From Temperatibacter marinus (GTDB taxonomy: Bacteria; Pseudomonadota; Alphaproteobacteria; Sphingomonadales; Kordiimonadaceae): a stretch of DNA of 64,000 bases. Below are positions 1-64,000 of the stretch, piece after piece (positions within the stretch are counted from its first letter, which is position 1; every line of letters begins with the position of its first letter). Below the pieces are notes generated by a model, which was not told where the DNA came from, did no database searches, and was given only the letters and a program-made list of their open reading frames with translations. The position numbers were made by a program, and so were the translations under genes. The stretch is from assembly GCF_031598375.1 (NCBI RefSeq), contig NZ_CP123872.1, forward strand, positions 806,001 to 870,000, read 5' to 3'.

Positions 1-24
1 GCAGATGAATTAAGGGATAAAATC

Positions 25-2085
25 ATGTCAGGCATAATGAATTATATAGAAAATCTGTCACTTAACATTCGAATTTGGGCCCTCATGCTCCTTTCTGTTG
101 TAGGATTTATTATTGTCTGGGCCTTTGTTACTATGGGTCTCAATGATCTTCATGACGCAAAAATAACAAATGATTATTATGCCAAGCTGTCTGAATCAGA
201 AAAGGAAATTAGCACCTATGGGCTACAACTGCGCCGCAATGAAAAAGATTTCCTCATACGCAAGGACACGAAATATGTTGATCGCTACCTGAAGAATTAT
301 GACAAACTGAGTACCGAATTAGGACAGCTTAAGTCTTATGTCCAAGGAAAGCCTGTGGCAAAGTTTGTCAGGAATTTTGAAGAAAACATCATTAAGCATA
401 GAGCAAAATTTAAAGAAGTCGCTGCGAACGAAGAAAACCTTGGCCTGAATGAAAAGCTTGGGTTGCAGGGCACTTTAAGAGGCGCTGTACACGATATTGA
501 AGAATTACTAAAAACACATAAGAACGATCTGCTGCAAATTAAAATGCTGATGATGCGCCGCCATGAAAAAGATTTCATCATGCGCGTTGATGACAAATAT
601 ATTGGTCGCATCGATAGCAGACAATCAGAATTCCTTGAAATTCTTGCAGGGACCTCATTTAATAGCGATGTTAAGACCGAGATGACCACAAAACTCGCGC
701 AATATGTTGCAAGCTTTCAAGCCTATGCAGAGGCCCGAAAAGAGAATGTCTCAGCGACAAAAGAACTATCTTCGATTTATGCGACAGCTACAAAAGATAT
801 GCCAAATTTAGTTAAATATGCTGCAGACAATGGTGCGCTCGCTTTGACAGGGTATACTGATGCCGATGCAGCCTTAAGTCTTACAGTGAATATTGTCATA
901 ATCTTTGTCCTTCTCATCAGCATCACTTTTGGCTATTTCATCATTCGATCAACAATTGAACCAATGACTGCCTTAAAGAGTGCTGTTAAAGAAATCTCAG
1001 GAGGTGATTATTCTGTCCTAGTACCAAATACATCTCTTACAAACGAAATCGGGGAAATATCTCTAGCAATTGATGACTTGAAATCATCTGCAGCCAAACG
1101 TCTTGAACTGGAAGCCCTGGCAGCTAAAGAAGCCAAAGAAAAAGCCGAGCAAGACCGAAGAGAGCAAGAAGAGAAAGCCCAACTTGAGCAAGCTAAGCTG
1201 ACTGAGGAAAAAGCAGCGCTGCGTGAAAAAGAAGATAAAGCAGCACAAATCAATCAATTGATTGCAAGCTTTGAAGCACAGATCAGTTCTGCTGTCTCAA
1301 ACCTTGATAATTCCTCTCGAGTGATGCGTACCACTTCAACTGAAATGGTATCAATTGCTGACACAACGGGTCAAAAATCTAATTCTGTTCGCGAAGCCAG
1401 TGAAGCGATGCAACAAAATATGTCGACTATGGCAGCTGCTATGGAACAGTTTACGGCGTCTATTAGCGAAGTGAATAGCCAAGTTCGCATTGCTAATACA
1501 TCCTCTAGTGAAGCTGTCTCGGCGACCGAAAGTAGTTCCAAAGCAATTGAACGACTTTCTGAAGCCAGCACGAGAATTGAAGACGTGGTCAAACTCATTA
1601 GTGACATTGCTGAACAGACTAATTTGCTAGCCTTAAATGCGACGATTGAAGCAGCGCGAGCTGGTGAAGCAGGCAAAGGTTTTGCCGTCGTAGCCAGCGA
1701 AGTGAAAAACCTTGCCAATCAAACAGCCAGCGCTACAGAAGATATAACCAAACAAATTGGTGATATGCAAAGCGTAACAGGCGATGCCGTTAGTTCTATC
1801 GGTGAAATTTCCAATATTATTGGGAACCTTAATACGGTGATGTTGAATATTTCATCCGCAGTTGAAGAGCAAGATGCCAGTACACAAGAAATCACCCGTA
1901 GCGTTCAGTTTACTGCTGAAGGATCACAGCGTGTTACGTCGGAAATTATTGAGGTCTCAGAAGGGTCAGAGCAAACTGGTTCTGCTTCAGCAAAAGTACA
2001 AACTGCTGCAGAAGAACTTGAAGCCCTGTCATCTGGCATTAAGTCCGAGGTTGATAGCTTCTTATCTCAGGTAAGAAATTCATAA
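25..2085 (+). CDS. Methyl-accepting chemotaxis protein (HBM-type sensor, HAMP, MA domain)
   Basis: Inner-membrane chemoreceptor that relays ligand binding to CheA/CheW. A first membrane segment lies at about residues 13-40. It is followed by a long helical periplasmic region (about 41-280) with two similar 'RR.EKDF..R.D.KY' repeats, as in HBM-type helical-bimodular sensors. The second membrane segment is at about 286-308, then HAMP (309-361), a charged Lys/Glu coiled coil (365-410), and the MA signalling domain. The MA hairpin tip '[19 protein letters not shown]' is near residue 530. There is no C-terminal CheR-tethering pentapeptide. AGGGA precedes the ATG. It sits directly before a phosphate porin, so phosphate sensing is possible, but nothing in the protein shows its ligand. 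Confidence 0.93.
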
Positions 2086-2106
2086 CCAATAGACGGTAGT
2101 ACTAAG

Positions 2107-2124
2107 CTGTCATAAATTTGAAAC
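2107..2124 (+). promoter_or_regulatory. Candidate Pho box upstream of the phosphate porin
   Basis: CTGTCAT-AAAT-TTGAAAC: the first 7-bp half-site and the A/T spacer match the PhoB consensus (CTGTCAT-N4-CTGTCAT) exactly, but the second half-site matches only about 4 of 7. It lies about 95 bases before the porin ATG. PhoB control is an inference from one good half-site and gene context. Confidence 0.5.
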
Positions 2125-2218
2125 ATTCAACGAATAGTAAGAGTGCAACCAAACTGAATTAATGAAATTGGCTTTTGGTCAGTTTTGAATAACTCGTAAT
2201 GAAACTTAGGAATTGAAA

Positions 2219-3505
2219 ATGAAAAAACAACATTCCCAAATCATCAAATCACTAGCTGCAGCAACAGCTCTTTCAACACTTATGGCTGTACCAGCTTCTG
2301 CTCAGGATCTTGAAGAGCTGAAGAGACAACTTGCTGCTCTCGCCAAGAAGGTTGAAAAACTAGAAGAAGCGAAAAAGAAATCTGTGACTGTGAAAAAAGC
2401 TGAACCTGCTTTTGGTCTCGCAACAGATGACGGGCTCTTCGAAATGAATATCAGAGGTCGCCTCTATACAGATTACATTACTGTCTCTGATTCGGACGGT
2501 AACTTTAGCCAATCCGGAACAGAGTTTCGTACAGCACGCCTTGGTATTGAAGGCAAAGCTTGGAAAGATACAAAATACAAGTTTGAAATTGAAGTTGACG
2601 GCAATGATGTGAATGTAAAAGACGCTTACATGCAGTTCAAAACATCGATGGGTAGCATCACAGCCGGTCAGTTTAAAACGCCAAATTCTCTTGATGAGCA
2701 AACATCTTCACGCCATATTAGCTTCCTAGAGCGCGCCTCTATAACGGATGCGTTTGGCTTTGCACGCCAGACAGGGATTATGTGGTCTAACGGCGATAGC
2801 AACTATACTGCTAAATTAGGCGTGTTCAAAGGGTCTACGACTGATTCAGGTAGCGGCGATACAACAATTGCCGGCCGTGTCACTTACGGTGACAAAATGG
2901 ACGGTGGTAAATGGCTTGTTGGTGGCTCGTTCCGTGATCGCAGTTCTGATGGACAATTCCGCTACCGCCAGCGCCCTCATGTTCACCTCAGTGATCGCTT
3001 TGTAAACACAGATAGAATTGGGAACGGCGATGATTTCTTCTACGGTGTTGAAGGCGCAATCCAGTATGGCTCTTTTTATTCCTCTGCTGAATATGGCATC
3101 TTGAATGCGAAAGAAGCCTCTGTTTCCAATCCAGGATCCGATGCAAAATTGCACGGTGGTTATATCGATATTGGATATTTCGTTACAGGCGAAAGCAGAA
3201 CTCTTAAAACTGATAAAGGCGCATGGGATCGTCCTAAAGTCAGCAATCCAGTCTACAATGGCGGCATGGGTGCTCTTGCTGTAACAGCACGGTATGACAC
3301 CCTTGACCTGACTGGTGACGGCATTTACGGCGGTGAAATGGATACATGGATCATTGGTCTCAATTGGTACCTAAACCGACATTCACGCATTGTTGTTAAT
3401 TACAGCAATTCAAGCATCGACGGTGCCTTTGATGTGTCTGCAAACGGTGCTGACGGCAAGAACAGTGTTGATGCCTTTGGTGTACGTTTCCAGGTTGACT
3501 GGTAA
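2219..3505 (+). CDS. Phosphate-selective porin O/P family protein (OprP/OprO-like)
   Basis: Outer-membrane beta-barrel that would let phosphate or polyphosphate into the periplasm. I chose the ATG at 2219 because AGGAA at 2208-2212 is well placed; a TTG two codons upstream is less likely. Residues 1-28 form a signal peptide ending ASA|QD. A short predicted coiled coil (LEELKRQLAALAKKVEKLEE) follows, as is usual for the OprO/OprP family, and then a barrel rich in alternating aromatic and Gly residues that ends in the outer-membrane signature 'FGVRFQVDW' with a terminal aromatic. A rho-independent terminator follows at once, so it is probably monocistronic. The neighbouring pst genes support a phosphate role. 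Confidence 0.85.
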   Translation: MKKQHSQIIKSLAAATALSTLMAVPASAQDLEELKRQLAALAKKVEKLEEAKKKSVTVKKAEPAFGLATDDGLFEMNIRGRLYTDYITVSDSDGNFSQSGTEFRTARLGIEGKAWKDTKYKFEIEVDGNDVNVKDAYMQFKTSMGSITAGQFKTPNSLDEQTSSRHISFLERASITDAFGFARQTGIMWSNGDSNYTAKLGVFKGSTTDSGSGDTTIAGRVTYGDKMDGGKWLVGGSFRDRSSDGQFRYRQRPHVHLSDRFVNTDRIGNGDDFFYGVEGAIQYGSFYSSAEYGILNAKEASVSNPGSDAKLHGGYIDIGYFVTGESRTLKTDKGAWDRPKVSNPVYNGGMGALAVTARYDTLDLTGDGIYGGEMDTWIIGLNWYLNRHSRIVVNYSNSSIDGAFDVSANGADGKNSVDAFGVRFQVDW

Positions 3506-3531
3506 TAAACTATAAACAGCTATGATGTATT

Positions 3532-3554
3532 GGGGCTCTCTGGAGCCCCTTTTT
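3532..3554 (+). terminator. Rho-independent terminator of the porin gene
   Basis: GGGGCTC-TCTG-GAGCCCC is a perfect 7-bp stem with a 4-base loop followed by five T residues, 27 bases after the porin stop codon. Confidence 0.9.
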
Positions 3555-3591
3555 CGTGGCGATCCTGTCCCCTTCCGATTTAACACATCTG

Positions 3592-3640
3592 AGGCAGACA
3601 GCAGGCAGACAGCAGGCAGGCGGTAGGCAGGCAGACAGGC
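3592..3640. repeat. Short degenerate tandem repeat, 11-12 bp unit
   Basis: Two exact copies of AGGCAGACAGC (3592-3613) are followed by AGGCAGGCGGT and AGGCAGGCAGAC plus a partial copy. The tract lies between the porin terminator and the terminator of the opposite-strand gene. It is too short and too regular for a CRISPR array. It looks like slippage-generated sequence with no visible coding role. Confidence 0.75.
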
Positions 3641-3704
3641 ATTTTAGGGGTGCAGACGGCCTTCAAGGACGGTTTTTTTGCCAGCCCTGCAGATTACAAT
3701 GACC

Positions 3705-3733
3705 AAAAAAAACAGCCCCTCAAAGGGGCTGTC
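3705..3733 (-). terminator. Terminator of the Na+/phosphate cotransporter operon
   Basis: The hairpin ACAGCCCCT-CAA-AGGGGCTGT (3712-3732) is flanked on its left by an eight-A run, which is a T-tract on the minus strand. It lies about 22 bases after the stop of the small 3756-3974 gene. Confidence 0.9.
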
Positions 3734-3755
3734 ATAAAATTTTATGTCCGAAAAG

Positions 3756-3974
3756 TTATGCGTTACCCATGACTTTCTTAATCGCATCCGTTAAAGACAA
3801 AATCGATTTGTTTGTCTCTTCAAGATAATCTTCCATATTTTCAACAGTTTCATGTTGCACTTCTTCTTGTCTCAATTCTAGTTCGGCCTCAAGTTTCGAG
3901 AGAAGTTTCTGAGTAGATTTTATGTGCGATTTTAATTTTTTACGCGACATATCTGAAAAATCATATTTTGACAT
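3756..3974 (-). CDS. Small helical protein, co-encoded with the Na+/phosphate cotransporter
   Basis: A 72-residue protein I do not recognise. It has no signal peptide or membrane segment. It is highly charged and predicted all-helical, with a heptad-like stretch (KSHIKSTQKLLSKLEAELELR, about residues 15-35) suggesting a coiled coil or a PhoU-like helical hairpin. It begins 12 bases after the cotransporter stop, with AAGGAT as ribosome site, and a strong terminator follows, so the two genes form one operon. A regulatory or accessory role for the transporter is a guess from position. Some members of this transporter family carry a helical PhoU-like C-terminal domain, which is missing from the transporter here. 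Confidence 0.75.
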   Translation of the reverse strand: MSKYDFSDMSRKKLKSHIKSTQKLLSKLEAELELRQEEVQHETVENMEDYLEETNKSILSLTDAIKKVMGNA

Positions 3975-3986
3975 ACTATCGTATCC

Positions 3987-5144
3987 TTATGCGAATAGGT
4001 TATGAAGAAAGATCATCAAAAGTGGCAGACCAAAGTATACGCCGAGAACGTAGAGGATCGAAAGCACTTTATTTTCCATGGCAAGCTTAGCCAAGCGGGA
4101 AGCTCCCCATAAGGGGATATTTCTCAAGAAAGGTATACCGTAAATTACAATGACTGACATTAAGTTAAAAGTCAGATGCACAAGAGCAATTTGCATGGCA
4201 TATCCCGCCGTATCTCCCGTGACGGCTGTCGCTGCAAGAAGCGATGTAATACACGTCCCAATATTTGCGCCCAAGGTAAAAGGATAGATTTGCTTCAACC
4301 GGAAAACCCCTGAAGCAGCCATTGGAATAATCAAGCTGGTTGTTGTTGAAGAAGATTGTACAGCAACAGTGACCACAGTTCCTGAAGCAACACCAGTGAC
4401 AGGGCCACGGCCAATCGCCCAGTGCATTGCTTTTTTAGCTTTACCAACCATCAGTTTTTTCAGCAATTTGCCTATAAAGGTAATTGATGAGAAAATAATA
4501 AGTACGCCGAAAATAATCAGAATAATATTCATGCCAGGCGCGTAAAGAGCAGAGGCTAGTTCCTGCATTTGTGCAATGAAGGGCTTCGTCAACGGCTTAA
4601 TGAAGTTCGCATCTTTAACACTGGCATCCGCGCCAACAAAAAAGCCTGTCATGGCCGCAGAGACTTTGGCTAAAAATCCAGTGAAAAGCTCTAATGTTAA
4701 GAAAGAGACGACGGCAATCAGATTAAAGAAATCATGAATTGTGGCCGCAGCAAAAGCACGCCTGAATGTTTTCTTTTTGTGGACACTTCCAAGGGCTACG
4801 ATGGTATTGGTAATCGTTGTTCCAATATTTGCCCCCATAATCATCGGAATCGCAGCTTCAACGCTAACGCCTCCCGCTACTAGACCAACAATGATTGAAG
4901 TCACCGTAGAAGAGGACTGAATGAGCGATGTCGCTAAGATTCCGATCACTAAGCCCATGAAGGGGTTTGTCGCAAATTCAAATAGCTGCATAGCGTCGCC
5001 CTTCGTCGCGCCTTTAAATCCTGTTCCAATCATCCCCACAGATGAAATAAGAAGATATATAAGAAAGAGAACGAGCATCCATTGTCCCGTTTTCTGCATA
5101 ACCGATGTTTCATCTCCCGGTAAGACTGTTTGTTGGTTTGACAT
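3987..5144 (-). CDS. Na+/phosphate cotransporter family protein (PNaS, NptA-like)
   Basis: Inner-membrane symporter importing phosphate with Na+. I start it at the ATG at 5144 (385 residues) because AAGGGG sits 6 bases upstream; in-frame codons back to 5243 lack such a site. Both family signature repeats are present: 'QSSSTVTSIIVG' in the N-terminal half and 'QSSSTTTSLIIP' in the C-terminal half, each followed by a conserved 'GANIGT' motif. The architecture is two inverted Na_Pi_cotrans repeats with about eight membrane segments. There is no C-terminal PhoU domain; the protein ends just after the last membrane segment. The pst cluster alongside fits phosphate supply under different conditions. 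Confidence 0.88.
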   Translation of the reverse strand: MSNQQTVLPGDETSVMQKTGQWMLVLFLIYLLISSVGMIGTGFKGATKGDAMQLFEFATNPFMGLVIGILATSLIQSSSTVTSIIVGLVAGGVSVEAAIPMIMGANIGTTITNTIVALGSVHKKKTFRRAFAAATIHDFFNLIAVVSFLTLELFTGFLAKVSAAMTGFFVGADASVKDANFIKPLTKPFIAQMQELASALYAPGMNIILIIFGVLIIFSSITFIGKLLKKLMVGKAKKAMHWAIGRGPVTGVASGTVVTVAVQSSSTTTSLIIPMAASGVFRLKQIYPFTLGANIGTCITSLLAATAVTGDTAGYAMQIALVHLTFNLMSVIVIYGIPFLRNIPLWGASRLAKLAMENKVLSILYVLGVYFGLPLLMIFLHNLFA

Positions 5145-5473
5145 TAGTGGCCCCTTTTTCATAGTTAGATGCAATGGATCCATCCTCGTCAGATCCCATT
5201 GTTTCATTTTTGTTACAATAAATATTCTGATTTGGGGACTCAAATTTTAATAATTCTCAAAACAATTTTAATATTGAAATGTTTTTTATGCCTCTGCCTC
5301 TCTTGCGGAGGCAGGATTCTCTTTAAAATACAGCGTCCTTTTGACATATTAAAAAAAAATTAGCCTTGTAATCTTATTGTCATAAACGCCCGCTATTCCT
5401 TCTTCCATCGAAAGAATTAAACAAGATTTACGATGAGTTGCGACAGCGATTCAAACTGAAATATGAGGTTATC
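5145..5473. other. Intergenic region between divergent nptA-like gene and pstS
   Basis: This region holds the promoters of two divergent phosphate genes. Visible elements are a TTGACA -35-like hexamer at 5341-5346, an A-run at 5351-5359, and a Pho-box-like direct repeat at 5366-5383. Possible short reading frames here have no ribosome site or recognisable product. Confidence 0.6.
5366..5383 (+). promoter_or_regulatory. Candidate Pho box upstream of pstS
   Basis: TTGTAAT-CTTA-TTGTCAT is a direct repeat with 11-bp periodicity that matches the PhoB pattern CTGTCAT-N4-CTGTCAT; the downstream half matches 6 of 7. It lies about 90 bases before the pstS ATG and could serve both divergent genes. Confidence 0.6.
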
Positions 5474-6547
5474 ATGAAAAAAATTCTCAATACACTTCTT
5501 GCTCTTAGTGTTGTCGCTGGTATCAGCAGTCAAGTCACTGCGCAAACCCGCGATCAAATTAGAATAGTTGGGTCTTCTACAGTTTTTCCATTTGCTACAG
5601 CTGTAGCAGAGGAATTTGGTCGCTCTGGCAGTTTTAAGACCCCGATCGTAGAATCAACAGGATCTGGCGGCGGATTAAAATTATTTTGTTCAGGGGTTGG
5701 CCTTTCACACCCAGACATTACAAACGCATCACGACGCATTAAAAGTACAGAAGTCGCTCTTTGTGCTAAAAATGGTGTCACAGATGTTACTGAAGTTAAA
5801 ATCGGTTTTGACGGGATTGTCCTTGCAAATGCAAAAGGGGCTCATCAATTTAAATTATCTCTAAAAGATATTTATTTGGCGCTTGCTAAAGAGGTTCCTG
5901 CTCCTGGCACACAAGGCGGAACATCTAATCTAATCGCAAATCCTTATATCACATGGGATCAAATTAATGCTGAGCTTCCAAATGTAAAAATTAAAGTAAT
6001 GGGTCCACCGCCAACATCTGGGACTCGCGATGCCTTCAACGAACTTGCTATCGAAGCTGGCTGTAAAGCATTTGCTGGCAACGCGGCACTCAAAAAATCT
6101 GATAAGGCCCTTTATAAGCAAAAATGCCGCAGCATTCGCGAAGACGGCGCTTATGTTGAAGAAGGCGAAAATGATAATCTTATCGTCCAAAAACTTCAGG
6201 CAGATACAGACGTCCTCGGTGTTTTCGGTTTCTCTTTCCTAGACCAGAACAGTGATAGCGTTCAAGGATCATTGATCGCTAAAAAAGGGACAGACTTTAA
6301 AGAACCTACTTTTGAGAATATCTCAAGTGGTGCCTATCCTGTATCCCGCTCACTCTTCTTTTATGTCAAGAAAAAGCATGTGGGCGTGGTCCCTGGCATT
6401 GCTGAATATCTTGCCGCTTTTACAAACGAAGATGCATGGGGCGACGAAGGCTACTTAACAGATCGTGGTTTGATCCCTCTGCCAGAGTCTGAGCGCAGAG
6501 TGATTGCTAAAAACACAAAAATGCTTGTGAACCTCAGTCTTAAATAA
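5474..6547 (+). CDS. pstS: Phosphate ABC transporter periplasmic substrate-binding protein PstS
   Basis: Captures phosphate in the periplasm and delivers it to PstCA. The ATG at 5474 follows GAGG; the TTG at 5438 would add a non-signal extension. The signal peptide is residues 1-24, ending VTAQ. Phosphate-contact motifs typical of the family are visible: 'IVGSSTVFPF' near the mature N-terminus, 'ESTGSGGGLKLFC', and 'PPTSGTRDAFNELA' in the second lobe. At 357 residues it is the longer PstS type common in Alphaproteobacteria. It is the first gene of the pst cluster, followed by a hairpin and then pstC. Confidence 0.93.
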   Translation: MKKILNTLLALSVVAGISSQVTAQTRDQIRIVGSSTVFPFATAVAEEFGRSGSFKTPIVESTGSGGGLKLFCSGVGLSHPDITNASRRIKSTEVALCAKNGVTDVTEVKIGFDGIVLANAKGAHQFKLSLKDIYLALAKEVPAPGTQGGTSNLIANPYITWDQINAELPNVKIKVMGPPPTSGTRDAFNELAIEAGCKAFAGNAALKKSDKALYKQKCRSIREDGAYVEEGENDNLIVQKLQADTDVLGVFGFSFLDQNSDSVQGSLIAKKGTDFKEPTFENISSGAYPVSRSLFFYVKKKHVGVVPGIAEYLAAFTNEDAWGDEGYLTDRGLIPLPESERRVIAKNTKMLVNLSLK

Positions 6548-6569
6548 CTGATCAACATTAACCAAGGTT

Positions 6570-6593
6570 GAGAGAGTGAGTTTTCGCTCTCTC
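6570..6593 (+). terminator. Intercistronic hairpin between pstS and pstC (probable attenuator or mRNA stabiliser)
   Basis: GAGAGAG (6570-6576) pairs with CTCTCTC (6587-6593), extended inward by three weaker pairs. No strong T-tract follows. A hairpin here would favour a high level of pstS message over pstCAB, as expected for a binding protein; this is inference. Confidence 0.45.
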
Positions 6594-6673
6594 ATTCTGC
6601 CATTTTAAATGAAATGTTATGGTGAAATTGAAGACAGTCCTCTTCCCGTAACTGCTTATAATTGAGATGAATT

Positions 6674-8053
6674 ATGACACCCTCATCAATCTTTATGTTC
6701 ATAATCCTGTTGGCTTCGATTGCCTTTATCGTTGTTCATCAACGCTCTCTTGCTATCAGCAAAAATAAACGCCAAAAATTACACTCTTTACCACGTCATT
6801 ATGGGTATTTTGCTGCCACCTGCGCTTTACTGCCAGGTATATTTGTTTTGGCGATATGGCTTGTTTTTAGCAGTTCCACTCTTGATGGGATCATCATTAA
6901 TCAATTATCAACTCACATGACAATTGAAACAGATGTCCAAGCTCAACTTCTTATCAACCGTGTCAAAATGGTGATGGATACAGCCACACAACTTGAAACC
7001 GACCCAAATGTGATCGCTGCTGCCTCAGAATATCTCAGATTAGAGGGGATGGGACGCTATGCCACTCTCTTTTTTGCACTTGGCCTTGGATGCCTCGGGA
7101 TGGGATATGCCTATCTAAAAACGGGCGTTGAATTCAGAGCTCGGAATAAGTTTGAAAAAATATTAATGATCATCTTGGCCTTCTGTTCGGGGATTGCAAT
7201 CTTCACGACCCTTGGCATTGTATTATCCCTCTTGTTTGAGAGCATACGGTTTTTTAAAGAAGTCCCTCTTTATGACTTCCTCACGGGCCTTCAGTGGTCC
7301 CCTCAAACAGCGCTGCGTGGAGATCAAGTCGCGTCTTCTGGATCTTTTGGCGCAGTGCCCTTGTTTGCAGGGACATTGATGATCAGTTTAATCGCAATGA
7401 CAGTTGCAGTGCCTGTTGGACTGTTGGCCGCGATATACATGACACAATATGCCAGTAAAAGACTGCGCAAAATAACCAAGCCTATTCTTGAAATTTTAGC
7501 CGGTGTCCCAACAGTCGTATACGGGTTTTTTGCCGCATTGGTAATAGCCCCAGCCTTTAAAGATTTTGGCGACCTAATTGGCCTGCCTATCGATAGTCAT
7601 AGTGCTTTAGCAGCTGGATTCGTTATGGGCATCATGATTATCCCCTTTATTTCTTCCCTGTCCGATGATGCAATAACAGCGGTCCCCCAAAGTTTGAAGG
7701 ACGGTTCAATGGCTCTGGGTGCTACCAAATCAGAAACGATTAAAAAAGTGATCATTCCTGCAGCGCTACCAGGGATTATTGGGGCTATTCTTCTGGCTGT
7801 TTCTCGCGCCATCGGGGAAACCATGATCGTAGTTATGGCTGCAGGCATGCAAGCCAACCTTACAGCGAACCCAATGGAATCCGTTACCACCGTGACAGTA
7901 CAAATTGTCAAACTCCTGACGGGTGATCAAGAATTTGATAGTGCGAAAACACTGTCTGCTTTTGCTCTTGGGTTGGTACTTTTTGTCGCAACCCTTTTCC
8001 TCAACATCTTAGCCCAACGCACGGTCCGCAAATACCGTGAAGCATATGATTAA
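6674..8053 (+). CDS. pstC: Phosphate ABC transporter permease PstC (extended form)
   Basis: Inner-membrane channel subunit paired with PstA. The C-terminal ~250 residues form the BPD_transp_1 permease domain. It contains the ABC-contact EAA loop 'GATKSETIKKVIIPAALPG' and the following 'SRAIGETMIVVMAAG'. At 459 residues it is about 140 longer than E. coli PstC. The extra N-terminal part has two membrane segments (about 4-20 and 45-68), a loop of about 60 residues rich in Asp/Thr/Val, and another segment at about 120-142. This layout recurs in alphaproteobacterial PstC. It lies 126 bases after pstS and 12 before pstA. Confidence 0.92.
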   Translation: MTPSSIFMFIILLASIAFIVVHQRSLAISKNKRQKLHSLPRHYGYFAATCALLPGIFVLAIWLVFSSSTLDGIIINQLSTHMTIETDVQAQLLINRVKMVMDTATQLETDPNVIAAASEYLRLEGMGRYATLFFALGLGCLGMGYAYLKTGVEFRARNKFEKILMIILAFCSGIAIFTTLGIVLSLLFESIRFFKEVPLYDFLTGLQWSPQTALRGDQVASSGSFGAVPLFAGTLMISLIAMTVAVPVGLLAAIYMTQYASKRLRKITKPILEILAGVPTVVYGFFAALVIAPAFKDFGDLIGLPIDSHSALAAGFVMGIMIIPFISSLSDDAITAVPQSLKDGSMALGATKSETIKKVIIPAALPGIIGAILLAVSRAIGETMIVVMAAGMQANLTANPMESVTTVTVQIVKLLTGDQEFDSAKTLSAFALGLVLFVATLFLNILAQRTVRKYREAYD

Positions 8054-8065
8054 GTTAGGTAAAAA

Positions 8066-9385
8066 ATGAATATTGATAGAGATCTAAAACCGACAGATTG
8101 GACCGATCCAAAGATCGTTGCCCGCATTAAATCGCGGTACAATAAGGAACGCCGATTTAAAATATACGGATTCTCAGCCATGGCCGCTGCTTCAATTTTT
8201 CTCTTCGTTTTGATTGGAACAATTGGCGCAAACGGCATTAGTGGGCTGTTTCAGACCTATATCAAATTGGATGTCACTTTTGAACAATCCCGATTTAACA
8301 ACATATCCCAATCAGCCTCCAACGAAGAAATAACGTCAGCCGTTCAAACCGCAAGTTATAGAACGCTTCTACGGAACGCTGTTTATGCAAAATTCCCAGA
8401 TGTAAAAAACAGACGGGACAAACGCCGCTTGGCGGCACTGATATCGCCAGGGGCCCGGACAAAATTAAAAGAATACGTACAAGACAATCCGAGCGTAATT
8501 GGCACAACTCAAACCCTTTGGCTCCTAGCATCCGACGATATTGATCAATTGCAAAAAGGGGCGATTGATGCAGCAAAGCCAGAATCAGATCGCCGAGTAA
8601 AAGATATTGAACTGACTTGGGTCGCACAATTGGAGAAAGAGAAAGCCATCCAGATTCAATTCCATAAGGACTTCTTCACCAATGGCGATAGCCGCGATCC
8701 TGAAAATGTAGGGATTTTGGGTGCTGTCATGGGGACAATTTTTACGCTCACTGTCACCCTGTTGCTGGCTTTCCCCGTCGGGCTGTTTGCAGCCATTTAC
8801 TTAGAAGAATTTGCTCCACAGAATAAATTCACAGATTTCATTGAAATTAATATCAATAACCTTGCAGCTGTGCCGTCCATTGTTTTCGGCCTGCTTGGGT
8901 TGGCTGTGTTTCTGGGGACATTCAATCTTCCAAGATCAGCGCCGCTTGTTGGTGGTCTGACGCTCGCTCTGATGACACTGCCGACTATTATTATCTCCTC
9001 AAGAGCTGCCATCAAGGCCGTTCCTCCATCCATTAGAGATGCTGCATTTGGCCTGGGAGCCTCTAGAGCGCAAGTTGTATTCCACCATGTGGTCCCACTT
9101 GCAATGCCCGGTATTCTAACAGGAACTATCATTGGAATGGCGCAAGCATTAGGGGAAACTGCCCCTCTATTAATGATCGGCATGGTCGCCTTCATTGTCG
9201 ATATTCCTGGCTCTGCCATGGACGCAGCGACAGCTCTGCCGGTGCAGGTCTTTATTTGGGCTAACAGTCCTGAGCGTTTGTTTATAGAGAAGACATCCGC
9301 CGCAATTTTAATTCTTCTTTTGTTTTTGATTTCCATGAATGCCGTCGCAATCTGGCTCAGAAATAAATTTGAAAAACAATGGTAA
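8066..9385 (+). CDS. pstA: Phosphate ABC transporter permease PstA (with N-terminal DUF3333-type extension)
   Basis: Second channel subunit of the Pst transporter. After a cytoplasmic N-terminus and a membrane segment (about 33-55) there is an extracytoplasmic insertion of about 150 residues, charged and helical, corresponding to the DUF3333-type extension of alphaproteobacterial PstA. The permease domain follows from about residue 220, with the EAA loop '[19 protein letters not shown]' and then '[17 protein letters not shown]'. It begins 12 bases after pstC and its stop overlaps the start proposed for pstB, so pstC-A-B are probably translationally coupled. Confidence 0.92.
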
Positions 9386-10206
9386 CACAAGAGAAACCCA
9401 TGAATGCTCTCAATCCAACAGAAGTTAAAAATATGCTTGATTTAGAAAAAAATACAAAGATGACTGTAGAAGGATTAAATGTCTTTTACGGAGATACACA
9501 TGCTGTCAAAGATGTTTCTTTAAACCTCAGAAAAGACGAAGTGACCGCTCTTATCGGCCCATCTGGCTGCGGAAAATCCACCTTTCTCCGTTGTCTCAAT
9601 CGAATGAATGACACTGTGGACAGCTGTCGTGTTGAAGGGATGATCAAGCTAGACGGCCAAAATATTTATGACAAAAATATTGATGTGGTTCAACTTAGAG
9701 CACGGGTGGGTATGGTGTTCCAAAAACCAAACCCTTTTCCTAAATCTATTTATGACAATGTCGCATACGGCCCAAGAATTCACGGCCTCGCTGAAACCAG
9801 CGCTGATCTAGATGAAATTGTCGCCACATCTCTGGAAAAGGCCGGTCTATGGGTAGAAGTGAAAGACCGATTAGAAAGTTCAGGAACTTCCTTGTCTGGT
9901 GGTCAACAACAGCGATTATGTATCGCACGCGCTATTGCTGTGAGCCCAGAAGTTATTCTAATGGATGAGCCCTGTTCCGCACTTGACCCCATAGCTACAG
10001 CAAAAGTAGAGCAACTGATAGAGACGTTGCGTGGTAAATATGCCATTGCCATTGTCACACACAGCATGCAGCAAGCCGCACGTATTTCACAGAAGACAGC
10101 TTTCTTCCATATGGGGACTCTCATAGAGCAGGGAGAAACATCGGCTATTTTCACCGCACCCGCAGAAGAAAAAACACGTGATTATATCACTGGCCGTTTT
10201 GGATAG
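9379..10206 (+). CDS. pstB: Phosphate ABC transporter ATPase PstB
   Basis: Cytoplasmic ATPase that powers phosphate uptake. Visible motifs are Walker A 'GPSGCGKST', the ABC signature '[14 protein letters not shown]', Walker B '[13 protein letters not shown]' and the switch His in 'VTHSM'. The Q-loop lies in '[12 protein letters not shown]', which is diagnostic of PstB. The ATG at 9379 overlaps the pstA stop (ATGGTAA). A second in-frame ATG at 9400, with AAGAGA 8 bases upstream, is an equally plausible start; the difference is only seven residues. Confidence 0.94.
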
Positions 10207-10245
10207 ACCAGCCCGTCAGTCAGAAATAAAGAGAAAGATAAAACC

Positions 10246-10944
10246 ATGAATGATCATATTGTAGCATCCTATGACGACGAACTCAAAAGTGCGCGCACTC
10301 TTATCGCTCGTATGTTTGGTCTGGCTGAAAAAATGCTTGATGATGCCATGCAGGCGCTGGTAGCCCGTGATAAAGTGAAAGCCCAAGCCGTTAGAGATAC
10401 TGATAAAGAATTGGATCGTATTGAATTAGAAGCAGAAGAGCTTGCTATCAACATTCTTGCAAGACGCTCCCCAGTTGCAAATGATTTGAGAGATACTGTT
10501 GCTGTTCTCAAGATCACCGGCATGATTGAGCGGATGGGCGATTATTCAAAAAATATTGCCAAAAGAACACAGGCCCTTGCAAACTCACCCTATTCAAAAA
10601 CCCCGGAATGCGTCAAAATTATGGGGCAAGAAGCGAGGAATTCCATCCGAAATATTTCAACAGCCTTCATCGAATATAACGATGAAAGGGCTATGTCTGT
10701 TTGGGAAGAAGATGAAAAACTCGATACGCTGCATAATGCTGCTTTTCGGCAAATCATGGCCATTATGATTGAGGAACCCGAATATATTGGGTCTCTCACT
10801 CACTTTCTAATGATTGCAAAAAATTTGGAGCGAATAGGGGATCAGGCGACAAACATTGCTGAAATCATCCATTTTTCAGTGACAGGCCATCCGATTGAGC
10901 AAAAAAGGAATAAGCGGGACCAAACAACCAAAATTATTGATTAA
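10246..10944 (+). CDS. phoU: Phosphate-specific transport system accessory protein PhoU
   Basis: Cytoplasmic all-helical regulator linking the Pst transporter to the PhoR-PhoB two-component system. It has the family length (232 residues) and two PhoU repeats. The metal-binding helices carry the motifs 'RDTDKELDRIELEAEELAI' and 'ERMGDYSKNIAKR' in repeat 1 and 'LERIGDQATNIAEI' in repeat 2. AGAGAAAG precedes the ATG. It is the last gene of the pst operon and is followed by a strong terminator. Confidence 0.95.
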   Translation: MNDHIVASYDDELKSARTLIARMFGLAEKMLDDAMQALVARDKVKAQAVRDTDKELDRIELEAEELAINILARRSPVANDLRDTVAVLKITGMIERMGDYSKNIAKRTQALANSPYSKTPECVKIMGQEARNSIRNISTAFIEYNDERAMSVWEEDEKLDTLHNAAFRQIMAIMIEEPEYIGSLTHFLMIAKNLERIGDQATNIAEIIHFSVTGHPIEQKRNKRDQTTKIID

Positions 10945-10974
10945 TATTTCTTCTCGCCCTGATTAATATCATTG

Positions 10975-11006
10975 AAGGCCTAGTCTGTTTTGTACTAGGC
11001 CTTTTC
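10975..11006 (+). terminator. Terminator of the pst-phoU operon
   Basis: The 10-bp stem AAGGCCTAGT / ACTAGGCCTT with a 9-base loop is followed by T residues, 30 bases after the phoU stop. Confidence 0.9.
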
Positions 11007-11071
11007 TTATATTGACTGTATGGGCGATCGCCCCATACTTATGATCAGTAATAAATGTAAGAGAGAGTAGC

Positions 11072-11992
11072 ATGACAGACACGGTTGAAATTGTTGAAGT
11101 TGGTGCCCGAGACGGCCTTCAAAATGAGAAAGTTCACTTTTCTACGGACCAAAAAATCACTCTAATTGAGAGAGCAATCGAAGCAGGGGTTAAACGATTA
11201 GAAGTGGCTAGTTTTGTTCACCCCAAACTTGTCCCTCAAATGGCAGACGCAGAAGCAGTTATTAAGGGTTTGCCAGACAGTAAAGATATTACATATATTG
11301 GCTTAGCGCTGAATAAGCGAGGGGCTCTTAGAGGCCTTGCAACCCGAGAAAACGGGGCACGTGGTATTGATGAAATTGGCTGTGTTGCAATTGCTTCGGA
11401 CACTTTTGCCACTAAAAACCAAGGGCAGACAAGTGCCGAATCTGTCCAAGTCTCAAAAGAAATGATCAAACTTTGCAAAACAGAAGGGATGAGTGCCCAG
11501 GTTACCATCTCAGCTGCCTGGGGCTGTCCATTTGAAGGCCGCGTCGATCAGGCAAAAGTAATTGCCATGGCCGAGGAACTTGCAGAAGCAGGACCGCGTG
11601 AAATCGCAATCGCTGACACCATTGGTGTTGGTTCCCCAAAACGTGTTTATGAAATGATGAATAACCTAAAAGAGCGCTTGCCTGAGATGCCCCTACGCGC
11701 TCATTTCCACAATACACGCAACACAGGTCTGGCAAATGCTTGGGCCGCTTATTCAGCCGGTGTCCGCACCCTCGATTCGTCAGTGGCAGGCCTCGGAGGA
11801 TGTCCGTTTGCGCCAAAAGCGACCGGTAATATTGGGACAGAAGATTTATTATATCTGTTAGAAGAAAGTGACGTTAAGACGGCAGTTGATCTTGAGAAAA
11901 TGATTGATCTCGCTGGCTGGGTTGAAGAAATTATAGGCCGAACGCCCCCAGCAATGGTGTCTCAAGCCGGAGGATTTCCTAACAGGAAATAA
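11072..11992 (+). CDS. HMG-CoA lyase family enzyme (HMGL-like 1)
   Basis: TIM-barrel lyase that cleaves a 3-hydroxy-3-methylacyl-CoA (HMG-CoA or citramalyl-CoA type) by retro-aldol reaction. 'EVGARDGLQNE' carries the catalytic Arg and metal-binding Asp near residue 10. 'HFHNTRNTGLANAW' gives the metal-binding His pair. 'GLGGCPFAPKATGN' holds the conserved catalytic Cys. The length, 306, is normal. AGAGAG precedes the ATG, and a terminator follows. The convergent neighbour is a class III CoA-transferase. The same enzyme pairing makes and cleaves citramalyl-CoA in Chloroflexus, so the substrate may not be HMG-CoA. No other leucine-degradation genes are nearby. Confidence 0.88.
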   Translation: MTDTVEIVEVGARDGLQNEKVHFSTDQKITLIERAIEAGVKRLEVASFVHPKLVPQMADAEAVIKGLPDSKDITYIGLALNKRGALRGLATRENGARGIDEIGCVAIASDTFATKNQGQTSAESVQVSKEMIKLCKTEGMSAQVTISAAWGCPFEGRVDQAKVIAMAEELAEAGPREIAIADTIGVGSPKRVYEMMNNLKERLPEMPLRAHFHNTRNTGLANAWAAYSAGVRTLDSSVAGLGGCPFAPKATGNIGTEDLLYLLEESDVKTAVDLEKMIDLAGWVEEIIGRTPPAMVSQAGGFPNRK

Positions 11993-12011
11993 AATCGCTT
12001 AGAGAATACAG

Positions 12012-12058
12012 AAAAGCCGCCAGACCTTTTAAAACGACAGGTCTCGCGGCTTTTTTTT
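12012..12058. terminator. Terminator between convergent HMGL-like and CoA-transferase genes
   Basis: AAAAGCCGC and GCGGCTTTTTTTT form the outer stem, with AGACC/GGTCT as an inner stem. The T8 tract serves the plus-strand gene; the shorter A-run on the left could serve the minus-strand gene. Confidence 0.8.
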
Positions 12059-12075
12059 GAGTAACACTAAGGCTG

Positions 12076-13272
12076 TTAAACTGTCCCTGCCTCTTTCAAC
12101 GCCTTAAGTTTCACTGCATCATAGCCTAGAATAGAGCCATACACTTCACTATTATGCTGACCCAATTCAACAGGCCCAGCCCATTTGACTTCACCCGGTG
12201 TCTCTGAAAGTTTCGGGAAGACATTCTGCATGGGAACTTTGTCATGCACAGGATGGTCTACTTCAATGATCGCGTCCCGAGCCTCGAAATGCGGATCATC
12301 AAGCATATCAGGTGCTTTAAATATTTTACCAGAGGGCACCCCAAATTTTTCCATAAGATCAAGCACGTCCTGAGCTTTTTGCGGCCGAGTCCAGTCAGCG
12401 ATAATCTCATCAATTACTTCTAAGTTTTTCCCGCGAGACACATGATCCACAAAGCGAGGATCATCAACCAACTCTGGGCGGCCCATGGCTTCACAAAGAC
12501 GTTTATAGACGCTGTCTTGATTGGCTCCGATTAAGATATCCCCGTCTAGGGTTGGATATGCATTCGAGGGTGCGACGCTGGGCAGTACGGACCCTGTGCG
12601 TTCGCGCGTATGCCCTGCGATCACATATTCTGGGATAACCGATTCCATATTAGCGAGAACCGCCTCGTAGATTGCACTATCAACAATTTGACCTTCCCCT
12701 GTCACATCACGGTGACGAAGGGCCATTAAAGCTCCAAGACATGCATAAGTCGCTGCAAGAGAATCGCCGATCGAAATACCAACTCGACTCGGAGGGTTAG
12801 CTGGATCTCCCGCTAAATTGCGCATACCGCCCATGGCTTCCCCAATAGAACCATACCCAGCACGCTTCGAATAGGGTCCAGTTTGGCCGTAACCGGAAAC
12901 ACGAATCATGATCAGTTTCGGGTTAATTTTTTTGAGTTCTTCATAACTTAAGCCCCATTTTTCCATGGTGCCCGCGCGGAAGTTTTCTAACAGAAAGTCT
13001 GTATGTTTGACCATTTCCTTCAAAATGTCTTGGCCTGCTTTTTCCCGCAAATTCAAGGTGATACATTTTTTATTCCTGGCACAAACTGACCACCACAGAG
13101 GAATGCCTTGACCCCATTCCCGCATTGGATCAGGTCTATCAGGGGCTTCAATTTTAATAACTTCTGCACCATGATCAGCCAATAACTGACCACAAAAAGG
13201 GCCAGCAATTAATTGCCCTAATTCTAACACACGCAGCCCCTTCAGGGCCCCAAACGCTTCTTGTGTACTCAT
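12076..13272 (-). CDS. CaiB/BaiF family (class III) CoA-transferase 1
   Basis: Transfers CoA between carboxylic acids through an aspartyl-CoA anhydride. I start it at the ATG at 13272 (398 residues), which has TTGGAG 7 bases upstream; in-frame codons upstream lack a site. Family motifs are 'LELGQLIAGPFCGQLLADHGAEVIKIE' (in two parts), 'YGQTGPYSKRAGYG', the catalytic Asp in 'ISIGDSLA', and 'GEGQIVDSAIYEAV'. The formyl/succinyl-CoA:carboxylate transferase fold is clear; the acid it activates is not. It is convergent with HMGL-like 1 and divergent from hyuA. Its upstream region has an AATG-N6-CATT palindrome at 13357-13370 and an FNR-like box at 13402-13415. Confidence 0.9.
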   Translation of the reverse strand: MSTQEAFGALKGLRVLELGQLIAGPFCGQLLADHGAEVIKIEAPDRPDPMREWGQGIPLWWSVCARNKKCITLNLREKAGQDILKEMVKHTDFLLENFRAGTMEKWGLSYEELKKINPKLIMIRVSGYGQTGPYSKRAGYGSIGEAMGGMRNLAGDPANPPSRVGISIGDSLAATYACLGALMALRHRDVTGEGQIVDSAIYEAVLANMESVIPEYVIAGHTRERTGSVLPSVAPSNAYPTLDGDILIGANQDSVYKRLCEAMGRPELVDDPRFVDHVSRGKNLEVIDEIIADWTRPQKAQDVLDLMEKFGVPSGKIFKAPDMLDDPHFEARDAIIEVDHPVHDKVPMQNVFPKLSETPGEVKWAGPVELGQHNSEVYGSILGYDAVKLKALKEAGTV

Positions 13273-13356
13273 TTTTTTCTCCAACCGGATCATCAACTAA
13301 ACATAGTGTCCTAGATAAGACCTTGAAACTAAGGTTAATATCTGCCTATAAAACAT

Positions 13357-13370
13357 AATGATATATTTTT
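13357..13370. promoter_or_regulatory. AATG-N6-CATT operator candidate, site 1
   Basis: AATGATATATTTTT matches 12 of 14 positions of the palindrome AATGATATATCATT shared by six intergenic regions here. It lies 85 bases upstream of the CaiB 1 ATG, near where the leftward transcript would start if the FNR-like box at 13402 were at -41.5. Confidence 0.5.
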
Positions 13371-13401
13371 ATAACATATACCACGAAAAATATACATGAC
13401 G

Positions 13402-13415
13402 ATGATAAAGATCAA
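13402..13415. promoter_or_regulatory. FNR-like box (ATGAT-N4-ATCAA)
   Basis: ATGATAAAGATCAA matches the FNR consensus TTGAT-N4-ATCAA at 9 of 10 defined bases. It lies between CaiB 1 and hyuA. Confidence 0.55.
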
Positions 13416-13477
13416 TGCATCAGACCTTGTCTATATTGTTTGATGTAAAAAAAGATCAAGGAATAATACGGGAAAAC

Positions 13478-13491
13478 TTGATCGACATGAT
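13478..13491. promoter_or_regulatory. Weaker FNR-like box upstream of hyuA
   Basis: TTGAT-CGAC-ATGAT has a perfect left half and 3 of 5 in the right half (8 of 10 overall). Its centre is about 96 bases before the hyuA ATG. Confidence 0.35.
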
Positions 13492-13580
13492 TTTTGAAAT
13501 ACCTGTTAGACTGCCAGCATAGCGCAGGCAGTAGATTGATCGATTCAGTCAACCGGGGTTAACTAAAGGAGCGGGAAAGA

Positions 13581-15635
13581 ATGGCATTCAGATTAGGTGT
13601 AGACGTAGGGGGGACATTTACGGACCTTCTGCTAATTCAAGAAGAAACAGGCCAAACGTGGCGAGATAAGGTGCCAAGTACACCACACGATCCATCAGAA
13701 GCCGTCATTGCAGGAACCAAAGCCATCTGCGATCAAGCAGGCATTCGTGCCTCTGATATTACACAATTTCTTCATGGAACAACAGTAGCAACTAATGCAG
13801 TTCTTGAAGGAAAAGGGGCAAAGACTGGGCTTGTGGTAACCGAAGGATATCACCAAATTCTGCAAGTGGCCCGGTCCCTGGTACCCGGTGGATTAGCAGC
13901 ATGGATTACGTGGCCAAAGCCTGAACCGCTCGCAGCTCTAGAAAATACTGTAGAGATTGAAGAACGCTTAGCGGCGGATGGATCCGTGGTTAAGCCCGTC
14001 AATAAAGAACAGTGCCGAGCCGCTCTTGAAAAATTAAAAGCAGAGAATATCGAAGCCCTTACCATTTGTACCATTAATTCTTATGTGAATGGGCAGCATG
14101 AATTAGAGATCGCTGAAATTGCCAAGGAAATCTTCCCAGATATTCCTGTTTCACTCTCGCATCAGGTTCTACCTGAAATGCAAGAATATGAAAGGGCTTT
14201 GACAACAGTTGCAAACTCGCTTGTGCGTCCAATCATGGCCATGTATGTAGCCAACCTGCGCAATGAACTTAGAGCGATGGGGATGACAGGTCATATTAAT
14301 TTGCTTCGATCTGATGGTGGGTTAATGGGCTCTGAAAAGGCTGAGGGACATCCTGTGAACTTGCTCATGTCTGGCCCTGCAGGGGGCGTTACAGGAGCAC
14401 TTTGGGTTGCCAAAAACTCAGAACAGAAAAACATTCTGACCCTAGACGTAGGCGGCACATCAACGGACGTAGCCTTGATAGAAAACGGCGAGCCTCGCCT
14501 GAGACGTGAAACAAGTGTTGGTCACTTAACTGTGCGTGCTTCCTCGCTTGATGTGAAAACAGTCGGCGCTGGCGGCGGTTCAATTGCACACGTTCCAGAA
14601 CTAACCGGCGCCTTGCGGGTTGGCCCTGAGAGTGCCGGTGCAGTGCCAGGCCCCGCTTGCTATGGAAAAGGCGGTGAGGTTCCAACTGTTACTGACGCCC
14701 ATGTCGTTCTTGGAAATTTACCTTCAGCCCTACTTGGTGGTTCATTCAAACTTGATGTAGATGCTTCACGCAAAGCTGTGCAGACTATTGCAGACGCGCT
14801 GAGTGTGACCCTTGAAGAAGCAGCCCAGGGCATCATCGATATCGCTAATGAAAATATGTTCGGGGCTCTTCGTCTTGTCTCTGTGCAACAAGGCTATGAT
14901 CCACGTGATTTTGCCCTCATGGGTTTTGGCGGCGCTGGGTCACTCCACTCGAATGCGGTGGGTCAACTTATGGGGTCTTACCCAATCATTGTTCCTGTTA
15001 GTCCTGGGGTTCTTTGTGCAACTGGAGATGCGACAACGCAAATGCGTAATGAGCATGCCCGCTCATTTAATCGCACGATCAAACAGACAGATGACGCAGA
15101 AGTTGCTCAGTGGTTAAAGGACATGAAGGCTACAGTTTCTAAAGACTTAGAAGAAGACGGTGTGCCATTGGATGCCCAGACAATCACTTTTGAGGCTGGC
15201 GTACGCTATTCTGGCCAAGGATTTGAAGTGGATATGACCATCAATATGTCTGATTTTGAAAAGGGTAAAGGGATCGAAGCTTTAAAAGCTGCTTTTGATG
15301 AAGAACATAAACGACTGTTTACCTTCAATCTTGATGTGGTTCATGAAATTGTGAATTTGCGAGCTATTGCCATAGGTCAAGGCGCAGAAATGCCAGCGAT
15401 CAAATTGGAACGGGGTGATGGAAATGCATCAGCCGCTAAAGTCAGTGATCATACCATGTGGGCAGAGGGTAAAAAACATGAAGCCGCTATTTATGATCGA
15501 TCCCGCTTGAAAGCCGGCGATATTATTCCCGGTCCATGTATCGTCACCGAAATGGATAGTACCGCTGTTATTTTACCGAACCATGAAGGAACGGTCGATA
15601 CATACGGTAACATTCTCATCAATCCAGTCGCGTAA
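13581..15635 (+). CDS. hyuA: Hydantoinase/oxoprolinase subunit A (ATP-dependent lactam/hydantoin opening)
   Basis: ATP-binding subunit of an ATP-dependent cyclic amide hydrolase, or of the related acetone/acetophenone carboxylases. It has the ASKHA-type N-terminal phosphate loop 'VDVGGTFTDLLL' (residues 7-18) and a second ATP motif 'LDVGGTSTDVAL' near residue 290. 'GAGGGSIAHV' and 'GPESAGAVPGPACYGKGG' follow, all typical of HyuA. The length, 684, is normal for a separate subunit. AAGGAG precedes the ATG. It is coupled to hyuB: its stop codon runs into the hyuB ribosome site. No third carboxylase subunit is present, so ring opening of a lactam, imide or hydantoin is more likely than carboxylation. 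Confidence 0.9.
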   Translation: MAFRLGVDVGGTFTDLLLIQEETGQTWRDKVPSTPHDPSEAVIAGTKAICDQAGIRASDITQFLHGTTVATNAVLEGKGAKTGLVVTEGYHQILQVARSLVPGGLAAWITWPKPEPLAALENTVEIEERLAADGSVVKPVNKEQCRAALEKLKAENIEALTICTINSYVNGQHELEIAEIAKEIFPDIPVSLSHQVLPEMQEYERALTTVANSLVRPIMAMYVANLRNELRAMGMTGHINLLRSDGGLMGSEKAEGHPVNLLMSGPAGGVTGALWVAKNSEQKNILTLDVGGTSTDVALIENGEPRLRRETSVGHLTVRASSLDVKTVGAGGGSIAHVPELTGALRVGPESAGAVPGPACYGKGGEVPTVTDAHVVLGNLPSALLGGSFKLDVDASRKAVQTIADALSVTLEEAAQGIIDIANENMFGALRLVSVQQGYDPRDFALMGFGGAGSLHSNAVGQLMGSYPIIVPVSPGVLCATGDATTQMRNEHARSFNRTIKQTDDAEVAQWLKDMKATVSKDLEEDGVPLDAQTITFEAGVRYSGQGFEVDMTINMSDFEKGKGIEALKAAFDEEHKRLFTFNLDVVHEIVNLRAIAIGQGAEMPAIKLERGDGNASAAKVSDHTMWAEGKKHEAAIYDRSRLKAGDIIPGPCIVTEMDSTAVILPNHEGTVDTYGNILINPVA

Positions 15636-15645
15636 GGAGGGCACC

Positions 15646-17505
15646 ATGAAAGCAACAATTATTGAAACAAACTCCACCCCTTTCGCAAAAGAAGATGTGG
15701 ATACGATCACCCTAGATATTATTGAAAACGCCCTCAGAAATGCACGGGAAGAAATGGATGCAACGCTTTTCCGTACAGCCATGTCTCCTGGCATTCGAGA
15801 ACAGGGAGATGCTTTCCCACTCATTGCGGATCGAAACGGTCTGATGGTTGTGGGACAGTTTGGCTCTTTCATTGGTGGTTTCTTAAACCAATATGAAGGC
15901 GATATTGAAGAAGGCGACATGGTCTGGCTATCAGATCCCTATAGCTGCGAAGGAGCAGTTTCTCACAACAATGACTGGCTTATCCTCCGTCCGATCTTCC
16001 GGAATGGACGATTAATAAGCTGGGCATGTATGTTTGGCCATATGACAGATATTGGCGGTAAAGTGCCAGGCTCTCTGCCGACAGATGCCGTAAGCGTTTT
16101 TGAAGAAGGTGTGCGCATTCCACCCGTTAAACTTTTCAAAAAAGATGTTTTGCAAGACGATCTTCTGAAGCTTGTTCTTCACCAAACACGAATGCCAGAA
16201 TGGTGCCGTGCAGACCTTTTAGCCGTGGTGGCCTCTTGTCGTGTTGCTGAGAAACGTGTGCATGAAATTTGTGATCGCTTTGGGGATGAATTTTATGCCA
16301 GTGCAACTGATGAACTTCTCTCGCGTAACAAAAGAGCTATGGCTCACCTCATTAATACTGCCATTGGTGAAAGCCCAGTAAGCTTTGAAGATTACATCTG
16401 CGATGACGGCCGTGGATTTGGCCCCTATAAGATCAAGTGTACCATGTGGCGAGAAGGCGAAAAAGTCGTACTAGACTTTAACGGCACGGACCCCCAAGCT
16501 ATGGGCTCTATTAACTTTTATCTTAATGAAAACATGCTTAAAATGTTCTTTGGGATATATATGGTAATGGTCTTTGATCCACAAATTATGTTTAACGATG
16601 GTTTTTATGATTTGTGTGATGTCCGTATTCCACAAGGATCGTTATTAAAGCCAAACTTCCCCGCTGCCCTATCATGTCGTACACATGCATTGGGTCGAAT
16701 CTTTGATGTCTTAGGTGCGCTTCTCGGAAAAGGACAACCCGAGTTTCTGTCAGCTGCAGGTTTCTCTTCTTCACCGCACCTCATGTACTCAGGCTTTGAA
16801 AAGGAAAGCGGTGATTGGTTCCAGCTTTTCCAAATCGGCTTCGGGGGTATTCCTGGACGTCCCTTTGGAGATGGACCCGATGGTCATAGCCTATGGCCTG
16901 GTTTTACCAATGTACCCAATGAATTCCTAGAGCGCTATTTTCCCATGCGTATTACTCGGTATACTTCGCTCGCAGATAGTGGCGGTGCTGGTAGTTTCCG
17001 GGGGGGTAATGGTATTCTGATGACCTATGAATTCCTCAATAATGGCATTGTGGCCATTCACGATGATCGCTGGTTCATTCCCCCATGGGGTGTCAATGGA
17101 GGGACACCTGGAGCACGCTCTAGTAAAATACTCCGCAAAGCTGACGGGACTGAAATTCCCCTGCCAAGCAAATGCGATAACATTGAAGTAGAAGTTGGCG
17201 ATCAACTTGATTACATCACCTGGGGCGGTGGCGGATGGGGTAAAGCCTTTGAGCGCGATGCCGATCTTGTTGCCTTAGAAGTAAAGCAAGGGCTTGTGAC
17301 TAAGGAATGTGCCTACGATGCTTACGGGGTGAAACTGAATGAGGACGGCACTGTTGATCATGCTGCCACTGAAGGTAAACGCAAGGAATTGGCAGCTGCT
17401 CATATAGATGGGGAAATCTTTGACTTTGGTCCAGACCTTGAGACGCTGAGAGAAAACTGTAAAGCTGAAACAGGCTTAGAGGCGCCAATCCAGCCAAGCT
17501 GGTAG
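15646..17505 (+). CDS. hyuB: Hydantoinase/oxoprolinase subunit B
   Basis: Partner of HyuA in ATP-dependent cyclic amide hydrolysis. The ATG at 15646 follows TAAGGAGG, in which the hyuA stop overlaps the ribosome site; an open frame upstream overlaps hyuA and is not needed. Family motifs include 'DPITLDIIENALRNAREEMD'-like sequence at the N-terminus, 'FSPGIREQGDAFP'-like sequence at about 47, 'DPYSCEGAVSHNND', and the Gly-rich 'DSGGAGSFRGGNG' near 450. The length, 620, is typical. The substrate cannot be read from sequence; in this setting a lactam or imide nitrogen heterocycle fits. Confidence 0.9.
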   Translation: MKATIIETNSTPFAKEDVDTITLDIIENALRNAREEMDATLFRTAMSPGIREQGDAFPLIADRNGLMVVGQFGSFIGGFLNQYEGDIEEGDMVWLSDPYSCEGAVSHNNDWLILRPIFRNGRLISWACMFGHMTDIGGKVPGSLPTDAVSVFEEGVRIPPVKLFKKDVLQDDLLKLVLHQTRMPEWCRADLLAVVASCRVAEKRVHEICDRFGDEFYASATDELLSRNKRAMAHLINTAIGESPVSFEDYICDDGRGFGPYKIKCTMWREGEKVVLDFNGTDPQAMGSINFYLNENMLKMFFGIYMVMVFDPQIMFNDGFYDLCDVRIPQGSLLKPNFPAALSCRTHALGRIFDVLGALLGKGQPEFLSAAGFSSSPHLMYSGFEKESGDWFQLFQIGFGGIPGRPFGDGPDGHSLWPGFTNVPNEFLERYFPMRITRYTSLADSGGAGSFRGGNGILMTYEFLNNGIVAIHDDRWFIPPWGVNGGTPGARSSKILRKADGTEIPLPSKCDNIEVEVGDQLDYITWGGGGWGKAFERDADLVALEVKQGLVTKECAYDAYGVKLNEDGTVDHAATEGKRKELAAAHIDGEIFDFGPDLETLRENCKAETGLEAPIQPSW

Positions 17506-17542
17506 ACGCTACAGTCACTCTTGAGATATCAGAAAATTTCGC

Positions 17543-17575
17543 AAGGGCCTGTCGGAAAACAGCCGATGGGCCCTT
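17543..17575 (+). terminator. Possible weak terminator after hyuB
   Basis: AAGGGCC (17543-17549) pairs with GGCCCTT (17569-17575), with an inner TCGG/CCGA helix. No T-tract follows, so termination is uncertain; it may instead be a processing hairpin. Confidence 0.35.
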
Positions 17576-17733
17576 CCAGTATGAGGGGTATGCTATTCTA
17601 TTGCCTCCCTACGAAAACAGCCTAATTCTATAGACACTATTTTCGAGTAAATGATCCGACACCGTTTACAGGCCGTACCAATCAGTGACGACCTTAATCA
17701 TTTGTGCAGACCATACATGGGAGGGATATATCT

Positions 17734-20295
17734 ATGAAGCACTCTAAGAAAATGATCCAATTTTTATCTGGGGTAAGTATTTTGGCAGCACTGCCTGCTG
17801 CACCGCTCATCGCTCAAGACGATGACGAGATGCTTGAAGAAATCATTGTTAGCGCACGCCGCAAAGAGGAAAAATTACAAGATGTGCCGGGAACTGTCAC
17901 TGCAATCACGCGCACCACTCTTGAGCGGGCAGGTGTATCACGGGCGGCTGACTTTATTGCCCTGACACCGGGTGTGACTCTCGTCGATGCTGCTGAAGTT
18001 GGGGATACTCAAGTGAATATTCGCGGTATTAACGGAGCCCGGGACGCTGAAAACAGCTTTGCCTATATCCTAGACGGAGTTCTTTATACCAATCCAGCCG
18101 CGTTTAACCGTGAATATACTGACCTAGCGCAGATTGAAATCTTTAAAGGCCCTCAGGGCGCGATTTATGGTCGAAATGCTGCCGCTGGCGCGATCATTGT
18201 AAACACTGACAAGCCAGACGGGGACGTCAGAACCCGGGGAACAATTAGCTACGGGGAAGACAGCACAATCCTTGTTAAAGGGTCTACCACAGGTGTTCTT
18301 ATAGAAGATAAAGCCTATTTCAGACTGTCAGGTGATTTTCGCAGCACTGATGGATTTTACCGGAACCGGTATTTAGGCGGTGCTGCTACAGTTGATGCCT
18401 ACGAGGGTTTTAATATCAAAGGGCGTCTTGTATATGACGTCAACGATCAACTCTCAATCGACAGTAAAATCAGATACGGCGAAGTCGATGCTTCCTCGAT
18501 TACTTTCAACTCCACATTCAACCTGCCTGTTTTTGCAGCAGGCACTAACACACCAGCAGCCAATCAGGACGTGAATGATTTCGACTTTGTTTTTGACAGC
18601 AATATACCATCAGACAATGATCAAAAATCATTCGAGTTTTCCTCAAAATTCGATTACGAAATGGATGACATGACGTTAACAGGCTGGGTTCTTTATAGTG
18701 ACATTTCAAATAACCTTATGTCAGATGGAACATCGGCAGCTTTTGGTTTTTATGCACCAGATTCTGCATGTCAGGCCTCTATTTCAGCGAATACTGGTTA
18801 CGGCCTTTTAGCGCCGCAGTTTATTGGTCAAACCCCAACGGGTGTGATTTTTGATCCAAATGGGTCCTTCCTCGGCGCTTATACACCATCCACCTGTGAT
18901 GGCATCCAAGAGCAATTGAGAAATCAAAAAGATTTGAGTGCTGAGATCCGATTGGCATCCAACACGACAGATGACCTGCAATGGATGGTTGGTGCTTATT
19001 TCCTAGACATTGACCGCCGTGTTGGTGTGTCTCTGAATCGTGATAGCGGTGGCCCTGTAAACCGCGGCCTTTTCCAACCCTCAGGACCCAATCAGACAGC
19101 TCAACTTCTCAGAGATCAATTTGATAGCAGTGTCTTTGCCGTCTTTGGTCAGATCCAATATGACGTGAATGAAAAGACAGAAATTTCTGTTGCTTTGCGT
19201 TATGACAATGAAAAACGGAAGGTATCTTCTCGAGTGCCCGTAAATGCACGTCAAAATGTGATTGATTTAAACTTTGATGGAATCTTCAATGATCCAATCA
19301 ATCCAGCTCTCAGCAGCTTGATCAATCCATCAGGCGTCATTCCCGATCAAGAAGAAACATTCTCAAAAGTACAGCCCAAACTATCTGTTACATATGATGC
19401 AACTGAGGAAACAACCCTCTTTGCAAGTTGGGGTGTGGGCTTTAAAGCCGGTGGCTTCAATAACTCAGGTAGCGCAGCCACTGTACAAATCTTTAACAAT
19501 GGTTTCATTAACGGAGGGATCGGCATTCCTTTTGCTGATAATCTCGGTGTGCCACTGCCAAATATCCAAGATAACTACGGCAAAGAAACATCCAGTGCTT
19601 TTGAAGCAGGGTTTAAGTCTCGCTTAATGGGGGGACGTCTGAATATAGGGGGTGCCGCTTATTATACCAAAGTTGATGATATGCAGTTCTTTGAATTTTT
19701 CGTTGGCACCTTTGGTTTACTCCGCGTTGTCTCAAACATGGATAAAGTCGATATTTACGGAGCAGAATTGGATATCAATTATGCTGTAAATGAGAATATC
19801 CGTGTCTATGCAGCGGGTAATATCACGGACAGTGAAATTAAAGGCAACAGCTCCCGGCCAGATACAGTTGGAAACAAAGCCCCTTACACAGCAGACTATA
19901 CTTTGAATGCTGGTATTGATTTTGATTTTGACATTAATGAAGATATGGCCTTTTTTGCCCGCGCGGATGCTCAGTTTGTGGGTCCGACATGGTTCCATAC
20001 AGTTCAAGGCGGCGATCGTCCAACCATCTTCATGCCGCTCTTTGAGCTCGGCTTTGGCCCTGGTGCTGGCGCTCTTGGTACTGCCAATTATGCCAATGCC
20101 CGCCGCGATGCATACGAGACCGTTAATCTAAGAGTTGGTATCCGCGGTGAAAGCTGGACCTTCACGGCTTATGCTGACAATCTTTTTGATACAAAATATC
20201 TAGAGGAAGTAATCCCGGCACCTGAATTTGGTGGGGCTTTTGATCATCCTGGTGCGCGTCGCCGCATCGGAGCTGAGCTGAGTTTTGAATTTTAA
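17734..20295 (+). CDS. TonB-dependent outer-membrane receptor 1
   Basis: Imports a large or scarce substrate across the outer membrane using TonB energy. The ATG at 17734 follows GGGAGGG; a GTG at 17704 is unlikely. The signal peptide ends LIAQ|DDDE. The TonB box region 'LEEIIVSARR' is followed by a plug domain with the conserved 'VNIRGING' and 'IEIFKGPQGAIYGRNAAAGAIIV' (in two parts). The 22-strand barrel ends in 'GAELSFEF' with the C-terminal Phe. At 853 residues it is a typical size. It lacks an N-terminal FecR-interaction domain, so it is not obviously sigma/anti-sigma regulated. It follows hyuAB on the same strand, 228 bases later. Confidence 0.92.
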   Translation: MKHSKKMIQFLSGVSILAALPAAPLIAQDDDEMLEEIIVSARRKEEKLQDVPGTVTAITRTTLERAGVSRAADFIALTPGVTLVDAAEVGDTQVNIRGINGARDAENSFAYILDGVLYTNPAAFNREYTDLAQIEIFKGPQGAIYGRNAAAGAIIVNTDKPDGDVRTRGTISYGEDSTILVKGSTTGVLIEDKAYFRLSGDFRSTDGFYRNRYLGGAATVDAYEGFNIKGRLVYDVNDQLSIDSKIRYGEVDASSITFNSTFNLPVFAAGTNTPAANQDVNDFDFVFDSNIPSDNDQKSFEFSSKFDYEMDDMTLTGWVLYSDISNNLMSDGTSAAFGFYAPDSACQASISANTGYGLLAPQFIGQTPTGVIFDPNGSFLGAYTPSTCDGIQEQLRNQKDLSAEIRLASNTTDDLQWMVGAYFLDIDRRVGVSLNRDSGGPVNRGLFQPSGPNQTAQLLRDQFDSSVFAVFGQIQYDVNEKTEISVALRYDNEKRKVSSRVPVNARQNVIDLNFDGIFNDPINPALSSLINPSGVIPDQEETFSKVQPKLSVTYDATEETTLFASWGVGFKAGGFNNSGSAATVQIFNNGFINGGIGIPFADNLGVPLPNIQDNYGKETSSAFEAGFKSRLMGGRLNIGGAAYYTKVDDMQFFEFFVGTFGLLRVVSNMDKVDIYGAELDINYAVNENIRVYAAGNITDSEIKGNSSRPDTVGNKAPYTADYTLNAGIDFDFDINEDMAFFARADAQFVGPTWFHTVQGGDRPTIFMPLFELGFGPGAGALGTANYANARRDAYETVNLRVGIRGESWTFTAYADNLFDTKYLEEVIPAPEFGGAFDHPGARRRIGAELSFEF

Positions 20296-20316
20296 ACCTC
20301 AGACAACCTAAATCTG

Positions 20317-20343
20317 AAAAGGCCTCTTCGGAGGTCTTTTTTT
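20317..20343 (+). terminator. Terminator of TonB receptor 1
   Basis: AAAAGGCCTC-TTCG-GAGGTCTTTT forms a 10-bp stem including one G-T pair with a stable TTCG tetraloop. It continues into a T-tract (TTTTTTT). Confidence 0.88.
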
Positions 20344-20358
20344 ATGGACCATCAAGGG

Positions 20359-20922
20359 TTACACCGAAAGGGGTGAGGAAATTTTTACCTCGTCCTCCTG
20401 TTTTTCAATGGTTAAATATTCGATTGTCTCAAACAGTAAATCCTCTAGATAGATTGTCTCTTCAAGCTCATTGTTTAAAACAGAGAGAACACGATTGAGC
20501 CAGGCCTGCATCATTGGTGACTTCTCAATCGATTTGTTTAAGATCCAACTGGCCGCTTGGATATCTGCAAGCGATAAATGCTCTCCTTGAAGAAAGGAAC
20601 GACCATCGTCCATTTGCCGCATGACCAAACCACTTTGGGCCGTTGAATCCTCTGATGACTCAGCCATCTTTTTACGCCAAAACGATAAAGCCATGGGCAT
20701 ACCCTTATTTCCATTGGGAAATAAGCTTGGCTCAGGCTTTAAATATTCTAAAGCAAGAATAATGGCTTCCTCTCCAACCAGCTGGATCGTCCCTTGAGAC
20801 AGACAGATCTCTCCCTGTGTATCCTCTTCACTGACAAGCCAGTCAACGCCCTTATGCGCCAGCATGAGTTGACAAAAAGTTGCCGTAGATTGGTCCTGTG
20901 CTTTTAAGGTCAAAATGCTCAT
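20359..20922 (-). CDS. Glutathione S-transferase-like protein
   Basis: Probable GST-fold protein of 187 residues: a divergent thioredoxin-like half, followed by an all-helical half with the recognisable 'RSFLQGEHLSLADIQAASWIL' pattern (in two parts), in which the Asp caps the GST folding motif helix. The N-terminal glutathione motif (usually S/C-P near residue 10) is degenerate: 'KAQDQSTATFCQLML'. Activity on glutathione is therefore uncertain. The ATG at 20922 is preferred; an in-frame ATG at 20949 is possible, and neither has a good ribosome site. A perfect palindrome lies 29 bases upstream. Confidence 0.7.
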   Translation of the reverse strand: MSILTLKAQDQSTATFCQLMLAHKGVDWLVSEEDTQGEICLSQGTIQLVGEEAIILALEYLKPEPSLFPNGNKGMPMALSFWRKKMAESSEDSTAQSGLVMRQMDDGRSFLQGEHLSLADIQAASWILNKSIEKSPMMQAWLNRVLSVLNNELEETIYLEDLLFETIEYLTIEKQEDEVKISSPLSV

Positions 20923-20950
20923 TGTCTTTAGGCTATTCTTTCTGCGCACC

Positions 20951-20968
20951 GTTTATCTGTAGATAAAC
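20951..20968. promoter_or_regulatory. Perfect 18-bp palindrome upstream of the GST-like gene
   Basis: GTTTATCT-GT-AGATAAAC: 8-bp arms with a 2-bp centre. The size and symmetry suit a TetR- or MarR-type dimer operator. It overlaps the likely promoter/leader of the GST-like gene. No regulator is adjacent. Confidence 0.5.
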
Positions 20969-21061
20969 CTTCTGATCTTAGGAAACTTACTATAGCCTGA
21001 TAACAAATGAATGCCAGCAGTCTATGTATCAAATAGTTGCAAGAGCAAGGGTGAGCTGGCT

Positions 21062-22069
21062 TTACTGATCTTTCTCATAGAGCTCGACAAGAGCCCCGCC
21101 CGGTGCTTTTAAAAGAAGCACATTCACGCGCCCAACAGACGACAAAGAGAGTGCTGATGCTTGCCCAAGAATAGGGATATCCAACTTCAAAGCTTTAGCT
21201 TTAAAAGCTTTCAGGTCGTCCACAGGAAAGCGGTACCGTGAGAGCCCCCTGCGCACCCCCAGAGTGCGCTGTGAGAAATCCTTGCCCTCAAACCCTTCGA
21301 AAGCCAACAGTTCAATAGAGCCTTCATTGATTTTTTGGGGGTGTAAAATCGCGATGTCGCGCACGATTTTATCCGCCATTTCATGCGGCAGACCTAAGAC
21401 ATTAGGCCCTGGTTTCTTTGAAGCGCCTCTGTGCTCTAAATAGGGTTTGAACCCCATGAATTTTTGCCAAAATTTCAGGCCCTCAGTCATATTTGAGACA
21501 ATCATTGTACTGTTAAAAATACGCGAAAATCCTTCCATATGCGGCCACCCTTTTAAAGGGGGCTGCATACGCTCGATTAGGGCAAATCTTATCCCATCAG
21601 GTCCGCGTGGAATCCACTCTTTCACAACAAACGGCCCAAAAGAAAATTGAAGCGGCTCAGATGCCGCGTTAAAGCCAAATGATTTCAAGGCATCGCTCGC
21701 GGTTTTCAGATCACTCACTCTCATATTCAAGTCAAAGATACCTCCAGTATCCCATGCATTGTCTTGCGGGCGTATAAGGTCAGTTTCAAAAGAATCAAAT
21801 TCGATCAACCTCAAAAAACCGCGCTTTGTGCCTGGATTGTGCAGAACCGTAAAAGAGGCCGACCCTTCCAACTGCCAAAGATCTAACCAGCCTTGATCAA
21901 CACGGCCTTCTTCTTTGACTTGCCATCGACCGACCTGAGAAAAGATCTCTTTCCAAACAGCTCTATTTTTCACCACAGCCACGACTTCATGAAATCCACC
22001 TGTCACGTGCTGGGCAGTGACTGTGAAAGGCAGAATAGTTGCAAAGATTAAGGCTATAAGAGTTTTCAT
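21062..22069 (-). CDS. Exported two-domain VOC-like protein
   Basis: The signal peptide is residues 1-19 (ending TVTAQ). Two vicinal-oxygen-chelate-like modules follow, at about 22-165 ('GGFHEVVAVVKNRAVWKEIF') and 185-332 ('NSTMIVSNMTEGLKFWQKFMGFK'; the module ends 'GGALVELYEKD'). VOC proteins are usually cytoplasmic metal enzymes or binding proteins, so a secreted one is unusual; binding a hydrophobic substrate in the periplasm is a possibility. Its ATG overlaps the stop of the alpha/beta hydrolase gene by 4 bases (ATGA), so it is in an operon with the hydrolase and another VOC gene. Confidence 0.7.
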   Translation of the reverse strand: MKTLIALIFATILPFTVTAQHVTGGFHEVVAVVKNRAVWKEIFSQVGRWQVKEEGRVDQGWLDLWQLEGSASFTVLHNPGTKRGFLRLIEFDSFETDLIRPQDNAWDTGGIFDLNMRVSDLKTASDALKSFGFNAASEPLQFSFGPFVVKEWIPRGPDGIRFALIERMQPPLKGWPHMEGFSRIFNSTMIVSNMTEGLKFWQKFMGFKPYLEHRGASKKPGPNVLGLPHEMADKIVRDIAILHPQKINEGSIELLAFEGFEGKDFSQRTLGVRRGLSRYRFPVDDLKAFKAKALKLDIPILGQASALSLSSVGRVNVLLLKAPGGALVELYEKDQ

Positions 22070-22866
22070 GACTCTAAAAACTTTCTAAACTTATGAGCAA
22101 TCTCTGCCCCGTCCATCTCAAAGAGGTCACTTTTCAAGTGGGGCCACTCTTCAATAACGACCTGCTTGAACAAGGCGGCTGCAGCACGACTATTTTCAGC
22201 CAATGCTTCGTCGGGAATTGGGATAAGAACTGGCTGACTTACTTTTGGCAATTGGACCTCAGGTATATAAGAAAAAACGGCAGAAAATCCATCATTAGCA
22301 TCAAGCCCCGATAACAAACTTTCAGCAAACTGTTGTAAAAACCGCTCCTCAGTTTGGCGCCCCCGGGCTTTTAAACCCAAATCCCAGCGTTTTTGTATAT
22401 AGCCTTCTTCTGTAAAATAAGGGCGTCCCTTGGCGTACATGGCTTTCAAATTTTCACGCTTCGTCTCCGAAACCAAAGGAATGCCAGGCAGTATTAATCT
22501 ACGCACCATCTTCGGAGCTTCTAAAGCAATTTCCGCTGCAATAAAAGTACCGCTATGAAAGCCTAATATATCAACTTCTTCAACGCCTAAGCTATCAATA
22601 AACTCAATGAATGATGCGGCGTATTCTTGAATTGTTGGATTATTTCGGATCCGATCTGACCCTCCATATCCAGGAGTATCAGGGCAAATTACAAGGCGAT
22701 CTTTCGACATTTCAACTTGAAAATTCTCATAGAAACTACCGGAATAAGGCGATAGATGCAAACAGACAAGCGGAACTCCGCCCTTCCCAGCGATACGATA
22801 ATGCACTTGCCCAAAACTACAGGAAGCATAAGCCTTTTTAATTGGATTGAGAGGGCCTCTAGGCAT
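22066..22866 (-). CDS. Alpha/beta hydrolase with atypical nucleophile elbow
   Basis: Alpha/beta-hydrolase fold of 266 residues: 'VCLHLSPYSGSFYENF' is the oxyanion-side loop and 'VICPDTPGYGGSD' the strand-4 loop. The elbow region reads G-F-H-S-G (residues 102-106), which places His where the usual G-x-S-x-G motif has its nucleophile, with Ser one place later. Late catalytic residues may be Asp in 'PVLIPIPDEALAEN' and His in 'EWPHLKSDLFEMDG', but this is uncertain. The ATG at 22866 overlaps the stop of the upstream VOC gene by 8 bases, favouring this start over the one at 22896. Substrate unknown. Confidence 0.8.
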   Translation of the reverse strand: MPRGPLNPIKKAYASCSFGQVHYRIAGKGGVPLVCLHLSPYSGSFYENFQVEMSKDRLVICPDTPGYGGSDRIRNNPTIQEYAASFIEFIDSLGVEEVDILGFHSGTFIAAEIALEAPKMVRRLILPGIPLVSETKRENLKAMYAKGRPYFTEEGYIQKRWDLGLKARGRQTEERFLQQFAESLLSGLDANDGFSAVFSYIPEVQLPKVSQPVLIPIPDEALAENSRAAAALFKQVVIEEWPHLKSDLFEMDGAEIAHKFRKFLES

Positions 22867-23317
22867 CAGAGTTTTCCAAAATAATATAGATAACAATTAA
22901 GTTGCCATCATAGTCTAAAAAACCTAATTCACGACCTATGCGGCCGTCTTTGGTTTCCAATCTGGATTCGTCAAAAACTTTCAAGCCTGCAGCCCGGGCG
23001 TTGTTCATCACTCCATCAAAATCTTCACATTCAAGAACAATAGCACTGCGCGAAGGCAACGGCACTTCAGGCAATTCAATTCCTTTTAATTCCGTGAGAG
23101 CCATAACATTGGTTTGCGTTTGAGTAGAGAGAACCGCAAACCGCATATCTGCCGCGGGATCAATTTGAAAAACCTCATATGAGTAGCTGGTCTTCTCTGA
23201 GTTTTTTGTAAAGGCGATCTCTAGACCGAGAATATCCCGGTAGACAGTAAGTGCGCGGTCAAGATCTGTAACAACATAATTTGGCCGCTGAAATCTAACA
23301 TGTGGTTTTGCTGACAT
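22859..23317 (-). CDS. VOC family protein (glyoxalase/dioxygenase superfamily)
   Basis: Single-domain vicinal-oxygen-chelate protein of 152 residues. 'RPNYVVTDLDRALTVYRDILGLEI' (in two parts) is the classic N-terminal beta-alpha-beta module. 'GRIGRELGFLDYDGNLIVIY' is the C-terminal strand region, where the last metal-ligand Glu is usual; here the position reads Asn-Leu-Ile, so metal binding may be altered. It is first in a three-gene operon with the alpha/beta hydrolase and the exported VOC protein, and divergent from another VOC gene at 23389. Confidence 0.8.
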   Translation of the reverse strand: MSAKPHVRFQRPNYVVTDLDRALTVYRDILGLEIAFTKNSEKTSYSYEVFQIDPAADMRFAVLSTQTQTNVMALTELKGIELPEVPLPSRSAIVLECEDFDGVMNNARAAGLKVFDESRLETKDGRIGRELGFLDYDGNLIVIYIILENSDA

Positions 23318-23388
23318 AAGTCATTCCTCTTCCCTCTTGATTTCCCTTATCCTCTCTACTTTCATAACAAAATAGAAAGAAGTGTCTC

Positions 23389-23856
23389 ATGTCAACTATC
23401 CTACGGCGCACCACTCTAAAGGTCCGTGATATGGATCAATCCATTGCCTTCTATGAGCAGGTCATCGGAATGAAAAAATATTACGACAATGAATTAACCT
23501 TAGAGGGTGATTTATTACCTGGCTGCGAAAAAGGCGATGTTATTCGCCTTGTGATTATGCAAGGAGAGGACGATTATATGGGGATGATTGGCTTGATGGA
23601 ATGGCTCAGTCCAAAACACCCCGCTCCTGAAGTTGCCTTTACCTTTGATTATGGGATGCCTGTTTTTGTCACAGCCGTTGAGGACGCCGAAATTGCTTTT
23701 TCTAATGCCAAGAAGAATGGCTGTGTCATTCGAGCCCCGCTGACCGAAGCTGAATATCCAGCACCAAACGGACAAGGGACTGTGAAAGTTCGCTCTGTAG
23801 GCGTCTTTGACCCCGACGGTCATTTCTTTGAATTAAATCAACGTTTAGCAGGCTAA
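23389..23856 (+). CDS. VOC family protein (glyoxalase-like)
   Basis: A 155-residue VOC protein. 'LRRTTLKVRDMDQSIAFYEQVIGM' (in two parts) begins the first beta-alpha-beta module, and 'SVGVFDPDGHFFELNQR' ends the second, with the Glu normally used as metal ligand. AGAAAG precedes the ATG. It is monocistronic, with a terminator 9 bases after the stop. The reaction is unknown; relatives include ring-cleavage dioxygenases, glyoxalases and binding proteins. Confidence 0.82.
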   Translation: MSTILRRTTLKVRDMDQSIAFYEQVIGMKKYYDNELTLEGDLLPGCEKGDVIRLVIMQGEDDYMGMIGLMEWLSPKHPAPEVAFTFDYGMPVFVTAVEDAEIAFSNAKKNGCVIRAPLTEAEYPAPNGQGTVKVRSVGVFDPDGHFFELNQRLAG

Positions 23857-23865
23857 TGTTCCAAT

Positions 23866-23893
23866 AAAAAAGGCTCCAACTCGGAGCCTTTTT
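23866..23893. terminator. Bidirectional terminator between the VOC and MFS genes
   Basis: AAAAAGGCTCC-AACTC-GGAGCCTTTTT is an 11-bp perfect stem with A/T tracts on both sides, between convergent genes. Confidence 0.92.
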
Positions 23894-23894
23894 C

Positions 23895-25244
23895 TTAAAC
23901 TTTTTCTAACTGTTTCCTATAAGCCTTCCCAACGAAGAAAGAGAAAAGAATAATAGGCCCCCCATAAAGGATAGGGATGAGAGCCATAGAATAGCGAATT
24001 AGGCTTTCATCTGCAAAAACAACATTTGTGAGATAAGCCACACCGTTAGGTCCAACAAAAAGCCCCGCAATCGAAATCACCATGTAATATAGCGCTACTG
24101 TTTGGCCTCTTATTTCACCGGGGACTATCGCGAGCAGAGCAGTGATGCCTCCTGTGGTCACCATTGTAATCCCAACATTTGAAACTTGAGAGAGGAAAAA
24201 AGCAGTCCAAACATCTGGCACCAATGGGAAGATCACGGCTGTTGGCACCAGTAATAGTAAGCCCATCTGGGTGAAGCGAAAGGCCGCGTCCTTACGCCCT
24301 TTATGAGACCATTTGTCAATCAATATACCCCATAATATGTTACATACGGGGGCTAAAATTATGAGGACACTGCCATTATAGTAGCTAAAGGTTGCAGGGT
24401 CCCACCCCCATGTTCTAGCAAAAAGAGACGGCAGCCAAAAACCGGTATAAGCCACCACTGTCATTACTGAAACCATGAGCATTACACCGATAAACGCGAC
24501 CCAGTTTTTCTTTAAGAATTTCATGGTATCAAAGATGGTGGCAGCTTCACCAGATTCTGAGATAGCTTGCTTTGAGGCGATTCGCTCAGGTTCTTTTAAA
24601 AAGACATAGATAAGCGCTAAAAATATTCCTGGAAAGCCTACAACTAAGAAAACAACTTGCCAAGGGCGGTCTATGCCAAAGGTGGCGAGAGAGGTCAGAT
24701 CCAATGTTCCTGCCCATTCAAGAATACCACTGATTAACAGATAGGCTATGCCAGAGCCTATTCCAAGGGCAGTAGAATAGACACCAATTGCTTTCGCACG
24801 ACTTTCAGGTTTAAAAAGATCAGAAATAAGGGACATCGCTGCTGGACTGAGCGTTGCCTCGCCAGCTCCAACGGCGACCCGTGCTAAGAAGAGACCTGCA
24901 AAGGATTTCGCAACACCTGAAAGCGCAGTGGCTATTGACCACACGAAGACACCCACAGCGATAATCCATTTTCGCGGTTTACGGTCTGAAAGCCATCCTA
25001 AGGGAATACCCATGGTCGCATAAAAGAGCATGAAGGCCGTGCCCGTTAACAGGGCCATTTTTTGATCGGAATAGCCAAAATCAGCTTTAATGTCTTCCGT
25101 AAGCATGGCTAAGACTTGACGATCTATATAAGAAAATATGTAAGTGATCGTCAGAAGAATAACCACAAACCATCCATAATATCGACTAGGATAGACCTGT
25201 GTATTTTCATCCACATGTTCAGTTTTTTCTAGCTGCTCAGCCAT
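23895..25244 (-). CDS. MFS transporter
   Basis: Twelve-segment major facilitator of 449 residues. The 2-3 loop motif is 'GIPLGWLSDRKPRKWIIAVG', followed by 'ARVAVGAGEATLSPAAMSLISDLF' (in two parts), typical of the spinster-like or organic-anion MFS groups found in alphaproteobacterial catabolic clusters. It likely imports an organic acid or hydrophobic metabolite across the inner membrane. The gene is divergent from the membrane protein/DUF1838 pair and may respond to the FNR-like box at 25321-25334. The exact substrate is not readable. Confidence 0.88.
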   Translation of the reverse strand: MAEQLEKTEHVDENTQVYPSRYYGWFVVILLTITYIFSYIDRQVLAMLTEDIKADFGYSDQKMALLTGTAFMLFYATMGIPLGWLSDRKPRKWIIAVGVFVWSIATALSGVAKSFAGLFLARVAVGAGEATLSPAAMSLISDLFKPESRAKAIGVYSTALGIGSGIAYLLISGILEWAGTLDLTSLATFGIDRPWQVVFLVVGFPGIFLALIYVFLKEPERIASKQAISESGEAATIFDTMKFLKKNWVAFIGVMLMVSVMTVVAYTGFWLPSLFARTWGWDPATFSYYNGSVLIILAPVCNILWGILIDKWSHKGRKDAAFRFTQMGLLLLVPTAVIFPLVPDVWTAFFLSQVSNVGITMVTTGGITALLAIVPGEIRGQTVALYYMVISIAGLFVGPNGVAYLTNVVFADESLIRYSMALIPILYGGPIILFSFFVGKAYRKQLEKV

Positions 25245-25320
25245 TTTTCTTCCCCTAAAGATGATCTAATGAGATCCCTCAACATGAGAGATATACCATC
25301 ATCACAACTTTTTTCAGACA

Positions 25321-25334
25321 ATGATATGTATCAA
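25321..25334. promoter_or_regulatory. FNR-like box before the membrane protein/DUF1838 operon
   Basis: ATGAT-ATGT-ATCAA matches 9 of 10 FNR consensus bases. Its centre is 68 bases before the ATG at 25396, which would place a class II start site near 25369. Confidence 0.55.
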
Positions 25335-25395
25335 TGCAGTCTCGGCTCTGCACACTGATGATAGGCTAAATACTTCTCACAACCAGGAGGGAAAA

Positions 25396-26124
25396 ATGGA
25401 ACTTGATCTTAACCCTGCTTTGAACTTTGGCGATTATTCAATTATGCTGCATGACATCTTACGGTGGCTGCATGTGATCCTTGTTGCTTATTGGCTTGGC
25501 GGTGAATGGGGTGTGTTTAATGCCTCCACCAATGTAGCCAATCCAGACCTTACACTCGAAGAACGCTGGCGCCATATCAACACTTCAGTTATGATTGATA
25601 TCTTGCCGCGCTCTGCCATTATCTGGCTCATGCCCGTTGGGTTTCATATGGCAGACAATTTGGGTGTTTCGCCAGTATCCGGCATTTGGGTGATTGTTGT
25701 ATGGCTATTAACTGCCGTCTGGTGGTATGGTCTTATTTGGCAGGCTTTTAAAAATCGTGGCACTGATAAATATGTCCATTTAACGCAAATAGATAATAAA
25801 ATTCGGTGGGTCGTTATTCCATCGCTTATCGTCGCAGGCTTTTATAATTTCTTTACTGGGGATGTTTTCATCACTGGCACAGATGCTGGCGGCAACTGGT
25901 TTGGATTTAAAATGGCTTTCTTTGGTTGGGTTCTTATCATTGGCCTCTATCTTAGGTATATTATGACGGACTGGGTCATTTGCTTTAAAAAACTTGAGGC
26001 TGGCCCCGATCCAGAAGTAGAAGCCCATATCACAGAGACACTAAGAAAAGGCAAACTGACAGCCTACGTCTACTGGGTGAGTATCAGCACCATTGCATTT
26101 GTCGGTGTTACAAAGTTTTTCTAG
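25396..26124 (+). CDS. Integral membrane protein, CopD/PuuD-anchor-like
   Basis: A 242-residue polytopic membrane protein with about five or six segments. The opening 'LHDILRWLHVILVAYWLGGEWG' (in two parts) resembles the His-containing first helix of CopD-type and urate-oxidase membrane-anchor proteins, which may bind haem or copper. Further His residues are at 'GFHMADN' and 'RHINTS'. I do not recognise a specific family. The ATG at 25396 is set by AGGAGGG; an in-frame ATG at 25321 lies inside an FNR-like box and is rejected. It is followed 55 bases later by a DUF1838 gene on the same strand. Confidence 0.75.
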   Translation: MELDLNPALNFGDYSIMLHDILRWLHVILVAYWLGGEWGVFNASTNVANPDLTLEERWRHINTSVMIDILPRSAIIWLMPVGFHMADNLGVSPVSGIWVIVVWLLTAVWWYGLIWQAFKNRGTDKYVHLTQIDNKIRWVVIPSLIVAGFYNFFTGDVFITGTDAGGNWFGFKMAFFGWVLIIGLYLRYIMTDWVICFKKLEAGPDPEVEAHITETLRKGKLTAYVYWVSISTIAFVGVTKFF

Positions 26125-26141
26125 ATCACAGAGTTAAATAC

Positions 26142-26167
26142 AGAATTAGATACCAGAAATAGATACC
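26142..26167 (+). repeat. Tandem 13-bp repeat in a gene leader
   Basis: AGAATTAGATACC and AGAAATAGATACC lie head to tail (12 of 13 identical), just before the AGGGAGG ribosome site of the DUF1838 gene. This could be a local duplication or an mRNA-level element. Confidence 0.7.
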
Positions 26168-26179
26168 AGGGAGGGAACT

Positions 26180-27094
26180 ATGAAATCTATCAAGTCTATC
26201 GTTCAATCTGTTCTTGGCATAGCAGCAACCACCTCTATGCTAACGACCAGCATTCAAGCAGATCAATATGATCTTTCGAATCCAGAAGATGCCCTAGCAG
26301 TGAACCGAAAAGTTCAATGTTCAACAATCGACAGCAAGCCCGTGTTTTATACATGGGAAGGCTATGCTCTTGGTCGAAGAATGGGTGAAGCAGATAAGCG
26401 CCTGTTTAAAGTGATGGGCATGAATGTCCGCCAGTGTGGCAGTCTTGATGGCGGCAAAAAAGGTAAAGGGTATCGTATGGTTACCCGTGAAATCATGCTC
26501 TATTTAGACATGAAGACTGGCAAACCCTTGGATAAGTGGCAAAACCCTTACACAGGGAAAGAGGTGGATGTTATTCATGTTGCCAATGATCCTGTGAATA
26601 GTCGTCCTTCTTATCCCTATAATGCCAAAGGAGAGCCAGCTTATCGTTTCTTCGGTCGCTTCCAAGAAAACAATTGGTTCATGACATTCCCCGTCCCTCT
26701 TTTCTATCATAATGTCTTAGCAGGAGAGTATCAGAAATATGTTGGGAATGCCTATCATGCCACTGAAATGTTCAATTTCATGGGCGAAAAAGATAGTCTG
26801 CTTGATAAATCAACGGATACAGATATGGGGGCCAAGGTTGGTTGGGTTCGTCTTTCAACATGGTTACCTTGGATGGAAATGCAGGGCCGGGAAGGCATCA
26901 TCTATTTTCAAGCAGCTGGCGGGAAAGTTTCAGGCTTTGAAGGCTTACCAAAAGTGATGCAAGACTATATTAATAAGGTTGAACCGGCCTATAAAGCGCC
27001 GCCGCCTCTCGATGACGATCGTGAAAATGAAACCAGTTGGACTTACTTTAAGAAAAAACTGGTTGGTGGAAAATTGAAGCGTGGCGGTCACTAG
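26180..27094 (+). CDS. DUF1838 family exported protein
   Basis: A signal peptide of about 28 residues (ending SIQADQ) is followed by a DUF1838-type domain. The family pattern 'WEGYALGRRMGEADKRLFKVMGMNVRQC' (in two parts), 'REIMLYLDMKTGKPLDKWQNPYTG', and the aromatic-rich 'GRFQENNWFMTFPVPLFYHN' are recognisable. The family has no established biochemical function; members often lie in catabolic clusters with TonB receptors. AGGGAGG sits 5 bases before the ATG. It is co-oriented with the preceding membrane protein and ends in a terminator. A periplasmic substrate-binding or enzymatic role is possible. Confidence 0.8.
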   Translation: MKSIKSIVQSVLGIAATTSMLTTSIQADQYDLSNPEDALAVNRKVQCSTIDSKPVFYTWEGYALGRRMGEADKRLFKVMGMNVRQCGSLDGGKKGKGYRMVTREIMLYLDMKTGKPLDKWQNPYTGKEVDVIHVANDPVNSRPSYPYNAKGEPAYRFFGRFQENNWFMTFPVPLFYHNVLAGEYQKYVGNAYHATEMFNFMGEKDSLLDKSTDTDMGAKVGWVRLSTWLPWMEMQGREGIIYFQAAGGKVSGFEGLPKVMQDYINKVEPAYKAPPPLDDDRENETSWTYFKKKLVGGKLKRGGH

Positions 27095-27112
27095 ATCGAT
27101 CCACGAAATAAG

Positions 27113-27141
27113 AAAAAGGCCGGATATCCCGGCCTTTTTTA
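27113..27141. terminator. Terminator between convergent DUF1838 and YciI-like genes
   Basis: AAAAAGGCCGG-ATATC-CCGGCCTTTTTT: a strong stem with A and T tracts on both sides, between convergent genes. Confidence 0.9.
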
Positions 27142-27147
27142 TAAAAG

Positions 27148-27477
27148 TTAATATGAAATACCACCAACAGCAGAACCCAGCGCCCCTCTAAAGGTTTCAA
27201 ACTCAATGGTCTCCCAGATACCCGCAGAATAATAGGGGTCATTCTCAAGCAACTGCTGTGCTTCTTCTTTCTCTGCTGTTTTATAGATCAATATGGATCC
27301 AATGATGGTTTTATTATCCTGATCAAACATAGGGCCTGCCACTAAAATTTGATCCACAATCTTTTCAACATAGGCTAAATGTTCAGCCATCAGAGTCTCC
27401 CGCTGGTGGGAGACAGCAGCCCCTCTTTTGTCCTTACACAGGGCTGCGGTAAATAATATTCGTTTTGAGTCTGGCAT
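27148..27477 (-). CDS. YciI-like (YCII-related) protein
   Basis: A 109-residue dimeric alpha+beta barrel protein of the YCII family. 'HLAYVEKIVDQILVAGPMFD' (the His-Asp pair region) and 'AQQLLENDPYYSAGIWETIEFETF' (in two parts), with the family 'NDPY..AG' signature, are clear. Family members can act as small dehydrochlorinases or muconolactone-isomerase-like enzymes, but most are uncharacterised. GAGGAG precedes the ATG. It is divergent from CaiB 2 and shares an intergenic region containing an FNR-like box and an AATG-N6-CATT palindrome. Confidence 0.85.
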   Translation of the reverse strand: MPDSKRILFTAALCKDKRGAAVSHQRETLMAEHLAYVEKIVDQILVAGPMFDQDNKTIIGSILIYKTAEKEEAQQLLENDPYYSAGIWETIEFETFRGALGSAVGGISY

Positions 27478-27528
27478 GTCTGAGGTCTCCTCTTTCCTCC
27501 GGTTTAGCGCAAATCATTCCACAGAGTC

Positions 27529-27542
27529 TTGAGCCATATCAA
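27529..27542. promoter_or_regulatory. FNR-like box before CaiB 2
   Basis: TTGAG-CCAT-ATCAA matches 9 of 10 FNR consensus bases. If its centre is at -41.5, transcription of CaiB 2 would start near 27577, with TATTAA (27566-27571) as a fitting -10. Confidence 0.55.
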
Positions 27543-27577
27543 TGAATTTTATTTTGCAGCAATGGTATTAATGTATT

Positions 27578-27591
27578 AATGATATAACAAT
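27578..27591. promoter_or_regulatory. AATG-N6-CATT operator candidate, site 2
   Basis: AATGATATAACAAT matches 12 of 14 positions of the shared palindrome. It lies at the predicted start point of CaiB 2, where a repressor would block transcription. Confidence 0.5.
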
Positions 27592-27619
27592 GTAGTCTTT
27601 TTAAATAATAGGGAACCTT

Positions 27620-28807
27620 ATGACTGAAACTGAACATCTGCCCCTTTCTGGGATCAAAGTTATTGAATTTACCCATATGGTTATGGGGCCAACTGTTGGC
27701 GTGATGCTCGCTGACCTTGGGGCTGATGTGATTAAAATTGAACCGGTCAAAGGAGATAATACACGTCGCTTGGTCGGCTCAGGCGCTGGTTATTTTCCAA
27801 TGTATAACAGAAATAAACGCTCTATCTGCCTAGATATGAAAGCGGCCGAAGGGAAAACAGTTGCTTATCAGTTGATTAAAGAAGCTGACGTGGTCATTGA
27901 AAATTTCAGGCCTGGAGCAATGGATAAACTTGGATTTGGTTATGACAAGCTTTCGAAAACAAATCCCGGTTTAATTTACTGCAGTGAGAAAGGCTTTCTC
28001 TCTGGCCCCTATGAACATAGAGCCGCCTTAGATGAAGTGGCACAAATGATGGGTGGCCTTGCTTATATGACTGGCCCAACAGGCCGTCCCTTGCGAGCCG
28101 GAGCTAGTGTCATTGATGTTACAGGCGGCATGTTCGGCGCTATGGCTGTGCTTGCAGCCTTAAATGAGCGACATCGTACCGGCAAGGGCCAATATGTAAA
28201 AAGTTCCCTCTATGAAACAACAGCCTATCTCGTCGGTCAACATATGGCACAATATGCAGTGACAGGCAGTCCCGCCAATCCCATGCCTGAACGCATTAGT
28301 GCCTGGGCCATTTATGAAGTGTTTGATACAAAAGACGACGACAAAGTTTTTGTTGGTGTTGTCAGCGACACTCAGTGGGTTGTCTTTTGTGAGAGCTTTA
28401 GCCTAGAAGAGCTCGCCCATCATCCAGATTATGCAAAGAATGCTGACCGCGTGGCGCAGCGCGATACACTTATTCCGCAAATTAAAGCTCTTTTTAAATC
28501 TTATACAAAAACTGAGCTTATGGCCAAACTCGAGACGACGGGCTTGCCTTTTGCTCCTATCACTCGTCCTCAAGACTTGATTGAAGATCCTCATCTCAAT
28601 GCACAGGACGGCATGATCGAACTCACTTTGTCAGATGGGTCTCTTGCGAAATTACCCGCTCTTCCTATAGAAATGAAGGGTGAAAGATTAAAACTGCATA
28701 CTGATTTGCCGACCATTGGAGAACATACAAATGAGGTTCTCTCGTCCTTAGGGTATAGCGATGAGATGATTAAACAAATGAAAAATGCATCTATTATCAA
28801 TGATTAA
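27620..28807 (+). CDS. CaiB/BaiF family (class III) CoA-transferase 2
   Basis: A second class III CoA-transferase of 395 residues. 'VIEFTHMVMGPTVGVMLADLGADVIKIE' (in two parts) is the N-terminal CoA-binding strand-loop. 'VIENFRPGAMDKLGFGYDKL' and the catalytic Asp in 'ASVIDVTGGMFGA' follow, then 'GKGQYVKSSLYETTAYL'. AGGGAA precedes the ATG. It differs clearly from CaiB 1, so the two probably act on different acids or at different steps. Its promoter region carries both shared motifs. A PAS protein gene follows in the same direction after 75 bases. Confidence 0.9.
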   Translation: MTETEHLPLSGIKVIEFTHMVMGPTVGVMLADLGADVIKIEPVKGDNTRRLVGSGAGYFPMYNRNKRSICLDMKAAEGKTVAYQLIKEADVVIENFRPGAMDKLGFGYDKLSKTNPGLIYCSEKGFLSGPYEHRAALDEVAQMMGGLAYMTGPTGRPLRAGASVIDVTGGMFGAMAVLAALNERHRTGKGQYVKSSLYETTAYLVGQHMAQYAVTGSPANPMPERISAWAIYEVFDTKDDDKVFVGVVSDTQWVVFCESFSLEELAHHPDYAKNADRVAQRDTLIPQIKALFKSYTKTELMAKLETTGLPFAPITRPQDLIEDPHLNAQDGMIELTLSDGSLAKLPALPIEMKGERLKLHTDLPTIGEHTNEVLSSLGYSDEMIKQMKNASIIND

Positions 28808-28836
28808 AGCCTTTTTGTTTTTTTAAAATTGCTACT

Positions 28837-28850
28837 GTGATAGGGATCAC
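28837..28850. promoter_or_regulatory. CRP/FNR-type palindrome before the PAS protein gene
   Basis: GTGAT-AGGG-ATCAC is a perfect palindrome (TGTGA-N6-TCACG in CRP terms; 8 of 10 to the FNR consensus). Its centre is only about 40 bases before the ATG at 28883, so repression is more likely than class II activation. Confidence 0.5.
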
Positions 28851-28882
28851 GTAAACTTTTTGAATTAACAGAGAGGGTAACC

Positions 28883-29476
28883 ATGATCCTGTTTAAGGAT
28901 ATTGACGATCACATTGAAAATGAGGATGTTTTAAGCCTCGCCAAAATTTGGCAAGAAAGAGCAGTTTCTTGTTCATCTGGGGTTCCCAAAAAAGATAGTT
29001 TTCCTATTCAAAGTCTTGTTGGCATTTTACCTCACGTGGCAATTTTTGGTCTGACAGAAAAGAATGAGGTGATGTTCAAATTAACCGGCAGTTTTATTGA
29101 TCAACTCTTTGCAAAAAACCTTTCCGGTGAAACTCTTTCAGCCATTTCCCAAGGGGAAAATTTAGAAAAGATGGCTGCTTTTCATCATGAGATTATGACC
29201 CAGCCCTGTGGCGCATATGTGAATACTCGATTTGTAGGAGATAACGGTTATCTCTTTACTTATGAAACACTCACTTTACCGCTAATTCTTGAAGATGGGA
29301 CGCCAGGTTCTATGGCTGTGCTCTATGCTGAAGGCATTCATCCCAGTCGCTATGAAGAAGGGCAAATCAGCTCCGCATTAAGAGAAGAGCCCCTCTCGAC
29401 TTTCTGGATCGACATTGGTTCTGGCACTCCAGAAGGCCATGAACAAACATTTACTCGGTATGTATCTGACCAATAG
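28883..29476 (+). CDS. PAS domain protein (PAS_5-like)
   Basis: A 197-residue cytoplasmic protein resembling the PAS_5 family of Alphaproteobacteria. The order 'LAKIWQERAVSCSSGVPKKDSF' (in two parts), 'LVGILPHVAIFGL', and 'FKLTGSFIDQLFAKNLSGETLS' (in two parts) follows the family pattern of a helix, a proline-rich turn and the PAS core. No output domain is fused. The role is probably sensing or protein binding; the ligand is unknown. GAGAGGG precedes the ATG. A CRP/FNR-type palindrome lies just upstream, so it may be regulated by the FNR homologue encoded at 33480. Confidence 0.72.
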   Translation: MILFKDIDDHIENEDVLSLAKIWQERAVSCSSGVPKKDSFPIQSLVGILPHVAIFGLTEKNEVMFKLTGSFIDQLFAKNLSGETLSAISQGENLEKMAAFHHEIMTQPCGAYVNTRFVGDNGYLFTYETLTLPLILEDGTPGSMAVLYAEGIHPSRYEEGQISSALREEPLSTFWIDIGSGTPEGHEQTFTRYVSDQ

Positions 29477-29496
29477 TCCCCTGTTATAAGCGTATA

Positions 29497-30513
29497 TTAG
29501 TCGTAAACTTTAACAATTTGCTTACCTATATTCTTGCCTTCATAAAGACGCATCAGGGCATGCGGCATCTGTTCAATACCCTCAAGAATATCTTCTCTGT
29601 AGTGCAGGGCACCTTCTGCGATCCACTGGGCCATGACGGTTTCTGCCTCAGCAAAAAGAGGTTCATAATCATATACAAAAAAGCCCTGCATTTTAGCTCT
29701 TTTTGCTCCAATTTGGCCCCAATTTTCAAGAGAATAGGGGCTTTCATTTAAATATTGAGAAATCCGGCCGCATGACACTATGCGTGCATACTGGGCTAGA
29801 TTTCCTAGCGCATGATCTAAAATCTCCCCGCCCACATTATCAAAAAAAACATCAATGCCTTTTGGGGCATGACGTACGAGAACTTCTGTCAAATTATCTG
29901 TCTTGTAATTAATGGCTGCAGCACAGCCCAATTCATTGGTCAATGTGTTGCATTTCTCGTCTGTCCCTGCGACACCTATCACCGTGCACCCCATCAATCG
30001 CGCCACTTGAACAGCGATAGATCCGACTCCGCCCATGGCGCCAGAGACAAGGGCAATCTCTCCTTCTTTTGGATTTGCGATGTCCTTCAGGGCACAGTAA
30101 GCTGTATAGCCTGTCATGCCAAGCACACCCAGTGCTGTAGACAGGGGCGCGGTTGTTTGTCTTACAGGATACATAAGCGGCGTTTGACCTTCAGACTGCA
30201 AACTATACTCCTGCCACCCCAATTTTCCTTGTACAAAAGTCCCTACAGGCCAGGCTTTACTTTTACTCTCAACAATGCGCCCCACCCCGCGACCAAGCAT
30301 CACATCTCCTATTTTGAGAGGTGCTTCTATCCCTGCCCCATCAATCAAGTATCGACGCATAACAGGCGCAACAGAGAGATAGTGTGTTTGCACCAGAAAT
30401 TGGCCCGCATCAACCTGAGGTATTGGAGACGACCGAAGGGCAAAATCACTTGCCTGAATCGCGCCTTTCGGCGTCGCAGCTTTTATCCATTGTTTGTTCA
30501 TTAATGAGGTCAC
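29497..30513 (-). CDS. NADP-dependent medium-chain oxidoreductase 1 (curcumin/alkenal reductase-like)
   Basis: Zinc-free medium-chain dehydrogenase/reductase of 338 residues, in the group that reduces conjugated C=C bonds (leukotriene B4 dehydrogenase, curcumin reductase CurA). 'LSVAPVMRRYLIDG' replaces the usual 'LSLDPYMR'. The nucleotide motif 'VSGAMGGVGSIAVQVARLMG' and 'DVFFDNVGGEILD' are classic. I keep the GTG start at 30513, 6 bases after the upstream stop with TAGGG before it; ATG at 30501 is the alternative. It is second in an operon behind the CpcT/CpeT-like gene. The paralogue at 35340 is more canonical. Confidence 0.87.
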   Translation of the reverse strand: MTSLMNKQWIKAATPKGAIQASDFALRSSPIPQVDAGQFLVQTHYLSVAPVMRRYLIDGAGIEAPLKIGDVMLGRGVGRIVESKSKAWPVGTFVQGKLGWQEYSLQSEGQTPLMYPVRQTTAPLSTALGVLGMTGYTAYCALKDIANPKEGEIALVSGAMGGVGSIAVQVARLMGCTVIGVAGTDEKCNTLTNELGCAAAINYKTDNLTEVLVRHAPKGIDVFFDNVGGEILDHALGNLAQYARIVSCGRISQYLNESPYSLENWGQIGAKRAKMQGFFVYDYEPLFAEAETVMAQWIAEGALHYREDILEGIEQMPHALMRLYEGKNIGKQIVKVYD

Positions 30514-30519
30514 GACACC

Positions 30520-31506
30520 CTACTCATCAAGAGTACAACTGGCCTGCATCCAGCGAAGATTGAGGGCGATCCTTTTGCTTTCGGGGGCTGTCCAAACGTA
30601 GGAGGTGGCACGATCACTGCCATCTTTATGAGCATAGAGCACGAGAGAATCTCGGTTCGGGTCATAAGGCCATCGAACATTTCGCATTTTTATACCAACA
30701 CTTTTTCCTTCTTGACCCACAAGATCAATCCAAAACTCTCCCCCTTGATCCTGAAGTTTAACATTACGGACAAACTGCATTTTCTTTGGCGCTTTGTCAT
30801 TGGTTGCGAGCATCCAACACGTAAAATTTCTTTGCTTTAATAACTTATGGGGCACACCGGCTTTATTCCCATAAACATAATTACCCGCTTCATCCTCTGC
30901 ACGATCATGAATCCATATTTGATCTTCTGTCAGAACCAAATCATCTGAAAAGACCAGGGTGCGCTTGCTTCGCGGTGAATAAACTTTGCACGCTTTATCG
31001 TCCATAAATCCGATAAATTGATTGGCTTGCCGTCGCCAGAATACGGTACAGCCTGCTGGAAGAGTTGTCACATCTTCTCTGGTCAAACCATCAAGCTTTG
31101 ACGGATCCAAATGCGCGTCTTTGACCTGAGAGACATCCTTTGGAGAAAAAATCTCTAGAGCCACAACATGCCGCTCATAATTTGGCGTAAAGCGATAAAA
31201 CCTTTGTCGATATATTTTTTCTGGGTCATTATCGCTATATTGCTGCACATAAAAGACATGCGTCCCAAGAAAAGGGAGGTCAACTCGTTTAAAAATCGAG
31301 TGAATTCGGCCGTGTTTCTCATCAGCCGGTGTCTTCAGTACGCCCTCAAAATAGACTTGTTCCATGTTATCATATTCACCGCCAAACCATTCCATCATGA
31401 TCCTGAAATCTCGATCTAAGACGCTGTTCTTGTCTTTAGCCTCAAGTGAATTGCCTGGAAATACTAGCACAAGGCTAAAAATGGCAGCTGTCAAAATCTT
31501 CATCAT
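30520..31506 (-). CDS. CpcT/CpeT family (phycobiliprotein lyase-like) exported protein
   Basis: Residues 1-23 form a signal peptide. About 25-230 match the CpcT/CpeT chromophore-lyase pattern: 'MMEWFGGEYDNMEQ', 'GTHVFYVQQYSDNDPEKIYRQRFYRF' (in two parts), 'PAGCTVFWRRQANQFIGFMDDKAC' (in two parts), and 'NYVYGNKAGVPHKLLKQ'. In cyanobacteria this calycin-fold family attaches bilins to phycobiliproteins; proteobacterial homologues have no known function. About 100 extra C-terminal residues form a further beta-rich part. Export to the periplasm argues for ligand binding rather than phycobiliprotein maturation. It is first gene of an operon with a reductase, divergent from the DUF1330-ALDH operon across paired FNR-like boxes. 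Confidence 0.82.
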   Translation of the reverse strand: MMKILTAAIFSLVLVFPGNSLEAKDKNSVLDRDFRIMMEWFGGEYDNMEQVYFEGVLKTPADEKHGRIHSIFKRVDLPFLGTHVFYVQQYSDNDPEKIYRQRFYRFTPNYERHVVALEIFSPKDVSQVKDAHLDPSKLDGLTREDVTTLPAGCTVFWRRQANQFIGFMDDKACKVYSPRSKRTLVFSDDLVLTEDQIWIHDRAEDEAGNYVYGNKAGVPHKLLKQRNFTCWMLATNDKAPKKMQFVRNVKLQDQGGEFWIDLVGQEGKSVGIKMRNVRWPYDPNRDSLVLYAHKDGSDRATSYVWTAPESKRIALNLRWMQASCTLDE

Positions 31507-31561
31507 CAGTCTCTCCCATTGACGTGAAGAGAAACTATATCCAAGCCAAGCACAATCGCTT

Positions 31562-31575
31562 ATGATTTAGATCAA
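31562..31575. promoter_or_regulatory. FNR-like box A in the CpcT/CpeT-DUF1330 divergent promoter
   Basis: ATGAT-TTAG-ATCAA matches 9 of 10 consensus bases. Its centre is placed so that a class II start for the leftward CpcT/CpeT operon would lie near 31527, about 20 bases before the ATG. Confidence 0.6.
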
Positions 31576-31583
31576 CACCCTTA

Positions 31584-31597
31584 TTGATTTGTATCAT
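31584..31597. promoter_or_regulatory. FNR-like box B in the CpcT/CpeT-DUF1330 divergent promoter
   Basis: TTGAT-TTGT-ATCAT matches 9 of 10 consensus bases. It is 22 bases (about two helical turns) from box A, and its centre would give a rightward start near 31632, just before the DUF1330 ribosome site. Confidence 0.6.
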
Positions 31598-31650
31598 GGT
31601 GAGTGCGCCAAAGAGTCGGTAGCTTTTTAATAGCTAGTGAGGAGAAACTG

Positions 31651-31956
31651 ATGGCGGCTTATATGGTTATTATTGCTGAAATTCATGATAGGGAAAGCTT
31701 TATGGCCTATGCAGTTGAGGCTGCAAAACTGGTCGAGAAAATGGGGGGGACTTATCATGTCCAACGCCCAATCAAAAGTGAATGTTTAGAGGGGCAATGG
31801 CCCGACACGGATCGCCTTGTTATATCAAAATGGCCGAGCTTTGAGGCAGCAAAAGACTTTTGGCACAGCCCAGAATACAATGAAGTTAAGAAATTAAGGG
31901 CTGGGAATTCAACCGTAAGAGTTCGTCTGGTTGAAGAGTTGAGTGCCCTATCATGA
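31651..31956 (+). CDS. DUF1330 family protein
   Basis: A 101-residue dimeric alpha+beta barrel protein. 'YMVIIAEIHDRESFMAYAVEAAKLVEKMGG' (in two parts) and 'VISKWPSFEAAKDFWHSPEYNEVKKLR' (in two parts) are the DUF1330 signature. The function is not established. The ATG at 31651 is fixed by GAGGAG 6 bases upstream. Its stop overlaps the aldehyde dehydrogenase ATG (ATGA), so the two are translationally coupled. Its promoter holds FNR-like box B. Confidence 0.88.
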   Translation: MAAYMVIIAEIHDRESFMAYAVEAAKLVEKMGGTYHVQRPIKSECLEGQWPDTDRLVISKWPSFEAAKDFWHSPEYNEVKKLRAGNSTVRVRLVEELSALS

Positions 31957-33380
31957 GCAGTCCATTCCCTGTTAGAAATCCTAGAACCGGCGTGTATGAC
32001 TACAGGATCACCCCTACTCCTGCATCAGAAATTAGCCTTATCAGCTCCACCATGCGTGTCCATCAAGAGACGTGGCTCCAGATAGGGCTCGGCAAAAGAA
32101 TTGCCATTCTCCAACAATTTGCAGAATCCCTAATTGACCATAAAGAAACAGTATTAAAGGCCCTTGAACAAGACACGGGACGCTCGCTCATTTCATCGGT
32201 GGAAATAGATGGAATTAAAGGTGCTGTGGATCGCTGGGCCGCTATAGCTTGCGCACATAAAAATGAAATCGGCGTCTCTTCTTCCATGCCTCATATCTCC
32301 TATGAGGTCACTTATAATCCCTATCCCTTGGTCGGTGTTATTAGCCCTTGGAATTTCCCTCTCACCCTCTCATTTATCGATGCTCTTCCGGCCTTAATTG
32401 CTGGCTGTGCCGTTCTTATTAAACCCAGTGAAATCACACCAAGATTCGCTGAACCACTGAGAAAAATTCTCACTACCATTCCTCATCTGAAGGATGTCTT
32501 GGTTCTCGTTGATGGAGACGGTGAAACTGGGGCCGCTGTCGTCGATCAAGTTGACACGATCTGTTTTACAGGCAGTGTGAAAACTGGCCGAATAGTAGGG
32601 GAACAAGCCGCACGAAATTTCATTCCTTCCTTCTTAGAATTGGGAGGTAAAGATCCTGCGATCGTTCTCAAGTCTGCTGATATTGATCATGCATCAACGG
32701 CACTCCTCCGTGCCAGTATTCTCAACAATGGACAGGCGTGTCAATCAATAGAGCGTATCTATGTCGACGAAGCAATCTATGCAGACTTTATGGAAGCCCT
32801 TATTCATAAAGCACAGCAGGTTACATTGAATTCTGACGACATTCATAAAGGCATTCTGGGCCCTATCATCTTTGAAAAACAAGCACAGATCCTACAAGAT
32901 CAAATCGATGACGCCCGTGAGAAGGGAGCTGTCATCCATACCGGTGGGCACGTAGAAAATCATGGTGGAAGCTGGCTGAAACCTACGGTAATCACGGATT
33001 TGACCCCTGACATGCTTGTGCTGACTGAAGAAACCTTTGGACCCCTTTTGCCTGTGATCCCTTTCAATACCGTTGATGAAGCCATCTCGCGAGCCAATGA
33101 CAGTGATTACGGGCTAAGCGCTTGTGTTTTTGCCGCAACTGCAGAAGAGGCTATTGAAGTGGGTCGTCACCTTGAGGCTGGCGGCATTAGCATAAACGAA
33201 GCTTCGCTCACGGCCCTAATGCATGAGGCTGAGAAGAATAGTTTCAAATTAAGCGGTATGGGTGCTTCGCGGATGGGGCACTCTGGATATCTAAGATTTT
33301 TCCGTCGCCAATCGCTGATGATTAATAATGGAAAGGCATTACCTATCCATGCTTTTGATGAAAACTACATTTCAAATTAG
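31953..33380 (+). CDS. NAD(P)-dependent aldehyde dehydrogenase
   Basis: Oxidises an aldehyde to the acid. It has the full ALDH motif set over 475 residues: 'GVISPWNFPLTLS' (oxyanion Asn), 'FTGSVKTG' (cofactor loop), 'FLELGGKDPAIVL' with the general-base Glu near 229, and 'NNGQACQSIERIYV' with the catalytic Cys near 262. 'EETFGPLLPV' binds the nicotinamide ribose. The organisation resembles coniferyl- or succinate-semialdehyde-type dehydrogenases; the substrate is unknown. It overlaps the DUF1330 gene by 4 bases. The FNR-type regulator gene follows 99 bases later in the same direction. Confidence 0.93.
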   Translation: MSSPFPVRNPRTGVYDYRITPTPASEISLISSTMRVHQETWLQIGLGKRIAILQQFAESLIDHKETVLKALEQDTGRSLISSVEIDGIKGAVDRWAAIACAHKNEIGVSSSMPHISYEVTYNPYPLVGVISPWNFPLTLSFIDALPALIAGCAVLIKPSEITPRFAEPLRKILTTIPHLKDVLVLVDGDGETGAAVVDQVDTICFTGSVKTGRIVGEQAARNFIPSFLELGGKDPAIVLKSADIDHASTALLRASILNNGQACQSIERIYVDEAIYADFMEALIHKAQQVTLNSDDIHKGILGPIIFEKQAQILQDQIDDAREKGAVIHTGGHVENHGGSWLKPTVITDLTPDMLVLTEETFGPLLPVIPFNTVDEAISRANDSDYGLSACVFAATAEEAIEVGRHLEAGGISINEASLTALMHEAEKNSFKLSGMGASRMGHSGYLRFFRRQSLMINNGKALPIHAFDENYISN

Positions 33381-33479
33381 TCTCAATAAATCCCCATAGA
33401 CAGCCAGAAAAGGTATTCTTTTTCCTTTGTTCTTCCCTTTTTTTTTGATAACGTCCTGTGATCAGGGAGTGAGCCTATC

Positions 33480-34190
33480 ATGTCAATGAATCCAATAAAA
33501 TGTCATAGCTGTTCTGCGCGGGCAAGCCGGTTATGCTCGTCTTTAGATGAAGATGCCATCTATGAGTTAGACGCCATTGCTACACGGATTGAAGTCTCTA
33601 AAGGTAATTATATCTTTCAAGAAGAAGACCCCTCGAGCTATGTCTATAATATCAGCACTGGGATGGGCTATCTTGAGCGCCTCTCAAGCGATGGACGCCG
33701 GCAAATTATGGCCTTTCTCTTTCCAGGGGATTATATTGGTCTTATCCCTGATCCAATTGTCAATGTGAGTGCGGGCGGCTTAACAGACATGTCTGTCTGT
33801 CGGTGGAACATTAAAGACATAGAAAATCTCATTGACAAACATCCTGAATTTGAGCACCGCCTTAGACGCATAGGCAATAGAGTTCTTGCAACAACATTGG
33901 ACCAGCTCTTCATGCTTGGCTGCAAAGATGCCCGCGAGAAACTGGCCTTTTTTCTTTTACAAATGGAGAAACGTCAATTGGTAGCACTAGGGGAAATTGA
34001 AACTATTCACTTACCGATGACCCGCGGTGACATCGCTGACTATTTGGGAATCACAGTAGAAACAGTGAGTCGAATCTTTACCCGAATCAAAAAAGAGGGG
34101 CTGATCGAGTTACCCGACTCGAATGAGGTCGTGATTAAAAACCGTGAGCTTCTCGAGGAAATCGCCGAATATAACGGCATTGATTACTAA
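33480..34190 (+). CDS. Crp/Fnr family regulator with FNR-type Fe-S cysteines
   Basis: A 236-residue Crp/Fnr protein: cNMP-like sensor domain, long dimerisation helix, and C-terminal winged helix. Four candidate [4Fe-4S] ligands are present: Cys8, Cys11 and Cys19 (C-x2-C-x7-C, the FnrL-type spacing) and Cys107 in 'DMSVCRW', matching the internal cysteine of FNR. The recognition helix 'GITVETVSRIFTRIKKEG' has Glu194, Ser197 and Arg198, the E-x2-S-R set that reads TTGAT/ATCAA half-sites. FNR-like boxes of that sequence lie before many genes in this window. It is therefore predicted to be an oxygen-responsive activator or repressor of this catabolic region, possibly a paralogue of a global FnrL. 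Confidence 0.9.
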   Translation: MSMNPIKCHSCSARASRLCSSLDEDAIYELDAIATRIEVSKGNYIFQEEDPSSYVYNISTGMGYLERLSSDGRRQIMAFLFPGDYIGLIPDPIVNVSAGGLTDMSVCRWNIKDIENLIDKHPEFEHRLRRIGNRVLATTLDQLFMLGCKDAREKLAFFLLQMEKRQLVALGEIETIHLPMTRGDIADYLGITVETVSRIFTRIKKEGLIELPDSNEVVIKNRELLEEIAEYNGIDY

Positions 34191-34193
34191 AAA

Positions 34194-35249
34194 TTAAATT
34201 ATTTTCTTCTCTACCAAGCCTGTGATGGCTGCTTTTTGAGTCTCGATAAAATGCGCTCGATCCGGCTCACTAACAGTCCCATCTTCTGCAAGAAGGCTAT
34301 TGGCTTTTTGACTGCCCCCTACGGCATATGTCTCGGCAAAAAGTTCAAACCGTTGACGCGCTAACAGATTGCCCATTCCAGGGCGGCGGCGATATTTTCT
34401 GAGGGCGTTTAAATCAATTGAACAATGGGCAGTCATGGTCTGCCCCCATCCTGATTCCACCTGCGTAATTCCCTTATAATCAACAATAGACGATTTGCCG
34501 TCTGTTGCAGAAAAAGGCAAGTCATGGCCGTTAATGCCTGCAGCATTTGCAGAGACGACATAGGCTAAATTCTCGAGCGCTCTTGCTTTACGAGCAATGG
34601 CTTTCGGGGTTTCACTCACATTCCCCATCTCGCCTGTCGAGTGGACAATAACTTCCGCCCCTCGCATCGCAAGCGAACGCGTAATTTCAGGATATAAAAT
34701 CTCTTCTGACGCTACTGCAGCAAGACGCCCAATCTCTGTCTCAACAACAGGAAAGACACCGTCTAAGCCATAAATATCTAAATATTTGTCCCATACATCA
34801 TGAGGGGTGGGGGCAAACATGCTATTCAAACGACGATAGCGGAGGATAACATCCCCCTTTGGATCGAGAATAAAACTTGTTTGAAAATAAATCCCTTTAA
34901 AATGAGGATCATTTTCATAGGCATTGCCCGCAATAAAGATATCATTGTCTCTCGCGATCTTTCCAAGGGCTTCATATTCTGGCCCCTCCATTTCCAGAGC
35001 TGCCTTTTCTGCCCATCCTGAAATGGTATCCCCCATAGGGTAAGCGGTCAGCACATATTCTGGGAGCACCACGAGTTTGGTATCAGGGCCGATGAAAAGT
35101 TTTGTGGCACGAATTTCTTTAGCTAGACGATCAATGGTTTTCATCATGGATTGGCGCACTTGCGCTCTATCAACTATGGAATTCACGGCATCGCAAGCCG
35201 TTTGAAGTGCCACCGCGTAATAGGACGGTCCCAGTAATGCCCCGCTCAT
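34194..35249 (-). CDS. Nitrilase-superfamily protein with altered catalytic triad
   Basis: A 351-residue carbon-nitrogen hydrolase-fold protein, closest in pattern to the aliphatic amidase/nitrilase branches. The normal Glu-Lys-Cys triad is changed. Glu64 is kept in 'VLPEYVLTAYP'. The Lys position reads Arg140 in 'LRYRRLNS', and the Cys position reads Ser181 in 'AAVASEEILYPEI'. The surrounding 'YPEI.R.LAMRGAEVIVHSTGEMG' confirms the alignment. It may be a binding protein, or an enzyme with changed chemistry. AAGGGG 6 bases before the ATG sets the start. It is divergent from MDR 2 and convergent with the FNR-type gene. Confidence 0.83.
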   Translation of the reverse strand: MSGALLGPSYYAVALQTACDAVNSIVDRAQVRQSMMKTIDRLAKEIRATKLFIGPDTKLVVLPEYVLTAYPMGDTISGWAEKAALEMEGPEYEALGKIARDNDIFIAGNAYENDPHFKGIYFQTSFILDPKGDVILRYRRLNSMFAPTPHDVWDKYLDIYGLDGVFPVVETEIGRLAAVASEEILYPEITRSLAMRGAEVIVHSTGEMGNVSETPKAIARKARALENLAYVVSANAAGINGHDLPFSATDGKSSIVDYKGITQVESGWGQTMTAHCSIDLNALRKYRRRPGMGNLLARQRFELFAETYAVGGSQKANSLLAEDGTVSEPDRAHFIETQKAAITGLVEKKII

Positions 35250-35260
35250 AAAAAACCCCT

Positions 35261-35274
35261 TTGATTTGAAACAA
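35261..35274. promoter_or_regulatory. FNR-like box close to the nitrilase-like gene start
   Basis: TTGAT-TTGA-AACAA matches 9 of 10 consensus bases, but it lies only 12-25 bases upstream of the leftward ATG, next to its ribosome site. It could act only as a repressor site for that gene, or for the divergent MDR gene from a distance. Confidence 0.35.
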
Positions 35275-35310
35275 TGATTCTCTTTATAATCTGTTTAAAC
35301 TATCATGTCA

Positions 35311-35324
35311 TAGAGCTATATCAA
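35311..35324. promoter_or_regulatory. Weak FNR-like box before MDR 2
   Basis: TAGAG-CTAT-ATCAA has a perfect right half and 3 of 5 in the left half. It lies 16-29 bases before the ATG at 35340. Confidence 0.3.
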
Positions 35325-35339
35325 TAGAGGAACAGAGCC

Positions 35340-36335
35340 ATGACGATCACTCAACAAATCATTCTCAAATCACGGCCAGAAGGCCGCCCGACGGAAGACA
35401 ATTTTGAATTGATAGAATGCCCCCTCAAAGCGCCACAAGACGGTGAAGTCCTTTGCAAAAACCTCTTTTTATCTCTGGACCCTTATATGCGTAGCCAGAT
35501 TGCAGGTCGGCATATCTCTGGAGCAATTCCAGAAGGGGGTATATTGCTCGGCGAAACAGTAGCTGAAGTCATAGAAAGTAACAACGCCTCCTATACAGTC
35601 GGTGATCGCATACTCATTCAAGGGGGGTGGCAAACTTATACAGTTTTAAAGCCTGAAAGTGCTCGCCCTATTGATCCCCGCATCGCCCCTGCATCGTTGG
35701 CACTTGGCGTGCTTGGCATGCCCGGGTTAACCGCTTATGCAGGCATTCAATATTTAGCTGAGGCCAAAAAAGGGGATACCCTTGTTGTGTCCGCTGCCTC
35801 TGGTGCTGTCGGGTCAATGGTGGGTCAATTTGCCAAAACTAAAGGCTGTCATGTGATCGGGATAGCCGGGTCAAAAGAAAAATGTGACTGGCTTGTAAAA
35901 GAGGCGGGCTTCGATGCCTGTATCAACTATAAAGAAAACTCGGTTGCTGATGAAATTGATCGCTTATGCTCAAAAGGGGTGGATATCTATTTTGACAATG
36001 TAGGCGGCCCCATACTTGATGATATAATGTGGCGGCTTGCAGTGGGTGCGCGTGTTGTTTTATGCGGCTTAATGGCACAAATTAACAGTGAAGATCGACC
36101 TGCGGGGCCAAACCCAGCGACCATCATCAAAGCGCGTGCAACTGTTCGCGGTCTCGTTGTCTATGATTTTTGGGATAAAATGCCTGAAATGGTTGACTGT
36201 TTTGCTCCCCTTATTGCGGCAAATAAACTTAAATTTATAGAAGATATTAGCGTTGGAATTGATCAAGCGCCGGTTGCTTTTGCCCGCCTCATGCGCGGCG
36301 AAAATTACGGCAAGACAATCATCAAACTAGGCTAA
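35340..36335 (+). CDS. NADP-dependent medium-chain oxidoreductase 2 (curcumin reductase/CurA-like)
   Basis: Zinc-free MDR enzyme of 331 residues reducing conjugated double bonds with NADPH. The family-typical 'LFLSLDPYMRSQIAGRH', the nucleotide motif 'VSAASGAVGSMVGQFAKTKG', 'GVDIYFDNVGGPILDD', and the late 'GLVVYDFWDKMPEM' are all present. It is more canonical than the paralogue at 29497. It is divergent from the nitrilase-like gene. Its 3' end overlaps the convergent FAD oxidase gene by 4 bases. Confidence 0.92.
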   Translation: MTITQQIILKSRPEGRPTEDNFELIECPLKAPQDGEVLCKNLFLSLDPYMRSQIAGRHISGAIPEGGILLGETVAEVIESNNASYTVGDRILIQGGWQTYTVLKPESARPIDPRIAPASLALGVLGMPGLTAYAGIQYLAEAKKGDTLVVSAASGAVGSMVGQFAKTKGCHVIGIAGSKEKCDWLVKEAGFDACINYKENSVADEIDRLCSKGVDIYFDNVGGPILDDIMWRLAVGARVVLCGLMAQINSEDRPAGPNPATIIKARATVRGLVVYDFWDKMPEMVDCFAPLIAANKLKFIEDISVGIDQAPVAFARLMRGENYGKTIIKLG

Positions 36336-37912
36336 AGGCCAAGAACACCAGGATTAATCAATCCCTTTGGATCAAGAGATTTCTTCAAATTTTTTACGAG
36401 AGCAAAAGTCGCAGGATCCAAACTTTGGTGATATGGATAGGTGCGTCCGATTTGCAGATGAGTGCTGCCCATCTCTTGATATATTTTTAGAGCATGGTTT
36501 TTAAGTTCTTGAACAAGAGCCCTTGCATCAGGCCGATCTCCGAAATCCGTAAACCTTTTTAGCACTGATTTCTCAACGGTGCGCTTTTGAATTTCTTCCA
36601 ATTTATCGGGCCAGAAAAAAACCAATTCTACAACACTGATGTTACTGCTGACAGTGGCAAAGAGATATCCAATTTCAATGCCATGCTCTTTAATAGCCTT
36701 CTCATGCGAACTAAAGGCCTTATTCAATTCATGCACACAGTCTATAGCTTTTGAATGGGGCACAAGACCATGGACTGGCAGCCACCGCTCGCCCTGAGGT
36801 CCAACCATATTATTGAGGGGCACAAAAGGATTCGCTCTCACGATTTGTGGGATTGAATTCTCCACAGCAAGACCGCCTGCGTTCTCAGCAATTTTCTCAA
36901 TGGCATGGATTGCATCTTTTGCCCCCTGTTGACTGTGAGATTCTGTAGAGAAGTTATAAGCGTAAATGACATCTTCCATATAACGGCGGCCAGCAAAGGC
37001 AATTTTAATCCCCTCCTTCATCGCAGAGAAGACCGAGCCGGACTTTTTCATCACATTACCAAGAGATTTTAGATCACGTGACATACTCTCCCGTTTCATG
37101 CGCTGGCCATGCAGAACTGGATCAAACCCAAAGCTTTCGCTTGCAAGACCGGCCCGTGCGACAGAAGATGCTGCTTCGAACATGCTGTCGACTGTGGGGA
37201 AGTTATAGGAGCAATGCGCGTCGTATTTAGGTTGCCTGATTAAACGTAGGGTTATAGTGGCCTTCACCCCAAGTGCGCCAGCGTCGCTGGTAAAAAGCCC
37301 TGTAAGATCGGGGCCATAGTGCCGCATAAACGGCGAACCACCTTTCACTGCAGCTGCGCCAGTTTTCATAATGGACCCATCTGCAAGAACGATTTCAAAG
37401 GCCAAAACACTATCCGCTGCTGTACCAAATTGGCCAGAGCCAAAGAAGATACTATTTTGACTCACACTACCACCCACCGTGGCATAAATGCCAGAAAGAG
37501 TTCCCCAGTAAGGCGTACGAAGACCCTTCTCCAGCAGATCTTCATATAAAGATTTCCACGTACAGCCAGCTTCTACTGTCACATACATATCTTCGCTATT
37601 CACCTCTATAATCCGATTCAGCCGCTGGGTATCGATGCTAAGAGATTTGCTGCTTTGTGGACAATAGCCATTTGTATAAGACATGCCACCGCCGCGTGGT
37701 AAAATGGCGACCCCAGCCTCAACAGCGAGTTTTACCACTTGTGCCAGCTCTTCCTTTGTATTCGGTTGAACAATGGCGCCTGTTAGGCTGTCTGAAATCC
37801 CCGACACATCTTGGGAAAAATATGCTCGCTCTGCTTCATCCACAATCACACAATCGTCCCCAACAAGGGCCGTTAAATCTTTTAGCAGGGAGGCAGGCAG
37901 TGACATAGACAT
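36332..37912 (-). CDS. FAD-linked oxidase/dehydrogenase (VAO/PCMH family)
   Basis: A 526-residue flavoprotein of the vanillyl-alcohol-oxidase superfamily, resembling p-cresol methylhydroxylase and vanillyl alcohol oxidase. The FAD-binding PCMH region (about 25-220) has 'LPRGGGMSYTNGYCPQSSKS' and 'YWGTLSGIYATVGGSVSQNS'. The substrate domain follows, ending 'LDPKGLINPGVLGL' as usual. It would oxidise a para-substituted phenol or a hydroxy acid. It is the last gene of the operon TRAP-binding protein, small permease, large permease, oxidase, and lies only 2 bases after the large permease stop. The imported substrate is therefore probably its substrate. Confidence 0.86.
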   Translation of the reverse strand: MSMSLPASLLKDLTALVGDDCVIVDEAERAYFSQDVSGISDSLTGAIVQPNTKEELAQVVKLAVEAGVAILPRGGGMSYTNGYCPQSSKSLSIDTQRLNRIIEVNSEDMYVTVEAGCTWKSLYEDLLEKGLRTPYWGTLSGIYATVGGSVSQNSIFFGSGQFGTAADSVLAFEIVLADGSIMKTGAAAVKGGSPFMRHYGPDLTGLFTSDAGALGVKATITLRLIRQPKYDAHCSYNFPTVDSMFEAASSVARAGLASESFGFDPVLHGQRMKRESMSRDLKSLGNVMKKSGSVFSAMKEGIKIAFAGRRYMEDVIYAYNFSTESHSQQGAKDAIHAIEKIAENAGGLAVENSIPQIVRANPFVPLNNMVGPQGERWLPVHGLVPHSKAIDCVHELNKAFSSHEKAIKEHGIEIGYLFATVSSNISVVELVFFWPDKLEEIQKRTVEKSVLKRFTDFGDRPDARALVQELKNHALKIYQEMGSTHLQIGRTYPYHQSLDPATFALVKNLKKSLDPKGLINPGVLGL

Positions 37913-37914
37913 CC

Positions 37915-39171
37915 TTAAACGAACATAAGAGATAAAGCGGGGACAAATGTGATGATTAACAGCCCTAACAACATGATGAGCAAGAAGGGTATCACGGATT
38001 TGGCAATCAACCAGAAATCTTCATTGAAGGCTGTCATCGCTACAATCAAGTTGAGACCTAGCGGCGGCGTTAAATAGCCAAGCTCTAAATTTGTAATCAT
38101 AATGATCCCAAAGTGCACAGGATCAATATTTTGGGCTAACGCTAGAGGTAAGAGAAGTGGCGCGATGATTAAAATTGCAGAACCAATGTCCATGAAGGTT
38201 CCAACAATCAGCAGTAAAACAAGCGTGACAAGCAGAAACGTCACCGGATCAGAAATTAGCCCGCTCATCCAATGCACCAAATCATGGGGTAACTGTTCAT
38301 ATGACATGAAAGTATTGATTGATAGGGCCATCATCAATAGCGGGAAAAGGCTGCCCATCATCGTCGCTGTTTCTAAGGTCGTTCCTTTGAGATCGGACAG
38401 CGACATATCTTTGTGGATCAAAAATTCAACCAAAATAGCATAGGTTACAGCGACCGCAGCTGATTCTGTAGCTGTAAACCACCCTGCATAAATACCACCC
38501 AGAATGAGAACCGGCATAAACAGGGCGAAGATCCCCTCCTTAAGGGCTCCCAAAAAACTAGATAAATTGAAAGCTGCTCGTGGCTGATTCCTATTGATAA
38601 TCACAGCGTAAATAACCATTAAGCCTGTCAGTAAGATGGCAGGACCAACCCCAGCTTTAAACAAATCAGCAATCGATGTCTCTGTCATCACACCGTATAG
38701 AATGAGCGGAATTGATGGAGGAACAATAATCCCAAGAGTTCCTGCAGCACAAAGCGCGCCAAGGGCAAATTTCTTGCTATAACCAGCGTCTAAGAGTGCT
38801 GGATACATTACAGACCCTACCGCAATCAACGTGACCGTACTGGATCCAGAAATAGCCGCAAAAAAAGCACAGGATAAGATGGTTGCTATTGCTAATCCGC
38901 CAGGGATTGGATTGGTTGCTTCCTGCATTATCTTGATCAGACGCCGTGCTATACTGCCCCGCGACATGATATTTCCTGCGAGAATGAAAAGAGGAATAGA
39001 CAGCAGGACTTCTTGATCAGCAGCAGCCCAGACATCCAAGACTACATATGATAATTTGCCGTCTCCCCAAGCAAGATAACAAAAAGCTGCTGCAAAGCCG
39101 AGCATCACAACGATCCGTTGGCGTAAGATCAGCATGGCTGCTAGCGATGTCGTTAAGAAAAGAGCACTCAT
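37915..39171 (-). CDS. TRAP transporter large permease (DctM-like)
   Basis: Inner-membrane subunit of 418 residues with about 12 membrane segments. Family motifs are 'LFILAGNIMSRGSIARRLI', 'FAAISGSSTVTLIAVGSVMYPALLDAGY' (in two parts), 'IVPPSIPLILYGVMTETSIADLF' (in two parts) and 'LGYLTPPLGLNLIV'. It drives Na+-coupled uptake of an organic acid with the binding protein and small subunit. Its ATG overlaps the small-subunit stop by 4 bases (ATGA), and the FAD oxidase follows after 2 bases. Confidence 0.94.
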   Translation of the reverse strand: MSALFLTTSLAAMLILRQRIVVMLGFAAAFCYLAWGDGKLSYVVLDVWAAADQEVLLSIPLFILAGNIMSRGSIARRLIKIMQEATNPIPGGLAIATILSCAFFAAISGSSTVTLIAVGSVMYPALLDAGYSKKFALGALCAAGTLGIIVPPSIPLILYGVMTETSIADLFKAGVGPAILLTGLMVIYAVIINRNQPRAAFNLSSFLGALKEGIFALFMPVLILGGIYAGWFTATESAAVAVTYAILVEFLIHKDMSLSDLKGTTLETATMMGSLFPLLMMALSINTFMSYEQLPHDLVHWMSGLISDPVTFLLVTLVLLLIVGTFMDIGSAILIIAPLLLPLALAQNIDPVHFGIIMITNLELGYLTPPLGLNLIVAMTAFNEDFWLIAKSVIPFLLIMLLGLLIITFVPALSLMFV

Positions 39172-39698
39172 TGTTTAATGCCCTCCACTTCTGAGAGCGA
39201 AGGATTTGCCTCTAATTGAGGGCGCAGGTCTAAATATAGGCCGTAAATAGCATGACGAATACCCGCCACTAAGAAAACCAGGGGAATAAGAGCCTGCATA
39301 GGCCATACAGGCATTTGAAGCATGCGGGTGACTTCTTGTAATGCATATGTTTCCTGTACAACGCCAATAGCCACACCCGCAAAAGCAAGGCAAAAAGATG
39401 CAGTTAATAATTCTTGAATGCGCGTAATGACAGGATCCCATGCTGCTGGGAACCACTGATCTGCAAATTTAGGCCGCAAATGACGTCGTCCATCTGAGGC
39501 AAGGCCAAAACTTGCAAAAGCTGTCACAATCATTGCAAACACAGCAATCCGGGGCGCACCAATAATGCCAAGACCTGTGACTTTACGTGAAATGACATCT
39601 CCAACAATCACGAGGGTCATCACAATAAATGCAAACACTGTTAATGCCTTTTCAGCTCTTAGTGCGTAGATTAAAAACAGACCGGCAAGTCGATACAT
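39168..39698 (-). CDS. TRAP transporter small permease (DctQ-like)
   Basis: A four-segment membrane protein of 176 residues, the usual DctQ size. It contains 'RAEKALTVFAFIVMTLVIVGDVISRKV' (in two parts) in the first helices and 'GLASDGRRHLRPKFAD', the equivalent of the family R-x-H-I loop. Start and stop overlap its neighbours (TAATG with the binding protein, ATGA with the large permease). It bridges the binding protein and the transport subunit. Confidence 0.88.
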   Translation of the reverse strand: MYRLAGLFLIYALRAEKALTVFAFIVMTLVIVGDVISRKVTGLGIIGAPRIAVFAMIVTAFASFGLASDGRRHLRPKFADQWFPAAWDPVITRIQELLTASFCLAFAGVAIGVVQETYALQEVTRMLQMPVWPMQALIPLVFLVAGIRHAIYGLYLDLRPQLEANPSLSEVEGIKQ

Positions 39699-40750
39699 TA
39701 GGATGACCCCTTGCTCAATTGATGCTGCTCATAAGCCTTTTTGGCTTTCAGCATTGCGTCATAGATCATCTGTGATTGCCCCCCAACAGCCTTGATAATT
39801 TTCGTGTAATTATCCTGTGTTGCTTCTTGCCAAAGACGTCGATCTTTTTTTGACAATCTGTGGGTTGTCACCGCTTTATTTCCGGCAATTTTATTTTCTA
39901 AATAGCGAACCATACCCCTTACGCCCTGTCGTGCTGCATCGGAACTTGGAAACGATGTTTCAATTAACTCTCTGGTCTCTTTTGGGAGTGACATAAACCA
40001 CTGATAATTTGCAACCACAATACCACTATCATAGGCATGTTGAGTGAGTGTAAGATGCGGTGCTTCTTTCCCTAGGCCCGTAACGCCATAGAGAACAATC
40101 CCGGTTTCACCGCCCTCAACCAATCCTGTCTGCAACGCAGGAATAAGATCTTGAAAAGACATTTGCAACATATCGCCGCCGATAGAGGTCATAAAGATTT
40201 GAGACGCCTTAGAAGCTTGAGAACGCATGCGATATCCTGCGGCATCTTCAGGGCGTACGATCGGTTTGCGGCCATACATATTAAGCCAGCCCACATCAAC
40301 CCACCTTACAAGATAAAGGTTTTTCTTCGCAAAGAGAGGTCGGAATACATCTAGCATATGCGTGTCCATGATCCAGTCTAATTCTTCGGTGCTTTCAAAG
40401 AAAAAAGGGGCAAGAAGAACAGATAATTCTGGCACAACTGCCGCGCCGCCTGCCAGAGTAAATCCCCCAAACTGAATGCGATTGCGGCGTATATTGCTCA
40501 TTGTGATAGGCTCGCCGCCTGTCTCACCGCGCACTAACAGCTTCACATGTGCACTGCCCTTTGAACGCGCCTCAGTATTTTTCTTAAACGTTTGCCAGTC
40601 TTTATCCCAGGGCGTTCCTGCTGCCGCAAAAGCACCGACAGTCATTTTTAAAGGACGCTTGTCTGTCTCGTCAGCCACAAGAGACTGCGACCCATTTAAG
40701 AGGAGGCCAATGAACCCAAGAATTTTTAGCAATGGCATAGGATGATGCAT
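39698..40750 (-). CDS. TRAP transporter substrate-binding protein (DctP-like)
   Basis: Periplasmic solute receptor of 350 residues with a signal peptide (ending SLVADE). 'RGETGGEPITMSNIRRNRIQFGGFTLAGGA' (in two parts) and 'LYLVRWVDVGWLNMYGRKPIV' lead to the specificity Arg in 'GYRMRSQASKASQIFMTSIGG' (in two parts). This is the canonical carboxylate-binding position, so the ligand is probably a carboxylic acid. First gene of the TRAP-oxidase operon. The ATG at 40738 is an alternative start. It is downstream of, and on the same strand as, TonB receptor 2, separated by a terminator. Confidence 0.88.
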   Translation of the reverse strand: MHHPMPLLKILGFIGLLLNGSQSLVADETDKRPLKMTVGAFAAAGTPWDKDWQTFKKNTEARSKGSAHVKLLVRGETGGEPITMSNIRRNRIQFGGFTLAGGAAVVPELSVLLAPFFFESTEELDWIMDTHMLDVFRPLFAKKNLYLVRWVDVGWLNMYGRKPIVRPEDAAGYRMRSQASKASQIFMTSIGGDMLQMSFQDLIPALQTGLVEGGETGIVLYGVTGLGKEAPHLTLTQHAYDSGIVVANYQWFMSLPKETRELIETSFPSSDAARQGVRGMVRYLENKIAGNKAVTTHRLSKKDRRLWQEATQDNYTKIIKAVGGQSQMIYDAMLKAKKAYEQHQLSKGSS

Positions 40751-40775
40751 AAAATTATCTTACTTTGTTAAAACA

Positions 40776-40803
40776 AGAAAAGAGGGGCGACCCCCTCTTC
40801 TCA
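40776..40803 (-). terminator. Terminator of TonB receptor 2
   Basis: GAAAAGAGGGG-CGAC-CCCCTCTTCTC. Read on the minus strand, the stem is followed by TTGTTTT. Confidence 0.85.
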
Positions 40804-40822
40804 AAACTTTACTGTGTTTAGC

Positions 40823-43381
40823 TTAGAACTTCCAGCCGAGATTCACACCATAGGTGGCACCTTGGCGCGGTGAAAGGGCGAAAGATCTTTTGTAACTTTC
40901 ATCCACATCAACGAAACGGAAAGCCCCCATGACACTGTCATCATCTGTGATATTCTTGCCCCAAATCTTGATGGAAAGACTATCATTTTCAATGGTTAAA
41001 TTCGCATCTACAAGGCTAGAAGCCCCCATGTATGCAAGGTTATGAACCTGAACGAATCTTTTACTCTCGTAGGAGATTCCAGCACTCAATGTCCAAGACC
41101 ATTCATCGTTGATCTCACCTGTATACTGTGCGCTAGCATAGCCCTGCCATTTGGCTTGCCGCGGCAATTGATGGCCCACAATAGAACCAAGAAGAGACTG
41201 CAATGTCACATCTGTTGGATCCGCACATAGAGCAGCAGGAGCAGAGCCGCGCCCGCAAGCGGTAGAAATTGAGCCAGAGCTGGTCATGTCTGTCAACATC
41301 AACACGGCTTGGTTCAAGTCTGTCCCCTGAAGAACTTCACTATCGGTATAAGCAATGTTCGCGTTAATCATAAAGCCTGGCAAAGCAGCAGGTGCCAAAG
41401 TAACTTCTGCTTCAACACCAGTTAGGCGCACTTTACCAACATTTCTAATGGCTGTTCCTGTTTGCCCTGAAGACGCGACATAGGATTCTGTCAGTTGATA
41501 ATCCTTGATTGTATTTCTAAAGAGCGACACGTTAAAGCGCGCTTGACGATCAAACAATTCCGTCTTAGCACCCAACTCCATAGACCAGTTGGTTTCCTCA
41601 TCATACGTCGCAAGGCCATTTGAAGCAGCGAGCGTCCCATTTAGACCCCCCGGCTTAGTACCTTTCGCCGCAACCGCATATAAATTCACGTGATCAGAAA
41701 CTTTATAAGCTGCAGAAAAACGAGGCGTGAAACTCTTGAATGTCACTGCTGCAGGATCGTCAATAGATCCGACACCACCCGCAACATTAACAATATTGCC
41801 TGCTGTGTCATACGTCACATCACGAGTCCAGCTGATACGATTAATAGTTTCTTCAGCATAGCGTGCTTCAACCGTGATCTTTAAATCATCCGTGAGATGC
41901 CGTTCTATACTGGCGAAAATCGCCTTATTTTCTAAGTCGCTGTTGGTCTTCCCATTGTCTGTCGTAATGGTAAAGTTAGGCGGCCCAAAAAACCCGAACT
42001 CAAGCGCAGCTCCGCAAGGAAGGAATGGAATGCCACCTGCGGCACAATAATCTGCAAAACGACCCGTTTGAAGGGCATAGCTTTCACCAATAGCCTCACC
42101 AAATCGCTCTGGGAATGGCTGCGTTCCACGACTTGAACTATCATAATTCAAATAATAGAGGCCCATAACTGCGTTGGTTCTCTCTCCTGCATATCTCAAT
42201 GTCATCTCATGAGAATAATCTTTAGATATCTCGTTGCTATGCGTTGTGAAATTAGAGGCACTGGTTACAGTTGAATGACCATATGCCCATGGTCCACCCG
42301 GGAAGAATTGGAAGAAAGGCGCGATAAAAAAGTTACTTGTTGAATAACTCTCAGCTTGATAATCCGAATCATAAGCGTCATTGCGCTCTGTATGGTTAAA
42401 GCCGTAGATATACTTCATGCTCCAACTATCATTCAGCTCATAATTGGCCGTTAAACTGGTTTGCCATTTTTCTGCTCGACGATAGCCTGGCTCGTTCAAT
42501 GCACGAACATCGTCAAAACTAACAGGGCGATCTAGTAATTCACCGCAGAAATATCGGCTCTGGCCTAGATAAAAAGACCCTGTATCCTGAAAACAATTAT
42601 TCTCAGTGGAGTCTGTATTTGCAATGGCAATATGTTCATCATCAGACTTTAAATAACTGGCACGCAGTCGCACATCCAATTTATCATTCACTTGCCAAAA
42701 AAGAACACCTGAATAAGAAGTAGATTCGATTCCCCCGACTTTACGTCCATCATATTGGTTCACAAAGTCTCCGTCGGCTTTATATTTTCTTGCCATAAAG
42801 CTACCGGATAGATTTTCAGAGAGAGGACCTCTTAGAGCGACAGATGCCTCAAAAAGATCATTGCTGCCAAAGCCGACTTTAGCAGAGCCACTAAACTCAT
42901 CTGAAGGGCCTTTGGTAATGATGTTGATAGCGCCTGAATATGTATTCCGACCATACAGTGCTGACTGCGGGCCTTTAACAACTTCGATGCGTTCTACCTG
43001 GTCCAGGTCATAATCAAGGAGTGAGCCGTTGATATAAACACCATCTACAAAATAAGAAACACCAGAGGAACCAAGAATATTTGCTTGTCCCCGAATAACA
43101 GGACGGTCATCAGCACGACCAAATTCACTATCCAGTGAGAGGCCTGCTGTGCGCTTTGCAATCTCATCGATGGACACCAAATTTGCGCGCTCTATTGAAT
43201 TAGCAGTAAAGGCCGTAATAGCAACGGGCGCTTCTTGAATATTCTCACTTCTTTTTCTTGCTGTCACAATGATCTCTTCAAGCATCAGCTCTTCATCATC
43301 TTGAGCTGCAACAGTCGTTGTGCCCGAAAAAGCACTGGTGATTATGACTGTTGAGCAAAGCAATCTAGTCTTAAATTTCAT
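40823..43381 (-). CDS. TonB-dependent outer-membrane receptor 2
   Basis: An 852-residue receptor. The ATG at 43381 follows GGAGGGA; the upstream TTG is part of that site. A signal peptide (ending TVAAQ) is followed by 'LEEIIVTARKRSENIQEAP' (TonB box and plug start), the plug motif 'VERIEVVKGPQSALYGRNTYSGAINI' (in two parts), and a long barrel ending 'GVNLGWKF' with the terminal Phe. Cysteines in an extracellular loop ('NNCFQDTGS...YFCGE') suggest a disulphide. The ligand is unknown. It is followed by a terminator and then the TRAP-oxidase operon. Confidence 0.92.
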   Translation of the reverse strand: MKFKTRLLCSTVIITSAFSGTTTVAAQDDEELMLEEIIVTARKRSENIQEAPVAITAFTANSIERANLVSIDEIAKRTAGLSLDSEFGRADDRPVIRGQANILGSSGVSYFVDGVYINGSLLDYDLDQVERIEVVKGPQSALYGRNTYSGAINIITKGPSDEFSGSAKVGFGSNDLFEASVALRGPLSENLSGSFMARKYKADGDFVNQYDGRKVGGIESTSYSGVLFWQVNDKLDVRLRASYLKSDDEHIAIANTDSTENNCFQDTGSFYLGQSRYFCGELLDRPVSFDDVRALNEPGYRRAEKWQTSLTANYELNDSWSMKYIYGFNHTERNDAYDSDYQAESYSTSNFFIAPFFQFFPGGPWAYGHSTVTSASNFTTHSNEISKDYSHEMTLRYAGERTNAVMGLYYLNYDSSSRGTQPFPERFGEAIGESYALQTGRFADYCAAGGIPFLPCGAALEFGFFGPPNFTITTDNGKTNSDLENKAIFASIERHLTDDLKITVEARYAEETINRISWTRDVTYDTAGNIVNVAGGVGSIDDPAAVTFKSFTPRFSAAYKVSDHVNLYAVAAKGTKPGGLNGTLAASNGLATYDEETNWSMELGAKTELFDRQARFNVSLFRNTIKDYQLTESYVASSGQTGTAIRNVGKVRLTGVEAEVTLAPAALPGFMINANIAYTDSEVLQGTDLNQAVLMLTDMTSSGSISTACGRGSAPAALCADPTDVTLQSLLGSIVGHQLPRQAKWQGYASAQYTGEINDEWSWTLSAGISYESKRFVQVHNLAYMGASSLVDANLTIENDSLSIKIWGKNITDDDSVMGAFRFVDVDESYKRSFALSPRQGATYGVNLGWKF

Positions 43382-43506
43382 GGTTCCCTCCAAAATTACG
43401 ACACTTTCCTATTCATCACTTCATCAAATTGAAACATCCAACCCTACTTGGGATGATTCATGAAATAATACTCGCATTAAGGTTATCTCCAATATTTCAG
43501 GAAACA

Positions 43507-43520
43507 CTGACATAGATCAA
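43507..43520. promoter_or_regulatory. Weak FNR-like box between TonB receptor 2 and a VOC gene
   Basis: CTGAC-ATAG-ATCAA has a perfect right half and 3 of 5 in the left half. It lies in the 273-base divergent intergenic region, which otherwise shows no distinct element. Confidence 0.3.
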
Positions 43521-43654
43521 ATATGCTAGAGCTATTTCTGTGTAATCCTTAATTTTGTTGCAAAATTGCAGCATTTATCCTTAACTTCGCACCTCAAGGA
43601 AGACAGGCTTGAGGCCGCGTTTTTCTATGTGTATAAACAATTAAAAAGGTCTTT

Positions 43655-44548
43655 ATGAACAGCAAGTCTCCATTGATACCCCAATTAGGACCCGTGTTAA
43701 TGGGAACAATCGTGACAAAGGATTTTGATTTTGTTGTCTCTGCTTATGTAGAATTTCTGCATTTAACTGTTGTAGAAGAAGGAACACTTTCGACTGATTT
43801 TGTAGAAATGGTTGCAGCCCCAGATCTCATCGATCATAGGTTTGCAGTTCTTGCAAATACAAAGGGACACGCATGGCTGCGTATTATTGAGGATACTCAC
43901 GCACAAAGACCCTCGCCCTTAAAATCTACCGGATGGATTGCACTAGAAGTTCTGGTTGAAGACGTGGACACATTAGCTCGTTCACTTGAAGGGTCTCCTT
44001 TTAAACAGCTGAGGCCAGTCGCCAACCTTGAAATGAGTGATTTAATACGTGCTGTTCAAATCGAAGGTCCTGCAGGAGAAGTCCTTTATCTCACACAGAT
44101 TAAAGCAGAAGTCCCCCCTTTCAAGTTACCCCTAGCCACTTGTGCAGTGGATCATCTTTTCATTCCTATCCTTGCTAGCCATGATAGACAAAAGACGCTT
44201 GAAATTTATGAAGACCTCTCTCAAACTAACGGAATGTCTTTTGACACCAAAATCACTGTCATTAATCAAATCTATGGATATGATCTAGACCAACAACATC
44301 CCGTTGCCGTCATACAATTGGCAGGGAATACCTTAGTTGAAATTGACGAGATACCTTCGGCAGAGCCCCCCAAGCGTAGTCAGCGCAGAATGCCGGCAGG
44401 AATAGCGATGATCTCTTTTGCGCAGGCTAAACTGCCTCAGGGCAACGCCCCTTTGTTTGACGTAAGCGGTGCAGCCTATGCTCCCAAATCAAAAGCCTGT
44501 GTGATTTCTGGAGCAAGCGGTGAATTAATTGAACTGGTCTCTGTTTAA
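43655..44548 (+). CDS. Two-module VOC-like protein, cytoplasmic
   Basis: A 297-residue protein with two vicinal-oxygen-chelate-like modules. Module 1 runs from 'LMGTIVTKDFDFVVSAYVEFLHL' (in two parts) to 'GPAGEVLYLTQI'. Module 2 runs from 'CAVDHLFIPILASHDRQKTLEIYEDL' (in two parts) to 'GASGELIELVSV', with the Glu expected as metal ligand. No signal peptide, unlike the 21062-22069 protein. AAAGG precedes the ATG. Its 3' end overlaps the convergent symporter gene by 4 bases. Its reaction is unknown. Confidence 0.72.
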   Translation: MNSKSPLIPQLGPVLMGTIVTKDFDFVVSAYVEFLHLTVVEEGTLSTDFVEMVAAPDLIDHRFAVLANTKGHAWLRIIEDTHAQRPSPLKSTGWIALEVLVEDVDTLARSLEGSPFKQLRPVANLEMSDLIRAVQIEGPAGEVLYLTQIKAEVPPFKLPLATCAVDHLFIPILASHDRQKTLEIYEDLSQTNGMSFDTKITVINQIYGYDLDQQHPVAVIQLAGNTLVEIDEIPSAEPPKRSQRRMPAGIAMISFAQAKLPQGNAPLFDVSGAAYAPKSKACVISGASGELIELVSV

Positions 44549-45948
44549 GACCGCCGTCTAAATCCGTAAAGGATCACCAGTCCTAGAATGAAGGGTGCCA
44601 GTCTCTCGAGCCAGTCCCCTGGCATATTCGGTTGTGAAAATAAATAAACCGCACATCCAAAACCTGAAGCAATGGCTAGGAAAGCACCCCTAGCCCTAAA
44701 GTCCACCCCTGCTAATCGCATAATTATGAGAGGCCCAAAAGCCGCGCCGAGTGCATTCCATGCAAAGAGGACGCGATTAAAGATCGAGGCTTCAAACTGT
44801 ATAGCCACCCATATTGAAAGAGCTGTTACAGCGACAATCGCAAGTCTAGAGACCAAAACTTCCCGATCTTTAAATCGTTGAGAAAGTCCCAGGTCATGTG
44901 AAAAAATACCTGCCGCAACCAAGAGCATACTGTCCGCCGTTGACATGACAGCTGACAATACTGCCGCAAGAATAATTCCTCCTAAAACAGAAGGGAAGAG
45001 GACGGCAGTTAGCTCAAAAAAGATATTTTCTGGATTGTTTAAATCGGGAAGGATTGCGTGCCCCATCAGCCCTAATAGGCACATACCAAAGAAAACAAAA
45101 GCATACCATCCAATGCCAAGAATAGCTGCTTGATTGATGGCCTTATCATCTTTCATGGCCATAAACCTTGCCTGTAGATGAGGCTGCCCCAAAGCGCCAA
45201 GCCCCACGGCAAGATTGCCAATGATAAGCCCTACCAAGGCTAGGCCCATCGATTGTCCAGAGAGTGTCAACGCTGAAGGCTCATATATTTTTTCTAAGCT
45301 GACCCAAAACCCACCCATGTCAGAAAGTGTTATAAAAGCAGCAACCGGCATAATGATGGCCGCCAAAAACATCAAAATTCCTTGCAAAGTGTCTGTGAGA
45401 CTGACAGCCCAAAATCCACCAAGCATAGTATAAAGAAGAATAACCACCCCTCCCAATAGAATGCTTTCACTGGCCTGCATGTCAAAGGTCAACGCAAAAG
45501 TATTCCCAGCTCCTTGAAATTGAGATGCTATATAAAAAATAAAACTGACCAAAATTATTAAACTCGACAGCAAAACGATGGCCTTCTTTAGAGGGCCATC
45601 CGCGCCGAAAGAAAGGAAATCAGTTAAGGTCAGAATTTTATGCTCTTTAGAAAATCGACGCATTCGCGGCGCGACCCAAATCCAAGCCAGGGCACTGCCT
45701 AGGACTGCTCCAGCAGCAATCCAGATAGCAGGCAATCCGATGGTATACGCGAGGCCACTCATCCCTAATAATGTCCATGCTGAGGCAGCGCTCGCCGAAT
45801 AACTGATCGCCCCAACCAAAGGACCCAGACTGCGTCCACCAAGAAGCATATCTTCTTGACTTTTCATCCTTTTAGACGCCCAAAATCCAATACCGATTAA
45901 GAGAATTTTGTAAAAAATCAGTGTGATCAATACCACAGACGTATTCAT
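44545..45948 (-). CDS. Sodium/solute symporter (SSS family)
   Basis: A 467-residue membrane protein with about 13 segments, of the PutP/SGLT-type SSS family. It has 'LGGRSLGPLVGAISYSASAASAWTLLGMSG' (in two parts; discontinuous first helix), 'QPHLQARFMAMKDDKA', and 'SAVMSTADSMLLVAAGIFSHDL' (in two parts) with the Ser/Thr pair of the Na2 site. It imports a small organic solute with Na+. It is the last gene of a five-gene operon with three alpha/beta hydrolases and one unknown protein, so the solute is probably produced or handled by those hydrolases. Confidence 0.9.
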   Translation of the reverse strand: MNTSVVLITLIFYKILLIGIGFWASKRMKSQEDMLLGGRSLGPLVGAISYSASAASAWTLLGMSGLAYTIGLPAIWIAAGAVLGSALAWIWVAPRMRRFSKEHKILTLTDFLSFGADGPLKKAIVLLSSLIILVSFIFYIASQFQGAGNTFALTFDMQASESILLGGVVILLYTMLGGFWAVSLTDTLQGILMFLAAIIMPVAAFITLSDMGGFWVSLEKIYEPSALTLSGQSMGLALVGLIIGNLAVGLGALGQPHLQARFMAMKDDKAINQAAILGIGWYAFVFFGMCLLGLMGHAILPDLNNPENIFFELTAVLFPSVLGGIILAAVLSAVMSTADSMLLVAAGIFSHDLGLSQRFKDREVLVSRLAIVAVTALSIWVAIQFEASIFNRVLFAWNALGAAFGPLIIMRLAGVDFRARGAFLAIASGFGCAVYLFSQPNMPGDWLERLAPFILGLVILYGFRRRS

Positions 45949-45959
45949 GGATGTCTTCC

Positions 45960-46706
45960 TTAGTCCCGCGTGACTTCTACTAACTCATAGTGAGTTTGCA
46001 TATAACCCCCAACCCCTGCTTTTAGAAAAAGGTAATCATCATCCGCTGTGCACCAAACATCATAGGGCGGATGTTCTTCCGGTAATTCCCCAGCTGTATC
46101 AGTGACTTGGAAATGACGGGCTTTGAATGTGCCTGCCTTAACTGTCACATCTTCTTCGCCTAAATAAACGATAGAAAACCCAGCTTTAAAGAGAAGGGGT
46201 CCAGTGGCACCGCGATGATCTGGTGATGTTAAATACATATCATCCATGCGCTGCTTGCCCGCTCCTTTTGTCAAATCATAGCGACGCATCAAAATACTAT
46301 CGCCGCAAATTGGGTGAGATTGAAGCCAGCGAACAGGGCGCTCAAGTTCGATTTTTTGACTGATTCGACCATCTCTGTGATTAATGCTTTCAAGTTCAGC
46401 CGTTGTGTCAGTGAATCGCATCCAGCCTGACCCCTCAAACCGATCTCCAACGCTTAAGCGAACGCTACAATCAAGTGGGCTTGCATCTTCTTTGAAGGCC
46501 ATAACGATATCGCGTATCACATTCGGACTATCATCAATTTCACAATGTGCATGCATGACTTCGACCCCATCAGCTTGCCGAGTGATTGTGAAGTATTCTC
46601 TACCCCGCTCCTGATCCATACGGTCTGGTTTTTTACTGGTATATTGGATGGTTCCGCGAATTGTTTTATGGGGCATTGGTAAATTCCATTTCTCTTTACT
46701 GCGCAC
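45960..46706 (-). CDS. Unrecognised beta-rich cytoplasmic protein
   Basis: A 248-residue protein I cannot assign. It has no signal peptide or membrane segment. Predicted strands alternate throughout, with a late 'EEDVTVKAGTFKARHFQVTDTAG' (in two parts) and 'YDVWCTADDDYLFLKAGVGGYMQTHYEL' (in two parts). This ending resembles lipoprotein-fold or DUF3108-like barrels, but I would not assign it to one. The GTG at 46706 has AAAGG 8 bases upstream and overlaps the hydrolase gene by 11 bases; the ATG at 46676 is the alternative. It is within the hydrolase-symporter operon. Confidence 0.7.
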   Translation of the reverse strand: MRSKEKWNLPMPHKTIRGTIQYTSKKPDRMDQERGREYFTITRQADGVEVMHAHCEIDDSPNVIRDIVMAFKEDASPLDCSVRLSVGDRFEGSGWMRFTDTTAELESINHRDGRISQKIELERPVRWLQSHPICGDSILMRRYDLTKGAGKQRMDDMYLTSPDHRGATGPLLFKAGFSIVYLGEEDVTVKAGTFKARHFQVTDTAGELPEEHPPYDVWCTADDDYLFLKAGVGGYMQTHYELVEVTRD

Positions 46707-47499
46707 TATGTGCCTTTAAAAACACTGAGCAAAGCCGCTCAATATCATCAACTTTTTTATCAAAAATATAGCCATCTCCGCCAATAATTTCCGCTTGCTC
46801 TGCACCTTTAAGGGCCCGAACAACAGGTGCCACAGCTGGGTAGAGGATATCAAGTGTCCCGGCGAAAACAAGAGTGGGGCATTGAACAGCTGGCAGGCGT
46901 TCAATCAAGGCATAATCACTAGCTGCCAAATAAGTATGCTGATAATGGTCCCCTAAAGAGAGTGCACTTTGGACTTCCCGTTCAATCACGGCGGCGGGCA
47001 ATGTGCCGTCTTTGTCTTTATTCACAATTCGCTGCCACATTTTTTTATGATGGGCACCATCTTTTTCATAAGGAATTGTATACGATATTGTTGGAAGTAA
47101 TGCCTTCAAATCCTCTGTTATAAGAGCTGGTCCAGAAAGGATAAGGCTGGCTATCGCTTCTGGGTAAGAGACTGCAAGTTCAATAGCAACAGACGTCCCC
47201 GTATGATGCCCTAAAATATGCACGGGGCCTTTACACACATCTTCTATGACAGGCCAAATGCAGGCCGCGAAATCCTCTATGGACGTTGCTTGGGCCATCT
47301 CACTTTCGCCAAACCCTGGTAAATCTATAGCAACGCAGAAAAAGTCATTGCACAATAAGTCCATTAAAGCCTCAAACATACCACCGTGGCTTGGAACCTG
47401 ATGCAACAGAATGAGAGTAGGGTTTTTTGGGCTCCCCATTTTGCGTATATGGATTGCCCCGTCACGACCTTGTAAATATGCTTTTGTCAACTTTTTCAC
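46696..47499 (-). CDS. Alpha/beta hydrolase with His in the nucleophile-elbow position
   Basis: A 267-residue alpha/beta hydrolase: 'LILLHQVPSHGGMFEALM' (oxyanion loop), 'VAIDLPGFGESEMA', and an elbow reading G-H-H-T-G (97-101). The usual nucleophile place in G-x-S-x-G is His, with Thr next. The same G-x-H-(S/T)-G pattern occurs in the protein at 22066. Asp in 'FAGTLDILYPA' may be the acid residue; a normal terminal His is not obvious, since 'IIGGDGYIFDKK' occupies that region. It is the third gene of the hydrolase-symporter operon. Confidence 0.82.
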   Translation of the reverse strand: MKKLTKAYLQGRDGAIHIRKMGSPKNPTLILLHQVPSHGGMFEALMDLLCNDFFCVAIDLPGFGESEMAQATSIEDFAACIWPVIEDVCKGPVHILGHHTGTSVAIELAVSYPEAIASLILSGPALITEDLKALLPTISYTIPYEKDGAHHKKMWQRIVNKDKDGTLPAAVIEREVQSALSLGDHYQHTYLAASDYALIERLPAVQCPTLVFAGTLDILYPAVAPVVRALKGAEQAEIIGGDGYIFDKKVDDIERLCSVFLKAHSAQ

Positions 47500-47505
47500 G
47501 TGTTA

Positions 47506-48531
47506 TTATCGCTTTGTCACTCTAGAAAAATCAGCCGTTACTTGTTGTAATTTTTCGCTATCTATAAAAGCTTTAGCCGCCGGTTTCTGTTTTAAATAGG
47601 CATCCAAAAAAGCCGTCGTTGTTGCCCTTACCATTTTTAATGCATCCTGTTGAGGCGCTTCATTACGATCGAGCCGGCATATCAAGTTGCCAAGATAATG
47701 ATCAGCGCCCTCTGTTACTAATAAATAATTTTCTCCTTCAGGTGCATTGCGATAGCTCAATGTGTGTAAAGTCCATTCCCGAAAGAATGAGGCATCCATA
47801 TCCCATGTACCCGTTGTGACAAGTTGGGGCTTCTTCATGCTATCCCAACTTTGCTGATCAATCATGTCAAACATTGGCCCAGGCGGGCTAAGGGCGACAA
47901 TAGCTTTGATACGAGCATCATATGCTGTGAGCCGCTCCCCTCCAGTGGGGTCTGCAGCATCAGCGCCCCCCATCATTTGAGCGGCAAAAGCCCCAAAACT
48001 ATGTCCCGTTGCTGCAACAAGATCTGCGTTAACCTTCCCTTTCAATGCGGGGAGTTTTTCTTCTATGGTTTCAAGATTGTCTAACAGTAGGATTAAATCC
48101 TGAGGGCGTTGTTTCAACACACCATCTTGTCCATAGCGCAGCATAGCTGAAATGCCATTCACCATCCCCCCGGCATCAAGATGATCAGGGGATAAGACCA
48201 CATAACCATGACTGACCCAATGCATGATCACCCGGTCATAAGAATGACGGTCAGAAAAATTGCCGTGCGAAAAAACAAGAAGAGGAAAACGTCCTTCTTC
48301 TTTTGGAAAATATACAGAAACATTTAATCCATCCACTTTGAGAGATGAAATTTTTTGTGGCGTATAAAGGCCTGCCTCTATGCCGTAAACACTGCTCAAA
48401 TCTAGGCCAGCACCTAAGGGCCTGGCCTCTGGGAAAACAAGAGGATCGGGTTTAAAGAAAACCATATAGCTTCCATAACTCAAGACTATGACCGCAAGGA
48501 ATGTTAAACCAATGCCTTTCACCCATTTCAT
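47506..48531 (-). CDS. Membrane-anchored alpha/beta hydrolase (PAF-acetylhydrolase/chlorophyllase-like)
   Basis: A 341-residue protein with an N-terminal membrane anchor or uncleaved signal (residues 5-25). The hydrolase domain has 'LLVFSHGNFSDRHSYD', the nucleophile motif 'ATGHSFGAFAAQMMGG' with Ser, 'DHLDAGG', and the late His in 'TEGADHYLGN'. The arrangement resembles the PAF acetylhydrolase/dienelactone hydrolase/chlorophyllase group of esterases. A periplasm-facing position is likely. It overlaps the upstream hydrolase by 4 bases. Confidence 0.82.
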   Translation of the reverse strand: MKWVKGIGLTFLAVIVLSYGSYMVFFKPDPLVFPEARPLGAGLDLSSVYGIEAGLYTPQKISSLKVDGLNVSVYFPKEEGRFPLLVFSHGNFSDRHSYDRVIMHWVSHGYVVLSPDHLDAGGMVNGISAMLRYGQDGVLKQRPQDLILLLDNLETIEEKLPALKGKVNADLVAATGHSFGAFAAQMMGGADAADPTGGERLTAYDARIKAIVALSPPGPMFDMIDQQSWDSMKKPQLVTTGTWDMDASFFREWTLHTLSYRNAPEGENYLLVTEGADHYLGNLICRLDRNEAPQQDALKMVRATTTAFLDAYLKQKPAAKAFIDSEKLQQVTADFSRVTKR

Positions 48532-49484
48532 CTCTCGTACTCCTGTGCTTGTATAAAGTCTTTCACATCTTCTAGAGGCTTATCTATCTTTTCTACTGGG
48601 GTCATATGGCCCGACCCTGGATAAATCTTCACTGTTACTGACGCACTGCCTTTTGAAATTAATTCGTAGAATTGATCCGCCTGAGCAACAGGTAACTGAA
48701 CATTTTTTTCCCCCCACATCAAGAGGGTGGGCATGGTCAATTGAGGTAATACTGTCGCTGTATCATGAGATTTAAAGTCCTGCATGCGGCCAACAATTCC
48801 TTCACGTGTCCCTTTATTTCTAAAGGAAACCTGAAAATGATTCCTGAAAATATCCCCCGTATCATTATCGCCCGATAGCCAATTCACAAAAGCATCAAGA
48901 GCAGAGTCAGGTAAATAGCGCAAAATCCAATATGCCCAGTCAGGGGCTGTTGCACTGCCTTTTTTATCATAGCCTTCCAGGCCCCCTGGATTTACTAAAA
49001 TCAATTTTTCTACGGAAAGCGGATTGGCCGCTGCATAATTAAAGACAGTCGCCCCTCCCATCGATGACCCCACAAGAATAGCTCGCTTAACCCCGTGATG
49101 ATCCATAATTCCCTGCAAAGTTTTCATGGTTGCCTTCAGAGAATAATCTCCTGAGGTGGCTTGAGATGAAAGGCCATGCCCTGCAACATCAAAACGAATC
49201 ACTGGATTCGTTTTTGCTAACTCAGCCGCCCAATCATCCCACATAGCCATATCAAAAAACATGGAATGAACAAGAATGACCGCTGGACCCGTTTTATCTT
49301 CCCCTTGGTAGCGATATGCTATGGAGGCATCCTCAATCTGAGCATATCGAATTCCACTGTCTTTATAGAGGCTTCGAGCATCGGTTGCACGATAAGCAAT
49401 GGCCCCATAGATGGCATAAAAAGCAATCAACCCAATCAGTGTTAAAAACCCTCTTTTAGTCCATTTCCAAATCGATTTACCCAT
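48528..49484 (-). CDS. Membrane-anchored alpha/beta hydrolase, canonical triad
   Basis: A 318-residue hydrolase with an N-terminal membrane segment (about 12-33). 'VILVHSMFFDMAMWDDW' (oxyanion loop), 'IRFDVAGHGLSSQ', nucleophile 'VGSSMGGATVFNYA', acid 'LLMWGEKNVQLPVA', and terminal 'YPGSGHMTPVEK' with His give the standard Ser-His triad. It is similar in layout to ring-cleavage-product hydrolases. First gene of a five-gene operon; its promoter region is shared with HMGL-like 2 and holds an AATG-N6-CATT palindrome. Confidence 0.88.
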   Translation of the reverse strand: MGKSIWKWTKRGFLTLIGLIAFYAIYGAIAYRATDARSLYKDSGIRYAQIEDASIAYRYQGEDKTGPAVILVHSMFFDMAMWDDWAAELAKTNPVIRFDVAGHGLSSQATSGDYSLKATMKTLQGIMDHHGVKRAILVGSSMGGATVFNYAAANPLSVEKLILVNPGGLEGYDKKGSATAPDWAYWILRYLPDSALDAFVNWLSGDNDTGDIFRNHFQVSFRNKGTREGIVGRMQDFKSHDTATVLPQLTMPTLLMWGEKNVQLPVAQADQFYELISKGSASVTVKIYPGSGHMTPVEKIDKPLEDVKDFIQAQEYER

Positions 49485-49534
49485 GACATACTTCCCTTGC
49501 TGGACATTTACTTATTCTTATGTATAAAAATATG

Positions 49535-49548
49535 AATGATATATCAAT
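49535..49548. promoter_or_regulatory. AATG-N6-CATT operator candidate, site 3
   Basis: AATGATATATCAAT matches 13 of 14 positions. It lies 25-38 bases before the HMGL-like 2 ATG and about 50 bases before the divergent hydrolase start, so one site could control both. Confidence 0.6.
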
Positions 49549-49572
49549 AATACATTTGACGGAGATAGGCAA

Positions 49573-50520
49573 ATGGCTGCTTTTGACATTGAAATCAGTG
49601 AGGTTGGTCCAAGAGATGGGTTACAATCTATTCAAACCATCATGCCCTTAGAAGCAAAAAAGGCGTGGATCAAAGCTGAATTTGAAGCAGGTGTTCCGGA
49701 AATAGAAGTAGGGTCTTTCGTCCCGGCAAAACTTTTACCGCAAATGGCTGACACAGCTGCTCTCGTTGACTATGCTCGCACCTTAGAAGGATTAACAATT
49801 GCAGCCCTTGTGCCCAATTTCAGAGGCGCTCAAAACGCCATAGACGCAGGCGCTCATAAAATAAGCATACCTCTGTCTGTAAGCGAAACTCATAGCCTTA
49901 AAAATGTCAACCGGACCCATGATCAAATGATTGAAGAAGTCACAAAGATTGCAGCTTACATTCAATCTCTTCCGAAAGAAAAACAACCTTTCTTTGAGGG
50001 CAGCCTTTCAACGGCATTTGGTTGTACTATAGAAGGCCCGATAGCAACTCAAAAAGTCACTGAAATTGCAGAGCGATTGATGAAGGCCGGGGTAAATGAA
50101 GTTGGCTTGTCTGACACGACCGGCTATGCAACTCCAAACCATTTAGTGACCCTCATTAAAGCCGTAAAATCAGCCGTTGGTGAAGAAAATTTAACAGGGT
50201 TGCACCTTCATAATACACGCGGCGTAGGCCTTGCCAATGTTGTGGTAGCTCTCGAAAATGGCATCACCACATTCGATGCCTCCTTAGGGGGTCTTGGCGG
50301 TTGTCCTTTTGCGCCTGGCGCAAGTGGTAATATTGTCACCGAAGATTTGGTATACATGCTTGATAGTATGGGTCTCAAGACCGGCATTGACCTGGAAAAA
50401 TTATGTGCGGTGCGCGACATTGTCCAAAAAGCGCTTCCTCAAGAAGAGCTCTATGGTTTCTTACCCCATGCTGGCTTACCGAAAGGCTATCCTAAGGGCT
50501 ATCAAACGACGTCTTCCTAG
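49573..50520 (+). CDS. HMG-CoA lyase family enzyme (HMGL-like 2)
   Basis: A second lyase of this family, 315 residues. 'EVGPRDGLQSI' carries the catalytic Arg, 'LHLHNTRGVGLANVV' the metal-binding His pair, and 'GLGGCPFAPGASGN' the conserved Cys. It is a diverged paralogue of the 11072 protein (for example 'PRDGLQSI' against 'ARDGLQNE'). It probably cleaves a 3-hydroxyacyl-CoA formed by one of the CaiB enzymes. GGAG sits before the ATG. It is convergent with a membrane protein gene, overlapping it by 4 bases. Confidence 0.88.
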   Translation: MAAFDIEISEVGPRDGLQSIQTIMPLEAKKAWIKAEFEAGVPEIEVGSFVPAKLLPQMADTAALVDYARTLEGLTIAALVPNFRGAQNAIDAGAHKISIPLSVSETHSLKNVNRTHDQMIEEVTKIAAYIQSLPKEKQPFFEGSLSTAFGCTIEGPIATQKVTEIAERLMKAGVNEVGLSDTTGYATPNHLVTLIKAVKSAVGEENLTGLHLHNTRGVGLANVVVALENGITTFDASLGGLGGCPFAPGASGNIVTEDLVYMLDSMGLKTGIDLEKLCAVRDIVQKALPQEELYGFLPHAGLPKGYPKGYQTTSS

Positions 50521-51329
50521 CGCGGTAAATGTGCAGCTTTCAAATAACGATCATTTTTGGGGTCAGAACTGACATAACCCCCGGCACGATAAATAGGTCC
50601 AAAAAATCGAATACGCCGAGCAGCGGGCGTTTGCTCTGTAGACCAAAAAGGGGGCATGCGCATACCGATGGTGCAGCCTATCAAGGCAAGCGTTTGCAGC
50701 GCTATCACCACCATATAAGACTGGTATAGGCCCATATATATCAGACACAGAGTCACATTGGGAATATGTGAAGCGAAAGTTTTAAGCGGAATAGAATACG
50801 GGCTATCATGTTCAGGGGAGATATATATATCCCAGTATAAGTCCTGCCACGCCCACTGAATGAACCCAAGTAATGACCAGGCAAATATAATTTGTCCCCA
50901 AAGAGGCCAATCTGCGCCAACTGTTAGGGACAAATGCCAGACCATCATAATCACTTGTCCCATGGCAAGGCCCCATATCAACCCAAAGGGGATTTGACTA
51001 AGAAGATGGATTTTTCGGTCAAACCGGATGGTATATCTGACCCAAATAAACCAATAAGCGAAAAGAATGAAACCTGTTATGCCTGTTGTCCAGAGAAGCC
51101 AGGATTGATTGGTAAGCTGGGCTTCAGTCCAAAGAGGACTGCTTAAGATAAACGCTTGTGTGCCAGTAAGAGCGGAAAGGCCAAAACAAAAACTAAAATA
51201 GAGAAAGGCCCTAATCCAAGACGCCGTTGGACTATAGTGATGAGAATCACTGCCTTTATATTTATATAAATATATCCCCAGCAAAAGTATAAAGCCAAGA
51301 CCATTTGCTCCATTCAAATACGCAATCAT
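50517..51329 (-). CDS. Unrecognised polytopic membrane protein
   Basis: A 270-residue protein with about seven or eight hydrophobic segments spread along its length, and a basic C-terminal tail. I do not recognise a family. Tryptophan and tyrosine are abundant at segment edges. Two 'WTTGITGFILFAYWFIWVRY'-like segments and a 'HLSLTVGADWPLWGQIIFAW' segment are visible. GGGGGA precedes the ATG. It is divergent from TonB receptor 3 across a 356-base region with an AATG-N6-CATT site. An inner-membrane role linked to the receptor is possible but unproven. Confidence 0.72.
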   Translation of the reverse strand: MIAYLNGANGLGFILLLGIYLYKYKGSDSHHYSPTASWIRAFLYFSFCFGLSALTGTQAFILSSPLWTEAQLTNQSWLLWTTGITGFILFAYWFIWVRYTIRFDRKIHLLSQIPFGLIWGLAMGQVIMMVWHLSLTVGADWPLWGQIIFAWSLLGFIQWAWQDLYWDIYISPEHDSPYSIPLKTFASHIPNVTLCLIYMGLYQSYMVVIALQTLALIGCTIGMRMPPFWSTEQTPAARRIRFFGPIYRAGGYVSSDPKNDRYLKAAHLPR

Positions 51330-51685
51330 TCTTCTATTCCCCCTAAGTCAAGCAATGACCATCCTCCTCTTTTCCAGCTGTCTGTAAAGCTCTTATGGGC
51401 GAGTCTTTCCAGTCATTGGAGACCTGAAAATTACCGTTAAAACCGTGTTTTTTATACAACAATAAATCCAATATTTTATAAGATATTGAATTTAAACGAA
51501 ATTTACTGATTGATCATAATGACCTATCAATATATCATTAGTATATTAAAAAAGTATGGAGTAGTTAAGAAATATCTGCCTCAAAGCAGGATATTTAGGG
51601 AAAATTTTAGAGTCTCTTTTTGATCTATAAAATAAAAAATGATCAAGAGAGTCTATAGCAAGGGAAGCCTTAGGGAGAAGAGTCA
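51330..51685. other. Divergent intergenic region before TonB receptor 3
   Basis: About 356 A/T-rich bases without a gene. It holds the AATG-N6-CATT-like site at 51526-51539 and, nearer the receptor, an imperfect inverted repeat of TTTTTGATC / GATCAAGAG (about 51617-51658). The ribosome site of the receptor (GGGAG) is at the right end. Nothing else stands out. Confidence 0.6.
51526..51539. promoter_or_regulatory. AATG-N6-CATT operator candidate, site 4 (weakest)
   Basis: On the minus strand it reads AATGATATATTGAT, 11 of 14 to the shared palindrome, with one half perfect. It lies about 150 bases before the TonB receptor 3 start. Confidence 0.4.
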
Positions 51686-54358
51686 GTGTCGAGCAAAAAA
51701 CATCTGTTAATGTCCACATGTATGGGGGCAGCATTATTATCAACAGGTCATCAAGCGGTTGTCGCTCAGGACGATGAAGAATTTGTCCTTGAAGAAATTA
51801 TTGTAACCGCGCGCCTTCGCGAAGAGACGCTTCAGGATACACCTCTATCCATCACTGCGATGACTGGGGATGCTCTTGAAAAACGTGGTATCACTGATAT
51901 TCGTGAGATGATGAACCAAGTCCCAGGTGTGTATTTTACAAATCAGGGTGGGCCAGGACTTGGCAACGTTTCAATGCGCGGCCTTTCACAAGGATCTCTT
52001 ATTGGAGATGAAGCCAATGTCGCAACTTTCGTAGACGGCTTTTATTGGGCTGGTCGAATTGCTTTTGACGCCTTCATCGATGGGATGGAACGCGTAGAAG
52101 TGGTGCGTGGTCCTCAGTCTGCGCTTTACGGACGCAACTCCTTTTCAGGAGCTGTAAACTATATTACCAAAAAGCCAAATATGACAGATACCGAAGGCGG
52201 CTTTAAGCTTTCTGTAGGAGAACATGGCCGGCGCATCGCTGGCTTTAACTATTCCGGCCCTCTTGTAGAAGATAAAGTAGCGGTACGCATTGATGCGACA
52301 CATATGGAAACAGGTGGTTCGTGGGTGAATCCGACGAATGAGGAACGCTTGAATGATGCCAATTCAGAAAATATTCGGGCGCAAATTCGCTTCACACCAA
52401 GTGAAACTGTGACTGTTGATTATGCCTTCACCTATGTTGACCGCAAAACAACGGATCAGCCTCTATACGGTATTCCATACAATGAGATGGATAGTGGATA
52501 TAAATTTGATTTTATCACTTTTAACTATCGGAACCATAAAGTTCAGAATCCTGAAAATCGTCCGTCTAACGATCTAGATCGCTATTCTTCAGACTTGGTT
52601 GGATCCACATATGATGTGAAACGGCATACGTTAAAAATTGATTGGGAAGCTGATAATTTCCTAATGTCTGCCCTTATCGCCCATACAGATGAAGAAATTT
52701 CAACAATTTCTGACGCAACTTATGGTCTGGGTGGTGAGCCAATCTTAACAACTTTGCTTGAGTTGCCCTCTGCTGAGTTGTTCCCAGGAGGACCGGTTGT
52801 TCCAACAGGCGCCCCACCGGTTTCCTTTGGCAATGGTCCGATGCCCGTAGATTTGGACGGCAATTTCATCCCAGATCTATTCCCAGTGATTGGCGGTCAG
52901 CCAAATCAATCACGGAAAGATTTCTCTGGGGAGCTTCGCTTCCAGTCTATCAATGATGGGCCTTTACAGTGGGCATTTGGTGGTTTCTTTGCTCGCCTGA
53001 AATATGATGACCGTCTTGAGACTGGATATGATATTGATGCAGCCACAATGGATGCCGCGGTGAACTGGGTTCCTACAGGGCCAGGTTTCCCAGCGTATCT
53101 TATTAATGCGGGTATTATCCCTGCGACTTATAGCTGCAACCCAATGCCACCTTTCACTGGTTGCATGGGGCCACCTGCTCTTGTGGACACATGGGGGGTA
53201 GAAAACGGTCAGGTGCAATTGCTTCAGGATAAATATTTCGTCAACGAAGAAACCTCTGTTTTCCTCTCGCTTGATTACGAAATTTCCGACCGCACCAGTG
53301 TTACCGTAGAAGGGCGTTACACTTGGGAAGATCGCTACATGGAAGACCGTGTGGAAGTGACCCGTTTGTATGATGCTTCTTTCTCTAGTCCAATTGAAAA
53401 AAGCTATAAGACCTTTACGCCGCGTGTCATTCTAGATCACAAAGTGAATGAGGACACTTTCCTCTATGCTATTGCAGGGAAAGGCGCGAAGGCAGGGGGT
53501 GTGCAGCCATCTGCTACAGCAGGTCGGACTTTCTATGATCCAGAAACGAACTGGACATATGAAGTGGGAACTAAGCTCACCTTGCTTGATGGTCACATGA
53601 ACCTAAATATGGCTGCTTTCTTTGTTGACTGGACAGATATGCAGCTACGTGAAAATGTTGGTCTTGATAATATCGTGACTAACCTTGGTCAGGCTGAAGT
53701 TAAAGGTTTTGAAATTATGGGGGCTTGGAAAGTCCACCAAAATGTTCAATTCCGTTTCGGATATACCTATCAAGATGGCAAAATTACAGAAGGCTCAACT
53801 GCCAGTGCAGCGGGCTATTGTGATATACCACATCTCGAGAAATCTCGTGTTGATATTTCATCAACACAAGCCGGATTATTGTACACATCAGGAAACGGTG
53901 CGAGTTGTGGTCTTGAGATGAATCCTGTAACAGTATCGCCGTTTGCACCGCCAGTGGTCATTCCTTTTGTATCAACAGGTTCTATCCTTGTCACAACTGG
54001 AAATATCGCAGGCAACCGCATGTCGAATGCACCAAAGCATACGGCGACACTTGGATTTGATATTGACATTCCTATCAATGATGAGTTGTCCTTCTTCACG
54101 ATCACAGACTTGAATTATCGGTCACAAACCTATCTTGATTTTGATAACTGGGTCACAATCCCAAGTGTCACACTCTTGAGTGCTCAGGTTGGTATTCAGG
54201 CTGAAAACTGGAGGTTTGCTGTTTGGGCGAACAACCTGACTAACAATGATACACCGATTGCGGCCATCCGTAACTTCAGTATCCTTGGTCAGCAGGGTGC
54301 CGGTGTACAGCATCGCGAAAAGCGCATGTTTGGTGCTACTTTCAGCTACACCTTCTAA
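51686..54358 (+). CDS. TonB-dependent outer-membrane receptor 3
   Basis: An 890-residue receptor. The GTG start at 51686 follows GGGAG and gives a signal peptide (ending AVVAQ|DDEE). 'LEEIIVTARLREETLQDTP' is the TonB-box/plug start. 'MERVEVVRGPQSALYGRNSFSGAVNY' (in two parts) is the plug core, and the barrel ends 'FGATFSYTF' with terminal Phe. Extracellular loops are Pro-rich ('FPGGPVVPTGAPPVSFGNGP') and contain 'YSCNPMPPFTGCMGPP', so a loop disulphide is likely. A strong terminator follows. The shared operator upstream suggests that it imports the substrate of the Rieske/imide pathway. Confidence 0.92.
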   Translation: MSSKKHLLMSTCMGAALLSTGHQAVVAQDDEEFVLEEIIVTARLREETLQDTPLSITAMTGDALEKRGITDIREMMNQVPGVYFTNQGGPGLGNVSMRGLSQGSLIGDEANVATFVDGFYWAGRIAFDAFIDGMERVEVVRGPQSALYGRNSFSGAVNYITKKPNMTDTEGGFKLSVGEHGRRIAGFNYSGPLVEDKVAVRIDATHMETGGSWVNPTNEERLNDANSENIRAQIRFTPSETVTVDYAFTYVDRKTTDQPLYGIPYNEMDSGYKFDFITFNYRNHKVQNPENRPSNDLDRYSSDLVGSTYDVKRHTLKIDWEADNFLMSALIAHTDEEISTISDATYGLGGEPILTTLLELPSAELFPGGPVVPTGAPPVSFGNGPMPVDLDGNFIPDLFPVIGGQPNQSRKDFSGELRFQSINDGPLQWAFGGFFARLKYDDRLETGYDIDAATMDAAVNWVPTGPGFPAYLINAGIIPATYSCNPMPPFTGCMGPPALVDTWGVENGQVQLLQDKYFVNEETSVFLSLDYEISDRTSVTVEGRYTWEDRYMEDRVEVTRLYDASFSSPIEKSYKTFTPRVILDHKVNEDTFLYAIAGKGAKAGGVQPSATAGRTFYDPETNWTYEVGTKLTLLDGHMNLNMAAFFVDWTDMQLRENVGLDNIVTNLGQAEVKGFEIMGAWKVHQNVQFRFGYTYQDGKITEGSTASAAGYCDIPHLEKSRVDISSTQAGLLYTSGNGASCGLEMNPVTVSPFAPPVVIPFVSTGSILVTTGNIAGNRMSNAPKHTATLGFDIDIPINDELSFFTITDLNYRSQTYLDFDNWVTIPSVTLLSAQVGIQAENWRFAVWANNLTNNDTPIAAIRNFSILGQQGAGVQHREKRMFGATFSYTF

Positions 54359-54382
54359 GAGGTCCATCCATAGCAAAAAAGA

Positions 54383-54411
54383 AAAGGGGGCTCTATGCCT
54401 CCTTTTTTTAT
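54383..54411 (+). terminator. Terminator of TonB receptor 3
   Basis: AAAAGGGGGC-TCTAT-GCCTCCTTTT, with one G-T pair, runs into a T-tract. Confidence 0.85.
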
Positions 54412-54462
54412 AGTGCTGAAGCCTATTAGGGGCTGAAGTCAGCATTGAAGGAACCGGTCATA

Positions 54463-54491
54463 AAAAAACCCACCCTAACTTGGGTGGGTTT
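54463..54491 (-). terminator. Terminator of the Rieske oxygenase gene
   Basis: AACCCACCC and GGGTGGGTT form a 9-bp stem. The seven-A run on the left gives the minus-strand T-tract. Confidence 0.88.
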
Positions 54492-54514
54492 CAACTTTTC
54501 TCTCACAGAAAAGG

Positions 54515-55639
54515 TTATTCTGAAGCTTCCAAGAGAGGAATGGTGGGTATAATCCATCCCTTCGGGTTTTCTCTCCTGGCGGGAGAGGGAATAACACACG
54601 CGCGTTTTCCTTTGAATTCTTTGTAATAAGTCTCCAGATCTATTTCCCAACCCTTCTTCTTGAGTGCTTTGAATTTTTTGCGCGCATCCATCATTAAGAC
54701 ATCGCACTGAACTGACATTTCTTCAGCCAATTTTTCAGGCACCATTTCAGGGCGGATTTTCTCAACCACCACCTGATCCTGCTCAAAAATACTATAAGTT
54801 CTTTTCCTAGCATCAAAATCCCACATGGCACTCTTGAAGAAATTACGAATGGCGATGAAATAGGTTTTCGTTGTATTTTCATCCACAGGGATATTCACAT
54901 CAAAAATAATCATCTTCCAACTGGCTGTTATATTCACTTCAAGACGAAGCATCGACCCTGAAACATGATAGCCGGGACTGGCTTCCACACCTTTTGATGC
55001 GGCTGCCTTTTTATTCCTCAGAGATGCCCAAAGGCCTTTAGGGCGCGGCGGTTTATACAGATGACGGGCCCGTGCGCCCCATTCATGGGGTTCGAGGTCA
55101 ATGTGATTGATTTCTCCTTCGTCCGGATCCCCAAATGCAGGGTGTACATAGGGTGCATGGCCAAAATCAAGACCATTTTCTAAAACTCGCTCATAGTTAG
55201 CATTCCACTCCCATGTACCGCGCACCATCCCCCAATCACTGCCAATGAATTCATACTCTGGAAATTCTGGAATGGGGGGACGTTCTTCTTCTGGAAGGTC
55301 ACCGAGGAAAACCCATACCCAGCCATATCTTATTTCTACAGGATAGCTATCGACCCGGGCACGATTAGGAATTTTTGCATCCTCACCAGCCGCAGGAATT
55401 TTCAGACATGCCCCCGTATGACCAAACTGCCATCCATGGTAGGGGCACGCTACATGGCCGTCGCGGACAACACCGCCGGAAAGAGAAGCGCCTTTATGAG
55501 GGCAAATATCAGAAAGACAAACCACACGTCCCTCTCCATCCCTAAAGACAACTAAATCTTGACCCAAAATCTTTACTTTGACGGGGTCCTCTTTGATATT
55601 GGCTTCTTCTTCGGCCACATACCACATATTAATCAGCAT
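54515..55639 (-). CDS. Rieske non-haem iron oxygenase, alpha subunit
   Basis: Mononuclear-iron oxygenase of 374 residues. The Rieske [2Fe-2S] ligands are Cys46, His48, Cys65 and His68 ('CPHKG' and 'CPYHGW'). The catalytic domain has 'ENGLDFGHAPYVHP' with the bridging Asp158 and iron ligands His161 and His166; Asp288 in 'FEQDQVVVEK' is the likely third ligand. It resembles the single-component VanA/oxidative-demethylase and chlorophyll-oxygenase-like (PaO/CAO) broad group, but lacks the C-terminal CxxC of plant PaO. No ferredoxin or reductase gene is adjacent, so electrons must come from elsewhere. AGGAG precedes the ATG. An AATG-N6-CATT site lies 57 bases upstream. Confidence 0.9.
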   Translation of the reverse strand: MLINMWYVAEEEANIKEDPVKVKILGQDLVVFRDGEGRVVCLSDICPHKGASLSGGVVRDGHVACPYHGWQFGHTGACLKIPAAGEDAKIPNRARVDSYPVEIRYGWVWVFLGDLPEEERPPIPEFPEYEFIGSDWGMVRGTWEWNANYERVLENGLDFGHAPYVHPAFGDPDEGEINHIDLEPHEWGARARHLYKPPRPKGLWASLRNKKAAASKGVEASPGYHVSGSMLRLEVNITASWKMIIFDVNIPVDENTTKTYFIAIRNFFKSAMWDFDARKRTYSIFEQDQVVVEKIRPEMVPEKLAEEMSVQCDVLMMDARKKFKALKKKGWEIDLETYYKEFKGKRACVIPSPARRENPKGWIIPTIPLLEASE

Positions 55640-55695
55640 TGCTGTTTACTCCTGTAAAACATCGACTTGTATTATATCTCGTACGCTAATGACTT

Positions 55696-55709
55696 AATGT
55701 TAGATCATT
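55696..55709. promoter_or_regulatory. AATG-N6-CATT operator candidate, site 5
   Basis: AATGTTAGATCATT matches 12 of 14 positions of the palindrome and extends to TTAATG-N6-CATTAA (55694-55711), a perfect 6-bp inverted repeat, upstream of the Rieske gene. Confidence 0.5.
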
Positions 55710-55726
55710 AATTAAAGGGTTACTTC

Positions 55727-56779
55727 TTATTCTTCTTGCTTCTGCCATGTCTTGATCAGAAAACTATGAAAATCAATCCATGATTGTTCCTTGGTCGGTC
55801 TATGTTCACCCATGGTATAGCCGCTTTGATCCGCACATCCAAGCAGAGCTCTGATGGCACCAAGTTTACTATCCATTGACTGGCCTGTCGTCTGTTCTAT
55901 GGTTTGGCCATCTTTCATCCATTTCATTTCACAGTCTTTAGTGACCCAGGCCCCTTCATCAAAGGCCATAGGCTTTGGCAGCTCCCAGCCATGAGCAGCT
56001 CCCGGATAAACGATGAGGCTCGAGTGAATATTATAGCTCTTTAATTTTTTCCTAAATGACTGACATCTCTTGACAGACATACTTTCATCCTTCTCGCCCA
56101 TCATGATCAAGACAGGAGATCCTTCTGGACGGAAATCTTCAAAGTCAAATGAACACCCCGCATAAAAAGAGGCATAAGCAGAAAACCGAGGCCCTTCTTT
56201 GCCAAGAATATTTTCAAGGACAGGTTCAAACATAAGATAGAGGGCTGACGCTGCACCAAGAGAAAATCCTGTGACGGCTATCTTATCACCGTGAATAAAG
56301 GGATGATTTTGCAAGGCTTTAAGTGCCATAGCCCCGTCCGCAATCTGTGTAAATATAGGCGCTTTATTCAGTCTATCAGTATAACTATCTGAATAGTTTA
56401 ACTCTCTGGCTTGAAATGTCTCTATAGACAGCGCTGCTATACCATGCCGCGCCAACCTATTGGCAAGATAAAGGCTACGCCCAGACCATTCGCCGCCCGA
56501 TCCATGTAAAATAACCACCGCAGGCACTTTATTTTCAGAAGATGCCAATTCCGGGAGGACTAGAATCCCGCCTGATGTTTGCTGGACACTCTCATTGCCG
56601 CCTGCCTGTATCTCCATGCCAGACATTGCATTAAAGGAAGGAAAACCTACTTTTCCATCAGGATGGTGTTCGAAATCTGTTACGCTGTATACATCCACAG
56701 TCAACTCTGCCTCAGGCCATAGTGCGTAGACACCGTAAGCTGCCAAGAGCAGAATGATTAGTTTGACTATTTTAAACAT
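55727..56779 (-). CDS. Exported or anchored dienelactone-hydrolase-like alpha/beta hydrolase
   Basis: A 350-residue hydrolase with an N-terminal hydrophobic signal or anchor (about 4-20). 'VILHGSGGEWSGRSLYLANRL' (oxyanion loop, in two parts), nucleophile 'AVTGFSLGAASALYL' with Ser, acid 'LIMMGEKDESMSV', and His in 'YPGAAHGWELP' form the triad, as in dienelactone hydrolases. The ATG at 56779 has GGAG 6 bases upstream. It is divergent from the imide operon and upstream of the Rieske gene on the same strand. It may hydrolyse an ester of the imported substrate in the periplasm. Confidence 0.85.
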   Translation of the reverse strand: MFKIVKLIILLLAAYGVYALWPEAELTVDVYSVTDFEHHPDGKVGFPSFNAMSGMEIQAGGNESVQQTSGGILVLPELASSENKVPAVVILHGSGGEWSGRSLYLANRLARHGIAALSIETFQARELNYSDSYTDRLNKAPIFTQIADGAMALKALQNHPFIHGDKIAVTGFSLGAASALYLMFEPVLENILGKEGPRFSAYASFYAGCSFDFEDFRPEGSPVLIMMGEKDESMSVKRCQSFRKKLKSYNIHSSLIVYPGAAHGWELPKPMAFDEGAWVTKDCEMKWMKDGQTIEQTTGQSMDSKLGAIRALLGCADQSGYTMGEHRPTKEQSWIDFHSFLIKTWQKQEE

Positions 56780-56867
56780 AGGATGCTCCACAGAAAGCCA
56801 TCAATAGTTTTCGCATATCTCATCAGCTAGACGAATTCTCTCTTGCCAAGATAAATTGAATAGATAT

Positions 56868-56881
56868 AATGATATATGATT
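56868..56881. promoter_or_regulatory. AATG-N6-CATT operator candidate, site 6
   Basis: AATGATATATGATT matches 13 of 14 positions, in the 218-base region between the hydrolase (leftward) and the imide operon (rightward). Confidence 0.6.
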
Positions 56882-56923
56882 ATAACAATGTAAAGCTTTT
56901 AGTGGATCTAGCCATCAGTTTTG

Positions 56924-56937
56924 ATGATTTATATCAT
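56924..56937. promoter_or_regulatory. FNR-like palindrome before the imide operon
   Basis: ATGAT-TTAT-ATCAT is a near-perfect palindrome with FNR spacing (8 of 10 to consensus). Its centre at -41.5 would give a rightward start near 56972, 26 bases before the GTG at 56998. Confidence 0.5.
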
Positions 56938-56997
56938 ATCAGATGTGATATAGATATTGATATAAAGTCCCATAATATGAGGAAAGAGGAGAGCAGC

Positions 56998-57681
56998 GTG
57001 GAAAGCACCATGCAAACAAGTGATAAAACAGCCCGTGAAATCTTTGAAGAAGTGATGGCAAATCCCGCCCGTAGTAAATTTGGGTTTGGGGAAAAACTTG
57101 CTATTATCAATGTTGACCCTCAAAAAAGTTATACACGGCCAGATCTCTTCCCTAAAACAGCTTATATTACTGATCCTAATCAGATGACCCATATTAACAC
57201 CATTTCTACCATGGCTCGGGATAAAGGACTTCCTGTTGTATGGACGCATGTTGCTTACATGGAAAATGCTGCAGATGCTGGTGTTTGGGGTACGCGCACA
57301 GATACGCCAGATAGTTTGCAAAATATCAAATATGGTTCTGAACGACATGCCTTTGATGATCGTGTTGACATTCACGAAGACGTGGATCCAGTCTATACAA
57401 AACGGATGCCTTCTGCATTTTTTGAAACACCCTTACAGACCTTTTTAACGTGGCATAAAGTGGATACCCTTGTTCTGACGGGTGGCTCAACATCAGGCTG
57501 TATAAGAGCAACTGCTGTTGACAGTCTTTCAAGAGGCTATCGTACGATTATCCCGGTAGAATGCGTCGCTGACAAGCACGAGAGTTATCATTTTGCAAAC
57601 CTTACTGATCTTCAACTGAAATACGCTGATGTTGTCGATGTTCAAGACGTTAAAGACTGGCTAATAGCCTATGAGGGGTAG
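56998..57681 (+). CDS. Isochorismatase-family amidase (maleamate/N-carbamoylsarcosine amidase-like)
   Basis: Cysteine hydrolase of 227 residues. The Asp-Lys-Cys triad is visible: Asp40 in 'NVDPQKSYTRPD', Lys135 in 'VYTKRMPSAFF', and Cys168 in 'TGGSTSGCIRATAVDS'. The family includes N-carbamoylsarcosine amidase and maleamate amidase (NicF type). I chose the GTG at 56998 because AGGAG sits 6 bases upstream; ATG at 57010 is possible. It is the first gene of an operon with two deacetylase-fold hydrolases and LeuCD-like genes. In that setting, release of ammonia from a half-amide such as maleamate is the best prediction. Confidence 0.88.
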   Translation: MESTMQTSDKTAREIFEEVMANPARSKFGFGEKLAIINVDPQKSYTRPDLFPKTAYITDPNQMTHINTISTMARDKGLPVVWTHVAYMENAADAGVWGTRTDTPDSLQNIKYGSERHAFDDRVDIHEDVDPVYTKRMPSAFFETPLQTFLTWHKVDTLVLTGGSTSGCIRATAVDSLSRGYRTIIPVECVADKHESYHFANLTDLQLKYADVVDVQDVKDWLIAYEG

Positions 57682-57682
57682 T

Positions 57683-58612
57683 ATGAAGCCTGATCCAGAA
57701 CTCTATGACTATTGGCCTTATAAAAACCGACCAAAAATTGTTTGGCCGGAGGGGAAAAAGGTTGCTTTTTGGGTCGCACCTAATATTGAATTCTATGAGT
57801 TAAATCCTCCTGTTAACCCACAAAGAAAAGCATGGCCAAGACCCTACCCTGATATAACACCATACAGCTATAGAGATCACGGCAATCGTGTGGGCCACTG
57901 GCGGCTGATGGACATCATGGACGAATTCGGCATCAGAGGATCTGTTTCTCTGTCTGTGGCCATGTGTCAGCACCATCCTGAGATTGTTGAGGCGTGTCAA
58001 AACCGTAACTGGGAATTTTTCAGCCATGGCATATATAACACCCGCTATATTTACGGCATGGATGAAGACCAAGAACGTTCCATCCTCGAGGACAGTATCA
58101 AAACAGTTGAGGCCGCGACAGGGCAGCGGATCAAGGGCTACCTAGCCCCCGCTCTTACCCATACAGAAAAGACCATTGATTTGCTCGCTGAGTATGATTT
58201 TTGGTATAGTTGTGACCTGTTTCAAGATGATCAACCGCAACCTTTGATCACAAGTCACTCTGATAAAAAACTCATCTCAATGCCCTATTCCCTAGAGGTG
58301 AATGACCATTATGCTTTCAATGTATACGGCCAAAGCGCCCGACAATATGCAGACTTACTCAAGCGACAATTCGACCAACTCTTAGAGGAAGGCGCAGAGA
58401 GTGGCACCGTCATGTGCATTCCCCTACATGCTTATTTAATAGGCCGCAGTCACCGGATTGGTCCCTTTAGAGAGGTTCTCGATTACATCACAGCACATAA
58501 GGATGATGTCTGGGTCACAACCGCTGCTGAAATTGCTGAATTTTATCGCGAGACCTATTATGACACCGCTGTTGAAGACATCAAAAAATACAAGAAGGGA
58601 GTCTCAGTATGA
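57683..58612 (+). CDS. Polysaccharide-deacetylase-fold amidohydrolase 1 (PuuE/cyclic-imide-hydrolase-like)
   Basis: A 309-residue NodB-fold protein without signal peptide, so cytoplasmic and not acting on cell-wall polysaccharide. 'VAFWVAPNIEFYELNPP' replaces the TFDDG motif of true deacetylases, as in PuuE-type allantoinase and related cyclic amide hydrolases. 'WEFFSHGIYNTRYIYGMDEDQE' (in two parts) carries the His region and 'GYLAPALTHTEKTIDLL' the third motif. The ATG at 57683 follows GAGGGG one base after the amidase stop. Its stop overlaps the next gene (ATGA). Opening of a cyclic imide or ureide ring is the likely reaction. Confidence 0.83.
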   Translation: MKPDPELYDYWPYKNRPKIVWPEGKKVAFWVAPNIEFYELNPPVNPQRKAWPRPYPDITPYSYRDHGNRVGHWRLMDIMDEFGIRGSVSLSVAMCQHHPEIVEACQNRNWEFFSHGIYNTRYIYGMDEDQERSILEDSIKTVEAATGQRIKGYLAPALTHTEKTIDLLAEYDFWYSCDLFQDDQPQPLITSHSDKKLISMPYSLEVNDHYAFNVYGQSARQYADLLKRQFDQLLEEGAESGTVMCIPLHAYLIGRSHRIGPFREVLDYITAHKDDVWVTTAAEIAEFYRETYYDTAVEDIKKYKKGVSV

Positions 58613-59532
58613 CCCTTCCTAAAAATTATCTTACCTATGAAAATCGTCGCCATGGAATGGATCACGACCTATACTCTTTTTCACCTCTCTTTGACAGGGC
58701 GCCAGTGACTTGGCCTTCTTCTAAAAAGGTTGCGCTCTGGATAACGGTTGCGCTCGAATATTTCCCGCTTGTCCCGAATGAGGGGCCCTTTAAAGCACCG
58801 GGACATATGGTGACACCTTACCCAGACTACCGCACATATACCACACGTGATTATGGCAATCGAGTTGGGATATTTCGTATTCTTAAAGTCCTTGAGACTT
58901 TGGGAATTAAAGCCTCTATCCCTATGAATGCTGCTCTTGCTGAGCGCTATCCCTCTTTACTGTCTGAGATTGTAGCGGGGGGACATGAAATTGTTGCGCA
59001 CAGCATAGACATGAACAGCCTGCATTACGGTGGCATGGATATTGATGTCGAAAGAAGTCAGATAACACAATCACTGGACACTCTTCGAACTCTTTCTGGT
59101 CAGTCGATAACAGGATGGGTTTCTCCTGCACGCAGTCAAAGTGAAAACACGCTGGCTCTCTTAGCAGAAGCCGGTCTTGCCTATCAAGCAGACTGGGTCA
59201 ATGATGATATGCCCTATGTCATGAAGACTGATAAGGGAAAGATCGTCTCTATGCCACACACTATGGAACTAGAAGACAGGCATCTTTTGGTCAATCTGGG
59301 CCAGAATGAAGATGTCTATCAGGAACAAATTCTAGAAGCATTCGATTGTTTCCAAAAAGAATCATCTTCACACGGGGGGCGTCTCCTGCATCTAAATTTG
59401 ACGCCCTATGTGATCGGGCAACCGTGGCGCATACAAGCGTTGAAACAAGTCTTAAAGTCCCTCATAGACTCGAATGACATTTGGACAGCCACAGGGCATG
59501 AGATTATGTCCTGCTGGAAAGAGCAACAATAG
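58609..59532 (+). CDS. Polysaccharide-deacetylase-fold amidohydrolase 2 (paralogue)
   Basis: A 307-residue paralogue of the preceding gene product: 'VALWITVALEYFPLVP', 'TTRDYGNRVGIFRILKVLETLGIKASI' (in two parts), 'HEIVAHSIDMNSLHYGGMD' with two His, and 'GWVSPARSQSENTLALLAEAG' (in two parts). It differs from its neighbour in the metal/His motif (HS-x6-H against HG), so one copy may be catalytic on a different ring or the two may form a heteromer. It starts on the previous stop (ATGA), and the LeuC-like gene follows after 7 bases. Confidence 0.82.
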   Translation: MTLPKNYLTYENRRHGMDHDLYSFSPLFDRAPVTWPSSKKVALWITVALEYFPLVPNEGPFKAPGHMVTPYPDYRTYTTRDYGNRVGIFRILKVLETLGIKASIPMNAALAERYPSLLSEIVAGGHEIVAHSIDMNSLHYGGMDIDVERSQITQSLDTLRTLSGQSITGWVSPARSQSENTLALLAEAGLAYQADWVNDDMPYVMKTDKGKIVSMPHTMELEDRHLLVNLGQNEDVYQEQILEAFDCFQKESSSHGGRLLHLNLTPYVIGQPWRIQALKQVLKSLIDSNDIWTATGHEIMSCWKEQQ

Positions 59533-59539
59533 GAAACCA

Positions 59540-60928
59540 ATGAGTCATACTCTCTTTGATAAAATATGGGATCAACATTGTATTGCCCCCCTGAAAGATG
59601 GCAGCGATCTCATCTATATAGATCGTCTCCTCCTGCATGAACGGACAGGCAGTGTCGCCTTAAAGGCGGTAGAAGAAGATGGACGATCCATTGCTAATCC
59701 TGCTCATGTTTTCTGTGTCATGGACCACATTCTAGATACTTATGAAGACCGAAGTGACCAAACAACAATGCCAAGCGGGACAGACTTCATTCAATCCCAC
59801 CGCATGAGCGCCGTAAAATATAACCTGCCCCTATTTGATGTGAATGACGAAACACAGGGAATTGTTCATGTGATATCCCCCGAACAGGCCATTGTTCTAC
59901 CTGGCTTAACGGTTGTTTGCCCTGACAGTCATACCTGCACACAAGGCGCGTTTGGGGCGCTGGCTTGGGGGATTGGCAGTACACAAGCCGAACATGCCTT
60001 AGTCACTGAAACATTATCCCTGACAAAACCAAATTCGATGCGGATCACTCTTGAAGGCTCGCCACAAGACGGTGTAACAGCAAAAGATATTGTTCTTGCT
60101 CTTATCGGTTCTCTTTCAGCGGGCGGTGCTGTTGGGTATGTGGTAGAATTTGCTGGACCAGTTGTTGAAGAGATGGACATGGAAGCGCGGATGACGCTCT
60201 GCAATATGGCAGTAGAGTTCTCAGCCTTCACGGCTCTGATTGCACCTGATCAAAAAACCTTCGACTACCTCAAGGCTGGCCCTTATGCCCCAAAGGGAAA
60301 AGAGTGGAAGGAGGCCTGCAAAAACTGGCTAGCCTTAAAATCTGAAGAGAATGCTGTCTTTGATCAAGAGATCACTTTCGATGTTTCTGCTCTTCTGCCG
60401 TCAATTACCTGGGGGACAAGTCCTGAGCATATGATTGCGTTGAGTAGCCCTGTCCCGTCTGCAACAGACTCCTCTACTCAAAGAGCGCTCGATTATATGG
60501 GCTTAAACGAAGGTGACCTGCTGACGGAATACTCGATTGATGCAGCCTTTATAGGATCTTGCACCAACAGTCGAATCAGTGATTTAAGACGGGCGGCCAC
60601 AATCATTAAGGGGCGAAAAGTTGCCGACGGTGTTACGGCGATCGTTGTACCGGGGTCTATGAAAGTAAGAGCACAGGCGGAAAAGGAAGGGATCGATAAA
60701 ATTTTTAAAGAAGCAGGGTTTGAATGGCGAAAACCCGGATGCTCCATGTGTTTTTATGCTGGTGGTGAACATTTTGGTTTCCAGGAGCGAGTCATAACGA
60801 CAACCAATCGAAATTTCGAGAGCCGACAAGGACCAAAAACTCGGTCACATCTTGCGAGTCCTGAAACCGTCGCTGCTTCTGCCCTAATGGGCAAAATAAT
60901 AGCCGCGTCTATGCTGGAAGATCTGTGA
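59540..60928 (+). CDS. LeuC-like hydratase large subunit (aconitase family)
   Basis: Iron-sulphur hydro-lyase large subunit of 462 residues. The [4Fe-4S] cysteines are in 'FIGSCTNSRISDLRRA' (near 341) and 'KPGCSMCFYAGG' (near 401 and 404). The ATG at 59540 follows AGGAAA. It aligns with LeuC along its length, but the region after the last cysteines ('FGFQERVITTTNRNFESRQG', then 'PKTRSHLASPE') differs from the LeuC 'GRTHLVSP' context, and no leuA/leuB lies nearby. Related heterodimers act as maleate, citraconate or dimethylmaleate hydratase. Its place after an amidase suggests hydration of a maleate-type acid to a malate-type acid. Confidence 0.88.
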   Translation: MSHTLFDKIWDQHCIAPLKDGSDLIYIDRLLLHERTGSVALKAVEEDGRSIANPAHVFCVMDHILDTYEDRSDQTTMPSGTDFIQSHRMSAVKYNLPLFDVNDETQGIVHVISPEQAIVLPGLTVVCPDSHTCTQGAFGALAWGIGSTQAEHALVTETLSLTKPNSMRITLEGSPQDGVTAKDIVLALIGSLSAGGAVGYVVEFAGPVVEEMDMEARMTLCNMAVEFSAFTALIAPDQKTFDYLKAGPYAPKGKEWKEACKNWLALKSEENAVFDQEITFDVSALLPSITWGTSPEHMIALSSPVPSATDSSTQRALDYMGLNEGDLLTEYSIDAAFIGSCTNSRISDLRRAATIIKGRKVADGVTAIVVPGSMKVRAQAEKEGIDKIFKEAGFEWRKPGCSMCFYAGGEHFGFQERVITTTNRNFESRQGPKTRSHLASPETVAASALMGKIIAASMLEDL

Positions 60929-61515
60929 TGGAAAAATTTACCACATGTACAAGCCTTGCTGCACCTTTGATAAGAGATAACATTGATACAGATGCTATCA
61001 TCCCGTCCAGAGAAATGAAGCGCGTTTCTAAAAAAGGCTTATCAGTAGGCTTGTTTGCAGGCTGGCGCTATCTGGATCAAAAAAGGCGGACGCCAGACCC
61101 TGATTTTATTCTCAACCAAGCCATCTATAGTCAATCCAAAATCCTTTTATCAGGGAAGAATTTTGGGTGTGGCTCCAGTCGGGAACACGCTGTTTGGGCG
61201 CTTGCAGAATATGGGATTAAAGCAATCATTGCTCCAAGTTTTAGCAATATTTTTTACGGAAATTGTATTCGAAATGGCCTTTTACCTATTCGGCTTGATG
61301 CAGAGAAAATCTCTATACTTAGTAAAAAATCCAAGGCACTCTTCATAGACTTAGAAACACAAAAAGTCGACGCATACCCATTTGAGATTGAAGCTCAAAA
61401 TAAAGAAATATTGCTGAATGGCTTGGATCAAATCACAATGACACAACACCATCAGCTTGCCATTGATGACTTTATTTCAAAAGATAGACTTGTTAGAAAA
61501 TGGGCTCACCTGTAG
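60928..61515 (+). CDS. LeuD-like hydratase small subunit
   Basis: Swivelling small subunit of 195 residues partnering the LeuC-like protein. 'RDNIDTDAIIPSREMKRVSK' is the N-terminal family motif and 'GKNFGCGSSREHAVWALAEYG' (in two parts) the substrate-binding Ser-Arg loop. 'FSNIFYGNCIRNGLLPI' follows. The ATG at 60928 overlaps the LeuC-like stop (TGATG), with GGAAG upstream. It ends the five-gene operon. The convergent flavin reductase gene begins its 3' end 21 bases later, with no terminator visible. Confidence 0.9.
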   Translation: MEKFTTCTSLAAPLIRDNIDTDAIIPSREMKRVSKKGLSVGLFAGWRYLDQKRRTPDPDFILNQAIYSQSKILLSGKNFGCGSSREHAVWALAEYGIKAIIAPSFSNIFYGNCIRNGLLPIRLDAEKISILSKKSKALFIDLETQKVDAYPFEIEAQNKEILLNGLDQITMTQHHQLAIDDFISKDRLVRKWAHL

Positions 61516-61536
61516 CCCGAACAATACGGATCTCAC

Positions 61537-62010
61537 TTACTCAGCCAGTTTTTGGTAACGGCCTTGACAGAAAACCAATGGTCTTGCTTCTTCATGAGCC
61601 ATTTTTTCTACACGACCAACTATGATGATATGATCCCCGCCGTCAAAACAGTTCTCGAGGGAACATTCAAATCGAGCACAGACATGATCAAGAAGCGGAA
61701 CCCCTCCTAGGCCCGGAAGACTGTCAACTTCCTTAAATTTGTCAAACCCTTTCCCTGCGAAATGATTGGACCACTGCTCTTGATCTTCTTTAAGGACATG
61801 GACAGCAAAATGAGAGCAGGTGGTGAATTCTTCAAAAACACCTGTGCTCTTATCTATGCTCCACAAGATGAGGGGTGGGTCCAATGACAGCGAGTTGAAA
61901 CTGCTCACTGTCATACCGATTTTATTCCCGTCTTGATCAACGGTGGTGATGATGGTCACGCCCGTAGCATAACTGCCGAGGGCTTGACGAAATTCAATTG
62001 GATCAATCAT
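61537..62010 (-). CDS. Flavin reductase (HpaC-like)
   Basis: A 157-residue FMN/FAD reductase-like split-barrel protein. 'RQALGSYATGVTIITTVDQDGNKIGMTVSSFNSLSLDPPLI' (in two parts of the text) is the signature flavin-binding region, followed by 'FAVHVLKEDQEQWSNHFAGKGFDKF' (in two parts) and 'GDHIIIVGRVEKMAHEE'. Such enzymes supply reduced flavin to a two-component monooxygenase. No obvious flavin monooxygenase partner is in the window, so the partner is outside it or the electrons go elsewhere. It is downstream of a lipocalin-like gene and a hydrolase on the same strand. Confidence 0.9.
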   Translation of the reverse strand: MIDPIEFRQALGSYATGVTIITTVDQDGNKIGMTVSSFNSLSLDPPLILWSIDKSTGVFEEFTTCSHFAVHVLKEDQEQWSNHFAGKGFDKFKEVDSLPGLGGVPLLDHVCARFECSLENCFDGGDHIIIVGRVEKMAHEEARPLVFCQGRYQKLAE

Positions 62011-62034
62011 GTGACTACTCTAAAATTGAGGGTC

Positions 62035-63006
62035 TTATTCAACGTATACAGCCCCTAAAATTTCTTCCCCTTCTTCCCAATGAAGGACGCCAAACGTCGT
62101 GTATTTTTCTTTCTGGCTTTCTAGGAATTGCCAAGCACATACCATGGTATAGTCATCATCCACAACAGTTTCTCGCGACCAAAGTTTAAAAGCTTCGCCG
62201 AAAGAATGACGTATGGAATAGAGATAGCGTCCGTATGACATGCCGTTTCCGAACATCTCTGGTCCATGGAATTGGTGATGATTGCCGTTTCTGGTGCGCA
62301 TGGCCGTCCACTTTCTATTCACCACGCCTTCAATCTCAATTGTTTGCTCACTATGGAGCAAATTGATAGGTTTATGATGGATCGTCACCTTATTTGTCCC
62401 GATCAATTCTTGCTGATCATTATAAACTTCAAATTCTCCTCGGAAAACGCCCGCATTCTTCACAGGGTAATTGAAAGGTTTTTTACCGTCAGTTTTCTCT
62501 TTCGCTAGGAAATCAATCACCTTTTGTTGAGTCTCAGGGTTAGTCTCATGATCCTGTGTCACCACATAAAGTCCATTGAAAACGCCAACCAAAGTGTCCC
62601 CTTCAAATAGTTGAGAAGAGTAGACTTGCAGCCCAAGCTCTGGCACAACGTGATTGACGGTCCGTAGATCAACATTCCAGCCGGGTGAAAAATAACGACT
62701 ATCAACTAACAAACCATAAGGGCGGCCTGTTCCGATAAAATCCGGTCCCGTGTAAATCCGGTCCTGATCACTATCGATCACACCAAAGTTGAACTTTGCG
62801 CCAATCTCAAACCGATCATTCAACGGTCCCGTGGCATCAAATTTTGTTTCCATCCAATACGTGGTTCGACCGTCTTTAAATTCACTCGCTCTACTCACCT
62901 TATTATAGCCTACATGAGTCCCATCTGCTTCAAAAAGCGAAGGCATTCCGTGCCATTCTCCTGTGATTGCCTGTTGCCAGTTACTTGGTTTTTTATCATC
63001 AGCCAT
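62035..63006 (-). CDS. Unrecognised protein with two tandem lipocalin-like repeats
   Basis: A 323-residue cytoplasmic protein I cannot name. It shows an internal duplication: residues 14-150 and 186-323. Matching landmarks are 'GEWHGMPSLFEADGTHVGYNKV' (in two parts) against 'GVFRGEFEVYNDQQELIGTNKV' (in two parts), 'GPDFIGTGRPYG' (87-98) against 'GPEMFGNGMSYG' (248-259), and an aromatic strand near each end. The strand-rich pattern opening with G-x-W suits calycin/lipocalin-like barrels that bind hydrophobic ligands. The ATG at 63006 has AAAGGGA upstream and lies 14 bases after the hydrolase stop; longer frames overlap that gene. Confidence 0.75.
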   Translation of the reverse strand: MADDKKPSNWQQAITGEWHGMPSLFEADGTHVGYNKVSRASEFKDGRTTYWMETKFDATGPLNDRFEIGAKFNFGVIDSDQDRIYTGPDFIGTGRPYGLLVDSRYFSPGWNVDLRTVNHVVPELGLQVYSSQLFEGDTLVGVFNGLYVVTQDHETNPETQQKVIDFLAKEKTDGKKPFNYPVKNAGVFRGEFEVYNDQQELIGTNKVTIHHKPINLLHSEQTIEIEGVVNRKWTAMRTRNGNHHQFHGPEMFGNGMSYGRYLYSIRHSFGEAFKLWSRETVVDDDYTMVCAWQFLESQKEKYTTFGVLHWEEGEEILGAVYVE

Positions 63007-63019
63007 TCTCTGTTCCCTT

Positions 63020-63991
63020 TTACTTGGTCTGCAACACAACCGATACTCGGCCTTTTGCACAGTCTTTAATTGTCTTTTCCTGGATGCCCTGGTGGCGAAT
63101 AAACATCCCCACAAGCGCTGCATAAAATTCTCTAAATGCATGTGAATCTATCGTTTCTTCCTGGTCAAGGAAGGGGCGGCCGGTTGTATCATCCTGAGGA
63201 TAGACACATGAAAAATGATTGGCGCCCTCGATAAAAACCAATGCACTCCCATTTCCTGCTTTCACGCCCTCAACAAATGTCCGCTCAATGCGCGCCGTGG
63301 GACTGTCGTCCTCAGCCTTACCATAGCGATGAGAGCTGGATGCAATCACACCGTCCTTTGTTCCCCCTGTCAGCAATACCGGAACATCATCACCGAGCGG
63401 TAAAACTGTATCCTCAGGCCATCCGAGCGCGACCGAGGCACCTGTATGAGCTGCATAGCTAAAAACACCTTTTATTGATGGAAACCACTGTCTATTAGCA
63501 TTCATCAAGGCTACTGTTCCGCCAGCGGAATGACCCCCGATGTAGAGAGATTCCATATCAATCAAACCTGCAAATTGACCTTCTTTATTTAAAGACTTTA
63601 ACTCTTCAAGAAGGGGGGCTATCGCTGGACAACTTGGACCTTTCCCGTGTCCTTCAGGCGAAAAACTCTCCATATCTAGGCCTGGCGTTAAGGAAACATA
63701 ACCCGGCATTTCTTCCGCAATCCAGCTATAGGTCACAACCAAATTACCCTCTTTTGCAAGGGCTTTTGCAAGCCACGCATATGATTCAGGGCCCACATTG
63801 ATCCCCGGCAAAAGAAGCACAACGGGCAAGGGTGCCTTCTCTTCATTCACAGGAATCATTCCTGTATTGCGCTCTAGGTCGCTATTTCCAAAAGTCGCAG
63901 GGTAATAGATCTTCGCGCTGATAGTATCATAAGGCGCTTCAGCTTCCGTCACATGAATAGCGCGGAAGAGAGCACGGACAGAAAAGGGCAT
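63020..63991 (-). CDS. Alpha/beta hydrolase (PAF-acetylhydrolase/dienelactone hydrolase-like), possibly 5'-incomplete
   Basis: A 323-residue hydrolase: 'PVVLLLPGINVGPESYAWLAKAL' (oxyanion loop, in two parts), nucleophile 'YIGGHSAGGTVALMNA' with Ser, acid 'LLTGGTKDGVIASS' with Asp, and His in 'FIEGANHFSCVYPQ'. The layout suits PAF acetylhydrolase/cutinase-like or chlorophyllase-like esterases. The ATG at 63991 lies 9 bases from the window edge and the frame is open to the edge, so the true start may be outside. It is the first of three co-oriented genes with the lipocalin-like protein and the flavin reductase. Confidence 0.83.
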   Translation of the reverse strand: MPFSVRALFRAIHVTEAEAPYDTISAKIYYPATFGNSDLERNTGMIPVNEEKAPLPVVLLLPGINVGPESYAWLAKALAKEGNLVVTYSWIAEEMPGYVSLTPGLDMESFSPEGHGKGPSCPAIAPLLEELKSLNKEGQFAGLIDMESLYIGGHSAGGTVALMNANRQWFPSIKGVFSYAAHTGASVALGWPEDTVLPLGDDVPVLLTGGTKDGVIASSSHRYGKAEDDSPTARIERTFVEGVKAGNGSALVFIEGANHFSCVYPQDDTTGRPFLDQEETIDSHAFREFYAALVGMFIRHQGIQEKTIKDCAKGRVSVVLQTK

Positions 63992-64000
63992 GTCTTCAGT

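Follow-up and report, generated by a model that had tools for sequence, protein, structure and literature searches.

The FNR-type regulator encoded at 33480-34190 (+) is probably an oxygen sensor dedicated to a single pathway, predicted from sequence to activate its own catabolic cluster at low oxygen by the class II mechanism. Several lines of evidence point to this reading: its residues, its position as the sole four-cysteine FNR found in the genome, its placement in a separate clade, its co-inheritance with the cluster, the enrichment of boxes, and the promoter spacing. Coordinates refer to the analysed stretch of 64 kb, further called the window, which covers positions 806001-870000 of a complete single-contig genome of 3,184,799 bases.

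The regulator and its clade

The regulator (referred to as cluster FNR) has 236 amino acids and an ATG start, and is backed by the ORF list, Pfam, PDB, and alignment. Its cysteines follow the pattern C-x2-C-x7-C...C (Cys8, Cys11, Cys19, and Cys107), and its recognition helix ADYLGITVETVSRIFTRIK contains E194, S197, and R198 (VETVSR, residues 193-198). Both features had been proposed in the first-pass annotation, and both are confirmed, the cysteines in the ORF as well as in the alignment. Pfam reports cNMP_binding and HTH_Crp_2/Crp, each above its cut-off, and the protein has the full set expected of an FNR, namely the cNMP-like sensor domain, the Crp-type HTH, four cysteines, and the E-x2-S-R helix. 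The four conserved cysteine ligands are the criterion separating FNR from FixK (PMC2908626). Among NCBIfam models, the nearest is FnrL (NF045989) with 134.8 bits, followed by FixK-Caul with 133.5; since the cut-off is 300 for both, and the FnrL score is below half of it, cluster FNR is not a standard FnrL. In the PDB, residues 6-229 match FNR structures such as 5CVR/5E44 (79.5 bits), and residues 31-228 match FixK2.

As for the rest of the genome, a protein search returns two weak CRP/FNR relatives with about 20% identity, neither of which has the four-cysteine pattern, and the matches of the HTH_Crp_2 family above cut-off are confined to the same loci. The suggested check for a second FnrL was thus carried out by both searches over the complete 3.18-Mb genome, and none was found, cluster FNR being the sole four-cysteine protein that they revealed.

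A search of 120 related genomes yields two tiers of proteins, orthologues with 49-74% identity and FnrL-like proteins with about 35-43%. Five genomes (G042, G066, G074, G076, and G100) have both, with the FnrL-like protein located away from the cluster. In the maximum-likelihood tree cluster FNR groups with the first-tier orthologues and not with the FnrL-like proteins of relatives, which form an adjoining sister group. Support for its clade is 98/94 when the cysteine-less protein of genome G001 is included, and 94/82 for intact orthologues alone. All intact orthologues examined share the four cysteines and the ExxSR helix. The position following Cys11 is variable, with Ser in the window protein, mostly Pro in genus g9, and others in family f8. 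Within its own family, most genomes lack cluster FNR, and most of genus g9 do as well. Outside the window's own genome, no member of the clade was found in 385 genomes of the class (E 1e-57), so the clade looks confined to the window's order. A scan of genome contigs with the single protein gave one distant match.

The G001 orthologue (L130:1069-1818) has lost all four cysteines, its helix is changed to IETAIR, and the genome has cluster genes. Judging by these changes, the protein is an apparent FixK-like derivative, formed by an FNR-to-FixK-like change in place. It was also considered as a clean natural experiment in which cysteines and boxes are lost together; this was rejected, as at least one box, GTGACAAATGTCAT, persists.

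The catabolic cluster and its co-inheritance with the sensor

Directly upstream of the regulator gene lies an aldehyde dehydrogenase gene (31953-33380, +) with homologues in relatives, preceded by a gene for a DUF1330 protein (31651-31956, +), whose ORF is listed from 31603 and whose start at 31651 is inferred from relatives; both genes are part of the conserved cluster. On the other side, the conserved cluster includes a carbon-nitrogen hydrolase of the nitrilase/amidase superfamily (34194-35249, -), an MDR-family reductase (35340-36335, +), a FAD_binding_4 oxidase/dehydrogenase (36332-37912, -), and a TRAP transporter (37915-40750, -) composed of DctM (37915-39171), a small subunit (39168-39698), and DctP (39698-40750). 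Further conserved members are a class III CoA-transferase (27620-28807, +), an HMG-CoA-lyase-like protein (49573-50520, +), and an arm at 11072-17505 with an HMGL-like lyase (+), a CoA-transferase (-), and hydantoinase A/B (+). There is also a conserved operon at 56869-61515 (+) encoding an isochorismatase-like hydrolase, two polysaccharide-deacetylase-like proteins, and isopropylmalate-dehydratase-like large and small subunits; it probably starts later than the listed 56869. The conserved core is made of amidases/hydrolases, CoA-transferases, HMG-CoA-lyase-like and isopropylmalate-dehydratase-like enzymes, dehydrogenases, and the TRAP transporter. A literature search for this gene set found no paper.

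Several other genes accompany the cluster. Phosphate uptake genes at 2213-10944 (phosphate-selective porin, Na/Pi cotransporter, PBP, ABC permease and ATPase, and PhoU) directly precede the catabolic region, and three TonB-dependent receptors are interspersed in it (17704-20295, 40823-43393, and 51686-54358). Relatives have a conserved five-gene operon beside the FNR gene (L058:5545-9821 and orthologues), encoding a 241-aa protein, an amidohydrolase, a CoA-transferase, a 90-aa protein, and a DUF4437/cupin protein; in the window it is not beside the regulator.

The first-pass placement of the regulator inside a catabolic cluster reflects a genuine linkage, as all 18 located orthologues lie amid homologues of the window's catabolic genes and share gain and loss with them. 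According to the comparison of these 18 neighbourhoods with the window, in which contig ends limit the counts, the genes most often found near FNR are the C-N hydrolase (13 genomes), the HMG-CoA-lyase-like protein and the MDR reductase (10 each), the TRAP transporter (9-10), and the aldehyde dehydrogenase and FAD_binding_4 protein (9 each). Even on the short contig of G041 the C-N hydrolase accompanies the FNR orthologue. With the C-N hydrolase as the marker, 19 of the 120 genomes have both genes (including G049, whose FNR is in two pieces), 1 has FNR alone, 5 have the hydrolase alone, and 95 have neither (p 1e-16, a value inflated by shared ancestry, as the counts take in related, non-independent genomes). 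Within genus g9, both genes are present in 5 genomes and neither in 15, which indicates that sensor and cluster were jointly gained or lost.

Boxes, promoter geometry, and candidate readers

The first-pass annotation also placed TTGAT boxes in nearby promoters. This holds in part: boxes occur above chance, but none is perfect, and they are looser than strict TTGAT. No perfect TTGATN4ATCAA was found in the 64-kb window. Intergenic sites with at most one mismatch to it number 5 in 3.8 kb, versus 3 in 34.7 kb of the control (Fisher p 4e-4), which consists of intergenic DNA from twenty stretches of this genome, each of 20 kb; the box letters rearranged in 19 other ways give 0-2 intergenic sites each in the window. 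The core TGAY-N4-RTCA is about 12-fold enriched, with 7 intergenic sites in 4.5 kb versus 5 in 38.5 kb (p 7e-5). Two other counts were rejected as evidence: the excess of sites with two mismatches over the whole window (92 versus 60 in shuffles), since most lie in coding DNA, and the 14 perfect boxes of the genome taken as a regulon, the majority being inside genes.

Near the regulator, ATGATTTAGATCAA (31562-31575) has a TATAGT 32 bp from its centre towards a CpeT-like gene (30520-31506, -), the centre of TTGATTTGTATCAT (31584-31597) lies 60 bp before the inferred DUF1330 ATG, and TTGATTTGAAACAA (35261-35274) occupies the divergent C-N hydrolase/reductase promoter. TTGAGCCATATCAA (27529-27542, one mismatch) lies upstream of the CoA-transferase, ATGATAAAGATCAA (13402-13415) in the divergent CoA-transferase/hydantoinase promoter, CTGACATAAGTCAT (23311-23324) 71 bp before a glyoxalase-like gene at 23389, and ATGATTTATATCAT (56924-56937) upstream of the isochorismatase operon, with TATAAA 33 bp from the centre. 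CTGATTAATATCAT (10959-10972), 106 bp before the HMGL-like gene at 11072, is doubtful because a terminator-like repeat follows.

Among g9 relatives, all five genomes have a box in the DUF1330/GntR promoter (a perfect one in four of them), and all five carry TTGTTTTACATCAA unchanged in the C-N hydrolase/reductase promoter that corresponds to the one with the window box at 35261. Other families show no clear enrichment of strict TTGAT boxes; conserved in their place is (A/G)TGAC-AAAW-GTCAT. An unsupervised scan of cluster promoters with all 256 palindromic 4-mer halves and a 4-bp gap puts TGAC at the top, with 16 intergenic copies of TGAC-N4-GTCA in 9 loci of these families. In the single-contig genome G042, the only three copies of RTGACNNNNGTCAT with an all-A/T centre fall within 21 kb, in the cluster; no intergenic boxes were seen in three loci from families f2, f4, and f7. 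FnrL ChIP sites of R. sphaeroides include ATGAC, TTGAC, and CTGAT halves (PMC2908626), so the TGAC-type boxes of relatives are within the known range of such proteins.

The scan ranks ATAT/TATA beside TGAC; these belong to a second palindrome, AATGATATATCATT, found in L065-L074 promoters, with near-copies in the window at 49535-49548, 56868-56881, and 27578-27591. It is probably the operator of a GntR/UTRA regulator whose gene is present in relatives and absent from the window.

Regarding promoter geometry, in 56 box-gene pairs of the window and relatives -10 hexamers, counted when five or more of their six bases agree with TATAAT, are most frequent at 31-32 bp from the box centre, with 14 at that distance versus about 2.6 expected (about 1.3 per offset elsewhere). 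A distance of 31-32 bp between box centre and -10 corresponds to a site at -41.5, the class II activator spacing at CRP/FNR promoters, and thus suggests class II activation. This spacing is found before the isochorismatase, 490-aa, and FAD_binding_4 genes and before the DUF1330 gene of g9. Within the window it occurs exactly, with a good -10 (5 of 6), only at the box at 31562 towards the CpeT-like gene, the one at 56924 being 1 bp off, so the class II geometry is drawn mainly from relatives. The f8 DUF1330 promoter has its box centre about 21 bp from TATAAT, and judging by this position the box could act otherwise than by class II activation.

Boxes do not name their reader, since FNR, FixK, and DNR recognise virtually the same motif (PMC2908626). 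The genome encodes a FixK/DNR-like CRP/FNR protein (G000:C1:1160031-1160774; L003, L169) with an ETFSR helix and a Cys-rich C-terminus, which is present in 25 of 30 family genomes and in many of them lies about 10 kb from ccoN. The cbb3 operon (G000:C1, about 727-731 kb) has a box TTTTGACAAAAGTCAAA (L105, 632-645) about 64 bp before its first gene; this operon box of the window's genome, TTGACAAAAGTCAA, takes the form TTGAC-N4-GTCAA and is kept across the family (L143-L167) with or without a cluster-type FNR. It was rejected as evidence for cluster FNR, as it persists in relatives that lack that protein. Given its prevalence and closeness to ccoN, the FixK/DNR-like protein probably reads the cbb3 box, and from its sequence context is the likely regulator of cbb3; it could read the cluster boxes too. 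That the cluster boxes are read by this protein (or by FnrL in other genomes), with cluster FNR acting elsewhere or being marginal, fits its helix, its distribution, the near identity of motifs, and the retention of TTTTGACAAAAGTCAAA where cluster FNR is missing. It is, however, unlikely, because cluster and cluster FNR are co-inherited even within one genus, whereas the FixK/DNR-like protein is found with or without the cluster.

It is still harder to regard cluster FNR as the housekeeping FnrL of the species, in charge of cbb3 and haem genes, with an incidental position in the cluster. Its being the only four-cysteine FNR found in the genome would agree with such a role, as would the TTGAC-N4-GTCAA box before the cbb3 operon and a perfect TTGATCTTAATCAA in the hemB/MarR/hemA region (L026; G000:C1:2613779-2613792, between hemB/MarR and the 5-aminolevulinate synthase gene hemA). 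However, its orthologues are linked to the cluster in 18 of 18 cases while FnrL-like proteins sit elsewhere, most g9 genomes lack it and yet keep cbb3 with its box, and it does not reach half of the FnrL cut-off in NCBIfam. In this one species cluster FNR may additionally control cbb3 or hemA. Equally improbable is that it binds Fe-S but senses mainly NO, iron, or redox state, or represses the catabolic genes. Changes at the variable residue after Cys11 alter O2 reactivity (PMC4505428), and the 21-bp spacing of the f8 DUF1330 promoter would suit repression; against this, several different promoters have the 31-32 bp spacing, which speaks for activation, and O2 is the main signal for three characterised P. 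putida FNRs (PMC4505428). A pathway-dedicated, oxygen-sensing activator thus remains the preferred reading of cluster FNR.

Oxygen, the catabolic pathway, and known systems

The first-pass annotation saw a paradox in oxygen-dependent control of a cluster containing a Rieske oxygenase that needs O2. The paradox weakens: 20 kb separate the Rieske/VanA-type gene (54515-55639, -) from the regulator gene, no FNR-type box was found in its upstream gap, and the 541 kb of DNA taken from the cluster regions of relatives contain no homologue. Judged from protein families, the conserved core enzymes do not obviously need O2, so activation at low oxygen is not contradictory. Of that earlier interpretation, the complete ligands, the linkage, and the boxes above chance stand; the Rieske paradox and the strict TTGAT are not supported. 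Searches of the genome brought up two haem-copper oxidases, one of them of cbb3 type, and just NuoG and one other enzyme from the molybdopterin family, so a respiratory nitrate reductase is not evident. The likely setting of pathway use is low oxygen and not anoxia.

Under the preferred reading, Cys8, Cys11, Cys19, and Cys107 would ligate a [4Fe-4S] cluster. At low oxygen the holo-protein would dimerise, bind NTGAY-N4-RTCAN boxes in the promoters of its own cluster at about -41.5, and, as box and -10 spacing suggest, activate the catabolic cluster as a class II activator. In air, by analogy with FNR/ANR, the Fe-S cluster would be oxidised, the protein would become monomeric, and activation would be lost. 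In most relatives the GntR/UTRA regulator, probably substrate-sensing and encoded by a gene not in the window, would overlay this control.

Textbooks present FNR as the global switch for anaerobic life. A broader proposal, for which the chances seem evenly divided, is that a distinct FNR subfamily serves as a single-pathway O2 sensor that one large catabolic cluster carries along between genomes; some species would then have, as their only Fe-S FNR, the private switch of one low-oxygen degradation pathway and no longer the global regulator of respiration, with respiration left to the FixK/DNR-like protein. If true, a cluster-inherited clade supplying the sole Fe-S FNR of a species with a cbb3 oxidase but no recognised respiratory nitrate reductase would show how a global O2 sensor becomes local. 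It also offers a handle on the catabolic pathway, whose regulator, boxes, and likely growth condition (low oxygen) are now predicted.

Among known systems, the alphaproteobacterial FnrL/FnrN of R. sphaeroides and R. capsulatus share the four cysteines and ExxSR helix, and FnrL ChIP sites contain the same ATGAC, TTGAC, and CTGAT halves (PMC2908626); cluster FNR, however, falls in its own clade, which is bound to one catabolic cluster, is absent from most family genomes, and scores below the FnrL equivalog cut-off. FixK2 (PDB 4I2O) is the closest solved structure by score and has a similar DNA target, but FixK proteins lack the full cysteine set that cluster FNR has. The extra four-cysteine FNRs of P. 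putida, PP_3233 and PP_3287, have their own O2 sensitivities, with conditions and targets left open (PMC4505428), whereas cluster FNR has a predicted target cluster. An O2-dependent activator required for catabolic clusters, bzd and mbd, is AcpR of Azoarcus sp. CIB, but it is described as a global regulator (PMC4424350), in contrast to cluster FNR, which is linked to and co-inherited with its cluster. A precedent is AadR of Rhodopseudomonas palustris, which belongs to the Cys-bearing FnrN branch of FNRs and regulates anaerobic aromatic-acid degradation, and thus a Cys-bearing FNR governing degradation of organic compounds without O2 (PMC4999443). For cluster FNR, linkage to catabolic genes and boxes are observed, and control of the pathway at low oxygen is predicted; AadR, however, concerns aromatic acids under anaerobic conditions, while cluster FNR is linked to the catabolic cluster described above in a species with no recognised respiratory nitrate reductase. 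Relative to the literature searched, the catabolic kind of FNR is already known, and what appears to be new is a cluster-bound clade as the sole Fe-S FNR of a genome.
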